Below, in pieces: positions 1 to 64,000 of a stretch of DNA of 64,000 nt; position 1 is the stretch's first letter, and each line of letters opens with the position of its first letter. The notes under the pieces are model-generated. The model was not told the DNA's origin. It saw only the letters and a list, made by a program, of their open reading frames with translations, and made no database searches. Source of the stretch: Phorcus lineatus (taxonomy: Eukaryota; Mollusca; Gastropoda; Trochida; Trochidae); NCBI GenBank assembly GCA_921293015.1, contig OV121090.1, positions 34,631,082 through 34,695,081 of the forward strand. The letters run 5' to 3'. The position numbers were made by a program, and so were the translations under genes.

Positions 1-3000
1 TTAAATGATCCACCAAACACTGTCAACCAATATTAGTCTCTTTGTCGGCTTAACATAAGTTTTCAAAATTAAGTTTGAGTCATATGCGTGCGCCACTGTC
101 CGGTTTTCGATCACAAATTTCAAATTATTTCTTCTTCATTGTTTCTTACTCAGCTGATTAAGTCAAAGATGCTGACTTTTAGAAACAATCACTATTTCTC
201 GATAAATTAAAATCATTAATAAAGTATGACATACATCCATTACCATAACTGTGTCCCTAGAAATCATATTTGAATCCAGACTCGCTTCCCCTATTACAAC
301 TTATATTGCGATTTTTACGTTTTCTTAAAATGTCAAGTCGCCTTTGACTGACAGTACGAAAAGTCAATGCTTGCATTGCTCAGCTGTCTTTGAAGCTGAT
401 TACGGAAATCTTGATGAATTCTGCTAAACTCTGACTTTGATGAATCGAGAAATTAATTTGAAAGCTCGTGACGATAAATCATCATGAAAAAAGGTGTAAA
501 AATACCAGTGATTGATCTTTCCACACTTCTTTTGAAATAAATAATATGGCAGTTCCATAGTGTGAACTTAGATAGAAATTGTGATCTAAATTTATTGAGA
601 TTGATTTGAATGTTATGCAGCGTAATTCATGCTCATTTGGTTAAAGCTTCTGCTTAATGGCAACCGCAGACTATCGTTATCATACATTCCCGATCAATTA
701 TCTATCCTCCTGGCCATCAGACCGTAATGACTCGATTTGCTGAAGGAATTGCCCCAAATTACCGTACGTAATTCGTCTTTCCATCCTTTAGTCCATTTGT
801 ACTCAATGTTTTATTATTATGTTTATTCCATGCCGGCGAAGCCGAGAGGGGACATATTGTAGCACGGTCCGTCTGTCCGAAGGGGGTTCCCCTCTTCCGA
901 AATCAACTCCTCCTTCACACATGCTTTGGATATATATGAGTGATGCGTATCTACTGTGATGATGCAAATAACATTTTTGGAGTTATTGCCCTTGACGTAT
1001 AGCGGTCAACTCTTCGAATTTATTAAGACAGTGCCTGTCTTGCAAAATCAAATTCTCCCATCGTTTGTTTTTTTATCAATCTTTCTGAACATTACATTTG
1101 CTTTGGATATGATGCTCATCGCTTTTTTCGGCATGATGCATTTATATTAAGAGTACTGGCTACTGACCTAAGACAGTGGATTTTTAAATTAATTTTAATT
1201 TCAATATTTGAGTAACTGTATTGTAAAATATTTCTTCCACAGTTTTTCAAATCAATGTTTCTGAAGCTTTACACATACCTTGGGGGTACATCAATGATTT
1301 TCATATACAAATTTAGGATGTGTGTAATGCATTTGTCCAGGGTTATGTCGCTTGACTTAGCGATTCGAGGTTTGGAAAATCCTGTACTTATTGATAATTC
1401 GTAAATTTGTAACTTACGATTAAACGTTCTCCTTTGATATTACAGGTCAAGGTCACATCTCAAATGAATTAACTATTCCAAATGAGGTTTATATGTTGTA
1501 TAGTGCCCTCATAAGGCCGCTAACTAAACCCAATTTTTGTACTTGATCCCTTTTGCCAAAATTAACATCTTTTGAAGCTGAAATCTTGCCATTCTGGTAC
1601 AACAGCGTATTTGTCAGCGTAGCCTGATAAGTGTAAAGGCAATCTCCTAAAGGTGTTTATTGTTGTATAAGGCTAAAGCTAATTCATAATCTGTATTTCT
1701 TGAGCCTGAAGCAAAAATATATCCTACCCCCGCGTCTTTTCATCCGCGGACTCCCACTATTGATGGATGGATACATTGGCTGGTTAAACAGAGAACGATG
1801 AAAGAGAAATGGCAAGGCAGACGGTTAAAGAGATATATGCTGATGCAGCATGGCGAAATCGATTCTCGGTTACCCTTTACAGCGTAATGTTCCGTTCTCT
1901 TCACATTCACACTTGAAAATCTTGTTCAGAAATATTAGTACTCAGAATACCCACCTTGCTGTGTCTTGTTTTGTAACAGTTACCCAGTTAAACAGCTTGA
2001 TACGAGATGTGGATAAATATGTTTGGTAACACCAAGATAATACAGACACTATAAATTGAAATTCTGCAAATACATCTCCTTATGATTGGCTGTTAACACG
2101 AAAGGGTGAGCTAAGAACAAATGTTGCAAGGTAAGTTCTTCAACGTAAGACAAAAAACCATCCTACTAAATCAGCGTATATGAATCCCTTCAACCCATTT
2201 TTGTGATCTTCATTTACAGAGAGAATGTCTTAAGAGGCTGAAATCTTGCGTATCGGTACGTTAGCCAGTTGGGATTAGTTCGTAGTGATGTGAGTCTCTC
2301 AAATGAAGGTGGACAATGCTATCAAAACATAATTCCACTTTTTCCAGAACAAAACCACCGAGATCTTGTGTAAAGAAGCATTAGCCGAGAAGAAATATAA
2401 ATTTCTGGTATTAAGCCACCGTGTCTGTGCGCAACAATTCAGTTTTCAAGGGCTTTTGCTTTTAGAGACGAAGACGAACCCATCACACCATCCGAAGCGA
2501 AAACAAGTGTTGCAAACTTTTTATATGAAATTATTGTTCAAGTGATCACAAATATTCATTTTCATTAAAAAAATCTTGATCCCATTTTAATTACTTCAGA
2601 GACTTTCTAATCGGGAGCAGTGAAAGTGTGAAAGAATTGCTGTTAAAGGTACGTTAAACCTCATTTCTCATTCACTCTCTCAGTGCGACGGAAGTGTAAG
2701 CCGTGTCAAAGGATGTGGCACTTCAGCTGCCATTCCATGTCATTTGGTTTTCGCTGTAAATGAAATGTAACTGAAATTTATTTTGAAATGTTTTGTCCAT
2801 TAACGAGGTTTTACTATATATCCCCGATAACAATCGGTTCATGCATGCAACGGTATGGTCCTTTCTGTTCTGATACTGACAATCGCGTTTTTCAACATTT
2901 TCACATGATTATAAAACAGCAAACAAGGTCTACAGAAGATATTTACGACCACATTCTATCTCCTTTGATGTTTACCATCAGCCTTAAAGTATTTCATTTG

Positions 3001-4488
3001 ACAATATATCTTAAAATGTTATGTTGTAGTAGAAAGTTGTCAATGTAAGTTTTCGCCATTCTCTCCCCGCAGAGGTAACGCCGTCATTAATTCCTATACA
3101 ACCTCTGTTCTAATAAAAGCAGTTCTCGGGCTTCCGGCAGGTTCCAATGGAGATGGAATATTGCAGCATAAGTTACCTTGTAATATTTTAGCCACTGAAA
3201 ACACCACATGCGTGGTGAACATGTTTGTTGTCACACAGTCCTAGTTTATGAAGTCGTCGCTAAATAAGGCAAATGTGTTTTGTAAAGATGACTCAATATG
3301 AAAAGTGCATATTCGATTAAAGTTAAGCTCTCCTAAAGCAAACAGAAATTTCTGAGAGTTTTGAAAGATAGCTTTTGGAAAGGCATCGCTTATTGCACAA
3401 CTTTAAACTGCATCAAATTAAGCTTTTACAATTCTAGACCGAGAAACGCTCGTCTTAGCACAGAGGTTGTATAGCAATTTATTATGGATCTACCTCTGTT
3501 GGGATGGAAAGCGATGAATATAGTCGGAAAGGCTTGAACTGTTGCAAAATTTCCGATTTTCTATTAATTCATGATCGACCCTTTGAGGAACAATACATGT
3601 AAAACATTTAAATTCACGAATACCGCTATCTCATCCAATTAAGCAAATATTATATTAGTTTTATTTAAGACATTTCAAAGACGGTGTTGAGTTAAAATAA
3701 GTTCCCTTTTTATTGCTATATTCATATGTTGTTTATGGCTATGGTGTAATATTACATGTTTTCCGTCTCTTTCGGCTAACAAGATCCACAGGTTAAATAA
3801 ATGCAATATTGCTTATAGCCCATTGAACCCCGCTCAATACTCAAACCCCCACTGTTTCAAACAGGATTAACTAATGTCAGTAGACTAAATACTTGAACTA
3901 ATCAATCTACTGTAAAAGAATTCACGTGGCTTCCACATGAACCCGAAAAAAAAATGTTAAATAATTAAATTATACTTGAATAAATTCAGACTTTGTGATG
4001 TAAACGATATGCTGCATTCTGATTGGATCAGACATGGTCATGTGATCGGTATACATTTCAATGAACCCAAAGTTGAGGGTTATACAAAATAACCTTCAGT
4101 AAATGCAGGTTATACGATATCGTGCCGGACCGACACCCTAAAGTGACAGCTGACAGCTGATAGCCAAAACACGCTGTACTGTCACCTAGATTCTGGACAG
4201 TATAAATACGCGAGTGTTATTTGTTAACTTTGATCTATTTAAATTAAACTTTACATTTTCCACTTTTTTCCAAAAATATAATCATTGTTAGTTTTTTGAT
4301 ACACAAAATGTATTATTTGTAGAATAAAAAAGTGTCATTTTTACCGAGTCTTTGGAACTATTTTGTTTATGCGTCTGAATACGGGTAGAGATCCGTCTTG
4401 GTGTAACCGTTACGTAGGTCAGTGCGACAAGCAGCTATAGAATTGCATTTCGAATGCATTTTCGCTTTAAATACAACGTTTGAATTTA
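1..4488. other. Gene-less repeat-bearing DNA
   Basis: No reading frame here exceeds 86 codons and none resembles a known family. The stretch holds scraps of dispersed repeats: a 'cgaagccgagagggga...gtccgtctgtccg' block near 831-890, sequences around 1565-1625, 2165-2190 and 2240-2260 that recur near 10.46, 35.09 and 35.22 kb ('atcagcgta...', 'gaaatctt.c.tactggtac'), and the inverted-repeat element listed at 3070-3498. Confidence 0.6.
3070..3498. repeat. Inverted-repeat element, about 60-bp arms
   Basis: The arm at 3070-3129 (starting cagaggtaacgccgtc) pairs with the reverse complement of 3439-3498. Both arms share the core ctatacaacctctgt. The same arm sequence recurs as an inverted pair at 10551-10976, so this looks like a small non-autonomous element family. 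No target duplication was identified. Confidence 0.55.
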
Positions 4489-4661
4489 TAAGAAATGAAT
4501 TTCATCATATGGTTGTCCACACGGTTATAACCTGTTTGAAACTTGTAAGATAAACTTTTGTATAACCGGCGTCGCAAGCTTGCCGGTTATACAAGTTTAT
4601 CTTACAAGTTTCAAACAGGTTATAACCGTGTGGACAACCATATGATGAAATTCATTTCTTA
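4489..4661. repeat. Near-perfect hairpin, about 80-bp arms
   Basis: Positions 4489-4572 are almost exactly the reverse complement of 4580-4661, with a loop of roughly 10 bases (gtcgcaagctt) and one 2-base insertion in the left arm (aaacttttg against acaagttt). The outer ends read taagaaatgaa / ttcatttctta. This is the compact architecture of a foldback MITE; no coding capacity. Confidence 0.85.
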
Positions 4662-5129
4662 ATTACATTGTATCATACCAACTTACTATAATGGTTATTT
4701 CATGGCTGCAACATTCTGTTGAGTTTTTTTTACAATAACAGTCTGTATCCTGATAAAGTTTTGTTTACTATCCACACTGTCGTAGGAACTTGGCACACCA
4801 GTTCACCATTACATACAGTTCACTTTCAAATCTTGTCCAGTATCACTTGCTTGATAATCGTGTCAGTATCTACCTCGAAACCTCGCTCTCGGGTAAAGTT
4901 CTTTTCAAAATGAATGTATGTATAAATAAATTGAATGCGTCTCTCATTTTTCTATTGATAATATTCAAAATCAAGTTTGATTGATAGACGAGAACAAGCT
5001 GATAAACTTTTTAATGGTTTGCAGTTATGAACCCATCTGATGTAAATGGTAAGGAGATGATCGTTAATCTCTATTATACACCTTTTTTCAAACTCTTTAA
5101 AGTAAACCAAAATATTCATCATCTGTTAT

Positions 5130-5700
5130 CCCGATTTGATTAAGAGAGAACCTCGGGGAAACCATGCAGGTTGTAAATTAGGGACAAATGTGATTCGGAA
5201 TCCGTAGAAGAGGATCTAATATTGATCGACGACACATAACTGAATTGTAATTCAAACCAACTGACATATTTTTAAGGTGGTATGTTATCCATTCTCTAAA
5301 AACAAGAAGCCGACCCATCCCAATAGTGCATGCATGTACGTTATGTAAAACCAAACTTTTTATAACGGTAACATGGCAACATTGTATTTTCTAGAATTAA
5401 TGCCCATTCAAAAAATTCTAAAATTCAATGTAAGGGGCTTTTTCATTGAACATCTTTTTTTTCGGAATTAGTTTCTTAGAGTACCATTGGACAGGTTTTC
5501 TCAGAAACTGTTACATTTTGATCTTTAAAATGTTTGGTTGTTTGTACACATGATGGTACTCGATAGCTTTAAAAGTTAATTCCTAAATATCGTATAATTT
5601 ACAATAGAATTGCCACCCTCGTATCTGTATTTGAACTTGGTGCTGATGTCTCTTAACATTGTTTAAAACTTGTTGTGGAAAGTATTTTGATTAAAAACAT
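5130..5700. repeat. Diverged duplicate of 42865-43560 (copy A1)
   Basis: Long runs match the segment at 42.87-43.56 kb in the same order and orientation: 'gaaaccatgcaggttgtaaatta', 'atattgatcgacgacacat' followed by 'aactgaattgtaat', 'gaagccgac', 'gatactcgat-like' and 'gtatctg.a.ttgaactt' blocks. Divergence is considerable, with indels, so this is an old intrachromosomal duplication or two copies of one large repeat. Confidence 0.7.
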
Positions 5701-5830
5701 GTTGTGGAAAGTATTTTTATTAAAAACATGTTGTGGAAAGTATTTTGATTAAAAACATGTTGTTGAAAGTATTTTGATTAAAAACATGCTGTGAAAACTG
5801 TTTTGACTAAAACATGTTGGGAAATATGTT
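5663..5830. repeat. 29-bp minisatellite, about 5-6 copies
   Basis: Tandem units with the consensus aaaaacatgttgtggaaa followed by gtattttgatt; the last two units are the most diverged. No coding potential. Confidence 0.85.
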
Positions 5831-6939
5831 TAGCATTTTAGAAGACCTTTTTTTGCAACATTTATAGGTTTAAATGCATTAATGGATGCAAACAAGTCAA
5901 TAACATCCTTAACTAAGTGTCAAGGCGAGTTCATATGAATACGAATAAATCAGGCCACCACATGCTATAATGACATGGTAACCTATTATTCATTATACAT
6001 TCGTATCGACAACGTGACATATAACTAATCTTTCTAAGATATTTTCAAAATGAGACTCATCAAACTCTTTTCAAACATATCCTGACACAATACATCAGAC
6101 TAAAACGTCAAAGTCTATTCAAGCTCTAAAACATCGTAATGCTTTTTTCACTTTTAAGGAATTATGTATGTTTATAATTCAAAAATTAAAGCCTGCAAGG
6201 GTATATGCATCTTCAAATGTTTGGGACAGTTTCGATCTTATACAATTTCAAGGGAGAGGGCGGCCTCTTTTCACCTGTATCTCCACGAAGTAGGTTGGTC
6301 ATCACTAGCAGTCTAGGAGCTTCTTTTCCATGAATCACATTTTACCTAGCAATAACAAGTGAATATTGATTAAAGGCACTATTAGTAAATAATGCTTAAT
6401 AGATAAATATTTTCCGAATTTTACCTACTGTTAATGTGCATTTGAAATAACATCAGAGAAAAAAGAGAATAGTTTTCGAACATCGACACATTCGTATCAA
6501 GAATACTTTACGGGAGGGAAGATATCACAAGTTCTCAGCTTCACCTGTTAACTTCTCTTGTTGATGTACACACATCATTTGCTTCCATTAACTTTATATG
6601 TTGTTCTTAGTGTTGTCATACAGTCGTTAACAAACGTGTTTAGGAAAATCGGCGACAGTCGTCCTTCAGGAAACGGTGTGCTCAAAGCTGAATTATTTAC
6701 GTATATTTCATACCTACGAAGGGAAGCTGAAGACAGAACGAAAGATTTGAAAGATTTTGACATTTCATTAAAAGGGAATAAAAACCATCTCATCAATGTA
6801 GTTCCTGTGTATAAGATGCAATTTGAACAATAGAGAATGCATCTATAATGAAATAAGAATCGTAATCGTAAAATACAGTACGGACACAACCAATTAACCA
6901 CGGTGTTAAACATACCATACCACAAAGTAACGTCTGTCG

Positions 6940-7535
6940 CATGGTCAATCAACCCAATATCCAACACATTAATCGACTCCATAGATACATCAAAGCAGCC
7001 ATAAAAAGGAATATTACATTATTTTCTATTATGATAAGTCAGGAGACCGTTGCCCTTTTGTAATGATGCTATTTACATTAAAAGTAGGGTAGTGATAAAA
7101 AGTCACGATAATCCTGGAATACGGGATTTTACGCCCTTTTGTAATGATGTTATTTACGTTAAAAGTAGAGTAGTGATAAAAAGTCACGATTATCCTGGAA
7201 TACGTGAATTTACGTAGATATAGTAAAAAGTTACGATTATCCTGGGATACGTAAATTTACGTAGATATAGTCAAAAAGTCACGATTATCTTGGGATACTT
7301 GATTTTACGTAGATATAGTCACCCAGGACTGAAGTTTTTCCATCATTAAGTATTATTTTCAAATTATGTTTTGATTTCATCTTGTTATAACACAAACATC
7401 CACTCGGCACAATCTTGGCATGAGGTGATAGAATTAATAGCGTTGCTTGAAAGATCGGCAACCTCAATGAAATCTTATCGAAATTATCCCTAGCGTCTCG
7501 CTGCGTTTCTAATCTTTGTACCGCTCCAAACAAGT
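6940..7535. repeat. Tandem block and second part of copy A1
   Basis: The block at 7040-7205 contains two copies of an approximately 85-bp unit ('cccttttgtaatgatg.tatttac.ttaaaagtag'), followed to 7320 by a 50-60-bp unit built on 'gtcacgattatcctggaatacg' split by small indels and 'tttacgtagatatagt'. Flanking sequence (gtcagga.gccgttgccctt; tcttggcatgag; tcgctgcgttt) matches 45380-45660 in the same order, extending the A1/A2 duplication. Confidence 0.7.
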
Positions 7536-7799
7536 AATAAATTCCTACGCTAACCGGTAGTATATTATGAGCACTTCTGCAACTGCTTGTAGATTACCCT
7601 AACGGCAAAAATTTCAATGAAAACTTTCAGCATATGAAAGGCAATGCAAACACGTTTGTTGAGCCTTAGCGCTGATTAGTTCGAGTGCATTGGGCACCTG
7701 TTTTGAGCTCTGTGAAGCCGTTTTCAAATCAACAACGAAGCACCCAGTTAAAGTTTCTTAAAGTTAAGAAAATTAGGCACCATACACGAAATATAACAT

Positions 7800-8010
7800 C
7801 GACTGTTTAGTATGTGGATTGGGAATATGGCATTCACATCATTAAGTAAATAGCAAACGTTAGATGCTGGTTAGAATATTATATTAGCGAGGGTTTGATT
7901 AACGTAAAGTGGTGAATCGCCAGACCAAACATGTCAAACTCACATCTTAAATTGTTTTGTAATCTAGCCACGGGTTTAACAAGGAGAAAGACTGAAATAC
8001 GTCTTTACAA
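7800..8010. repeat. Diverged duplicate of 12600-12790
   Basis: Shared stretches in order include 'atttggcatacacatc'-like, 'taagatgctggt', 'aacatgtcaaa', 'attgttttctagccacg'-like and 'gagaa.ga.atg'. Sequence beyond the 8014-8496 element resumes the match ('aacttcaattcattaa..tctatat', 'ttacgtagaatgaat') to 12960-13040, so the element interrupts this duplicate. Confidence 0.6.
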
Positions 8011-8013
8011 TCA

Positions 8014-8496
8014 TTAAAGAGCCACTCCGTGTGTTGCCTGAGTCATATATGCTAACTTAATTAATGGTGTCATTTGATCGTGAAGTAATGACTGTGACTG
8101 TTACCAAAAAGACACATTTTAAAGCTAATTTGTATTGTACAGTGACAATATGAAGGTAGAACGTCGCAATTATGATTGAAAACTGGACAGTGGGCGAGCG
8201 TCAAATGGTCAAACGTAATTTTGGAGACTTATCTAAAACAGCCAGGAGGGCAGTTAGGAGTTGATAGTGTTTGATAGGTTAAATAACTAGTATACATGTA
8301 TATTGGACGTGATATCTACACCTCTGTGCATTTATAAGGCTGTTTTTAGATTTTCATGGACAACCAGTATTTGTCATATATATGTCTCTTGGACATAAAA
8401 AGTTAGGATGTTTTGATTTTATATCACCACATATGACAATTAGGTTTGTATCAAAGGTAAATAATATGTTATGAAAATCACGCAGTGGCTCTTTAA
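8014..8496. mobile_element. MITE, TTAA or TA flanked
   Basis: Terminal inverted repeats AGAGCCACTccGTG and CACgcAGTGGCTCT are flanked on both sides by TTAA. This fits a TTAA (piggyBac-like) target duplication, or a TA duplication with longer TIRs; the palindromic flank cannot separate the two. The internal sequence is related to 14020-14340 and 58660-58990. The related duplicate at 12.8-12.95 kb lacks these TIRs. Non-coding. Confidence 0.6.
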
Positions 8497-10117
8497 CATC
8501 TCGTAACCTCTAAAAAGTGTAAACTTCAATTCATTAATTTCTATATGGCTCAAGCCTATCTGTTTGAAGAACTATTACGTAGAATGAATCAAATTACATG
8601 AAGGTTTAATCAGACGTAGGAGGTCCATTCTGATCCCAACGTTCGTTCCTGCGTTCGAAATTTTTCAAGAGGATAATTCGAAAAAGAGGGGACTTTGTAA
8701 CATACAATTTGACGGGTGTTGTTCCTGTTTTTGTATCTTGTAGGAATTAAAATATTAAGGGCAATAGAAAATTTTAAAATTTCAAGGGAACTTGAAAACA
8801 AATTTTGTTGATAATTGCTTCGAACTACACATGTACTTGCACATAAACAGATTAGTGAAACGAGTAATTTATCTGTTAGATGTTATACATACATGACTAT
8901 GTTAAAAAATAAAAATGTCTTACCGACTGCTAATGTTCATGTCAGCTATAAGTTTAAAGTGCAACTCCCGGAACATTTTGCGTCAAGTTCTACGATCTGT
9001 CACAATAGTGCTTTACAAAAATGTACATGAACATTTTATACTCGTGAAAATCACATTGGTTAGTTAACAGGCGTAAATTTCGTCTTTCTTCTGCTATTCA
9101 AATATCTGAAATAAGAAAGTGCAAATTTACACTTTAAGTGTGTGCAATTTACGTGTAGCAATGCATTTCTACTTTTTGTAACGATTTCTAAACCATTAAA
9201 ATAGAATGTTAAAAGATATTGAAAAGGTAAGTTTATTAAAATTAGTATTACATAACGAAAACCTTTTGATAATGACAGAAGTTACAATTATTAATGTAAT
9301 TATGTCAAAACAACATTGAAACTCAAATGTTTGATAACAATATGTGTTTCAGATTGCTATGAAAATACATTGATGGTAAAATATTGAAGAGCTTTACTAT
9401 TGAATTTCCTATCACAATACCAATATTGAATGTAATAATGAGAAGAACTTATTTCAAAGATTCCATACACGAATTCGAAAATGGCACTTTATGAAAAGGG
9501 GAAAAACAACAAAATCACCAATGGGTTTTCCGTGTAGAGAAGGTGAAATCATTGATTCAGCAATGCAGATATACTGGGTGCAATGTAAAATGTAATAGTA
9601 TAATGATCATTTAGCTTTTTCCGTTAGGTATACCATACTTTCGTAAAGTAGGTATGAGAATTTCACCACCCAAAAACGTGGTGTTGATTACATTTGGGAT
9701 GGATGCGAAGTTACTCGTTAAATGCCACAGTTGAAATCTACTTAGATCTACGAAAACACACGATTACAAAGGCAAATTACTATTCTTTAATAAATCGAAA
9801 TCTATTACAGTATCATTTACTTTAAAATTATTAAGACATAAGATGTACGTAAATTCATTTTAGATAGATATAGTGTTAAAATATGCACATACATTTACAA
9901 CTTTGCTTGGTTAACTTAGTCGAATCAATCCAGGATCTCCTGAAACCTCACCTTTTGGAATGTTATGATCAACAAGAATAGAATAATGAAGCAATACAAA
10001 TTGCACTGATGAATACGACATGGGAATAAAAGGAAGACAAGTTTTCTGGATAACAAATTCATTGTGAAATTCAGAACGTTTCGGAATATATGTTCTCTCC
10101 ATCAGGTGGAAGGAGAC

Positions 10118-10243
10118 CTGGGCCTGCTTTCACAAAGCAACCTTAACTAAGGTTAACCTTAACTCCCATACTTTAACATTGCACTAAGGTTACCTTAAGG
10201 ACTTACGATCACCTTAGGGCTTCGTGAAAGGAGGCCCTGCAGG
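10118..10243. mobile_element. Short hairpin MITE ('cctttcacaaagc' family)
   Basis: Ends read gggcctgctttcacaaagc and gcttcgtgaaaggaggccc, inverted relative to each other. The interior is rich in ccttaactaagg/ccttaagg palindromes. A longer relative lies at 25602-26080 and shares the internal block 'taaccttagtgcaatgtt'. Non-coding. Confidence 0.7.
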
Positions 10244-10550
10244 TAACTTACCGTGGCAGATATGCTATGATACAAACTGACCATCACGAGAAGTCTAACA
10301 AGTGACAGGAGACCGTACTTGTTGTGGTCGATAATAGAAAGAAGTTGAAATCTCCACTATACCTTCCTGTCAATAGGTCGTTCAGAACATGATATATAGC
10401 GAATCCTTATATCTGAAAAGAATTGATCAAAACCTGTACATTAAAGCTAGGTGGAGATAGTGCTACATCAGCGTATTTGTATCCTGCACCAGACACTTGA
10501 CTCAATGTATTATCGCGGCGTGCTTCAGAGACCCCGAGAGCTGAAACTCT

Positions 10551-10976
10551 CCCAACAGACGTACATGTAGCTCCGTCATAAATTCCTCTACAACCCCTGT
10601 CCCAATACAAGGGTTTTTCGGTCTATAATGTATTAGTCTGATGGATGCAATCAATGTTATTTGTGCTATCAGCAAAGCCGTTTAAAGCATTATCCGTTTT
10701 TCTGTATGCTTTCGAAAAGATAAACTTTATTCTTGGATGCACTTTAAGTTCTCTTTGTACATTATATTCGCCTCATATGGCAACTGCATCATTACATAGG
10801 CAGTGTGTGACAACAACGATGGTGTTCATGCATTCGGTGTTTTCTCTGGCGGAAATAATGTTAGGTAATTGATGTTGCAATGGTTTGCCTATGTTGGAAC
10901 CTACCGGGCACTCGAGAAGAGCTCGTACGACGACAGAGCTTGTTTAGGAATTAATGACGGAGCTACTTCTGTTGGG
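10551..10976. repeat. Inverted-repeat element related to 3070-3498
   Basis: Arm 10551-10621 (cccaacagacgtac..., core gctccgtcataaattcct) pairs with the reverse complement of 10912-10976 (core aggaattaatgacggagc). The arms are homologous to those at 3.1/3.5 kb. The direct motif 'atcagcgtattt' occurs just outside at about 10468 and 11027. Confidence 0.55.
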
Positions 10977-12356
10977 AATGAATGCCGTAAGCTATGCCAG
11001 CTGGAGCTTAAAAGGACAGTCCTATCAGCGTATTTTTGTGGAAACGAAATTCAAGAGGACGTTCCTGTTTAATCATATTTATTAGTAGTATTACAAGGCA
11101 TTGTTGATTGGTATTATCATAAATAATTTATAAACGTGTGGATATTCTATCCACTCAAAAAGCTCATTGTCATACATCATTGGGAGCAACAAACACCTCC
11201 ATCCAACATGAGAATCTTTGCAGTTTCAGCAGGACTCAAAAGACGTATTAATTCATAAGGTTTTACAAATAAGCTGCATATTGTTGAGAAAAACAAGTGT
11301 TGTAAATAATTGACATTTTGATAAATGCAATCACCTTGTGAGTTGAAAGTTTTTTCGCTTGGATTATCTTTATTATAAGGTCTCAATGCTGGGTGTAGGT
11401 TTCGACTGTAAACAGCGATTTCACTGGCTGCAGGCAATCTCATTAAATCTAAATGCTCCGTGACATTATGCGTGTAGATCTCACCAGACTCCGCTACGTG
11501 AGCCGTCAGGTTTGCCTCTGACATAATACAAATCAGCCAATCAGCGAGTTCGCCCCGTAAGGTATGGTGCAGGCGAATTGTATTTCGCTTGTGCGCTTTT
11601 CAGGACTCGGAAAACGAAACGAAAAACTCTTTTCCGAATTTCGAACTGTTATCTTTTGCAAAGCAAAATTTGCTTACCTCAACGTTATCCTTAAGTAGAC
11701 AGTAGTTATCCAAAATGCTTCTTTTGGAAACAGAAACGTTGAATAAACGTTTCGTCTGTAAGCTGTTGTAATCGTCGAATAATTTTCAATTTCGTGAAAC
11801 AAATTAAACATAGATATGTTAAGAAACTAAAACCACCAAAACATGTACAAAAACCAATCAGAGGTTTCTTGATAATTATATATTAGTCAAATGCGACGTT
11901 GATATGCTAATGAGATTTACGCTAGTTTCCTCAAAGACTGACATGTTATAACTAACCATGCTGGGTTATTATTCGAGTATAGGACAAAGGCTAATTACTT
12001 CAACTTGTTCTCTGAAATCTATTATCTGCGTAACGTAGTGCAGCAATAATTCATTGACATTTTCCTGCAGGTTAGCAGCTAGTAAGGGCGGTAACTCGTG
12101 ATCACGATAGATATCGCTGCCTTATTTCACAGGTTTTGTTACCGATGAGGGCAAGGTAGCCGTTGGACATAAGGCAAAAAGTGGAGATTTAAAAGCATAT
12201 ACGCCGTGAAAACATATCGCGGTATTCAATGCTAAAAATCGTATTTAAAAATCAACTCTATACATGTGTGATAATAAGGATTTCTATACAACTGTTTTGA
12301 CAGAATAAACACTGATCAAGTTCTAGAGGTGATGTCTCTCTTGTAAGATAATATAG
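10977..12356. other. Gene-less interval
   Basis: One unrecognised 115-codon open frame on the minus strand (11177-11524) begins with ATG just downstream of a CCAAT-containing stretch (agccaatcagcg, 11534-11545). I recognise no domain, and no splice context convinces me it is a gene. Confidence 0.4.
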
Positions 12357-12640
12357 TATTCCCTGCCTAGTCATAGGAATGGGCAAATTGAACGTTGAAT
12401 TGCCCTCCGCTGCTGGGGATTGGGCAGGCAGGTTGTAAAAAGCAGGGGTGCTAGTAATTCTGGGAATTTATGAAGTCATGTAAGTTATAACTCTATAGTT
12501 GTATAATCTCTCTATCCTTGTCTTTTCCCTCGGATTTGGGCAAATTTAATGTTGAATTTTCCCGGAATGGTGCAGGTTTGGCTCAAAAACCTAGGGAGTG
12601 TCTAATTCCGGGAATTTGGCATACACATCCTCAAGTCAAT
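12357..12640. repeat. Diverged tandem duplication, about 165-bp period
   Basis: The segment starting ttccctgcctagtcatagg at about 12360 is repeated near 12525 (ttccctcggatttgggcaaa). Both copies contain gggcaaatt.aa.gttgaatt and end in att..gggaattt. The second copy runs into the duplicate of 7.8-8.0 kb. Confidence 0.55.
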
Positions 12641-13559
12641 ACGAAACTTAAGATGCTGGTAAGAAGTTATATTTGCAATGGGTTGACTGATGTCAAGTGC
12701 ATAAAATCCAAAACCAACACATGTCAAAGGAGCATGTTAATTTGTTTTCTAGCCACGTCTTTGACGTTGAGAAGGAAATGCCAGTTTTCGTTTTAACGAC
12801 ATAGAATGAATAACACCAATACATCCATTATTCGTCGTTAATAGGATGCAAGTCACGTGACTTGTCCGTTGTAACTTCTAAAAGCTTCGACTTATTTGCA
12901 CTTTTTGTTTGTCAGATGTCTAAAGCAGCACTTTGACAAATCGTGACTCATTTGGAAAACATTTTAACTTCGATTCATTAAATTCTATATATGGCCCAAG
13001 CCCAACCGTTTGAAGAATTATTACGTAGAATGAATTATATCATATGATTGTAACCATCGTAATTACACGTGTTGTCGGAACGACCGTTAATGCGTCAGAT
13101 ATCGTTTCAAGAGCATCTATCGGAAATTAAATTAATTTGGAAACATGGATGTTATTCTTGTGGTGTTGTTGTCTCTTATATATCCTGATCGAAGTATCGA
13201 ATATCGAAGTAATTAATCTGTCAAATGTTACATATTATTCATTAAACGTGAGGTAAAAAATTAGAATTAATCTTTACCTATAATATATATCTTACCAACT
13301 ACTAGTTTTTAACCAGCTACACGTGTAAGATGAAACTTTAAGTCTCAAAATGTATCACTGTCAACAGGAATAGAATAATGAAGCAATACAAATGACACTG
13401 ACTTATACGGCACCTGACTTGTATGTAATTATCAGTGATGGATTACGCTATGGATAACACCGACAACCGAGTGAAGTCAGACAAATTCAATGAAAAAGGT
13501 CTTTTCGCTCATAAAGGTAGGAAACAGTTTAAATCACTAGCTTTACCGTAATGAGTAAG

Positions 13560-13960
13560 TAGGTAGTAACACCTGACGTGAGAAACTATATGCACAGAAG
13601 GGGTCATGTTTTTGAAATTTCGACTTCGAGATTAAAACCAACCTAATCCAATTGAGTTTGTGCTAAGGAACACACGTGACTGATTTTTAAAGAAGTTGAT
13701 AACTTTTAAAGGATTTTAAGGAGAAATAAAATGAGTGTTTTCGGAATTTTGACCCCAATTCACTTCAATGGCTTGCCAATACTGTTACAGGTAATTGTGG
13801 GGGTACGATAAACAATTGCCTTAAAGAAGAATGGATCTGCATATCGGTACTGAAAATTCAATTATATACGTTTCTTTTTCGCAACGCTACGATACGTCAA
13901 AGGCATCTCAAATTACATGATATTTGCACTAGTATGTTCAGGTATGTAATAGTATCCATC
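13560..13960. mobile_element. Degenerate relative of the 627-bp TA-flanked MITE
   Basis: Blocks match the interior and right part of 44208-44834: 'ggggtcat.ttttgaaattt', 'atgagtgttttcggaattttgacccc', 'aatggatctgcat', 'tgaaaattcaa.tatacgttt', 'gcaa.gctacgata' and 'catgatatttgcactag'. Clear terminal CAGCTGCAT ends are missing, so the copy looks truncated. Confidence 0.55.
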
Positions 13961-14019
13961 ATCCATGTTGAGGAAATGAATATGGTTTTTCTTTGTTATT
14001 TCAATAACTGGTTTGAATG

Positions 14020-14340
14020 TTGTTTAATAGGTCTCTCCGTGGGTCTATGGAGTTACACCACAAATGTTATCAATGCTGTCATTTTATCAAGAAATACCAA
14101 CTGTTGCTGAAAAATATCATTTGAAAGTTTATTATTTGGTACACTGACAAAATGAAGATATACAGTCGCAATATTGACCGAAAACCTGACAATGACGTTC
14201 GTCCATGAGTCTACCACGTTTTGGTTACTATTCAAAAGCAGACAGAAGGTGATATGGGTAGATGGTGTTGATAGTTTCACACCTGGTATTTATTATAAGT
14301 GGGCAAACATGTTTGGAAACTAGTTAGTGTCATTAAGTTT
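14020..14340. repeat. Relative of the 8014-8496 MITE
   Basis: Shared internal blocks include 'accaactgttgctgaaaaat', 'gacaaaatgaagata.a..gtcgcaat' and 'gttgatagt', matching 8100-8280 and again 58745-58890. The terminal repeats are not clear. Confidence 0.45.
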
Positions 14341-14784
14341 TAAAAAAATGATGCTGTCTTTCTCACACTATCATATATGTTTCCGTCTTACGTTTCCCCT
14401 TTTCTTTTGGATGGTAATATCCCTGGGGTAAATAGCTCAAAAGTTGCTGACAGCACAGCAAACTCAAGACATTATTCACTCACTGCTATCCCAAAATATA
14501 TGGAATTAAGGTTCATTTGCAGGCAAGATATAAGGAAAATGATATATCGAATTACAACTTCATTATTGTGAAATTCAAGACATTCTGGAGTATGTGCTTA
14601 TGTGCTCATCAGATCAGATGAAGGGGACATCAAAATGGGACGAAGAGTAAAAAACCTGCAAAGAATAGTTTGAAAATCTAATTAGAGAAATCAATAAAAT
14701 GAAAATGTGATACAAAGGGATTTGCAGTACAAACATGAGGTAAGAATACGCTTGAGTTGTAAAATAAACAAACGCACGTAGGCT
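14341..14784. other. Gene-less interval
   Basis: A short open frame (14377-14571) has no recognisable features. I see nothing supportable here. Confidence 0.4.
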
Positions 14785-15132
14785 TTTACGAAACCTTGTA
14801 TGTGATTAGACCTGATAATGGAGTAGTGCCTTTAGGTAATCTGGTTATTCTGGATTTTATATTTTTCTGTTCTTCTTTGAAACAATATGAAATTATGCTT
14901 TCGTTTGCGGTCCAGTCTAAAAGACATAGTTTTATTGTACGAAACTTGTATGTGGTTAGACCTAATGGAGGAGTTGCACCTCTATCTCTAACTATGCCTT
15001 CCTGTTGTCTTTTTCCTCGCCCTGTCGACCCCTTTCTCTCTGATCTGTCCAATCTTTTACGGGTGCTCGTCATCCACGTGTTTAATAACTGAAATACCGT
15101 TAAAACGGTAAACCCCAAATCACTCACTCACT
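14785..15132 (+). mobile_element. Retroelement 3' tail with (ACTC)n end
   Basis: The end reads 'catccacgtgtttaataact' then a short stretch and 'aaatcactcactcact'. The same tail is embedded in the element at 62380-63194 (62950-63012) and, reversed, at 48250-48315. A terminal tetranucleotide array after a conserved block is typical of CR1-like LINE or SINE 3' ends. The block holds a diverged internal duplication ('acgaaac.ttgtatgtg.ttag', at 14790 and 14939). Overlapping open frames on both strands are by-products. Confidence 0.5.
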
Positions 15133-16189
15133 TTCGCTACTTTCGTTATTCTAAATGTTATTTTGCTGGTTTTCATGGAAACATTTTGAACTCTTTAATT
15201 GCCCTAATAGAATTATTGCAGATGACATTTTGTAGCATTTGAGACACATGCCACAATTTATGCGAAGATGTTGTAAAGATCTTCATCCCTGGAACGTTCC
15301 ATTAGGACAATCTGTCCTACAATTATCCGTCTCTGTTGAAGGCTAAATCTTCTTCCTCTCAAGAATTTACAGCAAACAGAGCTAAAATCATGTTTTTTCT
15401 GCACAACTGTAGATTGTCATACACGTCTGATAAGTGCTTCTTGAAAAATTATGATGGATTTAAATTCAGTGTATTTTAAGGGGCAGTTGACCGACTACGA
15501 AAATAAATGTTTCCAAATGCAGGTAGCAGTTTTCAAACGAAAATACGATGATCGTTTAAACAGGTTCACTCAGCGTTTTTTTTTTTTGAGAGAGAGAGAG
15601 CGGATTCATGTACGCTGATTTAGCAGGATCTCTATCCCAGGGATAAAGTAAATGCGACAGATGATATATCTATAAGGATAGCACTAGCTATGAAGTATCT
15701 GACATAAATAAACTTAGTGCTCATTCATCTAGCAGGTCAAAATGGAAGGAAGAGCACTAGAGTCACTCATGTCCTCTTCATGTTGACATAACATTAATGT
15801 ATTCATATGGTCAGGGAACGGCAGCCTATTAAGACATGGTTTTAGTCTTAATTTATAAGTGACGTTTTATCCAATTCGAAGGATAAAAGGGATATGCCAC
15901 AGATGACTTGTCCGCTACATTGTTTGATAATCTAGAGAAAAAAACAGACCAAAGATATTAAGCATTTCCATAATTATGCATGTAAATAGTATTTGTATGA
16001 ATAAATAATTATACAATGATGCATAATATAATGTCAGTTATCTCGGCAATGTAAATTTGTCGTCTTAGTCGACTTTCCCGAAACCATATGTACGCGTTCG
16101 TTATTATGATCTATATTTTTATCATTCAACAAGCTCTGCCAAGCAGGCTTTTAATGATGCAAATAGAAAATAATGGTTGCCACTTAGTA
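15133..16189. other. Gene-less AT-rich interval
   Basis: Holds a short T run followed by (GA)n at 15580-15602 and an 'acgctgatttagcagg' scrap at about 15612 related to the 'atcagcgta' repeats. No gene seen. Confidence 0.45.
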
Positions 16190-16986
16190 TAAGAACCACT
16201 TACATCTCTTCAGTTTCCGGATACAATAAGACTTTCCCCAATAATCATTTCTTTCTGCATTATTTGTAGACGCTAGTTATATGTTAACGATTCTCTATTG
16301 CCCCTAACGATATGGTATAAATTGAGGACACTTTAATTCCCTGTCTGTGAACCAGTAGCGTGTCCTAGAAATTGTCTTCAAACATTTTGATTGGGAAAGT
16401 TGTTCGATTTTCTCTTAAAGTAATAACTTAGGAAGCTTGTCTACAAGTGCCCCAACTGACGTAATAATAACATATTGCTATTTGATTCTCTTTAACATTT
16501 TGTAAATCTGTCAGTCGAATATGTCTGTCGTATATATTCAATCAATACCGTGTATTCATGAAAAATTGTTATGGAAGTTTTAAGGTTATGTTCTCACACG
16601 AAAACGAAGACCCCTTACAGAATATATTTCCACAGTAGCAACAGAACGACGATTATAATATACTTTGCAAGAGTGTCACAGTTACGTAATTTAGGAGAAA
16701 ATGGAACAGATATTAAGAAACAATCTATTGCTGAATTACAAGATGTCATTGTCTATTTTAAAGGGTCTAGGTGATTTTACGCAAAGAAGGAAATATTATA
16801 GCTACATAATTTTAATTGTATCTGAAATTGTTCTGCAAACCAATTATGCAGAACGTAAACGAAATGGGACATTCAGTCTTGCAGCTATAGTCATCATCTT
16901 GTTCAGTCTATGAAGAATTGTTTGGCAATCATTCGTGTTCTTAGGGGTAACACCACATACTTAGTTTCCTTTTTTTGTCTTCTCTG

Positions 16987-17456
16987 CCTCAGTGTGACAG
17001 CCAGTTTGTGTCTATTCCTCAATGTCACAATCAGTGTATGTCAATGCCTCATTGTGACAGTCAGTGTGTGTCTATGCCACAGTGTGACAGTCAGTGTGTG
17101 TCTATGCTACAGTGTGACAGTCAGTGTGTGTCTATGCTACAGTGTGACAGTCAGTGTGTGTCTATGCTACAGTGTGACAGTCAGTGTGTGTATATGTTAC
17201 AGTGTGACAGTCAGTGTGTGTATATGCTACAGTGTGACAGTCCGTGTGTGTATATGCTACAGTGTGACAGTCAGTGTGTGTCCATGCTACAGTGTGACAT
17301 TTAGAGTGTGTCTATGCCTCAGTGTGACAGTCAGTGTGTGTCCATGCTACAGTGTGACATTTAGAGTGTGTCTATGCCTCAGTGTGACATTCAGTGTGTG
17401 TCTATGCTACAGTGTGACAGTCAGTGTGTGTCTATGCTACAGTGTGAGTCAGTGTG
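16987..17456. repeat. 30-bp minisatellite, about 15 copies
   Basis: Tandem units with the consensus cagtgtgtgtctatgctac followed by agtgtgacagt. Because 30 is a multiple of three, several frames stay open (196- and 109-codon ORFs of cysteine/serine/valine-rich repeats). They have no support as genes. The duplicate segment at 59 kb has no such array, so the array arose or expanded after the duplication. Confidence 0.9.
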
Positions 17457-18881
17457 TGTCGACATTCACTTGTACTGCGAGAACATTCCTGTTTCACTAA
17501 AATCATCTCTTCCCAAGCCAAAGAATTTAATAACGATTGTTTCCTAGCCAATAAAATCGTATCGTTTTACATGCATATTACTACAGTCGTTGAAAAACAG
17601 GATTAACAATACTTAAATGTGTATGTCATTATGCAAATAACATCATATCAGTTTTGTCACTAATTGCTGAAATATTTCCCAAGCGGCGCTAAAATGTAAC
17701 TCACTCACACAAATACCTCTCAGATTTTCATTTGAAGATTTATATGTTATGATATGTTTGGTTTCTTATTTTATCTTTTTCGTCCAGCTAGTATTAGATT
17801 TGAAAAATCCAATTATATATACCTGCTTCCAAGCTCTGGCCACAAGGGCAAGTCGAGTTTGATCCTCCTACTCTAATGTCAGTCGGTTGTCGCAAATATT
17901 TCCTTTCTAGGAACAACTATAATATGGGATTTGCTAACGAAGTGGTAAGAAGCTAACGCTTTTAGTGTATAATATGCGGTGAAATGTCTCACTTTATCAA
18001 AGAAATTAATTGCGTAATCGGAAAATATATAAAACACATGTTATCAGACTCGTATTGAGAAAGTACTGGCATTATCCAACAATGATCTGATCTAAGGATA
18101 TGTCAATGGCGTCAGGTTGCTGGTGAGACCGACTCTTAATACAGCAGAAACCCTATTTATATTTGAGAATGCCTGATGTCAGTCAGGTTAATTAGCTTAT
18201 ATGTGTAAACGTTACTACCAGAGTGCACTATGTCGTTAAAAAAACGTCATAACATATTTGAAAAGCTGTTAGCTACAGTTATTCATGTTGAACTGAAAAG
18301 GTACATTCTTTAAGGTTCATCAATTCCTGTATGTCAAGTAATTCAGTTCATTAAATCGATAAATTCTGACATCGCTTTCATTTACTTACTGACATTTTCA
18401 TCCACAGCTGTTGTTTTGATTTTTTTTAGATCTGATGTGTCAAATAGTTAATGATCAAATGACCAAAATGTCCATGCCGTCTGTACAACGTCAAAACAAA
18501 AGATATGAAGCATAGTTTTGGAAAGTTGCAAGAATTAAACAGCACTTTTGATACTATTATACACTCGTGTTATCTTATCAGACTCATCTGTTTCTGTAGA
18601 GTGATCCATGATATAGAAACTGTTATCCTCACACAGAAGATCTTAACATATTGGAAGACACTGATTCTGAGGGTCTGTTACATTGAGGCGTCTATAAGGA
18701 TAGCGAGGTTGGTTCGATACGAAAACCGTAACAGTGAGTCAAGGATTCTTTCCGTCCATAGCAGAAGTAGCGTTAACGATTGTGACTGGTGCTTCCTTAA
18801 ATTTATTTTAACAAATATCCTGAGTCCTGTTCTGTTTCTCACATTCAAAGCTCTTTTAGTTTTTCATGGACAGTTATTCTA

Positions 18882-19509
18882 CAGCTGCATACTGAAAGTT
18901 TGTTCACATACCTGTGTTTCCTAGTGCAAATATCGTGTAATTTGGGATGTCTTTGAGGCATCGTGGTATCGGAAAAAGAAACGGATAATTTTGAATTTTC
19001 GATAAAGAACTGAAGATCCATTGCATTTTGATACAATCGTATGTCATACCCAACAGTTAACCATAACAGTTGTGGCAGGTCACTGAAATGAACAGCGGTC
19101 AAAATTTCGAAAAACACTATTTTTTATTTCCCCTACAAAATCCTTTACTTGTGATCAACAGCTCTAAAAGCATGTCATGTCTGTTCGGTTGCAATTAGTC
19201 AGTGTACCTCTGCGGATTTCTTTCTTAAACAGTCCATTTGGAATATCTTAATCAAAATTCATGGACATCAGAATTTCGAAAATATGTCCCCTTTTGTTTA
19301 TTTCATCAAATAAAAATTCTATTTTTTGCTGGATAGACCAGACAAAATTTCAAAATAAGTTCAAGAATGGCTTTTTTCCCACATGTACATTGGATGATTC
19401 TTTGGCATTTTTGCAGAAGTTATTTTATAGAAGTCAAAACTAAACCCAAATGACATGATATATGCACTAAGATAGTGTGATAAATGACCAAACTTTCGGT
19501 ATGCAGCTG
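18882..19509. mobile_element. 628-bp MITE with TA target duplication (Tc1/mariner type)
   Basis: Ends are CAGCTGCATACtgAAAGTTTG and CAAACTTTCGGTATGCAGCTG (inverted), flanked by TA at 18880-18881 and 19510-19511. The duplicate locus at about 60.99 kb preserves the uninterrupted site (cagttattctaatgaaatatt), which confirms the boundaries. A same-length copy is at 44208-44834 and a degenerate one at 13.56-13.96 kb. Non-coding. Confidence 0.9.
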
Positions 19510-20067
19510 TAATGAAATATTAATAAGGGAGCTCTTGCTTTGTGGTAGAAGATATTCGTAAAAAATCTCAAGTTTGAATAATTGAATAAATGATGGTCGG
19601 GGTTATGCGGCGATTGAAACATATTTAATAATTCTAATACAAATCTCAGCAGAATATATAATTTAAGCGTTGAGCTATTAAAATCTCTCGTCACAAACAT
19701 TACTCAAGTCATATCTTCAAAGCATCGTAATATGTAAGATTTGTTATTGGAATTACTGAATTCTGTCTTAAGGAAACATTTCGCATTGCAGAAGTTGTCA
19801 TGATCTATCATCATATTGTGAATCAACTTTTTGGAATACTGAAAACTTTATTTCGTTTCTGGGTAGAGTTTCACTTTCACTTTATTTATGTTGCTTTCTA
19901 TATATCTATAGACACAATCTTATGTCTAAATTATTAGACTTCTTCATTTTTAAACATCGTTTACAAAACCTTAATTAAATTTTTACGCTAACAGTCAGTC
20001 ACATATCCGTAGTGCCGCTATTGCTAGATGCGAGTAATCTAAATGATAATGATAATCTAAATCATAC

Positions 20068-20189
20068 ATGTATATAGAGGAATACGAGACATTAGGCCCG
20101 AAAAATATCAGAATATCGCTGGATGAGGAGCGCTGCGATTCAAATACGCTGATGTTTTACGATGGTCATAAATACGTTTTTAAGGTAAG
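20068..20189 (+). other. Exon-like open segment with a splice donor
   Basis: An ATG at 20068 opens a 41-codon frame ending in ...FYDGHKYVFK, directly followed by a consensus donor (AAG|GTAAGT at about 20187). The 'YDGHKYVFK' end is faintly like the beginning of a FLYWCH zinc finger, whose remaining Cys/His part would have to lie in a downstream exon. I did not find one. 'aaatacgctgatgt' inside it also matches a dispersed repeat, so chance or repeat origin is quite possible. Confidence 0.2.
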
Positions 20190-21215
20190 TAGATGTGGCT
20201 TTTGGGTTCTTTTCTCGTTTCTTTTCTTAAGTCCTTTCCTTCCTCATATCGGTTGACGGTATGGCCAAGGAAGTGAAATAACATAGAAAACATAATTGCC
20301 TTAACATGATGCACATGCGTAAACATTGTTCTTAAAGAGGACACTTTTAATTTGAAAAGTGATATCACTTATATCATATTGAGTTAATTATATACTTTGG
20401 TAGCTGAAAATGTGGTGAATCACGTCTTGAATGTTTCACTTGAGGCTCCTTGCGTTGTCATACAATTGTCAAAAATCATCATGTTCATCGTAGCAATGAC
20501 GTCATATAATTTTGAACGTGACGTCATCCATGTGATTTTTAAACTCCAGTGACATGACACTTTTCTCAAATGAGATAAGATAAATAATGAGTTTTAAAAT
20601 TTCATAGCATGATGAATGACAACTTTTCTTTATATATGTTCGACATAAATTCTGTGATTGATGCATTATTTTCTAGTGTGTGATAGTTGTTTACAATGAA
20701 TATTAAAATATATACTTATCTTCACCGTCTCCCGATATTGCTTTTTGAATGCATATTGTATGCCCTTATTGCAAAGTAACGCACATCTTCCATACTGACA
20801 GACAGGCAATATTGATCTTTTAAATACGAAATAACTTTAGTTAACAAAGACATTAAATGGATACGGTTTATGTCGCATTACGAAAAGAGGTCTTCAACTG
20901 AAGCCGTTTGGGTTTGTTTTACCACAAACATCTTGCATTGTTAGAAACATCTTCACTTTGTAAATGATAATAAAGGACGTGTTATGACATCAGAGTTTTT
21001 AATCATTTTATGGTTTGAAAAAGGTCTAACATGGCAGTTATTCATAAGTGCATAAGACCTTAGAAATAGTTGTTGCTTAAGATGAATCACTTAAATAACC
21101 AATGAAAAAGGCATAGATATATTTTCATATGATAATTTGACAATATTGGTTCCTTAACTGACTAGACATAATGCCTACAATAACGCCACCAATTTCTGTT
21201 TTTTTTTAAAACTTA
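20190..21215. other. Gene-less interval
   Basis: AT-rich DNA with no supportable gene; contains the two TGACGTCA palindromes listed below. Confidence 0.45.
20497..20526. promoter_or_regulatory. Two TGACGTCA (CRE-like) palindromes
   Basis: Perfect 8-bp TGACGTCA at 20497-20504 and again at 20519-20526, 22 bp apart start to start, about two helical turns. This octamer is the consensus site of CREB/ATF bZIP factors. No promoter or gene is evident beside them, so function is unproven. Confidence 0.3.
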
Positions 21216-21411
21216 CCCCCCGCCCCCCCTTTTTTTGTTTTTTTGTTTCTTTGTTTTTCTCCTCTCTTTTACTTTTCTATATTTGTTGAAAATAAGTTCC
21301 CATGTATTACTTTCTACTCTTATGAAATTGACATTCCTGCTACAACACCAGACCATGACCTCACAAGCATATTGATATTTATTCTGCCAAATATGAAATT
21401 TTATTTTTACA

Positions 21412-22329
21412 ATGAATAACATCAAAAAAGTAAAACTTATCTCAGCCAAGTGTAGAGGACTTGCAAACAAATCCAAAAGAAAAGAACTAATGCATTTATA
21501 TAAAAAAAAATCATACTCAATAATGTGCTTACAAGATATCCACATAGATGAATCTGCCTGTAACACTATGAGAAATGAATGGGGCTTGCAGTCTATAATT
21601 GCTCCTTTTAAATCTAATTCTAGAGGAGTAGCTATACTCTTTAACAACAACATTGACACAATAATACATAGAGCCATAATTAATGAAAAGGGAAACTATA
21701 TTATTGTGGACATTACAGTAGAGGATAAAAGAATGACACTGACAAATCGTTATGGTCCTAATAATGATGATTCCCAATTTTATGTTGAACTTTTTGATAA
21801 TATCTTAAAATTTGATAATGAATCATTAGTTATAGTACTAAGGAACCTTGTACTTGATCCCACTATTGATCTAGAGAATTACAAACATGTAAACAATCCC
21901 AAATCAAGAGAGACTGTTTTAGAATTTATTGAAACTTATAATCTTATTGACATATGGAGAAATTTAAATGATAAATCAAGAAAATATACCTGGTGGAAAA
22001 AGAATCCAAGACAACAAGCTAGACTTGACTTCTTTATTGTATCTGATGACATATTTGATATAACCTTGGACACTGATATTTTACCAGGATATAAAAGTGA
22101 TCACTCAACAATAATATTAACCTTTTCAAATAGCTTAAATCAAGATAGAGGAAACGGATATTGGAAATTTAACAACTCTTTACTACTAAACCCCGAATAT
22201 GGGAATTTAGTTAGAAATACATTAACGAGACTATTCAGGAATATGCTTCAGAAAAGATTGATGACTTTGAAAACCTTGAAGATATTGACCTTACAATATC
22301 TAATTCTTTATTCCTTGAAACTTTATTGA
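21412..22329 (+). pseudogene. LINE AP-endonuclease domain (broken)
   Basis: About 270 residues match the apurinic-type endonuclease that nicks the target for LINE integration. Landmarks in order: CRGL near residue 14, CLQDIH near 39 (usual QETH, so glutamate became aspartate), SRGVAILF near 70, YGPN near 113, RLDFFIVS near 205 and a terminal SDHS near 231. The block that should read G-D-F-N before 'LVLDP' reads V-L-R-N, so a catalytic Asp-Asn is lost. The frame ends by a frameshift shortly before 22329. Catalytic inactivity is inferred from these replacements. Confidence 0.85.
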
Positions 22330-22817
22330 TGAAAATCCGTGGAAAGACTATATATTTTGCATCTTACATAAAGAAATGTAAAACAAAACAAACAGAAGAA
22401 CTTGAAAAAAGAATTAAACATGTCGAAGATGATATTAGAAGAGACTTTCAAAATATAAATGAGGAATTGCTCTCTGAACTATCAAAACATAAAAAACAAT
22501 TAGAAGAAATAAAACAAGAAGAAATTAAAGGTATACAAATCCGAAATCGAATCCAATGGTATGAATAGGGAGAAAAACCATCCAAATATTTTCGTAACTT
22601 GGAAAATAGAAACTTTTCCAAAAAAATCTATTAATAAATTAATAACTAAGGAAAAAACTGAAATCACAGACAGTAAATCAATACTTAAAGAAGTTAACCA
22701 TTTTTATGAAAACCTATATGCTTCGCATGACAAAGATAGGGTAAAAGACTGTTTAAAAGATATTGAAACCCCAACTTTGCACAAAACTCTAAAAGAAAAT
22801 CTTGAAAAAAAATCAGT
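22330..22817 (+). pseudogene. LINE linker between endonuclease and RT (broken)
   Basis: Charged, lysine/glutamate-rich, probably coiled-coil sequence spread over two frames. A stop (TAG at 22566-22568) falls inside the family motif W-x-E-x-G-E-K-P-S-K-Y-F: the residues GEKPSKYF can be read directly after it. Frameshifts follow at A-runs near 22620 and near 22805, the latter linking to the RT frame. Confidence 0.8.
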
Positions 22818-24410
22818 ATGGAAGAAATCAGCAAAAATGTTTATAAAATGAAAAATAGCAAAAGCCCAGGAATTGATGGCTTTCCCATAGACTTCTTTAA
22901 GTTCTTTTGGAAAGATTTAAAAGTTTGGATTTATAAATTTGTTAATGATGTATCAAATAAGAATGACATGTCCCTAAGTATGAAGAGAGGTGTAATCACT
23001 TGCATACCAAAAGCTAATAAAGACAGAACATTACTAAAGAATTGGAGGCCTATCACACTACTTAATGCAGTTTATAAAATTATCAGCTCATGTATAGCAA
23101 ATAGATTGAAGACTACATTGGATGAATTAATTCACTCTAACCAAACCGGTTTTATACCGGGCATAACAATTAGTGAAAACACAAGACTTTTATATGACAT
23201 CATTTTTGAAGCCAAAAAACAAAACATTTCTGGTCTCTTAATCTTGATTGATTTTGAAAAAGCATTTGATTCTGTTTCTAAAGATTTCATTAATGAAGTT
23301 TTACAAAAATTTGACTTTGGTCCTGAAATGATTAAATGGATTAATATTTTGACTTATGACACTACCTCATGTGTTATTCAACATGGCCACTTATCTGAAT
23401 TTTTTCAGAATGAAAGGGGCTGTAGACAAGGTGACCCCTTGTCGCCCTATCTTTTTCTACTTGTTGCTGAGATTCTTGGTTGTATGATTAGAAATAATGA
23501 CAAAATCAAAGGTATTACTATTAATGGTACTGAATATAAGCTTGATCAATATGCGGATGACACAGAATTATTTCTTGATGGGACTGAAGACAGCTTGTAT
23601 GCTGCTATTGACACAATTAATACTTTCTACAAAATGTCTGGTTTGAAAATTAATTTGGATAAATCAAAAGCAATTTGGATTGGAGCAAAAGCTAAATCTA
23701 TTGATAAAATATGTAAAGATCTCAATATCGAGTGGACAACGGGTGAATTTAGTGTACTTGGTATTACATTTACCCCTGATCTTGATAACCTGTGGGTGAT
23801 AAACACCCGAAAGAGACTGGAAGAAATAAATAGACTTTTATCTTCATGGAGGAAAAGAAATGTAACTCTTATTGGTAAAATTACAGTGATAAAAACTTTA
23901 GCAATTTCTAAATTAGTTCATATCTTTAACTCTTTGCCTAACCCCCCTGTTGAATTTATTACAGACCTTGAGAAAATATTTTTTAAATTCATATGGAACG
24001 ATAAAAATGATAAAATTAAAAGAAATGTTCTGAAAAACAAATATGAGGATGGGGGTTTGAGAATGATTGACACAAACAGGTTCATAGATGCTTTGAAATT
24101 ATCCACCTTAAGGTTATATCTGAAAAAAACTGTTAAAGATAACCCCTGTCAAATACCTTTTGATGATATTTTTAATTTTGGAGCTAACTCTGATATATAT
24201 TTGAAGATAGAAAATCCTTTTTGGCAAGATGTATTCAAGGCTTGGAAGGTATTCCAAAAAAAACATTATGTTGATCCTAATACTTTAGATGATATTTTAC
24301 CCCAACCGCTTTGGTTTAATCACAATTTTAAAAATACATTTCATTTTGTAAAAGATTGGGCAAATAAAGGAATAATGACTATCCATGACATATGTGATAA
24401 AAACGGTTAA
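22818..24410 (+). pseudogene. LINE reverse transcriptase domain
   Basis: A 530-codon uninterrupted stretch with the hallmarks of non-LTR reverse transcriptase: KSPGIDGFP near residue 15, NWRPITLLN near 75, the first catalytic aspartate in IDFEKAFDSV near 142-151, GCRQGDPLSP near 200-209, the catalytic YADD near 245-248, and LKINLDKSKA plus LGITF (primer grip) beyond. Both catalytic motifs are intact, so this is the best preserved part. The frame ends at a TAA (24408-24410) that is a nonsense change, because homologous sequence continues in the same frame. Confidence 0.9.
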
Positions 24411-25170
24411 CTATCAATAGAATCTTTAAAAGACAAATACGGCATCAAAGGTACATTTCTGGACTATAATTACTTACTATATATATTGCCTAACGCATGG
24501 AAACATACCCTTACCCACTCTTCTATAGAAATGAATACCAGTTTTATAAATGTTACTGAATGCCAGTTGAATTTGATGAAAACATCCAAAGGCTCTAGAC
24601 TTTTCTATGACATACTTATCTCAACAGACAAATATCCTAACATCTGTAGCAAATGGCAACGTACATTTCCTGAAACTACATTTGATTGGAAAGACACATT
24701 TACAAGATATATGAAGGCAATAAAAGACACTAAATTACTAGATTTTCAATATAGATTTCTTCATGGTAAGAGAATTACTCAGAATGAAAAAGGTTGACAA
24801 TAGCTTATGTTGCTTTTGTAAGAATGTTGATGAGAGTGTTTGTCATGTATACTGGGAATGTGAGGAGACACAAATCTTTTGGAATAATCTACAAATTTGG
24901 CTTAATAATTCATTTCCAACTCCAGTAATATTTTCTAAACCTTTTATCTGGTTTGGTACCCAACACCAAAACAAATTAATTAATCACATCATTATTTCTG
25001 CTAAAAGATACATTTATCTTAGCAATATAAAAAATACATCACTAAACTTAAACATGTATTTAAAAACTTTGAAACAAATTTTGTGTGTGGAAAATTTTAT
25101 TGCAATCAAAAACAATAAAAATCATGATTTTCATAATAAATGGTATGTCCTCTGTCCAGCTCTTGAATGA
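24411..25170 (+). pseudogene. LINE ORF2 C-terminal part with zinc knuckle
   Basis: Translation continues in the RT frame past the stop to about 24797, then needs one frameshift near 24790 (after ITQNEK). The continuing frame carries the conserved CCFC-x8-H-x4-C knuckle (CCFCKNVDESVCHVYWEC), typical of the extreme C-terminus of L1/Tx1-type ORF2 proteins, and ends at 25168-25170. It is followed by a short 3' untranslated stretch and an A-rich tail. Confidence 0.85.
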
Positions 25171-25601
25171 ACATATGTATTCCACGTTGTACTCTTTATT
25201 GTATGTTCTATTCAACATTGCTCATGTTTTCTACATTGCCTATATGTAACTGTATATACACTGGGAACTAATAAAAAAAACATGATTTCGTCTTTTTATC
25301 AAGAACCATAAGCTTTAAATCTTATGTGCACTGCCTCCTTTGGTATAAGGAAAAAATGGTAGATTTAGAGACTCTTAGACCACAAGTGCACTGCCCTAAT
25401 CTTTTAAGTAGTGCATTAAGCCCATGAATGTGTAGTGTACAGACAACTTTCCCGATTTTTAATATAAACTCTAGGTGTTAAATTGGTTACATTACATTAT
25501 GACATTATACAAAAAAAAAGCAAAACAAAAACAAAAAAGCATTAGTTTACGTAATGGGTTGTTGTATATAATTCGAATTACGTGTTTAAACATTTTAAGT
25601 T

Positions 25602-26080
25602 CAGGTCCTCCTTTTACAAAGCTCTATGGGGATCGTAAGGTAACCTTAGTGCAATGTTTAAGAATGGGAGTTGATGATAAAATAATAATGTGGATATTCA
25701 TAAGGCGCACTTTTCCACGCACTAGTAGATACTCAAGCCGCTACCAGCATTATGACCCTGGTCTAACCCAAGCTGACATATTTGTGTCGCTAGAAGGTCA
25801 CCACCAACACACTGCTTTACAAGGTACCCATTTCCTGCTGGGTGAACAGAGGCACATTTTGAACTAAGTCTCTTGACCAAGAAGACACCATACGTATCTT
25901 AACTTTTGTCTCAGTGTGAGGCAGGGAATCAACCCTTCAAACTCTCAGCTTGTCCAGCAATGACGATTTAACCCACCAATCCGACGAGCCACGCCCCATG
26001 TTGCTGAACTTCATTAATAACGATTAGCTGAGCTATGCACAGGACCTTAGTAAAGTTTGTATTGTGAAAGGAGGCCCAGG
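25602..26080. mobile_element. MITE of the 'cctttcacaaagc' family, interrupted
   Basis: Ends are caggtcctccttttacaaag and tattgtgaaaggaggcccagg (imperfect inverted repeats). The left part shares 'gatcgtaaggtaacc' and 'taaccttagtgcaatgtt' with the short hairpin element at 10118-10243. The middle (about 25676-25999) is a SINE insertion that explains the extra length. Confidence 0.65.
25676..25999 (-). mobile_element. tRNA-derived SINE inside the MITE
   Basis: Read on the minus strand from 25999, the head resembles a tRNA gene: GGGGCGTGGCTCGTCGG with box-A-like TGGCTCgtcgG, then GGGTTGATTCCC, close to the box B consensus. It is followed by a body containing 'gtgtcttcttggtcaagaga' and 'cacccagcaggaaatgggta', which I recognise as a conserved SINE body seen in many marine animals, and ends in a (TAA)n-like tail near 25676. 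An internal Pol III promoter is implied by the boxes. The copy is mutated. Confidence 0.6.
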
Positions 26081-27390
26081 AAAGCTTAAGTAAGCAAAGG
26101 TAACGTTTCTCTTTTTGTAATGATATTTTTAGAAAGAATAACATCCAAATAACCAATAGATGAACCCAGGAATGTCGTGATCTGAACCAAGACTGGTCGT
26201 TGCTTGTCATGACACAGTTTATTTAGTAACCACTATTTTCACACTTTTTCAATAAATAGAACGTAGTATTTGTGTGATAATCTGTAAGTTTTTCGTAAGT
26301 CATGAACGCGCAGTAGGGCACCCATTTCAGTCAGTTTTCAGTATATTCCAATAGTCTAAGAGGCCAAAAAGCATGGAAACGTCTGTGAAAAAGGTAAATG
26401 CGTGTTACTCGCTCAGTTTGGATTTCGACTTGATCAAACTAGATTTTAATAAAGCCATGCATTGGAAACTCATTTTAGTGCTTGGCACTTACATTGGTCA
26501 AATAATTACAACAATAAAAAATTCGAAATGTTCATAAGAAACAATGTATGTTGATATCTCTATCGTAGGTATAAATCACAAAACAGAACATTTCAATTTT
26601 TGGTGCAGCATTAGAAAAATGTCGTTATTTATCACGGTGGACATTTAGATTATAAGGTTGGTGAAGATATGGTTCTAAGCAATCGTTATTTACATGTGGA
26701 CTTGACTTTGTAAAATGTCAATTATCAATGAAAACTTTCATTTAGAGAACTTTCGATAGTCTAAATGAGATTGATTGATGGAGCCGATTAAGAAAGTCTA
26801 ACTCGATGTTTTGCAAGTGAATCTGGATTGTTTTAAAGACTTTTTATTGTGTAAAATTTGATTGTATAGACTTTATACTTATAAATTTGTTAACCACACA
26901 TTCTAAATGATTGTTAGGAAGTTAAAGCTAGCTAGCCAATCGAATCTTTAAATGGCACCGTTGGCAATCCATCGATACTTGTATTGTAATATGTAGTTAT
27001 TACCTGGGAAAAGCCTGGCTTTAACAGTCTTCGGGATGGAATACGCACTCGGATCGATAAGTTTCTTTTCTTTCCCTCAAATGTATACGCGGTTATTGGT
27101 TCCAACAATTTGATTCTCGTCAATAAAGATTACTTTCTTCCAAAACTTGTCAAAAGATTCTCTTTCCACTCTAGATCTCCATAACCAGTTGATCACTATA
27201 CATGTGGTCTTCATCACACCCTGACTACAACTGTCTTCTTCGTAATACGCTAGTAAAAGCGTTAAACATGCAATTCCCTTTTAATTATTCTTCTTGAGCC
27301 AAGCTGGTATCTTGCCGAATCGAAATCAATAGTAGCATCTTCCTAGTATTTATCTCCTGTTCTGGGTCGCGAGTCTGAAGAGCGAGGTAT
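26081..27390. other. Gene-less interval
   Basis: AT-rich DNA with no supportable ORF, RNA gene or repeat beyond short chance matches. I see nothing in it. Confidence 0.45.
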
Positions 27391-27560
27391 CGATGTTCCG
27401 TGCAATCTGGGAATGATCACAATCTGCAGATTGTTCGCTCACAATCTGCAGATTGTTCGAACAATCTAGGAATTTTTTTCATTCCTAGATTGTTTAAACA
27501 ATCTGCAGATTGTGAGACCTGAACAATCTGGGAATGATCACAATCTGGGAATTTGATTGG
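27391..27560. repeat. Left palindromic terminal module
   Basis: Contains three copies of the 16-bp perfect palindrome ACAATCTGCAGATTGT, linked by ttcgaa, ctc and tttaa, and an ACAATCTAGGAAT...ATTCCTAGATTGT pair separated by tttttttc. It ends with acctgaacaatctgggaatg and atcacaatctgggaattt. The mirror image is at 31310-31470. Confidence 0.85.
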
Positions 27561-27654
27561 TTATAGTATAGTATGCATTATAACATGAGAATTGTCTAGT
27601 TTATTTAGTTTTTTCTTTGTGTATGCATCCAAATGATGGAGAATAGTTGTCAAG

Positions 27655-27950
27655 CCATAGATTGTGACAGGTTCATAGCTCGCCTATATATATAAAATGA
27701 CGGAGTATTGGGTTCGATTCCTGGATTGTGAAGGGCTTACAGATGGACATTATATCAAACTGAGAGGGAATATGGGTCAATTCTCAGATGGTGTAGGGCT
27801 CATAGCTCGCCTATCTATATGTCAAACTGAGGGAGTATATGGTTCGATTCCTAGATTGTGAAGGGCTCACAGCGCGTCTATATGTCAACCTGAGGGAGTA
27901 TAGGGGTCGATTCCTAGATTATGAAGGGCATTGCGCTTGTCTTTGTGATT
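27655..27950 (-). repeat. Satellite array, about 5 units, minus orientation
   Basis: Units of 63-67 bp read 'gggctcatagctcgcctat', 'atgtcaaactgagggagtat' and 'gttcgattcctagattgtg'. This is the reverse complement of the long array at 29685-31260. Confidence 0.85.
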
Positions 27951-28054
27951 TATTTAGCTAGTAGAGGATTCAATTCACATATTGTGAATATGTGGAGGTA
28001 GAAAACTAAATTTGTATATTGATTCTGCAATCTAGATTTTCATTAATCATAGTT

Positions 28055-28185
28055 TGCGGTAACCCGTATAACACTGTTTGGAGGGTGTTACTATTTATGT
28101 TCAAATTTCAAATTTTCAATTTTTGAATTTGAAAATTTTGAAATTTGAAAATACTATTTATGTAGAAGTAAGAATTATTTCTTAT
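28055..28185 (-). pseudogene. LINE fragment split by a micro-palindrome
   Basis: Minus-strand match to the 3' coding end of the LINE at 52729-53706: 'tataacac.gtttggagg.tgt' and 'tagaagta.g.attatttct' correspond to 52823-52880. It is interrupted by the hairpin insertion at 28101-28151. Confidence 0.65.
28089..28163. repeat. 51-bp palindrome flanked by 12-bp direct repeats
   Basis: Positions 28101-28151 (ttcaaatttcaaattttcaa... and its near mirror) form a palindrome of AAATTT/TTTGAA blocks. It is flanked by identical TACTATTTATGT at 28089-28100 and 28152-28163. The homologous LINE at about 52850 has one 'catttatatagaag' and no palindrome, so the palindrome plus one flank copy is an insertion. 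Confidence 0.8.
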
Positions 28186-29129
28186 ATGTGTAAAAGGTTT
28201 GCATACGGAAATCAATAGATAACAATTCACAATGAAAAGTAAACTTAATATCTGAAAAGTTTATTACACTGAAATTTAATTCTTTATTCTCGCTTATTTG
28301 ACTTAAGTTAGGTTAATTGAGCATAATTACTATCACTATCAACACAAAACACCACATACCTTTGGTATGAATTACTTGCATAGACACTTACACTTACAAG
28401 GTACAATGAAGGAAATAGTCTCGTGATGCTAAAAAAAAGTTTTAAAAATCAAAGATAACAAACTCTGATCCTTATATTCATTGTTCATTATGGAAACTTG
28501 ATAACTTTTTCCCTCATTTTCTTCCTGGACCGTGACATTGAAACTTTTTATTCGAACGACGCATAAATCGGAAAGGTTCTCAATCTTTTGAGTTTGGATA
28601 TGAACAGATTTTAATTATATGAATTTATAAAAAATTATTATACTCGAACAGTTAACATTTTGTGTTGTCGTGAATAATTAGACCAGATGTCTAGCTGGGT
28701 CTGCTTATCAAAGCAACGTGTCACTGTGTCGCGTCTCCACTCAGCCTTGCGCGTAAATTCGCGTACAATCACATTAACTTCCTCTCTGTAATTTGATGTT
28801 TATCATGGGGCAAATACTTATGCAATAATGAATTGACTGGATTAAAATGTTTAATTGCTCTTCGGTCACACTATGGTCAACATTTTGACACATGTTATTT
28901 CTTTAACGTTTTTAATAGTTTCCGTTATATCGGTTTGTGAAATTAACAAAAAAATGTTTTATTTGATTTATTTATCATGTGTTCATGATTCAATATTTTA
29001 AGAATATTTTGATATGGAGTGGATCATTTACTACGCTGCAAGAAGAGTCATATAATGGCATCGTCTCTCCTCCGTGCTGCCACCACAGTGACGGGAGTGG
29101 CAAACAACTAATTTCATCTGTGTGATTTG
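28186..29129. other. Unplaced central sequence of the compound element
   Basis: No ORF or recognisable repeat seen. Confidence 0.4.
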
Positions 29130-29605
29130 AACAGTATTTAATTTTCATGAAACATGTAATACACAACATTCAGAATATATATATTCAAAAAGGAAACTGA
29201 AGGATTAGCAAACAGGCAGCAAATGCCTATATAAATGTTTCTTATGAAACAAACAAGAAACGATTAAGATATCAGGTACATTGGTGAAAATATATATTTG
29301 CAATTATTCTTACTAAAATCAAATTCATATAAAGCATTCTCTACCTTTGCATTTGGTACAGATTTAATTAAAGAGCTATAAAAATCGGATGGTATCATTT
29401 ATGAAATGATACACAGATATTATTACGGATTCGATAGCACTCTGTGACAAGAATATGTCGCCGCTCAAGATAGATTTTAATGTTCTATCGTTTTTTAAAA
29501 AGTATTGATTTGATCGGAATCTATCATATAGTGGGCATTTAAAGAAGTAATGAAAAGGATCCTCCCGAATGTTTCCACAAGAGCAGGCGGGATTTACTAA
29601 CAAAG
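29130..29605 (-). pseudogene. 5'-truncated LINE 3' end
   Basis: The minus-strand frame 29376-29603 gives 75 residues with the C-terminal knuckle CSCG-x8-H-x4-CPLY (CSCGNIREDPFHYFFKCPLY), as in the LINE at 52.7-53.7 kb and with an end (IISVYHFINDT) shared with the relic at 50.1-50.5 kb. The following 3' untranslated region (29130-29375) matches 50150-50340 closely ('aaacaggcagcaaatgc', 'caggtacattggtg'). Upstream coding sequence is missing. Confidence 0.8.
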
Positions 29606-29684
29606 ATAAGTGGACTTAGGTTATTTTCAATGTATAAACATGCTTCTATACCCCCGTATATATGACGTTAAGACGACCTAAGAG

Positions 29685-31260
29685 CCCTTCACAATCTGAG
29701 AATAGACTCTTATACCCTATCAGTTTAATAAATAACAAGCTATGAGCCATTCACAATCTCAGAATTCACTCCTATACACTCTCAGTTTAAATATAGATTA
29801 ACTGTGAGCCCTTCATAATCTGGGAATCAACCCCTATACCCCCTAAGTTTGACATATAGGCGAGTTGTGAGCTCTTCACAATCTGAGAATCGACCTCTAT
29901 ACTCCGTCAGTTTGATTTATAGGCGAGCTATGAGCCCTTCACAATCTGAGAATCGATCCTTATACTCCCTCAGATTGACATATAGGCGAGTTGTGTTCAC
30001 AATCTAGGAAGCGGCCCATATACTCCCAGAGTTTGACACGAGCTATGAGCCCTTCACAATCTGAGAATCGATCTCTATAATCCGTCAGTTTGATTTATAG
30101 GCGAGCTATGATCCCTTCACAATCTAGGAATCGATCCCTATACTCCGTCAGTTCGACAGATAGGCGAGTTGTGAGCCCTTCACAATCTGAGAATCGACCT
30201 CTATACTCCGTCAGTTTGACAGATAGGCGAGCTATGAGCCCTTTATAATCTAGGAATCGATCCCTATACTCCGTCAGTTTGACAGATAGGCGAGTTGTGA
30301 GCCCTTCACAATCTGAGAATCGACCCCTATACCCCCTCAGTTAGACTTTAAGGCGAGCGGTGAGCCCTTCACAATCTAGGAATCGGCCCCTATACTCCGT
30401 CAGTTTGACATATAGGCGAAAGGTGAGCCCTTCACAATCTGAGAATCGACTCCTATATACCCTCTCAGTTTAGATAAAGGTGAGCTATGAGCCCTTCACA
30501 ATCTAGGAGTCAACCCTTACATCCCCTAAGTTTGACATAAAGACGAGCTGAATGTCCTTCACAATCTGGGAATCGGCCCCTATACTGCGTCAGTTTGATT
30601 TATAGGCGAGCTGTGAGCCCTTTACAATCTAAGAATCGACTGCTATACCCTCTCAGTTTGACACATAGGCGAGTTGTGAGCTCTTTAAATCTAAGAATCG
30701 ACCTCTATACTCCGTCAGTTTGATTTATAGGCGAGCTTTGAGCCCTTCACAATCTGAGGAACGATCCCTATGCTCCATCAGTTTGACATTGGGCGAGTTG
30801 TGAGCCCTTCACAATCTAGGACTCGGCCCCTATGCTCCCTCAGTTTGATATAAAGCCGATCTCACAGCCCTTCACAATCTGAGAATCTACTGCTATACCC
30901 TCTCAGTTTAAATAAAGGTGAGCTGAGAGCCCTTCACAATCTTGGAATCGACCCCTATACCCCCTCAGTTTGATATAAAAACGAGCTATGAGCCCTTCAC
31001 AATCTGAGAATCGATCTCTATACTCCGCGGCCGTCCGTTTGACATATAGGCGAAATGTGAGCCCTTCACAATCTGAGAATCGACTGCTATACACTCTTAG
31101 TTTAAATAAAGGTGAGCTGTGAGCCCTTCACAATCTGGGAATTGACCCCTTAAGTCGCTCAGTTTGACATAAAGACGAGCTATGAGCCCTTCACAATCAT
31201 AACCACTCATTTTGAGAAAGAGACAAGCTGATTGCTCATCACAATCTAGGAATTGCTAAA
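29685..31260 (+). repeat. 63-bp satellite array, about 26 units
   Basis: Units read 'gagcccttcacaatctagg', 'aatcgacccctatactcc', 'ctcagtttgacatatagg' and 'cgagctgt'. Variation between units is moderate (ctgag/ctagg/ctggg; tatagg/taaagg). Reverse-complemented, each unit carries AGCTCGCCTAT and GGGTCGATTCC, resembling tRNA box A and box B about 35 nt apart. A 63-codon frame within it (30903-31094) is only repeat read-through. Confidence 0.9.
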
Positions 31261-31309
31261 TAGAAAGACCTTAATAAGCTAGATAATTCCCTTTTTATAA
31301 TGATGAAAA

Positions 31310-31470
31310 TACTATTAAATTCCCAGATTGTGATCATTCCCAGATTGTTCAGGCCGCACAATCTGCAGATTGTTTAAACAATCTAGGAATTCCTAGATTG
31401 TGAGCAAACAATCTGCAGATTGTTCGAACAATCTGCAGATTGTGATATACCCCAGATTGTTCGTAACATC
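31310..31470. repeat. Right palindromic terminal module
   Basis: Mirror of 27391-27560. Three ACAATCTGCAGATTGT palindromes and one perfect 24-bp palindrome (ACAATCTAGGAA joined to its own reverse complement) lie between 'cccagattgtgatcattccc' and the end 'cagattgttcgtaacatc'. Confidence 0.85.
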
Positions 31471-34400
31471 ACCACCAATGACGATCAGGCATGTCTTTGG
31501 ATGTTTGATACTGAATCTGTTCCCTGAATTTTGCTACAAAGCTACATATGGTAGACTTGTAAATCCGAAGTCAGTCAACACAAGTTTAATACTTACCCCT
31601 TCTTCTTTTAACTTCATCGCTATGTCTTTTACAGCAATACAGTGTTTTTTTCGATCTCCTACCAATGATTGTTAGGATTATCGAAGGATTTTGATGTTTT
31701 AGAAAAAGTGACATTTTCAACGACGTCATGTCCAAATAGTTCGAAATGCTAGAACTCTGGAAAGAAGTTTTGGAGAAACGTTAATGTGTAAAGCCATGTA
31801 TTTTTATGTCATAGGGGATAAAGGTTGCCCTTATGGATTTGCTATCTAAAATTAGCTTGAATAATATGCAAAGACAAAAAAATACATCACGACGGTCACA
31901 TTCGAGGGTCACAATAGACTGATTACAAACCTTGACCTGTTGAAATGCGAAACCCCATTCAATAAACACTCAACTCTTTAATTGACAGTTTTGTAGTAGC
32001 CTTAACGATACTTGAAGATCATCCAGGATTTCAAAATTAAATCGCATAAACCAAGTGTATATCGAATTACATTCGCTTTTTCCTTTAGATTCAGATAATG
32101 TCACGATTTCACCGTCAAATGGTGCATTTTAATTAGGTTTGGCTTTTATAAGAGCGCACTCAATCACACGTGTTACTGCTTCAAAACTGTTACCTTAGTG
32201 CACTCAAAACTAGTTAGCAACAACGTACCCACTGAAACGGTTTGATAAGAGAACATGGATCACGTGTTATATATTCAGACTCTTAGTATATTTGAATCAA
32301 TGGCGATGACGTCACTCTACTGTTTGAACTTCAGATTAAATTCAAGAATCCACTGCTCATTGACAGTTCGGGACAGGAGAGATGTGAGGTTTCATCGATT
32401 TGAATAAAACCTGTTCGTATAAATGAAAAAACTGACCTCGCCAAGGCTTGCAAAATTCAATATATATTCCAAATATATGATATTTCCAATCCAAAGACAC
32501 ACCCGCATGACAATCTAAATTTATTTTTTCCGAAAAAAGAAGTTATATTAACAGCACTGACGCATGCCAGTATGTCGTGTATAGATTATGTATTATATTA
32601 AAGATTATGCATATCTTTCGCTATTATTAACGATCTGCACTCAAATGTTAAAAAAATTATTCGACTGGAAGTATTCAATGCAACAAAGTATAGATCCGCG
32701 ATATCAACAATAACGTCAACTGTTGCATACAATCAAAAAATCAGTAGCCGCGATGGTTAGCTACACAGCAATGTTTATACTTAGTATAGAGAATCGGCGA
32801 AGAAACAGATGTAACTTAATGATTTATAAGATTTTAAAACATAGTTATTCAAATAATTTAGGTTACAATACTTTTTAACAGTTTTGGTTAGAAAGTAAAA
32901 CTTTAAAAAGAGCTTTTGAACTGCTTATTTGACAATGATGGTGTCTTATATATTGCAATTCTTTCCATTGAATTCCAAACAGCAGAGTCAAAGAAACAGT
33001 ATGCTACCACGCCTTTCATCTGAGCAATTTGAAGTTAAGGCTCACAAAATTCTGAGTTTATTTCTTGTTATGTTACATATAATTCCTCATATCAAACTTA
33101 AGACCGCAAGACAGTTGACTGTTTAATATGCGCCAAAGCACGGATATAAAACATGATAAACAAGGAACACCTCTTAGAAATTTGTCCCTTAAACAATGTG
33201 CCCTTAATGCTTAATACTTTTGTTTAATTTTCAAAGAGATAGGTGCAGCAGTTCTTGAGATATCGTGCCAACATCCTGGTCAAAGTCTCGCAGTACTCAC
33301 CTAGAAAATGAAGTAAAGGTCTCCACTAAAGTCTGATTCTAAATTAGATATTGTCCGAACAAACATTTTTTTAGAATTGTCAAAGTCTCGTAATGACTTT
33401 GAAAATAACGTCACCGTAATCGTATTCCCCAATAGAAGACTGGTATGAAATCTTGGGGGATCATGAGAAATCGCGGTAACAAGAATAGCTCGGACGGAAG
33501 TTTTTCGCGATTCGCAGCGGCGGGGAACAATTATCAAGACCTTGGGTGTCATTCAGGGAGAACTTGAAGACTCCGTGAAATTAAGGTGTATTAGAAATCT
33601 TTGTCTCATTAACAACATCAAGTAAAACCTTTTAAGAATCACTCTCAAATAGTTTGGAGACATCCGAATCAGATTGCAGTATCTATGTAATGAAATCCAA
33701 CTATTATGTCTAGCTTCAGTCCCTGTTCCATAAGAGAAAGGCACGTGACCGCTCTTAACCGTATTTCATATTTCATTGAAGGATTTACTACGGAAGTAGC
33801 TCTTGATGTTACCAAGTAGCATACTCCTTAAGCTTTCCCTTGATCGATTTCTTCCTGTGTGTTTTGGGCTTGACTGTTCTTTCAATCTTATTTTCAGATA
33901 AAGAAAGATTTTCATCGAACTAGCCATATTTAATGTTTTCAATAATCACAAGCATTATATCGAATTAAGAGTGATAATTAAAAACATTTTATTATATGAT
34001 TGACCATGTTTAATCAAACAACAACTTTCATGTGGAATTTTGTCCGTTCCACAACCGCTGTATATCAAAAACATATCAAATCATATATAAAATTGTCATC
34101 ATGTTTACAATTTCACAGCAAACGCTACATGGAATCAACATTGCGCAAGAGTTAAATAATGATTTCTTACAACAAAAAAGTGAGAATGCATCTCATACCC
34201 TTTCCTAGCCTGGAATCCTCAAAGTGTCATTGAAGTTTTTTATTTCTGAAACAGGTTTTGATTGCAAGGGGTACTGTGTCCTAGTCATAACGTAGGTGAT
34301 CGCTGTAAGTGAAGTTCAGCAACAACAGCCGCGGATCGCTGGGCGTATGGGTTCATTTATTTATTTAGAGTTCAAATGTTGAGTCAAACGCTGAGGAAAG

Positions 34401-34592
34401 GTGGCTCTTTTTACCCCGTAATATGATGGAGAACCCGGTTTTGATTTTATGGCAGTTTGACAGATAACCAGAAAGCGCTAAATCGGCTGCTTGGTTACAT
34501 ACTCCAAAGAAGTGGAGAATAAAAAAAGGACCCTTGTTTGTCCTTTCCACAAGGGTGAGAATCTGTGAGTGCTTTGAACAGGACCTTTGGTT
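31471..34592. other. Gene-less interval
   Basis: Several frames of 60-90 codons on both strands (for example 31400-31675, 33301-33552, 33553-33744) show no domain, codon pattern or splice context that I can defend. No repeat of note. Confidence 0.45.
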
Positions 34593-34859
34593 GAACTACA
34601 AGCCAAAGAAAACTTAAAACAAGCCTCCTTTGCAGACTGGAATAAATATATTTTGATGTATGTTTCCTCTATTATGAAATATCATAGAGCCTGATTGGCT
34701 CCATAACATTATAAGATTACATATTAAAAGCATTCTCTAACAAGGTCTGGAAGTTAAATCGTTCGTGGTAACAGAAGAAATATTTCGCGACAAAATAGAC
34801 GAGTATGATTTGGATTTGTATAATGTTCTGCGTTTTTAAGTATCAGCTTGATGAAAGTT
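34593..34859 (+). repeat. Direct repeat, first copy
   Basis: Starts gaactacaagccaaagaaaa and ends agcttgatgaaagtt. Nearly identical to 35834-36123, which has about 20 extra bases (gaaaattctaggttgcatg) after 'cgttcgtggtaa'. Ends lack the TG...CA form of an LTR. Confidence 0.85.
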
Positions 34860-35216
34860 GCGATTGATTCCTTTTAAAACGAAATCGATGATTGCACATA
34901 AATTTTGATTTGCTTTAAAATGTTTGAAGTTGGTAAACATGTAAATGACTTCAAATATTATTTTTCACTAAAAGATCTGCAGACCTGAAAGGCCCGATGG
35001 GCTTATGACATGGGATAATGCCAATCCATCCGTAAACTTATCGCTTTTTCAACTTCTCGCTTCTAATGACCAACTCACATTAAGACGGTGAAATCTTACG
35101 TACTGGTACCGTTGGCAATGGGGATTGTGAATTGTAGATTTTTACAATTTTGAGAGCCATTATAAGTGTCACCAGGGCCAGACCCTAAAAACCTTCTTTC
35201 TTCCCATTAATCATCC

Positions 35217-35567
35217 TGCTACATCAGCGTAATTGAATCTGCTGATCGAGCTACTTCCATAAACCCTGATCTCATTCAAGCCAAATCATTCGTGCGGCTG
35301 GCGCGGCTAGATATTCGTGGCTATGCTCACCTATTATTTTTTCAGGCAATGAATGTCGTTAATTAAGACGCATGAAGCCACTAGCTTTAACTCAACGGAA
35401 TTTTTCATCCGGGTTGTGCCGCTGTTGCTGAATGCGAGTCGTCTTATTGGCGGGTCAGATCTAGATAGCTAGTGTTACGAGGGTTTTGGCTTGAATGAGA
35501 TCAGGGTATATGGGAGGAGCACGATCAGCGGATTCAATTACGCGGATTCAATTACGCTGATGTAGCA
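35217..35567. mobile_element. MITE with about 65-bp inverted repeats
   Basis: Left arm 35217-35284 (tgctacatcagcgtaattga ... ccctgatctcattcaagcc) pairs with right arm 35485-35567 (ggcttgaatgagatcaggg ... attacgctgatgtagca). The right arm carries a local duplication of 'attcaattacgc'. The terminal 'acatcagcgta' motif recurs across the window. Non-coding. Confidence 0.8.
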
Positions 35568-35833
35568 GTATGCCCATGAACTGAAAAGGCTAGAAAAATG
35601 AAATATTGTTTATAGACTCCTCATATCATGACGAGTAATGACTGTAGATTTGAGGACCATCTGGCCCCTAATGAGCCCAGACCCTAAAATCTACATTCAT
35701 CTTCTCATGATTCAAAAAGGCTCTAAATTTGAAATATTGTGTATAAACTCCATACGCCTCGGGGATATGATGAACCTGGGACCTCATTAAGGGCAACAGT
35801 AGTCACACACTCGTAACTATTTAGATACCTTCG

Positions 35834-36123
35834 GAACTACAAGCCAAAGAAAACTAAAAACAAGCCTCCTTTGCAGACTGGAATAAATATATTTTGATGT
35901 ATGTTTCCTCTATTATGAAATATCATAGAGCCTGATTGGCTCCATAACATTATAAAATTACATATAAAAAGCATTCTCTAACAAGGTCTGGAAGTTAAAT
36001 CGTTCGTGGTAAGAAAATTCTAGGTTGCATGAGAACAGAAGAAATAATTCGCGACAAAATAGACGAGTATCATTTGGATTTGTATAACGTTCTGCGATTT
36101 TAAATATCAGCTTGATGAAAGTT
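35834..36123 (+). repeat. Direct repeat, second copy
   Basis: Second copy of the 34593-34859 unit, about 1.24 kb downstream in the same orientation. The sequence between the copies contains the MITE at 35217-35567. Confidence 0.85.
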
Positions 36124-36452
36124 AAATTCACTGGTTATCAAACTCATTCATTAATTTGATGCTTCATATCAAAGTAGATTTTATGTTATGTTATGTTATG
36201 ATGAAAATATGTTATATCAATTAACTCTTTTCATATTTGTTACGTATAGTCAACGCTATGAGCACACGCCATTAAACATCCTGCCCCACCCGCCCCCTTT
36301 CCCCGACTCTTTTTTTTTAGATTTGAGATGCCCCCTGATGACTTCGCAGGAACACAGTATAGAAAATGGCTCCCAGACGTTGGCTGTATGGTGCAAGTAA
36401 GCGCTCTGATTAGTAAGCTGGTCTAAATCAGAATGAATCTAAATATGTTTTT

Positions 36453-36555
36453 GCAATTGACCATTTTCCAGTTTCGCGAAACGAGTCGGTTTAGAGTGAC
36501 GTCCCTTTGAAAAGTCACGTGACCGCGGGCAAGCTGTCACAACAAACCGCTGTCA
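36453..36555 (+). repeat. Left terminal inverted repeat of the Harbinger element
   Basis: Outer 21 bp match the right end exactly. Further inward the ends share tttagagt, gaccgcgggca, and aacaaac.gctgtca in the same order with different spacing. The transposase ATG lies 64 bp beyond the inner limit. Confidence 0.85.
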
Positions 36556-36619
36556 AGTATATCGCGGCTTCGCGGGAAATATATAACTTTTTCTCCATTA
36601 TCAGACTTGAAGAAGAATT

Positions 36620-39148
36620 ATGCCTGCACACCATTGTTGTTACGGTGTGTGCACGTCTGATGCACGATATAAAACTCGAGTTGACATGCAAGATGTGTTT
36701 TTTATACCGTTTCCGAAACCGAAATCACAACTTGAGAAATGTCAACGGTGGGTGAGAGCTTGTGGCCGGAAAGATTTTGGGACCTCTGAAGTTACAAGAC
36801 ACACGTATATGTGCTCTAAACACTTTGTAGGTAAGTAGATAAGTAAAAGTCTCATCCTTCGTAATTATGAATCCGCGTGAATTTAATGAATTTTGTTGCG
36901 ACTTGTATCGAGTTGACTAGAAATCCAGTTCTTAATATTGCCCAGTATATCTCTGAAAAATGTTATTATTATTCATTATTAAAAAAATTATTTATGAAGA
37001 AACAAGATTAAAATCATTTTAAAAAACATAACTGTTTGATATGAATCAATTCTAATAAAATATAAATGCAACAGAGTGTTTTTGATGTTTATTCCAAATG
37101 TTTTTGTGCCTGATTATTATGTTTGACAATGTGAAGGTGGGAGAGGACCGACAATCGATCACCCTGACCCAGTAGCATACCATGACTCCAGATCAACACG
37201 CCCAACACCCAGAGTAAGACACAGTGATCATGGAGTCTGTCAGCCTTCTTCCAAGAAACAAAAGACAGAAGAACATGTGGAGGTGAAAGGTTGGTATTTA
37301 ATGCATGTTTGTTTAAATGTTTTCCACATGACATAATGTGAGAACAAGTCACTCTAAGAATTACATTTGAAAATTGGACACTTGTATTATTAAAAACAAA
37401 CTAATCCTTAGCTGTCATATGTGCTATAGTCAAAACATGAATCTTATTACCAAGTTAAACGCCAAATTTTTACCCCCAGATGCAAGCGGCATTGACGCAG
37501 TTGGACCGATGACTGCCCTATGTGATCACCCCTACTCCCAGCAGCAAAGAATCTACCGTGAAGTTGGGACACAGACCAATCTGAAATTCAGCGATTTCGA
37601 CTTCACTGATGATATCCTAACATCACCTTCACTGCTCCAAAGGGACATGACGATCAAAATCATCACAAGGGATGACAAGTCATGCAGATATTACACGGGT
37701 TGGTACAAAAGATAATACAAATGAAACCATAGTGATATGGTATATTATGAAAAGCATAATGTCACCAGATAGAAATAAATTTTGAATTATTTTCTTTTAT
37801 GCTATGAGATTAAAATGACCTCTTGCTTGTTGGTTAGCCATGGATACCAAAAAGACATTTCAAAGTCAAAATCATTTATAAATGAAGCCAATCTTTCAGT
37901 TTGCAACAAATATAAAATATATATATGTATATAATAAATATATATTCACAAGCTCATCAGGACCATGTCTCTAATTCTTTGGCCATATGTACTAAGGTTT
38001 GAACCTGGCCGTCTTGCTGTTGGTTTTCAACTGGCTGAAGCAGAAAGCAGAGCGTATGTCATACTGGAGGGGGCCTACAGAAACAAGGACCGAAGGTGTA
38101 AGTATAACAGCAGATTCAAACATTGAGTAATGATTTTAGATACAAATCTGAATGATTCAAAATTTATACATTTTGATTGACTTGTACTTAAGTGTTAGAA
38201 ACCTGATTAAATTTTATCCCTCTGCTAGAATGAATTCTTTTGTTATGAATAGAGTGAATACAGTACAGTACAGTGACGCTTCACCACTATTGAGATGATT
38301 TAATTAACACATTCCTCAATTTGTTACTTTACAAACCATATGACAATATTATATATTTATTCCTATTTAATTTTGTTCCCCAGAACTCATCAAGCAGAGG
38401 CCCATCAAGAGGACTCACTCTGTACCAAGAATATTTGATCACTCTCTTTCGACTCAGGCAAGGGAATGATACTGAGCAAATATCAGATATGTTTGGCGTT
38501 TCTGTGTCACATATTAGCAGGATATATAATTCATGGATTTCTCTAATGTATAGAGAGTTAAGCTTTTTGATAAAATGGCCTTCCTCTGACATTGTTAAAC
38601 AGAATCTACCTAAATGTTTCAAGTATTTCCCTAAAACTATTGCTATCATTGACTGTACTGAATTCTTTCTACAGAAACCTAGCATACCCTCAAGTCAGAG
38701 AATTACATGGTCCTCATACAAACATAGTAATACTTTGAAATGTTTAGTTGCATGTTCACCAAAGGGGACTTTTACATTTGTATCAGACTTGTGGTCAGGC
38801 AGTATCTCTGATAGAAAGGTTGTTCAAAAGTCTCGCTTTTTAGATTTAGTCTGTGAAGGTGATGACATTATGGCTGATAAAGGGTTCTTGATAAGAGATT
38901 TATTAGCAACTAGAAAGGCCACCTTAAACATTCCTCCCTTCTGTTATGGAAAACAACTTTCATCCCATGCAGTTACAAAAACAAGAAGGATTGCTACTGC
39001 AAGGATACATGTAGAGAGGGCTATTGGTACATTAAAAGAATTCAAGTTATTGCAAGGTGTCATACCTCTCAAAATGAAAGGCTCACTTAATCAATCTGTG
39101 TTTGTGGCAGCTTCACTTTGTAACTTAGACTCTGTACTAGTGAAATAA
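36620..39148 (+). CDS. THAP-domain Harbinger transposase (five exons)
   Basis: Cuts and joins transposon DNA in the nucleus. Exons I infer: 36620-36830, 37137-37289, 37480-37698, 37997-38097, 38384-39148; junctions are GT-AG (first donor gtaagt) and phases join to 482 codons. Residues 1-78: THAP zinc finger (C6/C7, C11, F-I-P-F-P near 30, W44, C65-x2-H68, then GGRGPTIDHPDP), which binds the terminal repeats. Residues 120-200 are linker with the SCRYYTG / MSYWRGPT motifs of this family. Residues 228-300: helix-turn-helix (SDMFGVSVSHISRIY). Catalytic DDE_Tnp_4 fold: D318 (IIDCTE), D371 (GSISDR) and D393 (ADKGF) as candidates for the second acid, E439 (HVERA). The start is the first ATG after the repeat and begins the THAP fold. 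Two donors (exons 2 and 3) are GTTGG, non-ideal. AATAAA near 39165 could serve polyadenylation. Confidence 0.85.
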
Positions 39149-39664
39149 ATACAATAATACAATAATAAAGCAATGTGTATAAAGATATAAATACAACAGA
39201 ATTTGTACATTACAAAGTCATCATCAGTAAAAAATCCATCTCTCAATTTTGAACAATACCTTAACTCCCTGTACTACAATAACTATTTATTTCTATGTCC
39301 GAAATTAGAACTAGAAATAAAAAAAGTATATTCACAAATATTTTTATATCTGACCAAATATGCACAAAATGAAAACTATGTTCAATGCCTAAAAGCTAGG
39401 AACTCTTCAGAAAATTGTCATTATTTTGTAAAATCATCATGTCTCATTTTAGGAAATAACATACGGTAGGTAACCTTAGAATGGCATGTCAGCCTCTTAT
39501 TGTATTTTAATGTATCATTGTATATTTATCCATGTACCTCTTATGCTGCAGTTTGCAGCCTGCGTTTAATAAAAGTTCAGTTCAGTCAATTTAAATAGGC
39601 AATCTATCCTGTGCAATGTAAATGAAAACTTTAATACATTTCAAGTACTGAATCCAGAGTTTAC
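39149..39664. other. Spacer between the convergent Harbinger genes
   Basis: Holds the 3' untranslated regions. Plus-strand AATAAA occurs near 39165 and again near 39570 (gtttaataaaagttcag). An 88-codon frame (39203-39469) has no recognisable features and is probably chance. Confidence 0.5.
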
Positions 39665-42237
39665 TCAATCTTCCTTTCTTTCATAGCACACAATCATTGG
39701 AAGCAACTTCACCAAGTACAATTGTTTAATATTTGATGTCATTTCTTCATAAAATTCTCCATCAAATGGAACTTGAACAACATGAACACCTCTTTTGGTG
39801 TAGATAACCAAATCACATGATTGAATATTACAAATTCCTAACTGACTCTGGATTTGGTAATAATAATCACTGCTCCTTTTTAACATCCATGTGTTATTTT
39901 TTAAATAACATCCTCTCTTTTGGGAGGCTACTTTGGGATCACAATCTCTCAGTGCCCATGGGCATTTAACTTCAATCAAACGTTTACCATGAGGGGGTTT
40001 GCATTTGCATGAAACAAAACCATCTACAGAAGAGCCTAAAAATGGGCAACATTTGTCTATTATTAAACCTTTCTCTTCAAGTTCTAAATGCCTGTGTTTT
40101 CTTTTTTCAATCTGAATGTACATTTTCTTGGCTTTAATCTCTTTTGCCCTTCCCCAGGCAAGTGAAAGAGGCACCCTGTCCTCATCAACATTAGGGCTAG
40201 CCATTAAATGAGTAGCTAACTTTGAACAATCAGTATTGGCATCATTTGCATAGGTCTCAGCTCGAGTGAAAACTCGCTTACAGTTAGAGCTGGTGACTAT
40301 ACCCTTCCTCATCTGACCCCATGTAGGGTTGTTAGACTGACCCCTAGTCTCCCTCTCTATGAATTCTATTTCCTTTTCTGTATAGTTAAGATCATTAAGT
40401 GCTTCTTCAGACAATGATTCACAATTAAGTGTGGAAGAGGTCACTTTACTAATAAAAGATAATGACACACAATCATCACTGATGACTTTCTTGGTATAAT
40501 TTTTGGGAAGATGATCTGTTGGAAGGAGCTCCAAGGCACAAGCATCAGGGTTGATCTGCAATATTAAATATTACATAGCTAGCGTAAATTATCAAAGATT
40601 TTTTTGTTGTTGATACAAGTATATTGATGTTGGTTTTTTTTCTCTGAGCCCACATGATCAGCACAGCATATTTTTATATATTTTTACAGCTGATATTAGT
40701 TATTCACATTAATAAGTGAAAGCTGATGGATCTTACTTGATGTAATGTAGATGCAAAATCAGCTAGTTCGTTCAGAGATGGTTCACATCTGTCATTTTCA
40801 TGTCTGGGGTCAAAGGCCTCCTGTCTGCCATCAGCACATGCAATATCTTGACCATAACTGGAAATAATAAATTTTTTTCAAATCATTGTTTTTAAATTAT
40901 TTTTTTTATTCTTGGATCTCATTCCAGTTGTATGTTTGGGTATCAAATGTATTTCAACTTCATTATGATAACTGTTACAATCAATCTTTAAAATTTGATC
41001 AATATTGATAAGTGACATAATATCTTGCTCATTATTTATATACATACAAATGCAAACACATTATAAGTTCATTGCTTCCAAAAAAATTTCAAGTAAAATA
41101 GCAAATCTTATTAAAAAGCAATTTATTTTCCATAGGTAATTTAAAACTTTGAGTTCAGAAAGGTGTAAAAAATTAAATTTACTTGATTTTTTGGATTTTG
41201 AGTTGCTTGATTGGAACTGGTTCATCGTGACTGCGAGCCTTTTTTGTCCATTGTGAAGGTCCATCAGTGACCCCTTTTTTCTCAAATGACTCTATGTCAT
41301 ATAGTACAGCACCAATGTGTCGACATGCACCATCAGCCCTGAAAATAGTTTAAACATTCAACAGCGTCAGAAAGTTTTCTTTTTCAAATATTTCTAGGGT
41401 TTATCTAGTTGAGTACAAGTACAATATGTTACACAAAATTGATAGATGAATTGAAATATTGTAAATAAATCTCAAATCACTTGAGTACTTTTTAAAAGGA
41501 AATTTTAGAGTTATTACTTGAAATAGAGAAATACGTACATTTGTCTGAAAATCGGGTTATAAACTTATTAGGAGTAAAAGATATAAGTTGTTTATGCGTA
41601 GTGAATTATTCAAATTTTATTTTCATTAAATGTATTTCCATTTTCTTCACATAAGCCATATTTACTTAACTCTGATGAAATTTTAGAATATTTCAAACAC
41701 TCACCCTCCAGGACATTGACAATAGGCTGTCTTTATTTCACACATCTTTACATCAACTGCAATCCAGAGGTTATAGCAGTCACGTTTGATACGTTGAGTG
41801 GGTTTAACTGCAGCTTTGAAAAATCCTATTGAATTGATGGACATAAACTGAAGATTTTCAATGTGTCCATCAGCAAACAGCCTGTAATCTTGAAACGATT
41901 TGTATGCTCTTAGTTTCCGCCTGTCGTAATCTGGTCTGTTAGTAATCAGATAATTGAAAACATCATACAGTCCAATTTCTGGTGATTCTGATAAATCATT
42001 TGAATATCCAGTCAAAAATAGAGGGTCAACATCAATTCCAAGGTCAGACAATATCGTTTTTCGGAGATTTGTGCACCCGTTTGTCGTCAGGTCAGGATTT
42101 GTCGGCAAATCCAAGTCGGAAACACATTTGCATAAGTCGACGAGTTGGGACCGATTGTATCCCGTAAATGTAACACCTCTTTCTTTTAAGTAATATTTGA
42201 GAGCCACAACATCGTAGGATTGAAAGGCAACTGCCAT
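39665..42237 (-). CDS. SAP-SWIM-YqaJ exonuclease-like protein (four exons)
   Basis: Predicted DNA-processing enzyme of the transposon. Exons I infer on the minus strand: 42237-41705, 41338-41183, 40857-40737, 40555-39665; all introns are GT-AG (donors gtgagt, gtaaat, gtaaga) and phases join without a break to 566 codons. Residues 8-40 look like a SAP DNA-binding helix pair (LKYYLKERGVTFTGYNRSQL). Residues 173-190 form a SWIM zinc site C-x-C...C-x-H split across the first intron (YCQCPGG / ADGACRHIGA). Residues 345-566 match the YqaJ / lambda-exonuclease-type nuclease: SxxR-like 'TSSNCKRV', WGRAKEIKAKKMY, catalytic D448 (GSSVDG), E465-V-K467 (IEVKCPW) and YYYQIQSQL. All key residues are present. 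Start: the only in-frame ATG before the SAP-like fold, about 60 bp inside the right repeat. The role in transposition is inference. Confidence 0.82.
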
Positions 42238-42296
42238 TATTAATTATTGCATTGCAAAGAACGCGAAGGAACTGATGTATGATTATCGCGGGAAAT

Positions 42297-42380
42297 CTGA
42301 CAGCAGTTTGTTTACATGTCACCATGCCCGCGGTCAAGGGCAGATAACTCTAAACGTATAACTGGAAAATGGTCAATTGC
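42297..42380 (-). repeat. Right terminal inverted repeat of the Harbinger element
   Basis: Read on the minus strand from 42380 it starts gcaattgaccattttccag and continues with tttagagt, gaccgcgggca and aacaaactgctgtca, mirroring the left end. It lies directly upstream of the nuclease start codon, so it probably contains that gene's promoter. Confidence 0.85.
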
Positions 42381-42864
42381 GAAGATTACTGGAAAAGCCT
42401 CAGTCATTAATATGTGCTTCGTTAAAATCAAAATTTTTTGCGGCTAGGGGAATACGCCGGGATTTTAGAAATCTATAAGTGTAGGTAGAGGTTAGAAGAG
42501 ATCTGATTTTAACAACCTCTCTGGGGAGAAAATATTGTAAATTTGGATAGTCTATTTTGCTGATTTGATTAAACCTTTCGGCGCAAATTCCACAGAGTAA
42601 CTGTCCAGAGCGTCCTGATATTTCATCTTATTAAGAATGATAAGAAATAAAAAAAAGTGAAATTCATAGTACAGACTAATTCACTTATGGAGATTCTGAA
42701 ACAAATATCTTATGTAACATACAATATCAAATTTTACAGGAATTTGTAGAATTCAGTATTTGCGAAATACAAGCCCGCATCAACATAAAGATTAGCAGAT
42801 CGCACTTATACACAATTTGAAAATTTATAATGTTTTACGCCTCCCTTGGACCAAGCCAATAATT
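42381..42864. other. Gene-less interval
   Basis: No gene or repeat seen. Confidence 0.4.
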
Positions 42865-43560
42865 CATCATCAAATCTCCTGACTTGGCTCAGACAGAACC
42901 TCAGGGAAACCATGCAGGTTGTAAATTAAGGGCAAATGTGATTTGGCATCCTTATAGGAGGATTTAATATTGATCGACGACACATAACTGAATTGTAATC
43001 GAAACCAAACTGACCTTCTCCTAAGGTGGTAAATAATCGACTCTCGGAAAATAAGAAAGCCGACAGGTCCCATTAGCGCATTTATTTCAGGTGTATTAAG
43101 GACTTCAAAAGTACCTTAAGGAATATGATAGCAACCCCCACCCCCCCCCCCCCCCCCCCCCCCACTATGGGTATACATAGCGGTCATTCCGTCCGTCCTT
43201 CTGTCCATCCGCCACTCTTTAGCTAGGTCACTATCTCAATAAAAAAACTTTGGTTTATTGAAACCCGTTAAACATGAAATATTCCTGCCCATTGACACAA
43301 TTCTAAAATTTGGGTTTTTTTGGGATCAATTTTCGGAACAAATACCATGTTTCGGATTTAGTTCAAGAAGGTAAAATTAGTCAGAATTTTCTCAGAAATG
43401 TTTACGTTAATGAACGAAACTTCATTCGTTGTTTGGGCTTTTTATGATACTCGATCGTGTTGAAAGTCGATTCCAAACTATCGTTTGAGTTATGGTCCTT
43501 GTATCTGCAATTGAACTTTGTGCTAATGGTGAATCTGATGCTCGGGAATGCCCTTTCGTT
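42865..43560. repeat. Diverged duplicate of 5130-5700 (copy A2)
   Basis: Same-order matches to 5.13-5.70 kb; compared with it this copy contains an insertion around the poly-C run (43135-43210), with a 'gtccgtccttctgtcc' motif also seen in related form near 870. Confidence 0.7.
43135..43163. repeat. Poly-C run
   Basis: 23 consecutive C at 43141-43163 preceded by ccccca. Length is likely to vary and may be imprecise from sequencing. Confidence 0.9.
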
Positions 43561-43795
43561 TAATTGTAATTATTTTAATGAATTTTGGTCCGATTATCGT
43601 TTTGTTTGAATTACACGTTTTCTAATTTTGCAATGAATACGTTAAAATTACTTAGAAAATTATGCAAAGATGAAAATGGATCTTTAACGTTATATGCAGT
43701 CCAACACTTACCATAGAAACCTTATGGTGTTGAAGCAAAGGGCATGTTTTATGGTTTTCTTCTTCATTATTGGATAAGAGCTAGTGAGGCGACGT

Positions 43796-43937
43796 TTCGG
43801 TGTGTAGAGAATACCATTCAAGTATTCAGATGTCAAATTGATAAATGTTAATGAGATATTTTTTCTTTCGGTGTGTAGAGAATACCATTCAAGTATTCAG
43901 ATGTCAAATTGATAAATGTTAAAGAGATATTTTTTCT
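43796..43937. repeat. 71-bp tandem duplication
   Basis: Two nearly identical units beginning ttcggtgtgtagagaatacc and ending gagatattttttcttt; they differ at 'taatgag/taaagag'. The high identity implies a recent duplication. Confidence 0.9.
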
Positions 43938-44207
43938 TTATCCATGATTGTTGGTATATTTGATATCAGAAGACACGTGGGTCAGATTCTATCTATCATA
44001 ATTTTTTCTATTGCGTTTCCATGACAAATGTACATTTCTGAATACTACACTACTCTTAAAATCTCTATTGCTTGATGATGTAACATAACTTTGATGTCCT
44101 TTCATTGGCGATGACAGGGTATAGTTCAAAATCTACTCTGAAACGATACCTCCTAGGATATATCGCTTGAATTCCTAGATGCGATATCTCCTGTGGAACA
44201 CAGTAAA

Positions 44208-44834
44208 CAGCTGCATACCAAAAGTTTGTTCACTTACTACTGAATCGTAGTGCAAATATCATATAATTTGGGTATACATTGGATGTCAATAAAATAACTT
44301 CAGCAAAACTGACAAAGGATCACCCATTGTCCATGTGTGAATTAGCCATTCTTGAACTTATTTAGGGATCGTATGGTTTCCCGATGAAAAATTAGAATTT
44401 TGGCACGTTGAAATAGACAGAAAGGGTCATATTTTCGAATTTTCGATTTCCTTAAATTTCAAATAATATGTTCCGTGTCGGCTCTCTGAGAATAAAATCA
44501 ACACAGCCACATTAACGTAAAGCAAAGCAACAAACATTACTAATTTTCAAAGCAGTTGGCAACATATAATGGATTTTGTAGAGAAAAATAAAAATTGGTG
44601 TTTTCGAAAGTTTGACCCCTGGTCCCTTTTCATGGCCTGCCAAAACTCTTACGGTTAATTATGAGGTATGAGAAACATTTGTCTGAAATAAAAATGGATC
44701 TGCACATTTGTATTGAAAATTCAACATTATACGTTTATTTTTAGCAATGCTACGATATTTGAAAGGTATACCAAATAACATGATATTTGCACTAGTGTAC
44801 TCAGGTATGTGAACAAACTTTTGGCATGCAGCTG
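44208..44834. mobile_element. 627-bp MITE, second copy of the 18882-19509 family
   Basis: Ends CAGCTGCATACCAAAAGTTTG (left) and CAAACTTTTGGCATGCAGCTG (right) are inverted; the right flank is TA (44835-44836) while the left reads AA, one change from TA. Same length and internal order as 18882-19509. Nested in the 43765-44884 element. Confidence 0.85.
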
Positions 44835-45279
44835 TAGAGGATAGATATCTCTACCGAAACGTCGCCTCTACTTATGCAATAATGAAATTTAATCTATTTA
44901 ACTTGTCTCGTACCACAACTTTTCCATCAAGGAAACTGGTGTTGATGTAAAAAGAACCTGCTTATCGAAATAAAAACGATGAAAAAAAACTTGACGTGAG
45001 CCGCGCTTTAAGAGACAAAGAGAATCAGGTTTTGCGCGAAACTATATCTTTTCAGTCAGATACATTAGAACAGAAGCTAAAAAAGGACACTATACAGAAT
45101 ACGTTGTGCCACTAACTCCAAAGAAAAACAATAAAATAAAATCTTCGATGAAATTTCCGTCGATTTGTATACAAGGTAAACATTTTGTAATGAAATAAGG
45201 ATAATAGTAAATAGTATGTAGGACGAACAAACTAAATCAAACACGGTGTACGGCAAAGTCTGTTGACTTGATCGAGATG

Positions 45280-45680
45280 CCAAAATAAAGTCAATTAATC
45301 AGATAATGAAAACACAATTAACTTGATAGAGGCATCAAAACAAAGCAATCCGACATTATTCTCCCATTTATAAAGTCAGGACGCCGTTGCCCTTTAGTAA
45401 TAATGTTATTGACGTCAGAAGTAGATGACTTATTTTAAGTAACGATTATTATGTATAATACTAAAAATTTCCTCGCTCACCAAGGCTTATTATTCGTTGA
45501 CTTTTCATCGTTAAACTTTGCTCTCAAATCAATTTCGATTTAATCTTGAAACAAAAAACTGTTTAGCAGTCTTAGCATGAGTTGGTGGAATAAAGTTGCC
45601 TGGTAGCTTTGCAAACAAATTGAAATCTGATTGAAACTGTTACTGGTGCCTCGCTACGTTTTTGATCTGTGTACTGTACT
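45280..45680. repeat. Second part of copy A2 (matches 6940-7535)
   Basis: Shared order of 'gtcagga.gccgttgccctt', 'taatgttattgacgt', 'gtcttagcatgag', 'tcgctacgttttt.atc' with 6.99-7.53 kb, but with one copy of the unit that is tandemly repeated there. Confidence 0.6.
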
Positions 45681-48062
45681 GTGTACATGTCATGTGGACT
45701 TGACCAAGACCTTTCACCTTCAATAACTTCCATCAAAGAACTGCCAACATATCCAATCAGTCTATAATTTACCGTTCTCTGCTCCAGAGGAAGTCCATGT
45801 CATATATTCTAACGCTTACATTTGTTCTATAAAGAGCACCTCTCAGACGTCTTGTAGAATCCCCTAGCGGCAAAAAATAGGACACAAACTATCTGCAAAA
45901 TTCCACAAAATGAAAACACTACATACAAAACGTAGTTGTCATTGAGTCCTATGTCATGATCAGTTTCTACATTAGGTGACCCTCTTTTCTCACGAAATCT
46001 CTAAGTGACAAGTGAAAAGGCGAAGTTGCCGATGTCCCAAAGCATACGAAAAAGTCTGAGGCTTTCTAAATGAGTTCTTTTGAAATGGAGTCTCTGATTG
46101 CAAAAATTATTCCCATTGCAACCAACCATGCTTTTACATTTTTTTCCCAAAAATTGAATGAATTTGGACCGATGTAAGCGCAGAATTTTAGAATAAGGAT
46201 TTCACTTAGTGGTGAGGGAATAATATCCAGCCTCATCAGTGCAAGGATCACTTGACATGACCTCTATAAAGCAGTTTTCAGATCAGAAACTCAACGATAT
46301 ACGAGTGACAGTTTCCTAAAAACCTCACCAGAAACATAAGCTTTATAGACGAAAACCAACTATGGCTTTTAAGTATGATAACGGATATCCTTTATGCAAG
46401 CAGTCATGTGATGTTACTTTTCTTTCTGTGGTAATTAATGAGATTTGTGGACATGCATCGATAAAAAGGAAGAAATTTTGTTGGTGAAAGAACTAGTTGA
46501 GATCAATATGGGAACGTGAACGGTAATGTTACGAGACAGAGATCGCATCTGCCATTGACTTAAGCCTATTTCCATATGTATAGTGAACTGAATTACATAT
46601 GAACAAACATGAGTTCAATATTTCCTTTGAATTGTGTTTGAAAAACGTAAACGTAATTCACAGTACATTAGTTCAGGTTAATTCAAGATCATGTAGTTGT
46701 TGTTGGTTGGGAGACTAAGTCTTATTCCACCAAATGGTGCTGTAATGTCATTCGAATACGATATTTTAAATTAGAAACATGACTAAAGTTACTTCATTCA
46801 CTTGATTACTTGTGCGGTTTCGATATTGAACGCAGCTGTTTTACGTCAGAAAGTCACAATGGTGTGGGGTAATTTTAGTAATGTTTTCTTAAAGGTTAAC
46901 GATGTAAGTTGTATGAGATACACACGATACAGAGAATACTGCAAGAAAACGTTTGCGTTGTTGCTCCTGTATATGAAACAGACTCTTTACATTTCAGTCC
47001 CAAAACAGTCCCAAAGACCTTCCTGTTTGAGAGAAAATAGAGATATTGGCACTTAAGGCTTCATACGATATATAAGTCGGAACACGATCACGATGTGAAG
47101 TAGAATAATATTGATTCTTATTAGCCAAAGAGTCGGTAAAAATGACCTTATAACGGGTTTTTTGCACATTTAAACTTAATTTATTTAAGGGCATTGCCCA
47201 TGTTGCCTTTATCAAGGGCCTCAGGGTCTTCAAACCTACAAATTATGACCCCAATGGTCAAGGAGTCCATGCATAAGAATGTAGATCACAAATTATGCCT
47301 GACATTAGGAATTGAAGAAATAATTTACAATGATTTGAAGTACACAAAGTACTCTTTTAGAATACAATAATAGTCATTGACTATGTACCTAACTGTGTCA
47401 AAACTTATATATAATTCAGATTGATAAACACTTCTTGAGTCTCAACTTAACTACAATGATTTGAAGTACACAAAGCATTCTTTTAGGATACAATAATAGT
47501 CATTGACATATGTACCTAACTATGTAAAAACTTTTATATAATTCAGATTGATAAACACTTCCTGAGTCCCAACTTTCAATAAGCTTCATAAATGAATTAC
47601 TCACCAAATATGCAAAAGTTGAGTACCTAGATTAGATGTCAGGATACAAATGTTTCATTCTTGAATTATTGAATTGAAGAATAATTTTAATTCCATTATT
47701 ATCCATTATGATACATTGTTGCAGGGATTGGGCAAATGGATAATAAATTGCACTCTCAGTTTAAATTCCAATTATAGATGAATTTTTTTATTAAACCATC
47801 TTGTTATAATGTCCGTCTTTTCAAATGTAAAGATACTATGTAACCTAGGTTTATGTAAACTCTTCAAAAAAAGAAACTTGACACTGACTTTCAAAGTTCA
47901 ATATAAAGACCGCAGATGCAAGTTAAACATTGAAATGAAAACTAAAACGCTGTTTGAAGATCTCTGTTTAATAAATTTTGTTCAGAATAAGCATGATCTT
48001 GAAATGCACAGATGCACAAGTGTTTCAACATCACAGGCGTGCACAAATGTCAGTATCAGGTA
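45681..48062. other. Gene-less interval
   Basis: No frame above 94 codons and none recognisable. Contains the tandem duplication at 47337-47575. Confidence 0.45.
47337..47575. repeat. 116-bp tandem duplication
   Basis: Two units starting acaatgatttgaagtacaca at 47337 and 47453, both ending in 'gataaacacttc.tgagtc.caactt'. They differ at a few bases and small indels. Confidence 0.85.
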
Positions 48063-48731
48063 CATCCTGTCTCAGGGCAAGACGTATAGCTGACGCTCCA
48101 CTCTTCTTACCCTGAGTTTACACCCCAGCAAAAACTCCGCGCTGTCCTATTTCAGTACACATTTTCTAAAAATAATCAACCAATGACTGCGCTTGAAAGG
48201 CGAGTTGGCAATTTAATATGGCAGCGCCCGTCCCTTCAAATTCAAACAGAGTGAGTGAGTGAGTTTGGGATTAACGTGTTTTGAAAAATATTTAAGTTAT
48301 TAAACACGTGGATGAATAGCATCCAAAAGAGGATCGAAAGGATGAGGGAAAAGACAGAATGAAAGGCATTGTGAGAGATAGACAACAGGTTTTAGAACGA
48401 TTCAAATTTGGTCTGACTTCTACCCGACGACCTATCAAGCTTGGGTGTCCCTGCCAGGAGCATGTAAGCTCCGGCTGGCAAGCTCTATAGGTCTCTGGAC
48501 CACTCAAACCACCACGATAAGGTATTGAGTTAGGTGGTGGAAAATCAAACCGATCTCTTTAAACTGCATGTATGATTTATTGAAATAAACTAACCAGAAT
48601 CGCAAAATTGGACTCGGACATTATCACTATTTCGATTCCAGTTTCTTTATCTATGGACGTCGCCATTTAGCATAAGAGCGAAAGCCAACTCCTGTTCGAG
48701 AGGCTCTCTTTGGTTGGCTGAAATTTAACGG
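48063..48731 (-). mobile_element. Truncated copy of the 62380-63194 element
   Basis: Begins catcctgtctcagggcaaga, the terminal repeat of the 62.4-kb element, and runs in the opposite orientation through the shared retroelement tail (48250-48315), 'catgtaagctccggctggca', and 'agaggctctctttggttggc', then stops at about 48731 next to the giant inverted repeat. The other terminal repeat is absent, and is not found beyond 54.8 kb. Confidence 0.8.
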
Positions 48732-50106
48732 GGGGTGGGGAGATATCCGAAAGAAGGGATTTTGGTAAACATCCGGTTCGGTTATGACACTAATACCTGT
48801 GTGTCACATTACAATTAGTGACAAGAATGGGTACCAATTGTACATGAGCATGCTTGTAACACTACAAAGGTACACGCCGAGCGTTTGTTGTTTTAGTCAA
48901 TGATTATCATTCATATTTATCAAGGCATTGGCCCCTATCGGCAATATCACTGATAGGTGGAAGCAGACGTGATCAAACTCTAACCATAAATAACAACAAA
49001 TGTTTATGTTTATTGTTATTCCATGAAAGTTTTTTTGCCAAACTAAATATATTCAAAATAGTTTTTTTCATAAACAGAAAGATTATCATGTGAAATAACC
49101 AAAATGAAATCAAACATCATCTATTGATTATTTATGGGGAAATAGCAGGCTTTTTAATAGAATTTTTAAAAATTTAGAACTTAGTTTCTAAGATTTACAA
49201 AAGAAGATTATGGTTCAAACATATTTTATTCATTTCAAAAAAAGAAAATAGATTTGCAAGCAAGCTGGAAGCTTATATTAATGCCGCGCCTATAAAAATT
49301 ATATTTTGAAACCATCAAACATACAACACAAAGTTATATGTCAAACCAATACGATGTACAGTTGCAACACAATTCGGTTAAGATATTCAATATTGCAAAG
49401 GCACTTTCTTCATGCTAATATATAAATACAATATTTCAACTCATTTCCTATCAATACTACAAGAAGATTATAAACGGAGTTTGTTGACTTTAAGTTCATT
49501 AATAAACTTTGTTTACCTTCACAAGATATTTTGACACAAACCAGGGTACAGAGTTGAGAAAAAAAATTCTACTTAACCCGAGGTAACATATGATTTCGAT
49601 CAGTATGAAAAGGTTGTTTTTATATGTACAAGCGTCTATTTAGCTTGTTAGAAGCGTTGAATTGAGAGAATTTTTTTGTGTTGTTACCGCTTATAAGTTA
49701 ATCAACTGAGTCAAATAAGATGAGTAGGTGAGAGGGACGAATTACATTTCAGTGTAATATTGTTGTTTTACAGCTGAAAGTTTACTTAACTAATTGTTTT
49801 GTTATCTTAAATATGCTACTTAACATGTACCCCCGAAAAAAGGCATTAGGTTTGTAAATACACATCAACGAAGTTTTATTGATATACTAACAATTATCGA
49901 GTTATTTTGTGCTGACATACATATACTAATGAATTATCTTCAGAGGACTAAATTATTCATATTGTTATTGCTTATACAAATTTATTATAGAAACTGTCAT
50001 TTCTTATACAAATTTGATATTGAAACTGTCGTTGCTTATTGTATATATACATATTTCATTGTATGAGAATATGCAATATGTGTAATCATATAATGGTTAG
50101 TAAGTA

Positions 50107-50460
50107 TAATACTATGCATTAAACAGTATTTTATTTACATAAAACGTGTTACACAAAATTCAGAATATACATACAAAAAGGATTAGTGCAAACAGGCAGC
50201 AAATGCTTATATAAATTCTTGTCCTGAAACAAAAATAAAACGATTTAGATATCAAGTACATTGGTGGAAATATACATTTGCAATTATTCTCACTAAACTC
50301 AAACTTATATTAAGCTTTGTCTACCTTAGATTTGGTACAAAATTTAGGAAAGAGCTTTAAAAATCGGTTGGTATCATTTATGAAATGATAAACAGATATT
50401 ATTAGGAATTCGTTAACACTCTGTGACAAAGATTTGTCGCCGTTAAGATAGATTTTAGTA
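50107..50460 (-). pseudogene. LINE 3'-end relic in the left arm
   Basis: Minus-strand relic with a frame fragment (…SQSVNEFLIISVYHFINDT…) and a 3' untranslated region matching 29130-29460. The mirror copy in the right arm is split at 52380-52497 and 53745-53950 by the later insertion, so this relic was already in the arm when the inverted duplication formed. Confidence 0.75.
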
Positions 50461-51343
50461 TATTGATATGAGTTACTAGGGAATTATCAAGCCCTAAGTT
50501 GGCATTAGTGGAAAATATCTAAAATGTTTGGGAACCAGACTTTGATAATAGGAACTTTTAATTTTTTTACATTTGATACAATCAGCCAAGTCACCAAGTA
50601 GATAAACAAGATAATAATTTGTAAAAACAACATGGGCTTATGGTGTCTCCATATGTTGTTTTAGCCTAACACTACCTACGGTGGCAAATTGGTGCCCAAA
50701 CATTCGTCCTCTGTCATGCCAAGCTGTCACATTAACACATTCAGTGTATTCAGTGCTGGATTGTAACGATGGAGAGTACCTTAATTTCTGCTTATAGAAG
50801 GTTTTTGCATGGATTATTCTTTTCTCTGTATCAGGTACGTTTTTTAAATATATATTTTAAAAAAAGCAATTTATCACTAGTATTGTAAAACCTGGATCTG
50901 TATTAGAATAACTTCATATCTTTGATTGTTAATAGTTTATACCACCTTTTTGTAAAGAAACTAAGATACAAAGATGTCTCTGTGAAATGTGGAGCCGTTT
51001 GGCTTCTCTGTTTACAGCTGTTCGATCTACGCATGTATTGGTCGTTTGAAAAATGCTGAAAACTATTATCTAAATATAAATCTATATATTGATCTGATTT
51101 TGTTATGTCGCTTAACAAATGTGATTCAATCAGTAATCAAATGTGACTTTAAATAATTGTTTGAGTAGTGTTATCGTTCGTACTCGATAACAGATGAAAC
51201 CGAGTGAGAAAGTGTAGTAAATGGACATCAAATTAAGTTTTCTTCGTAGGTGTGAAAAGAATATAACAAAATTATCTAAAAACATGTTTTACTGACACAA
51301 TTCATTATAAAATATGAATATTATTAACATGTTATAGTATCCC

Positions 51344-51497
51344 ATAGTATATAGTAAGAAGGGGCGGATCCGCAGTTTGGATGAAATAAAAAATATATAT
51401 ATGTGTATCATCCCAACTGCGGATCCGCCCGATCTTAAGATGGGATGCGTCCCAACTTGGGATTCCAAGTTGGGACGTCCCATCTTGAGATGGGTCG
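51344..51497. repeat. Central loop made of two hairpins
   Basis: Hairpin 1: gggcggatccgcagtt at 51361 pairs with aactgcggatccgccc ending at 51430, around an AT-rich loop. Hairpin 2: atcttaagatgggatgcgtc followed by ccaacttggga pairs with tccaagttgggacgtcccat and cttgagat (about 51432-51493). GC-rich stems stand out against the AT-rich arms. Confidence 0.8.
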
Positions 51498-52484
51498 GGG
51501 GATACTAAAACATGTTAATAATATTCATATTTTATAATGAATTGTTTCAGTAAAACATGTTTTTACATAATGTTTTTATATTCTTTTCACATCTACGAAG
51601 AAAATTTGATTTGATGTTAATTTACTTCACTTTCTGATTCGGTTTCATCTGTTATCGAGTAAGAACGATTCAACACTACTCAAATAATTATTCAATGTCC
51701 CGTTTGATTACTGATTGAATCACATCAGATCAATATATAGATTTATATTTAGATAATAGTTTTCAGCATTTTTCAAACGACCAATACATGCGTAGATCGA
51801 ACAGCTGTTAACAGAGAGAAAACAAACGGCTCCACATTACACAGAGACGTATTTGTTTCTTAGTTTCTTTACAAAAAGGTGGTATAAACTTTTAACAAAC
51901 AAAGATATAAAGTTATTCTAATACAGAACCGAGTTTTACAACACTAGTGATAAATTGCTTTTTTAAAAATGTATATTTAAAAAACGTACCTGATACAAAG
52001 AAATTAATCCATGCAAAAACCTTCTATAAGCAGAAATTAAGGTACTCTCCATCGTTACAATCCAGCACTGAATACACTGAATGTGTTAATGTGACAGCTT
52101 GGCATGACAGAGGACGAATGATTGGGCACCAATTTGCCCACCGTAGGTAGTGTTAGGCTAAAACAACATATGGAGACACCATAAGCCCATGTTGTTTTAA
52201 CAAATTATTACCTTGTTTATCTACTTGGCGACATGGTTGATTGTATCAAATGTAAAAATAAATTAAAAGTTTACATTATCAAAGTCTGGTTCTCAAATAT
52301 TTTAGATATTTTCCACTAGTGCCAACTTAATCAGGGCTTGAATATTCCCTAGTAAATCATATCAATATACTTAAATCTATCTTAACGTTGACAAGTCTTT
52401 GTCACAGAGTGTTTACAAATTCCTAATAATATCTATTTATCATTTATAAATGATACCAAACGATTTTAAAGCTCTTTCCTAAAA

Positions 52485-53744
52485 TTTGTACCAAATGGTT
52501 TAAACATATTTTTATTCAAGAAACGAATCTGGTTTGGTAAACAAGCAAAGCTTTGCTTATATAAATACCGCACCAGTACAAAGATGATAAATATAGTACA
52601 CACGAACTAGACAAGAAACAAAAATCAGAACACCGTAGCATATCATTACATCAATTGAGTATCTACAAATTCAGACTAAGTAACATAACACATGCAGTTA
52701 TTTTCACAGGTAATGTTTCGTTTATAATTTACATTGTTTTTTCAAAACGCTTACTCTTACATATAAATTGGTGTAAGGATTTTATTATATTTAAATTTTC
52801 ATTTTTGTTCATAAGTGGTGTTCCATATAACACAGTTTGGAGGCTGTGGCCATTTATATAGAAGTAGGCATCATTTCTTGAATCCGAATAGAGCTTGCAT
52901 ATAAATAGATAATGGGTAACATTTTCATTGGGATATCCACAAGCGCATTCGGCATTACTTGAAATATGTCTATTGACCTTATCAGCGTTAAGATCACTGC
53001 ATCCGAGCTTGAGACGACTGTGTACAATTTGACAAAATCGACTGCCGTAATTAAGATCGAGGTAATTTTTTGATTCAGACTTTGTTAAAAGAGATTTGAA
53101 TTTGCTAATTGTTTCAGCATTGGTTATTTCGTCGGGTAACGAATTCCACAATTCAATGGTATCTGGAAGGAACGATTTTTCATATATTTTGGTTCTACAG
53201 GGTATAGTTTGTAACTTAGAACTGTTCCTTAGAAGATATTGACTATTGTCAGAGACAGGTTTAGGCACAAGGTCGCATAAGTAATCCGGGGAGAGATTGT
53301 TATACATTTTATAGAAATAAGTCAATTTGATATTATGCCTTCTTTCAGATAGTGGTTTAAACAGGGTTTCTCGGTATAATTTTTCATGGCTAGTACCACG
53401 AACTGCGCCACTTATAGTTCGAAGTGCATCTAAGTGTAACTGTTCGAGAAGATAAGATTGTTCTTGCGTACAATTATCCCAGATGTGACAACAGTAATCA
53501 AAGATCGGCGTCACAAAAGATTTGTACATAATTTCGAGCGTTTTTCTTGAGAGGCGATATTTAAAACTTCGGAGGCAGTTTATCATTGGGCTTACTTTAT
53601 TTACAATATCTTCAATATGACTATTCCATGAACAATTACTCTGAAGAATAACACCAAGGTGTTTATGGTTTTTAACTTCTTGTATCGGGGTTTGATCCAT
53701 ATACAAAGTCGGAATTATGTCACCTTTAAGTTTTGTACCAAATG
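52485..53744 (-). mobile_element. 5'-truncated LINE insertion with 13-bp target duplication
   Basis: TTTGTACCAAATG occurs at 52485-52497 and 53732-53744, flanking an insertion of 1,234 bp (52498-53731). Removing the insertion and one copy restores the mirror of the left arm near 50315-50345 (ggtacaaaatttaggaaag), a direct empty-site comparison. The 3' end is at 52498 (AATAAA-like 'gaataaaaat' on the minus strand at about 52518, no long poly-A); the 5' end stops just upstream of the coding fragment. Confidence 0.92.
52729..53706 (-). pseudogene. LINE reverse transcriptase C-terminal fragment (325 codons)
   Basis: Open reading frame without internal stops, but 5'-truncated: the catalytic fingers and palm (including the YxDD box) are missing. 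It begins at the primer-grip motif HLGVIL (residues 16-21), continues through the thumb region 'KTLEIMYKSFVTPIFDYCCHIW' type block (55-76), 'EQLHLDALRTISGA' (88-101) and 'SLPDEITNAETISKFK' (189-204), and ends with a C-x-C-x8-H-x4-C knuckle (C254, C256, H265, C270). This is the pattern of CR1/Jockey-like non-LTR elements of marine invertebrates. The upkeep of the frame implies a young insertion. Confidence 0.88.
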
Positions 53745-54770
53745 TAAGGTAGACAAAGCTTAGTATTAATTTGAGTTTAGTAAGAATAATTGCAAATGTA
53801 TATTTCCATCAATGTACTTGATATATATATTAGTCATTTTATGTTTGTTTCAGGAAAAGAATTTATATAGGCATTTGCTGCCAGTTTGTTCATCCTTTTT
53901 CCTCTTTGTATAATATTCTGAATTTTGTGTAACCCATGTTTTATGGAAATAAAATACTGTTTAAATCATAGTATTATACTTACTAAAAATTATATGGGGG
54001 GCATGTTAAGTAGCATATTTAATATAACAAAAAGATTAGTTAAGTAAACTTTCAGCTGTAAAACAACAATATTACACTTAAATGTAATTCTTCCCTCTCA
54101 CCTACTCATCTCATTTGACTTAGTTGATCACTTGATCAACTTATTAGCAGTAACAACACACAACAATTCTCTCAATTCAATGCTACTAACAAGCCTAGAT
54201 AGATGCTTGTACATATAAAAACAACCTTTTCATACTAATCGATATCATATGTTACCTCGGGTTAAGTAGGAAAAATATAATTTTACTCAACTCTGTACCT
54301 TGGTTTGTGTCAAAAAACCTTCTGAAGGTAAACGAAGTTTATTAATGAACTCAAAGTCAACAAACTCCGTTTATAATCTTCTTCTAGTATTGATAAGAAA
54401 TGAGTTGAAATATTGTATTTCTAATGATGTTAGATTTCATTTTGGTTACTTTACATGATAACCGTTCTGTTTATGATTTTTTTTTAATATATTCAATTTG
54501 GCCTAAAAACTGTCATCGAATAACAATACAATAACAATAAACATAAACATTTGATCACGTCGGCTTCAGTGATATTGCCGATAGGGGCCAATGCATTGAT
54601 AAATAAGAATGATTATCATTGACTAAAACAACAAACACTCGGCGTGTACCTTAGTGTTACAAGCGTGCTCATGTACAATTGGTACCCATTCTTGTCACTA
54701 ATTGGAAGGTGACACACAGGTATTAGTGTCATAACCGAACCGGATGTTTACCAAAATACCTTCTTTCGGA

Positions 54771-55402
54771 CCCCCTCTCCCCCCTCCACCCACCCCACAC
54801 CCTTCTCTGAACTACCAAGCAGGTATGTTTGCCATTTGCACCAAGACACTGATCAGATCAGGTTCGATCGGAAATAGGAGGAGGCATAACTGGATGTATT
54901 TACTGGACATCTTATAAGCATTGACGGAACACCACTTATAGGTTAGTGTTTGTGAATTATGTTTAAGAGACATAAAGTCTAAGATTCGACTATCAATCAC
55001 AATGAGTACATTGAAGTCATGCTAAACGGAACAGTTAATGTGTAAGAATTTGAACTGATTAGAAGGCGTTAGCATTCTTTGTATTCACTAAGAATGGGTT
55101 TTGAGAGTATATTTCTTGTTTTTTATTTGCTTAACATGCTGTCACAATTTAAAAAAATTAAGAATATAATGAAAAAGTTTTTGAAACATTGTATAAGCAA
55201 TCTTTTTGAAATCGTATTGTATTATGATGAAAGATTCGTATGCGATGAGAGATAGATATAGCCAATAAGTCATGAAAATCAACATAAAATCAAAATATCT
55301 TTCGAGTGCCTTAAAGCGCTTATCTAAATGATACATGTCATCACGGTATTACCAAATTCAACATTAGAATAAGAATATTATGAACATGTTAAAATATTCG
55401 GA

Positions 55403-55458
<56 letters not shown>

Positions 55459-56149
55459 ATGATTTACGTGTAAAATATTCTTAAGAATAAAAAACTGAAG
55501 ATGAATCTTTCAATTTCAATTCATTACCAACCGGTTTTCACACACAAATGTTATTATAAAGGTATAACATACAAGTTTATTAAGACATAACGTATTTATG
55601 ATACAACGATGTAGTTGTACACCCTGCTGAATTATTACCACCATGTGGCATATATAAATAAAAACCATTATACAACTTGTACCAATACCGAGTGCAATGC
55701 TGGTGTACTATTTATCTGTCAAGTAAAGGCAATAAAAGAATCTGTATTGCCCTTTTTCCGAGAATTTGGGAGGAATTCTATATCCATTTTTATCATTCAT
55801 GTCTTTATTCGCCAACTTTGGCTATTTTTATGCGTTCAAATGTCATGTTCAGCCTTTTTACATGTAGCATTAATATGTCAAAGCTTATGTTTTATATATT
55901 TATATCTACTTTTAAAAGAGTTTGTGCCATTTACAATAAGCCATTTTATGGCACCGTAACAGGAGTATTTATGGAGCTAGGGCTAATTTAGTTTATCAAA
56001 GAAACACAACTTCGTAATATCTTAAAGATAAGCTACTATCTTCCCATGGTGAAATAGGCTGTTCTCTCCGACTTCCGCCCACAGACCGTAAATAGCGAGC
56101 TAAAGTTATCTGTTTGGCATTGGCCTGCACGGAGCGGTCGCATGGGATC
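54771..56149. other. Gene-less interval with AT microsatellite
   Basis: Starts with a C-rich run (54771-54800) that mirrors the G-rich run at 48731-48740. Two overlapping plus-strand frames (55615-55959 and 55677-55991) are hydrophobic but unrecognisable. Confidence 0.45.
55404..55456. repeat. (AT)n microsatellite
   Basis: About 26 uninterrupted AT dinucleotides. Confidence 0.95.
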
Positions 56150-56763
56150 TGTTGGGACCAGACTGGGACAATTGAAGTTGGATTGGTGAGGTCAATATTC
56201 TTTTGTTTCTCTGTACCTTTTTGGAGTATGTGATCACTTCCTACACAAGTCCTACAGTTTACCTTACCATCCCTTTATTTTTTATAAGTCCTACTAAAGT
56301 CCTACTAGTGGTCTTATTTATTTACTCACTCAAGTAGTGATTAGGGGTTATCTCCAGTACTGTGTACTTATTGTTTATTCTATTTATTGTTTTATCCCTA
56401 TCTAGCCCCGCCCCATTGGTTCCCAGTATATGAACGCCAGTGTTGATTTGTCTGAATGATGTTATCTCATTAAGGCAGCCATTAGCTTGTCTTGTTGTTT
56501 TAACGTCTGGGTGTAATGCTACAGTGACTGCCTACGGTTATCTATTGTTATTCACGGGTAGTTGGCGTCCCTAATTAGCTGTTAACTCCTGTTGAGTTGT
56601 TTACGGGTAGCCAGTTGTCATACCCAGTTATCGCCTTTTCAGACCGCAAATTAATCACTTTATTCACTCATTGCTTCTCTCTTACTTTTATTGGCTTGAT
56701 TATTAAATTGTTTTATCTTTCTGCCGGTTAAACGGGTCTCGTCTGAGTTTAGAGTTTATTACA
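56150..56763 (+). promoter_or_regulatory. LTR-like promoter block (possible solo LTR)
   Basis: The stretch starts tgttgggacca and ends gagtttattaca (TG...CA). It contains a GC box with inverted CCAAT (ccccgccccattgg, 56405-56418), a TATA-like agtatatgaa 8 bp further, and a T/pyrimidine-rich 3' part ending 'gggtctcgtctgag', an arrangement usual in Gypsy/BEL LTRs. There is no matching second LTR, no primer-binding site and no target duplication I can see, so an unrelated promoter remains possible. Confidence 0.35.
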
Positions 56764-57199
56764 CCGTGATATATCTTTTAGGAATAATAAATCGAGGGAA
56801 ATACACATTTTTCAAATGTTGTCGAAAACTGCAAAATGACATGACTTTGGTTCGTTTCCCAAAAATTTTGGAAAAGTATTTGACTTGGAAACATTAAAAT
56901 TTGGTATTGATGGTACCTATGTTTACGTATTTTGTCTTTGAGAGAACAAAACTCGAGACCGTCAACACTCCAATTACATTTCAAACAAAACGGGAAAATT
57001 TCCGACTATAGTTCGATAGAGCTTGAAAGTGCCGGGGCTGTTGTGTTGAGCACTTGTGTTGATTTGATAATTGATTCGACCTACGTGGCGCATGTATGTC
57101 AACCGTAACCAATTCGTATGATTTTACGTATTATTAAGTCTACGTGTAAAAATAATTCAGAAATAATTCTTTATCAAACATATAATCCTACCGGCAGTA

Positions 57200-58207
57200 A
57201 CGACGAGGGGAAGTCAATAAACTCATAAAAATGGATATAAAACAGAAGCAGATTGTTATAATATTGAATTTATTTTCAACATAATATCCCTTGACCTCAA
57301 TGCACTTTGCCCTTTTGTCTTTGAGACTGCCAATGCCCTTGCGGTCGAAGTATTCTGATTTGCCACGCCTCGGTAGCTGCCTTGAGTTCATCATCATCGC
57401 CAAATCTTATACCACGCAAGTATGATTTCAAATTGCAAAATGGGGCCACATCTGGACTGTAGGGGGATGGTTAAGTTGTTCAAAGTCACATTTTGGAAGT
57501 GCAGCCTGTGCAATACGACTCTTTTTCACAGGAGCGAAAGAGCATAACTCCCGCAGTCAACTTATGCTTATGCTTCCACTGCAAGGCTTCTTGCTTGGGT
57601 AGAGGATCCCATTGACAATCCACATTTGGTCCCCTGTAATCAGACGGGCATGAAAGTTACTGGGATCAACATTGTAGATGACCAATAGCTCCGGACTGGA
57701 TTCAACTCTCTTGTGTCGATTTTGTGCATTTAAGTTTCGTGGCACCCATCTTGCAGACACTTTGGACGTGTGCAAGTGCTCATGATTATGGTGCAAACAC
57801 TTCCGTGAGAAATGACACCCTCTGAAGATTTCTCGTCCAACTTTATTCTATGATCGTACATGATTACGCCCTGGACCCATGTAACCATATCATCTGTAAT
57901 GGCTTCAAAAGACTTTCCTGACCGTGGGTCATCGTCCAAAGAGCTGCGACTCCGCTTAAACTCAGTTGACCAGTTTGCAACAGTAGAATATTGAGGGGCT
58001 AGATTCCCGCACACACTGGTCATACGTTCTTTCGTGAGAACATTGATAACCCCGCATGATCCTCAGTTTTATAACTTACCATGATTTCGCAAGTTAATGT
58101 CTGTAAACTGTCGTTAGATGGCCTATCTCAATAATGACATCAACGATGTTGTTTTCAGGGGTGCATCAAAACTCACTTCTATTAACTTATTGACCTCCCC
58201 TCGTTCT
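57200..58207 (-). mobile_element. Defective mariner element
   Basis: Inverted ends acgacgaggggaagtcaata (left) and tattgacctcccctcgttct (right) are flanked by TA at 57198-57199 and 58208-58209, as expected for Tc1/mariner. At 1,008 bp it is shorter than complete mariners (about 1.3 kb), and its transposase is broken. Confidence 0.9.
57250..58078 (-). pseudogene. Mariner transposase remnant
   Basis: Minus-strand fragments in order: YSTVANWSTEFKRSRSSLDD and DPRSGK (end of the N-terminal DNA-binding region), 'DHRIKLDE...GVISHGSV' helix-turn-helix, 'KVSARWVPRNLNAQNRHKRV', 'HARLITGDQMWI' containing the first catalytic aspartate, then after a deletion YSPD.AP-like and 'YFDRKGIGSLKDKRAKCIEV' of the C-terminus. 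The middle with the second catalytic aspartate is missing and several frameshifts are present, so it is inactive. Confidence 0.88.
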
Positions 58208-58209
58208 TA

Positions 58210-59079
58210 GCTTGTTCAAGTGCAAGTGTAAGAACAAACCTAAAGTTAAAAAACGTATCACTGTCAAAAAGAAAAGAATAACGAAGCAATACAAATGATA
58301 CTGATTTAAACGACTTGTGACTTAATTAACAGTGATAGATTTCAATATGAATAACAACTAAGAAGTGTGAGAAGTCCATCAAGGTAGATGAAATCGTATA
58401 TAAAGAGGGAACACAGATTAAAGCACCAATTATATCTTCACGAGTAAGGAGTTGTTACACTGGAGGTAATAAATAATAAAAAAACACATTTGTGCAAGAT
58501 AAAACTTAAAAGAAGTTTAACATGTGGCTTAACTAGTTTGACATTAGTCAAAGAATGTTGGATTAATGCGAGATGAAATAATTTGTCTTAATGCAAGCTA
58601 TTATAGATAAAACATGGTAAAAGTTCTAATACATCTGTTACTCTCGATCTAATCACGGCTATCAGTGGTATTTCAATAAGTATTTTGAATTATGAGTCAT
58701 TCAATGAGTTGTCACACATGACTAATTTTATCAATGATGTAATTTTCTCGAAAGGTACCAACTGTTACTGAAAAATGATATTTGAAGTTCATATTTTAGT
58801 GTAGTTACGAAAAGAAGCTATAAATTTGGATCTTACGATGACGCACATCTACAATTTAACCATCTTTTTTTATGAATTGATAGTGTTAGATAAGTACGCC
58901 TAGTAAATATTATAATTGGACGTAATTTCCACATATTCATAAAGATATTTGTCATTTTTTGAAAACTTGTTAGATTTTTCAATTTGATCAAAATTATTCA
59001 GTCTTTCTCTCATCATATATCATTAAAAGAAGTTGAAGACGTTTATGCCAAGTATAGTATAAAATACGGTACAGCTCTT
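58210..59079. repeat. Diverged repeat related to 13.34-14.33 kb
   Basis: 'gtatcactgtcaa', 'agaataa.gaagcaatacaaatga' (58255-58300) matches 13350-13400 and 9975-10005; 'accaactgttactgaaaaat' onwards (58756-58900) matches 14095-14280 and 8100-8280. Order is the same as at 13-14 kb, so this could extend the B duplication upstream. Confidence 0.5.
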
Positions 59080-61790
59080 CAGTGTCCAGACAGCACAAGA
59101 CTTTCCCCAGTAATCATTTCCTTCTGCGTCATATGTTGATGGTAGTTATTCGTTAACGATTTTCTATTGCCCCTAAGCATCCGGTATCAAACTTGGACCC
59201 TGTCATTCTATGTCTATGAACCGCGATAGTGCCTTGAAACTGTTTGGTCGTGAAAGTTGTTCGAATTTTCCTGTAATAATTTAGAAAGATTGACTACTAG
59301 TGTCACCCGTGGCGTAATAATGTACTGTTAATTGGTTCTTTCTAGCATTTTGTCAATCTGACACCCATCGATGATGGCTGTAGTATATTGATTCCAAACA
59401 GTCTTTTCATGCAAATGTCAAAGGTTTGAGGACTGAGGTCGACTTAGAGACATCAAAAGCTACAGTTATACCGTTAACGTCACTGATTATGCTGCGGGGC
59501 GGACCGCTGTACACATGTAACTCGCGTGACGGACTTAACTGGACAATATCAATGTCAATTTGCAAAGTATATCATATATGTCACGAAAACATTACACTAA
59601 ATGCTGAAAGACTGCTCAAGCGGCGCTGAACTATATCTCACTTACACCATTTTCTAACATTTTCGTGTATGTTTGTATGTTTGATATGTTTGTTTCTAAT
59701 GTTATAATTTTCAATCCAGGGACATTTCAGCTAGTATAAGATTGGAAAAATCAAATCATAAATACCTGTTTCCATGCTCTAGCCACAAGTAAATTAAGTT
59801 AGATCCTCCTACTTTAACGTCAATCGGTTGTCGCACATATTTCCTTTCTAGACACGTCCCAATATCTTTATTGCTGACGACGACTGTGATGTGAAATCTT
59901 TTTACGGAGTGATAAGAAGCTTACGCTTTTTATTGTATGATAGGCGGTGAAATGTCCAACCTGATCAACGAAATTAATTGAGTAATATGAAAATAATGAA
60001 TAAACACTTATTGAACTTATGTGGACGATATTCCGGCGTCATCAAATAATGATCTGATTCGACGACGTGCCAAGGCGTAAAGATGTTGGCGAGACGAACT
60101 CTTCATACAATAGAACACTAATTTATAGAAATAACGTTAAACCACCAACTACTCAACTTCACCAAATAATGTCTTTCTATCAATAACTTATTCTATGTTT
60201 GTATCAAGTTTTACAGAAATGAATTCAACAAACCAGCAAGGTTACTTACTTGTAACATGTTCACTTTCTTCAATGACAATTTGGCCTTTGATGATGTCGG
60301 ATGACAGTCGGGTTTATCCGCTTATCTGTGTAAACGTTACTGCCAGAGTGCACTAGGTCCATCAAAAACGTCAGAACATTTTGAAATAGCTCTAAGCTAC
60401 ATTTAATCCTTGTTGAGCTTAAAGGTACAATCTTTAAGGGTCATCAATTCCTGTTTGTCATGGAATTCAGTACATTATATCGATAAATTCTGATAACGGT
60501 TTCATTTACTTACTAGCATTTTCATCCATAGATTTTAGGCTTCAAATAGTTTATAATCTGAAGAGGTAAATATCTTCTGTACACATAAGACATTTCCCAT
60601 TTACCAAAATGTCCATGCCGTCAGTACAACGTCAAAACAAAAGATATGAAGCATAGCTTTAGTAAGTTACGAGAATGAAATTGAACTATGGATCCTAGTA
60701 TTCATTCTTGTTATCTAACCAGATTTATCAGTGATCCATGATATAGAAAATGTTATCCTCACATAGAAGGTCTTTAGACTAATTCGAAGACACTTGATTC
60801 AAAGGGTCTGTTACCTTCAGTCGTCTAAAGGGACAGCGATGCTGGTTCGATAAGAAAAACGGAACAGGAGAAGTAACGTTACCTTAACGTCTGTGGTGTG
60901 CTTCCTTGAGTATATTGTAATAATTAACCTGAGTCCTTTCTGTTTCTCACATTCAAGGCTCTTTTATTTTTTCATGGACAGTTATTCTAATGAAATATTC
61001 ATAGGCGAATCCTCACTTTGTTGTAGAAAATATTCGGCAAAAACATTTATCTTTAATTTGAATAATTGAATAAATGCTGGTCGGGGTAATGCGCAATCTA
61101 GTTAAAACTAGCTGTAATGATCCGTCAATACTTCTAGAGAATTACTGATAGAGGACATTTTCAGCTGACCTTTGACGAAATTTGAACCGACCTCTAAAAT
61201 AAGAGCAGGAAGTCAGCTTTAAACCAATCAAAGACATGTTTCTGTTGCATCTTGGTTATTAGTTACATGCTGACGTTTACCCTACGTTTGTCTATATTAA
61301 TCATTATATTGACCAAATTTGTTGATTTACTTTTGCACAAATGTACAAATTAATAACACAAAAATATTCCGACAAAATATCTGGCGTAAAACTTCTGGCG
61401 AAATACTTTTCAACACAATTCACTGCGACACATTGATAATATTCGGATTTTGTAATCGAGATGCTCAAGAACGGCAAAACAATCGCATTAACCCGCGATT
61501 CTAAGTGCTCGGCTAGCTCTCTTTTGATTGGCTGACGTTCGCGCCTGCTCGACTAGGGACGGTTGGGTAATTCGCTAAATGTTATAACGGGCCTTGGGAC
61601 TTATTATGTTACAAATAGTTTTAACTAGCTATAGATTGGAATTAAGCGCCGATTGGAAAATATTAAACAATTTCAGACAAATCTCAGCAGAAAACATAAT
61701 CTTAGCGTTGAAGTTATTTCATCATTTACTAAAAAAACCCACAACAACGCAGGTGTCCTCAAAAACATCCTGCTAAATCAACGTTTATTA
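59080..61790. repeat. Diverged duplicate of 16190-19735 (copy B2)
   Basis: Collinear same-orientation copy (see matches listed for B1). It lacks the 30-bp minisatellite and the 18882-19509 MITE, and carries the 61101-61625 MITE instead. Confidence 0.8.
61101..61625. mobile_element. 525-bp MITE with TA target duplication
   Basis: Ends gttaaaactagctgtaa and ttacaaatagttttaac are inverted and flanked by TA (61099-61100, 61626-61627). The related locus at about 19.61 kb reads straight across (gcggcgattgaaacat), consistent with an empty site. Non-coding. Confidence 0.75.
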
Positions 61791-62370
61791 GTCCGCTCTC
61801 GCTCTTACTTATACGGTTTTTTATAACCAATGAAATGTCGTTAATTATTCTTTACGTTAGGTTCCATGTCCATCCCTTTTCCAGGTTCACGTTTAATATC
61901 GTTTAATGGTAATTTTTTTGCACTCAAAATTGCTGTCACAGACTCCGACTTTTAAGGCACCGTTGAGGCCAACTTTAGATTCAAAAATATTTTTTGCTTC
62001 ACTGTTCCTCTTACGATCAGACACATGTTTCCTGCAATCAAAGGTGCGCTTTGAAGATTCTACAGCTTCGCTTCTGTCTGTTCTCGGATTAACTGTTCAG
62101 CAACATCAAGCTGGAGCAGACGAGTTGCAGTGATGGCGCGTAAAGGATGATTAGTGTAGTGTTTAGTAGTAAAGTTTACCTTACGACACGAGTCTTGTAC
62201 GTAGAGCTCTTTTGACTTTGTTGTTGCCGGTGCTGCCGAGACAGTATCAAATATTATCTTTTAGTTTTTTAGATTAAGCGGAAGAAGAATCTTTCTAGGA
62301 AGAATTTGGATGCGGTTTGCGGTGGGACGGTCTCACAGGACAACTAGGTGTAATTGCATTTGCAAAGACT
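61791..62370. other. Gene-less interval
   Basis: One 75-codon plus-strand frame (61906-62133) without recognisable features. Confidence 0.4.
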
Positions 62371-63203
62371 ATGTTCTGTCATCCTATCTCAGGGTAAGAC
62401 GTATAGCTGACGCTCCACTCTTCTTACCCTGGGTGTAAACCCCAGCAAAACCTTCACGCCGTAACCCACGATTCAGCCAATCAAATACTTTTATCGCGTT
62501 GGTTTGCGACTAAATTTCAGCCAACCAAAGAGAGCCTCTCTAACAGGAGTTTGCTTTCGCTCTTAAGCTAAATGGCGACGTCCATAGATAAACAAACTGG
62601 AATCGAAAGTTTTTAACCGATCGGCCATGGTGATAATGTCCGAGTCCAATTTTGCGATTCTGGTTAGTTTATTACAACAAATCATACATCCAGTTTTAAG
62701 AGATCGGTTGTATTTTCCACCACTTAACTCAATACCTTATCGTGGTGGTTTGAGTGGTCCAGAGATCCCTAGAGCTATGCCAGCCGGAGCTTACATGCTC
62801 CTGGTGGGGGCACCGAAGCTTGATAGGTCATCGGGTAGAAGTCAGAGCAAATTTGAGTCGTTCTAAAACCTGTTGTCTATCTCTCACAATGCCTTTCATT
62901 CCGTCTTTTCCCTCATCCTTTCGATCTTCTTTTGGATGCGTGTCATCCACGTGTTTAATAACTTAAATATTGTTCAAAACACGTAAATCCCAAACTCACT
63001 CACTAACTCACTCGGTTTGAATTTGAAGGGATGGGCGCTGCCATATTGAGTTGCCGACTCGCCTTTAAAGCGCAGTCATTGGTTGATTATTTTTAGAAAG
63101 TTTGAAGGGAATAGGACACGGCTTTTTGCTAGGGTTTACACCCAGGGTAAGAAGAGTGGAGCGTCAGCTATACGTCTTACCACGAGACAGGATGATGTTC
63201 TGT
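62371..63203 (+). mobile_element. 815-bp element, long TIRs, 9-bp target duplication
   Basis: ATGTTCTGT at 62371-62379 and 63195-63203 flanks 62380-63194. The terminal repeats (about 70 bp) start catcctatctcagggtaaga and, reversed from the right end, catcctgtctcgtggtaaga; each contains a subterminal hairpin gggtaaga...ttcttaccc. The 9-bp duplication with long TIRs suggests a Mutator (MULE)-like origin. The interior holds a retroelement 3' tail (to the actcactcac run at 62995-63012), so the element is composite. A truncated opposite copy lies at 48063-48731. No transposase. Confidence 0.88.
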
Positions 63204-64000
63204 GAGATGTCAATGTTTTTGTGTTTTATTCCACCTCAGTAAGTTTTAAGAACTGTTGTAGTATATTCCATATATTCCTCTCTATTACTGTCGTTATTGA
63301 AGTCAAATTTCTTAAAGAACAGGTGAAGGTGCTCTTTTAAACCATGAAATCTGTAATCGATAACATTATCCAGTAAGAGATGTTTTTCACAGGATGCCAT
63401 TTGCCATCGATTTTTATCTTTGTCTATGGAATCTAATTTGGTCATTTTTCTCTATAAAGAAACTGTGTTCACACAAACATTACTTTACTTATTCTGAAAA
63501 GGACAAAAAGAGATGCATTTTAGTAAACACTTTTCTCCTTCAAGTCGAAAAACAGAAAGCTATAAACAACGGCTTTTTTCAAACGTTTATTTTTCCTCTT
63601 GGACTTTGATAACGTGTTGTTCTACGGAGCCAATAACCATATTAATATTTTAACAAATAAATACATCAATTATAGAAATAAAAAAGCAAGCTAACTATTG
63701 TCAGATGCCTCCACCCAGAAATGGACTACAGTTAACCATTTCAGAAATTAACACAATTACTTCATCACAATGCAAATATGTAATGTGTCACATTTGAGTC
63801 TTCTTGTGAAAATACCCCTTACTTATGATGTATACTTCTTTTATGATCAATATCGTGCCTGTAAACGCTGCGCTCAGATAAACCAAGGAGAACGAACTCT
63901 TTGCAAACATTGTTTTCTTATTATTATCAAGTGAATTGAATATTGATAAACACATTGGCTTTAAAATGTTTTGAATCTTTTCTTTTTATGAAACTATCTA
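63204..64000. other. Gene-less interval to the window end
   Basis: A minus-strand 69-codon frame (63236-63445) and a plus-strand 71-codon frame (63394-63609) overlap. Neither resembles a known family; either could be an exon whose context lies outside the window. Confidence 0.35.

Follow-up and report, generated by a model that had tools for sequence, protein, structure and literature searches.

A well-preserved ISL2EU-type transposon with transposase and YqaJ-type nuclease genes in the genome of Phorcus lineatus

The described transposons closest to the element reported here are those of the ISL2EU group, whose older name is IS4EU. They duplicate AT within A-AT-T upon insertion. Their transposase combines DDE, HTH, and THAP domains, and a further ORF encodes a YqaJ exonuclease domain (PMC4482050). 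According to the available portion of that account, Han et al. 2015 surveyed 836 eukaryotic genomes and recorded 25 ISL2EU families, all in animals; both ORFs were present in most autonomous candidates and intact in 12 families. The terminal inverted repeats (TIRs) are 6–259 bp long and usually start with GG, which is a tendency and not a strict criterion, and autonomous elements have a mean length of about 4840 bp. The pairing of transposase and YqaJ gene was thus in print by 2015 at the latest, and the available text of a 2022 study of fish gives the same two-gene content for ISL2EU (PMC9179366). Elements termed 'PIF-ISL2EU' are mobile, with one gain and one loss reported in mutation-accumulation lines of Daphnia magna (PMC8594854). 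The sister group of ISL2EU is Spy (PMC11304231), which has one ORF encoding only the transposase, produces no duplication, and inserts into AAATTT (PMC4482050, PMC11304231).

The window analysed here is the whole stretch of 64,000 nucleotides of Phorcus lineatus, and all positions refer to it. It contains a well-preserved transposon that we assign with near certainty to ISL2EU within the PHIS superfamily; neither the group nor the gene pairing is new. The nuclease gene beside the transposase gene is the normal second gene of ISL2EU, and because this pairing is a published hallmark of the group, the finding is an ordinary one.

Element ends and target site

An exact inverted repeat of 21 bp is present at 36453–36473 and 42360–42380, within 24-nt arms that are 96% complementary. 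When the window was shuffled 20 times with a first-order Markov model, no shuffle contained an exact inverted repeat of at least 18 bp at a spacing of 0.2–12 kb, and the repeat is therefore not due to chance. Since other, longer inverted repeats are present elsewhere in the window, within repeat-rich stretches, a long inverted repeat by itself is no proof of a transposon; the transposon reading here is carried by the duplication and the enclosed genes.

The similarity of the two ends extends, in a gapped local alignment, over 36450–36555 and 42298–42383. The left flank reads TTTTTGCA-AT-TGACC and the right flank GGTCA-AT-TGCGAAG, which gives the insertion context GCA-AT, element, AT-TGC, with CAATT and AATTG flanking the ends. 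From these letters, the element most likely spans 36458–42375 (5918 bp), and the target-site duplication is likely AT, within A-AT-T. If AT was duplicated, the element had entered GCAATTGC, a palindrome of 8 bp. On account of this symmetry, AATT or CAATTG as the duplication would likewise leave perfect repeats, and the three lengths look alike in a single copy. The sequence-only reading had proposed TIRs of 21 bp. The exact repeat stands, whereas the TIR length does not, as five of its bases (GCAAT) represent the palindromic target and the likely AT duplication; the TIR itself is exact over 16 bp, then imperfect to about 78–98 bp, and starts with TG under the AT reading. The parts of the element ends are as follows.

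36456..36457, no strand: left copy of the likely target-site duplication AT (flanks, context GCA-AT)
36458..42375, no strand: whole element, very probably ISL2EU, 5918 bp (inverted repeats and likely AT duplication)
36458..36473, + strand: left TIR, 16 bp exact (repeat search)
36474..36555, + strand: left subterminal part, gapped match to the right end (local alignment)
42298..42359, − strand: right subterminal part, gapped match to the left end (local alignment)
42360..42375, − strand: right TIR, 16 bp exact (repeat search)
42376..42377, no strand: right copy of the likely target-site duplication AT (flanks, context AT-TGC)

When the 64-kb window was searched for the 16-bp TIR core with up to 3 mismatches, the 2 matches both came from the element, and blastn revealed no second copy of the element in the window, only short low-scoring matches. 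Rfam gave no match in the window.

The window holds several other repeats. Immediately left of the element lies a direct repeat pair (34593–34859 and 35834–36123, 89% alike), and the stretch immediately to its right, 42853–43081, is 81% like 5104–5331. A likely non-LTR retrotransposon extends over several frames at 21397–25170 on the + strand, with a reverse transcriptase in 22806–24410 (RVT_1, 1.3e-34) and, below the cut-off, a weak match to zf-RVT in 24742–25170; the ORF at 21397–22329 had no Pfam match at E up to 0.01. A long direct-repeat array occupies 29646–31253 (73–79% alike among the matches listed), with inverted copies at 27392–27988. In addition, 48746–54770 is a large interrupted inverted repeat that may represent a foldback structure or inverted retroelement copies. 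It includes the pair 49421–49833 and 53996–54423 (89%), two more pairs (84% and 86%), and an exact 116-bp inverted repeat with outer bases 50701 and 52120. The inverted pair 48063–48727 and 62511–63194, about 0.68 kb and 89% identical, probably consists of two copies of one repeat. By eye, the 110-aa ORF at 57730–58062 on the − strand looks like the N-terminal portion of a mariner-like protein, and it was without a Pfam match at E up to 0.01.

Two convergent genes between the repeats

The repeats, the shuffles, and the gene models together confirm that one inverted-repeat pair surrounds two convergent multi-exon genes. Both start codons are inside the repeats, as the sequence-only reading had it, although 'just inside' understates their distances from the element ends, which are 162 bp for gene 1 and 138 bp for gene 2. 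The two genes converge on about 0.5 kb, and in this interval each strand has AATAAA or ATTAAA words.

Gene 1 (36620–39148, + strand) is predicted to encode a 482-aa THAP–HTH–DDE transposase in a five-exon model. Three Pfam domains were detected above their cut-offs, namely THAP (PF05485, residues 6–69, E 1.2e-8), HTH_Tnp_4 (PF13613, residues 239–288, E 2.1e-10), and DDE_Tnp_4 (PF13359, residues 317–475, E 8.3e-43), and all three fall in exons 1 and 5. D318, D371, and E439, chosen by eye, are the candidate catalytic residues. Exon 5 gave no match in the PDB by sequence. Both genes had been described as fully phased. For gene 2, 1 of the 8 splice combinations tried within set ranges is open to the stop. 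Of the 1944 combinations tried for gene 1, 36 are in frame and open, so its model is a likely one; other splices would fit as well, above all around exon 4. The 482-aa model was chosen for GTAAGT at its first and fourth donors, which it shares with one near-identical alternative, and secondly for its exon 4, which reads like that of THAP–DDE proteins. The predicted exons of gene 1 are listed below.

36620..36830, + strand: transposase exon 1, THAP domain, residues 6–69 (gene model, Pfam)
37137..37289, + strand: transposase exon 2 (gene model, splice combinations)
37480..37698, + strand: transposase exon 3 (gene model, splice combinations)
37997..38097, + strand: transposase exon 4, with the least certain splice sites and in-frame alternatives (gene model)
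38384..39148, + strand: transposase exon 5, HTH_Tnp_4 and DDE_Tnp_4, candidate D318/D371/E439 (gene model, Pfam)

Gene 2 (42237–39665, − strand) is predicted to encode a 566-aa protein in a four-exon model. Its earlier description as a lambda-exonuclease-type nuclease with SAP-like and SWIM zinc modules was accurate for the nuclease, as Pfam YqaJ (PF09588) matched residues 349–513 (E 1.7e-11, 45.0 bits, cut-off 22). Pfam Viral_alk_exo also matched, at residues 306–452 (E 3.1e-10, 39.8 bits, cut-off 20). The SWIM part is supported by an exact CxCx7CxH motif at residues 173–185, while the Pfam SWIM match at residues 168–192 (E 0.0099, 15.9 bits) lies under its cut-off of 19.6. The SAP part was not recovered: Pfam gave no SAP match at a maximum E of 10, a setting at which HMMER's filters remove most weak matches above about 0.1. 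The YqaJ-domain motifs GxxxE (E409), D448, E465-x-K467, and Q504 are kept, and GRAKE, SSVDGF, LIEVKCP, and YYYQIQSQ occur in the protein; these motifs and CxCx7CxH have roles in lambda-type exonucleases and SWIM fingers, respectively. The predicted exons of gene 2 are listed below.

39665..40555, − strand: nuclease exon 4, YqaJ domain (349–513), motifs E409, D448, E465-x-K467, and Q504 (gene model, Pfam)
40737..40857, − strand: nuclease exon 3 (gene model, splice combinations)
41183..41338, − strand: nuclease exon 2, second half of the SWIM motif (gene model, motif)
41705..42237, − strand: nuclease exon 1, first half of the SWIM motif CxCx7CxH, residues 173–185 (gene model, Pfam, motif)

A tblastn search of nuclease exon 4 against phages returned 2 records, both of Pseudoalteromonas phage H103 and in a gene annotated as an exonuclease, with 28.4% identity over 37% of the query (E 1e-4). 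The same exon matched 6 PDB sequences at E up to 5, none of them significantly (best 0.4). Five of the 6 bear the label ORF 37 or alkaline exonuclease and are herpesvirus proteins, and the other is an unrelated RNA-export adapter. Single-sequence AlphaFold models were unusable, with a mean pLDDT of 33.7 for nuclease exon 4 and 41.4 for nuclease exon 1. Back-translated patterns of nuclease exon 4 hit 7 stretches in viral contigs, and those of transposase exon 5 hit 3 stretches in viral contigs and 22 in genome contigs, none of which was confirmed; because these collections are viral and prokaryotic, the searches tell little about animals.

Assignment to ISL2EU

Comparing the element with ISL2EU, it becomes apparent that the two share a transposase with THAP, HTH, and DDE domains, a YqaJ second ORF, and the placement of two ORFs between TIRs whose length lies within 6–259 bp. 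They also share the AT duplication in A-AT-T, although its length here is read from one copy, which AATT and CAATTG fit as well. The element differs in that its TIR starts with TG under the AT reading instead of the usual GG, and in its length, which at 5918 bp exceeds the mean of about 4840 bp. The SWIM motif of gene 2 has no mention in the available part of the ISL2EU account of Han et al. (PMC4482050). We read the element as full-length and possibly autonomous.

The sequence-only reading was right that a single mobile element carries both transposase and nuclease, but it saw a PIF/Harbinger element with a nuclease gene as partner, and it raised the question of whether this pairing had been described. 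The likeness to PIF/Harbinger is real in the related DDE transposase and the two-gene layout: similar DDE transposases are reported for PIF/Harbinger, ISL2EU, and Spy (PMC4482050, partial text), and DDE_Tnp_4 and HTH_Tnp_4 are both present here. However, PIF/Harbinger has its own TWA duplication and a Myb/SANT partner. The flanks here are CAATT and AATTG, with TWA absent at both ends, and neither protein has a Pfam match to Myb/SANT (maximum E 10, within HMMER's filters). Moreover, a THAP domain is present, and the full set of features fits ISL2EU as described in the available text (PMC4482050). We therefore reject, as very improbable, a PIF/Harbinger element that captured a nuclease gene, and the pairing proves to be published for ISL2EU (PMC4482050, PMC9179366).

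Alternatively, the nuclease gene could be a host or endogenous viral gene adjoining a shorter transposon. The Viral_alk_exo match of gene 2 (3.1e-10) would suit this reading, and a clam genome paper assigns the expanded domains YqaJ and herpesvirus alkaline exonuclease to endogenous viral elements (PMC7826175). Both genes, however, lie inside one inverted-repeat pair with end similarity of about 78–98 bp and a shared duplication, and transposase plus YqaJ is the published content of ISL2EU (PMC4482050). This reading was likewise rejected, and we hold it to be highly unlikely.

Spy resembles the element in its palindromic target with an AT-rich centre, but differs in its single ORF, its lack of a duplication, and its AAA-TTT target; the element has two ORFs and the target centre GCAATTGC and does not fit Spy.

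Possible role of the nuclease and significance

Going by the ISL2EU family, the transposase would bind the element ends via its THAP and HTH parts, and its DDE site would excise the element and then insert it at A-AT-T with a 2-bp stagger. The function of the second ORF in ISL2EU was called unknown by Han 2015 (PMC4482050), and neither a SWIM motif nor a nuclease role was described for ISL2EU in the partial texts of the literature searched. The sister group Spy has only a transposase and is reported to be active (PMC4482050, PMC11304231). The core reaction of Spy thus does not need the nuclease, which by analogy looks like an add-on in ISL2EU.

The role that we favour, tentatively, is that the nuclease resects the broken donor site and steers its repair to homologous recombination. 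A lambda-type exonuclease would resect the donor break, leading to recombination with the sister copy; such repair would restore the element at the donor site and raise its copy number. In this scheme, the SWIM zinc module would serve to bind either DNA or the transposase.

Two other roles, each somewhat doubtful, rank closely behind. First, the nuclease could trim or process transposon ends or targets during transposition instead of acting in donor-site repair. Lambda-type exonucleases are better suited to long resection than to trimming 2 nt, and DDE transposases usually fix the stagger unaided, which argues against end processing. Accessory nucleases do exist elsewhere, lambda-exonuclease-like in KolobokE and DEDDh in KolobokD, although KolobokE belongs to another transposase superfamily and encodes its nuclease downstream of the transposase domain (PMC9587614). 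A difference in duplication length in Academ was tied by its authors to helicase versus nuclease (PMC10045372), and ISL2EU has 2-bp duplications whereas the nuclease-less Spy has none (PMC4482050, PMC11304231); these points, as given in the available texts, favour end processing. Second, the protein could possibly act mainly as a partner of the transposase in DNA binding or nuclear import. It would then be comparable to the Myb-like protein of Harbinger, which attaches to the transposon ends and together with which the transposase gains entry to the nucleus (PMC9179366). The SWIM motif of gene 2 is consistent with such a role, and the YqaJ protein is termed DNA-binding in Han 2015 (PMC4482050). 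However, all YqaJ motifs sought are kept, and these would be superfluous in a pure binder.

A broader reading, which we regard as less probable than any of these roles, would make the SWIM–YqaJ protein an active component of the ISL2EU transposition cycle, resecting donor or target ends, and so explain the 2-bp duplication or copy regain of ISL2EU relative to Spy, and would also make many mollusc 'viral alkaline exonuclease' expansions ISL2EU second genes.

Why one DDE transposon lineage should possess a phage-type exonuclease is a question for the ISL2EU group as a whole, not for this element alone. With its two intact frames and well-defined ends, a copy such as this would serve reasonably well as the basis of a transposition assay. 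In the present element, one predicted ISL2EU protein (39665–42237, − strand) matches both Pfam YqaJ and Viral_alk_exo. In the available text of a scallop paper, YqaJ genes were counted as recombinases (PMC10225492); many of the YqaJ or alkaline exonuclease genes in this and the clam paper may be ISL2EU second genes. The YqaJ and 'viral alkaline exonuclease' genes of invertebrate genomes can be genes of transposons and not of viruses.
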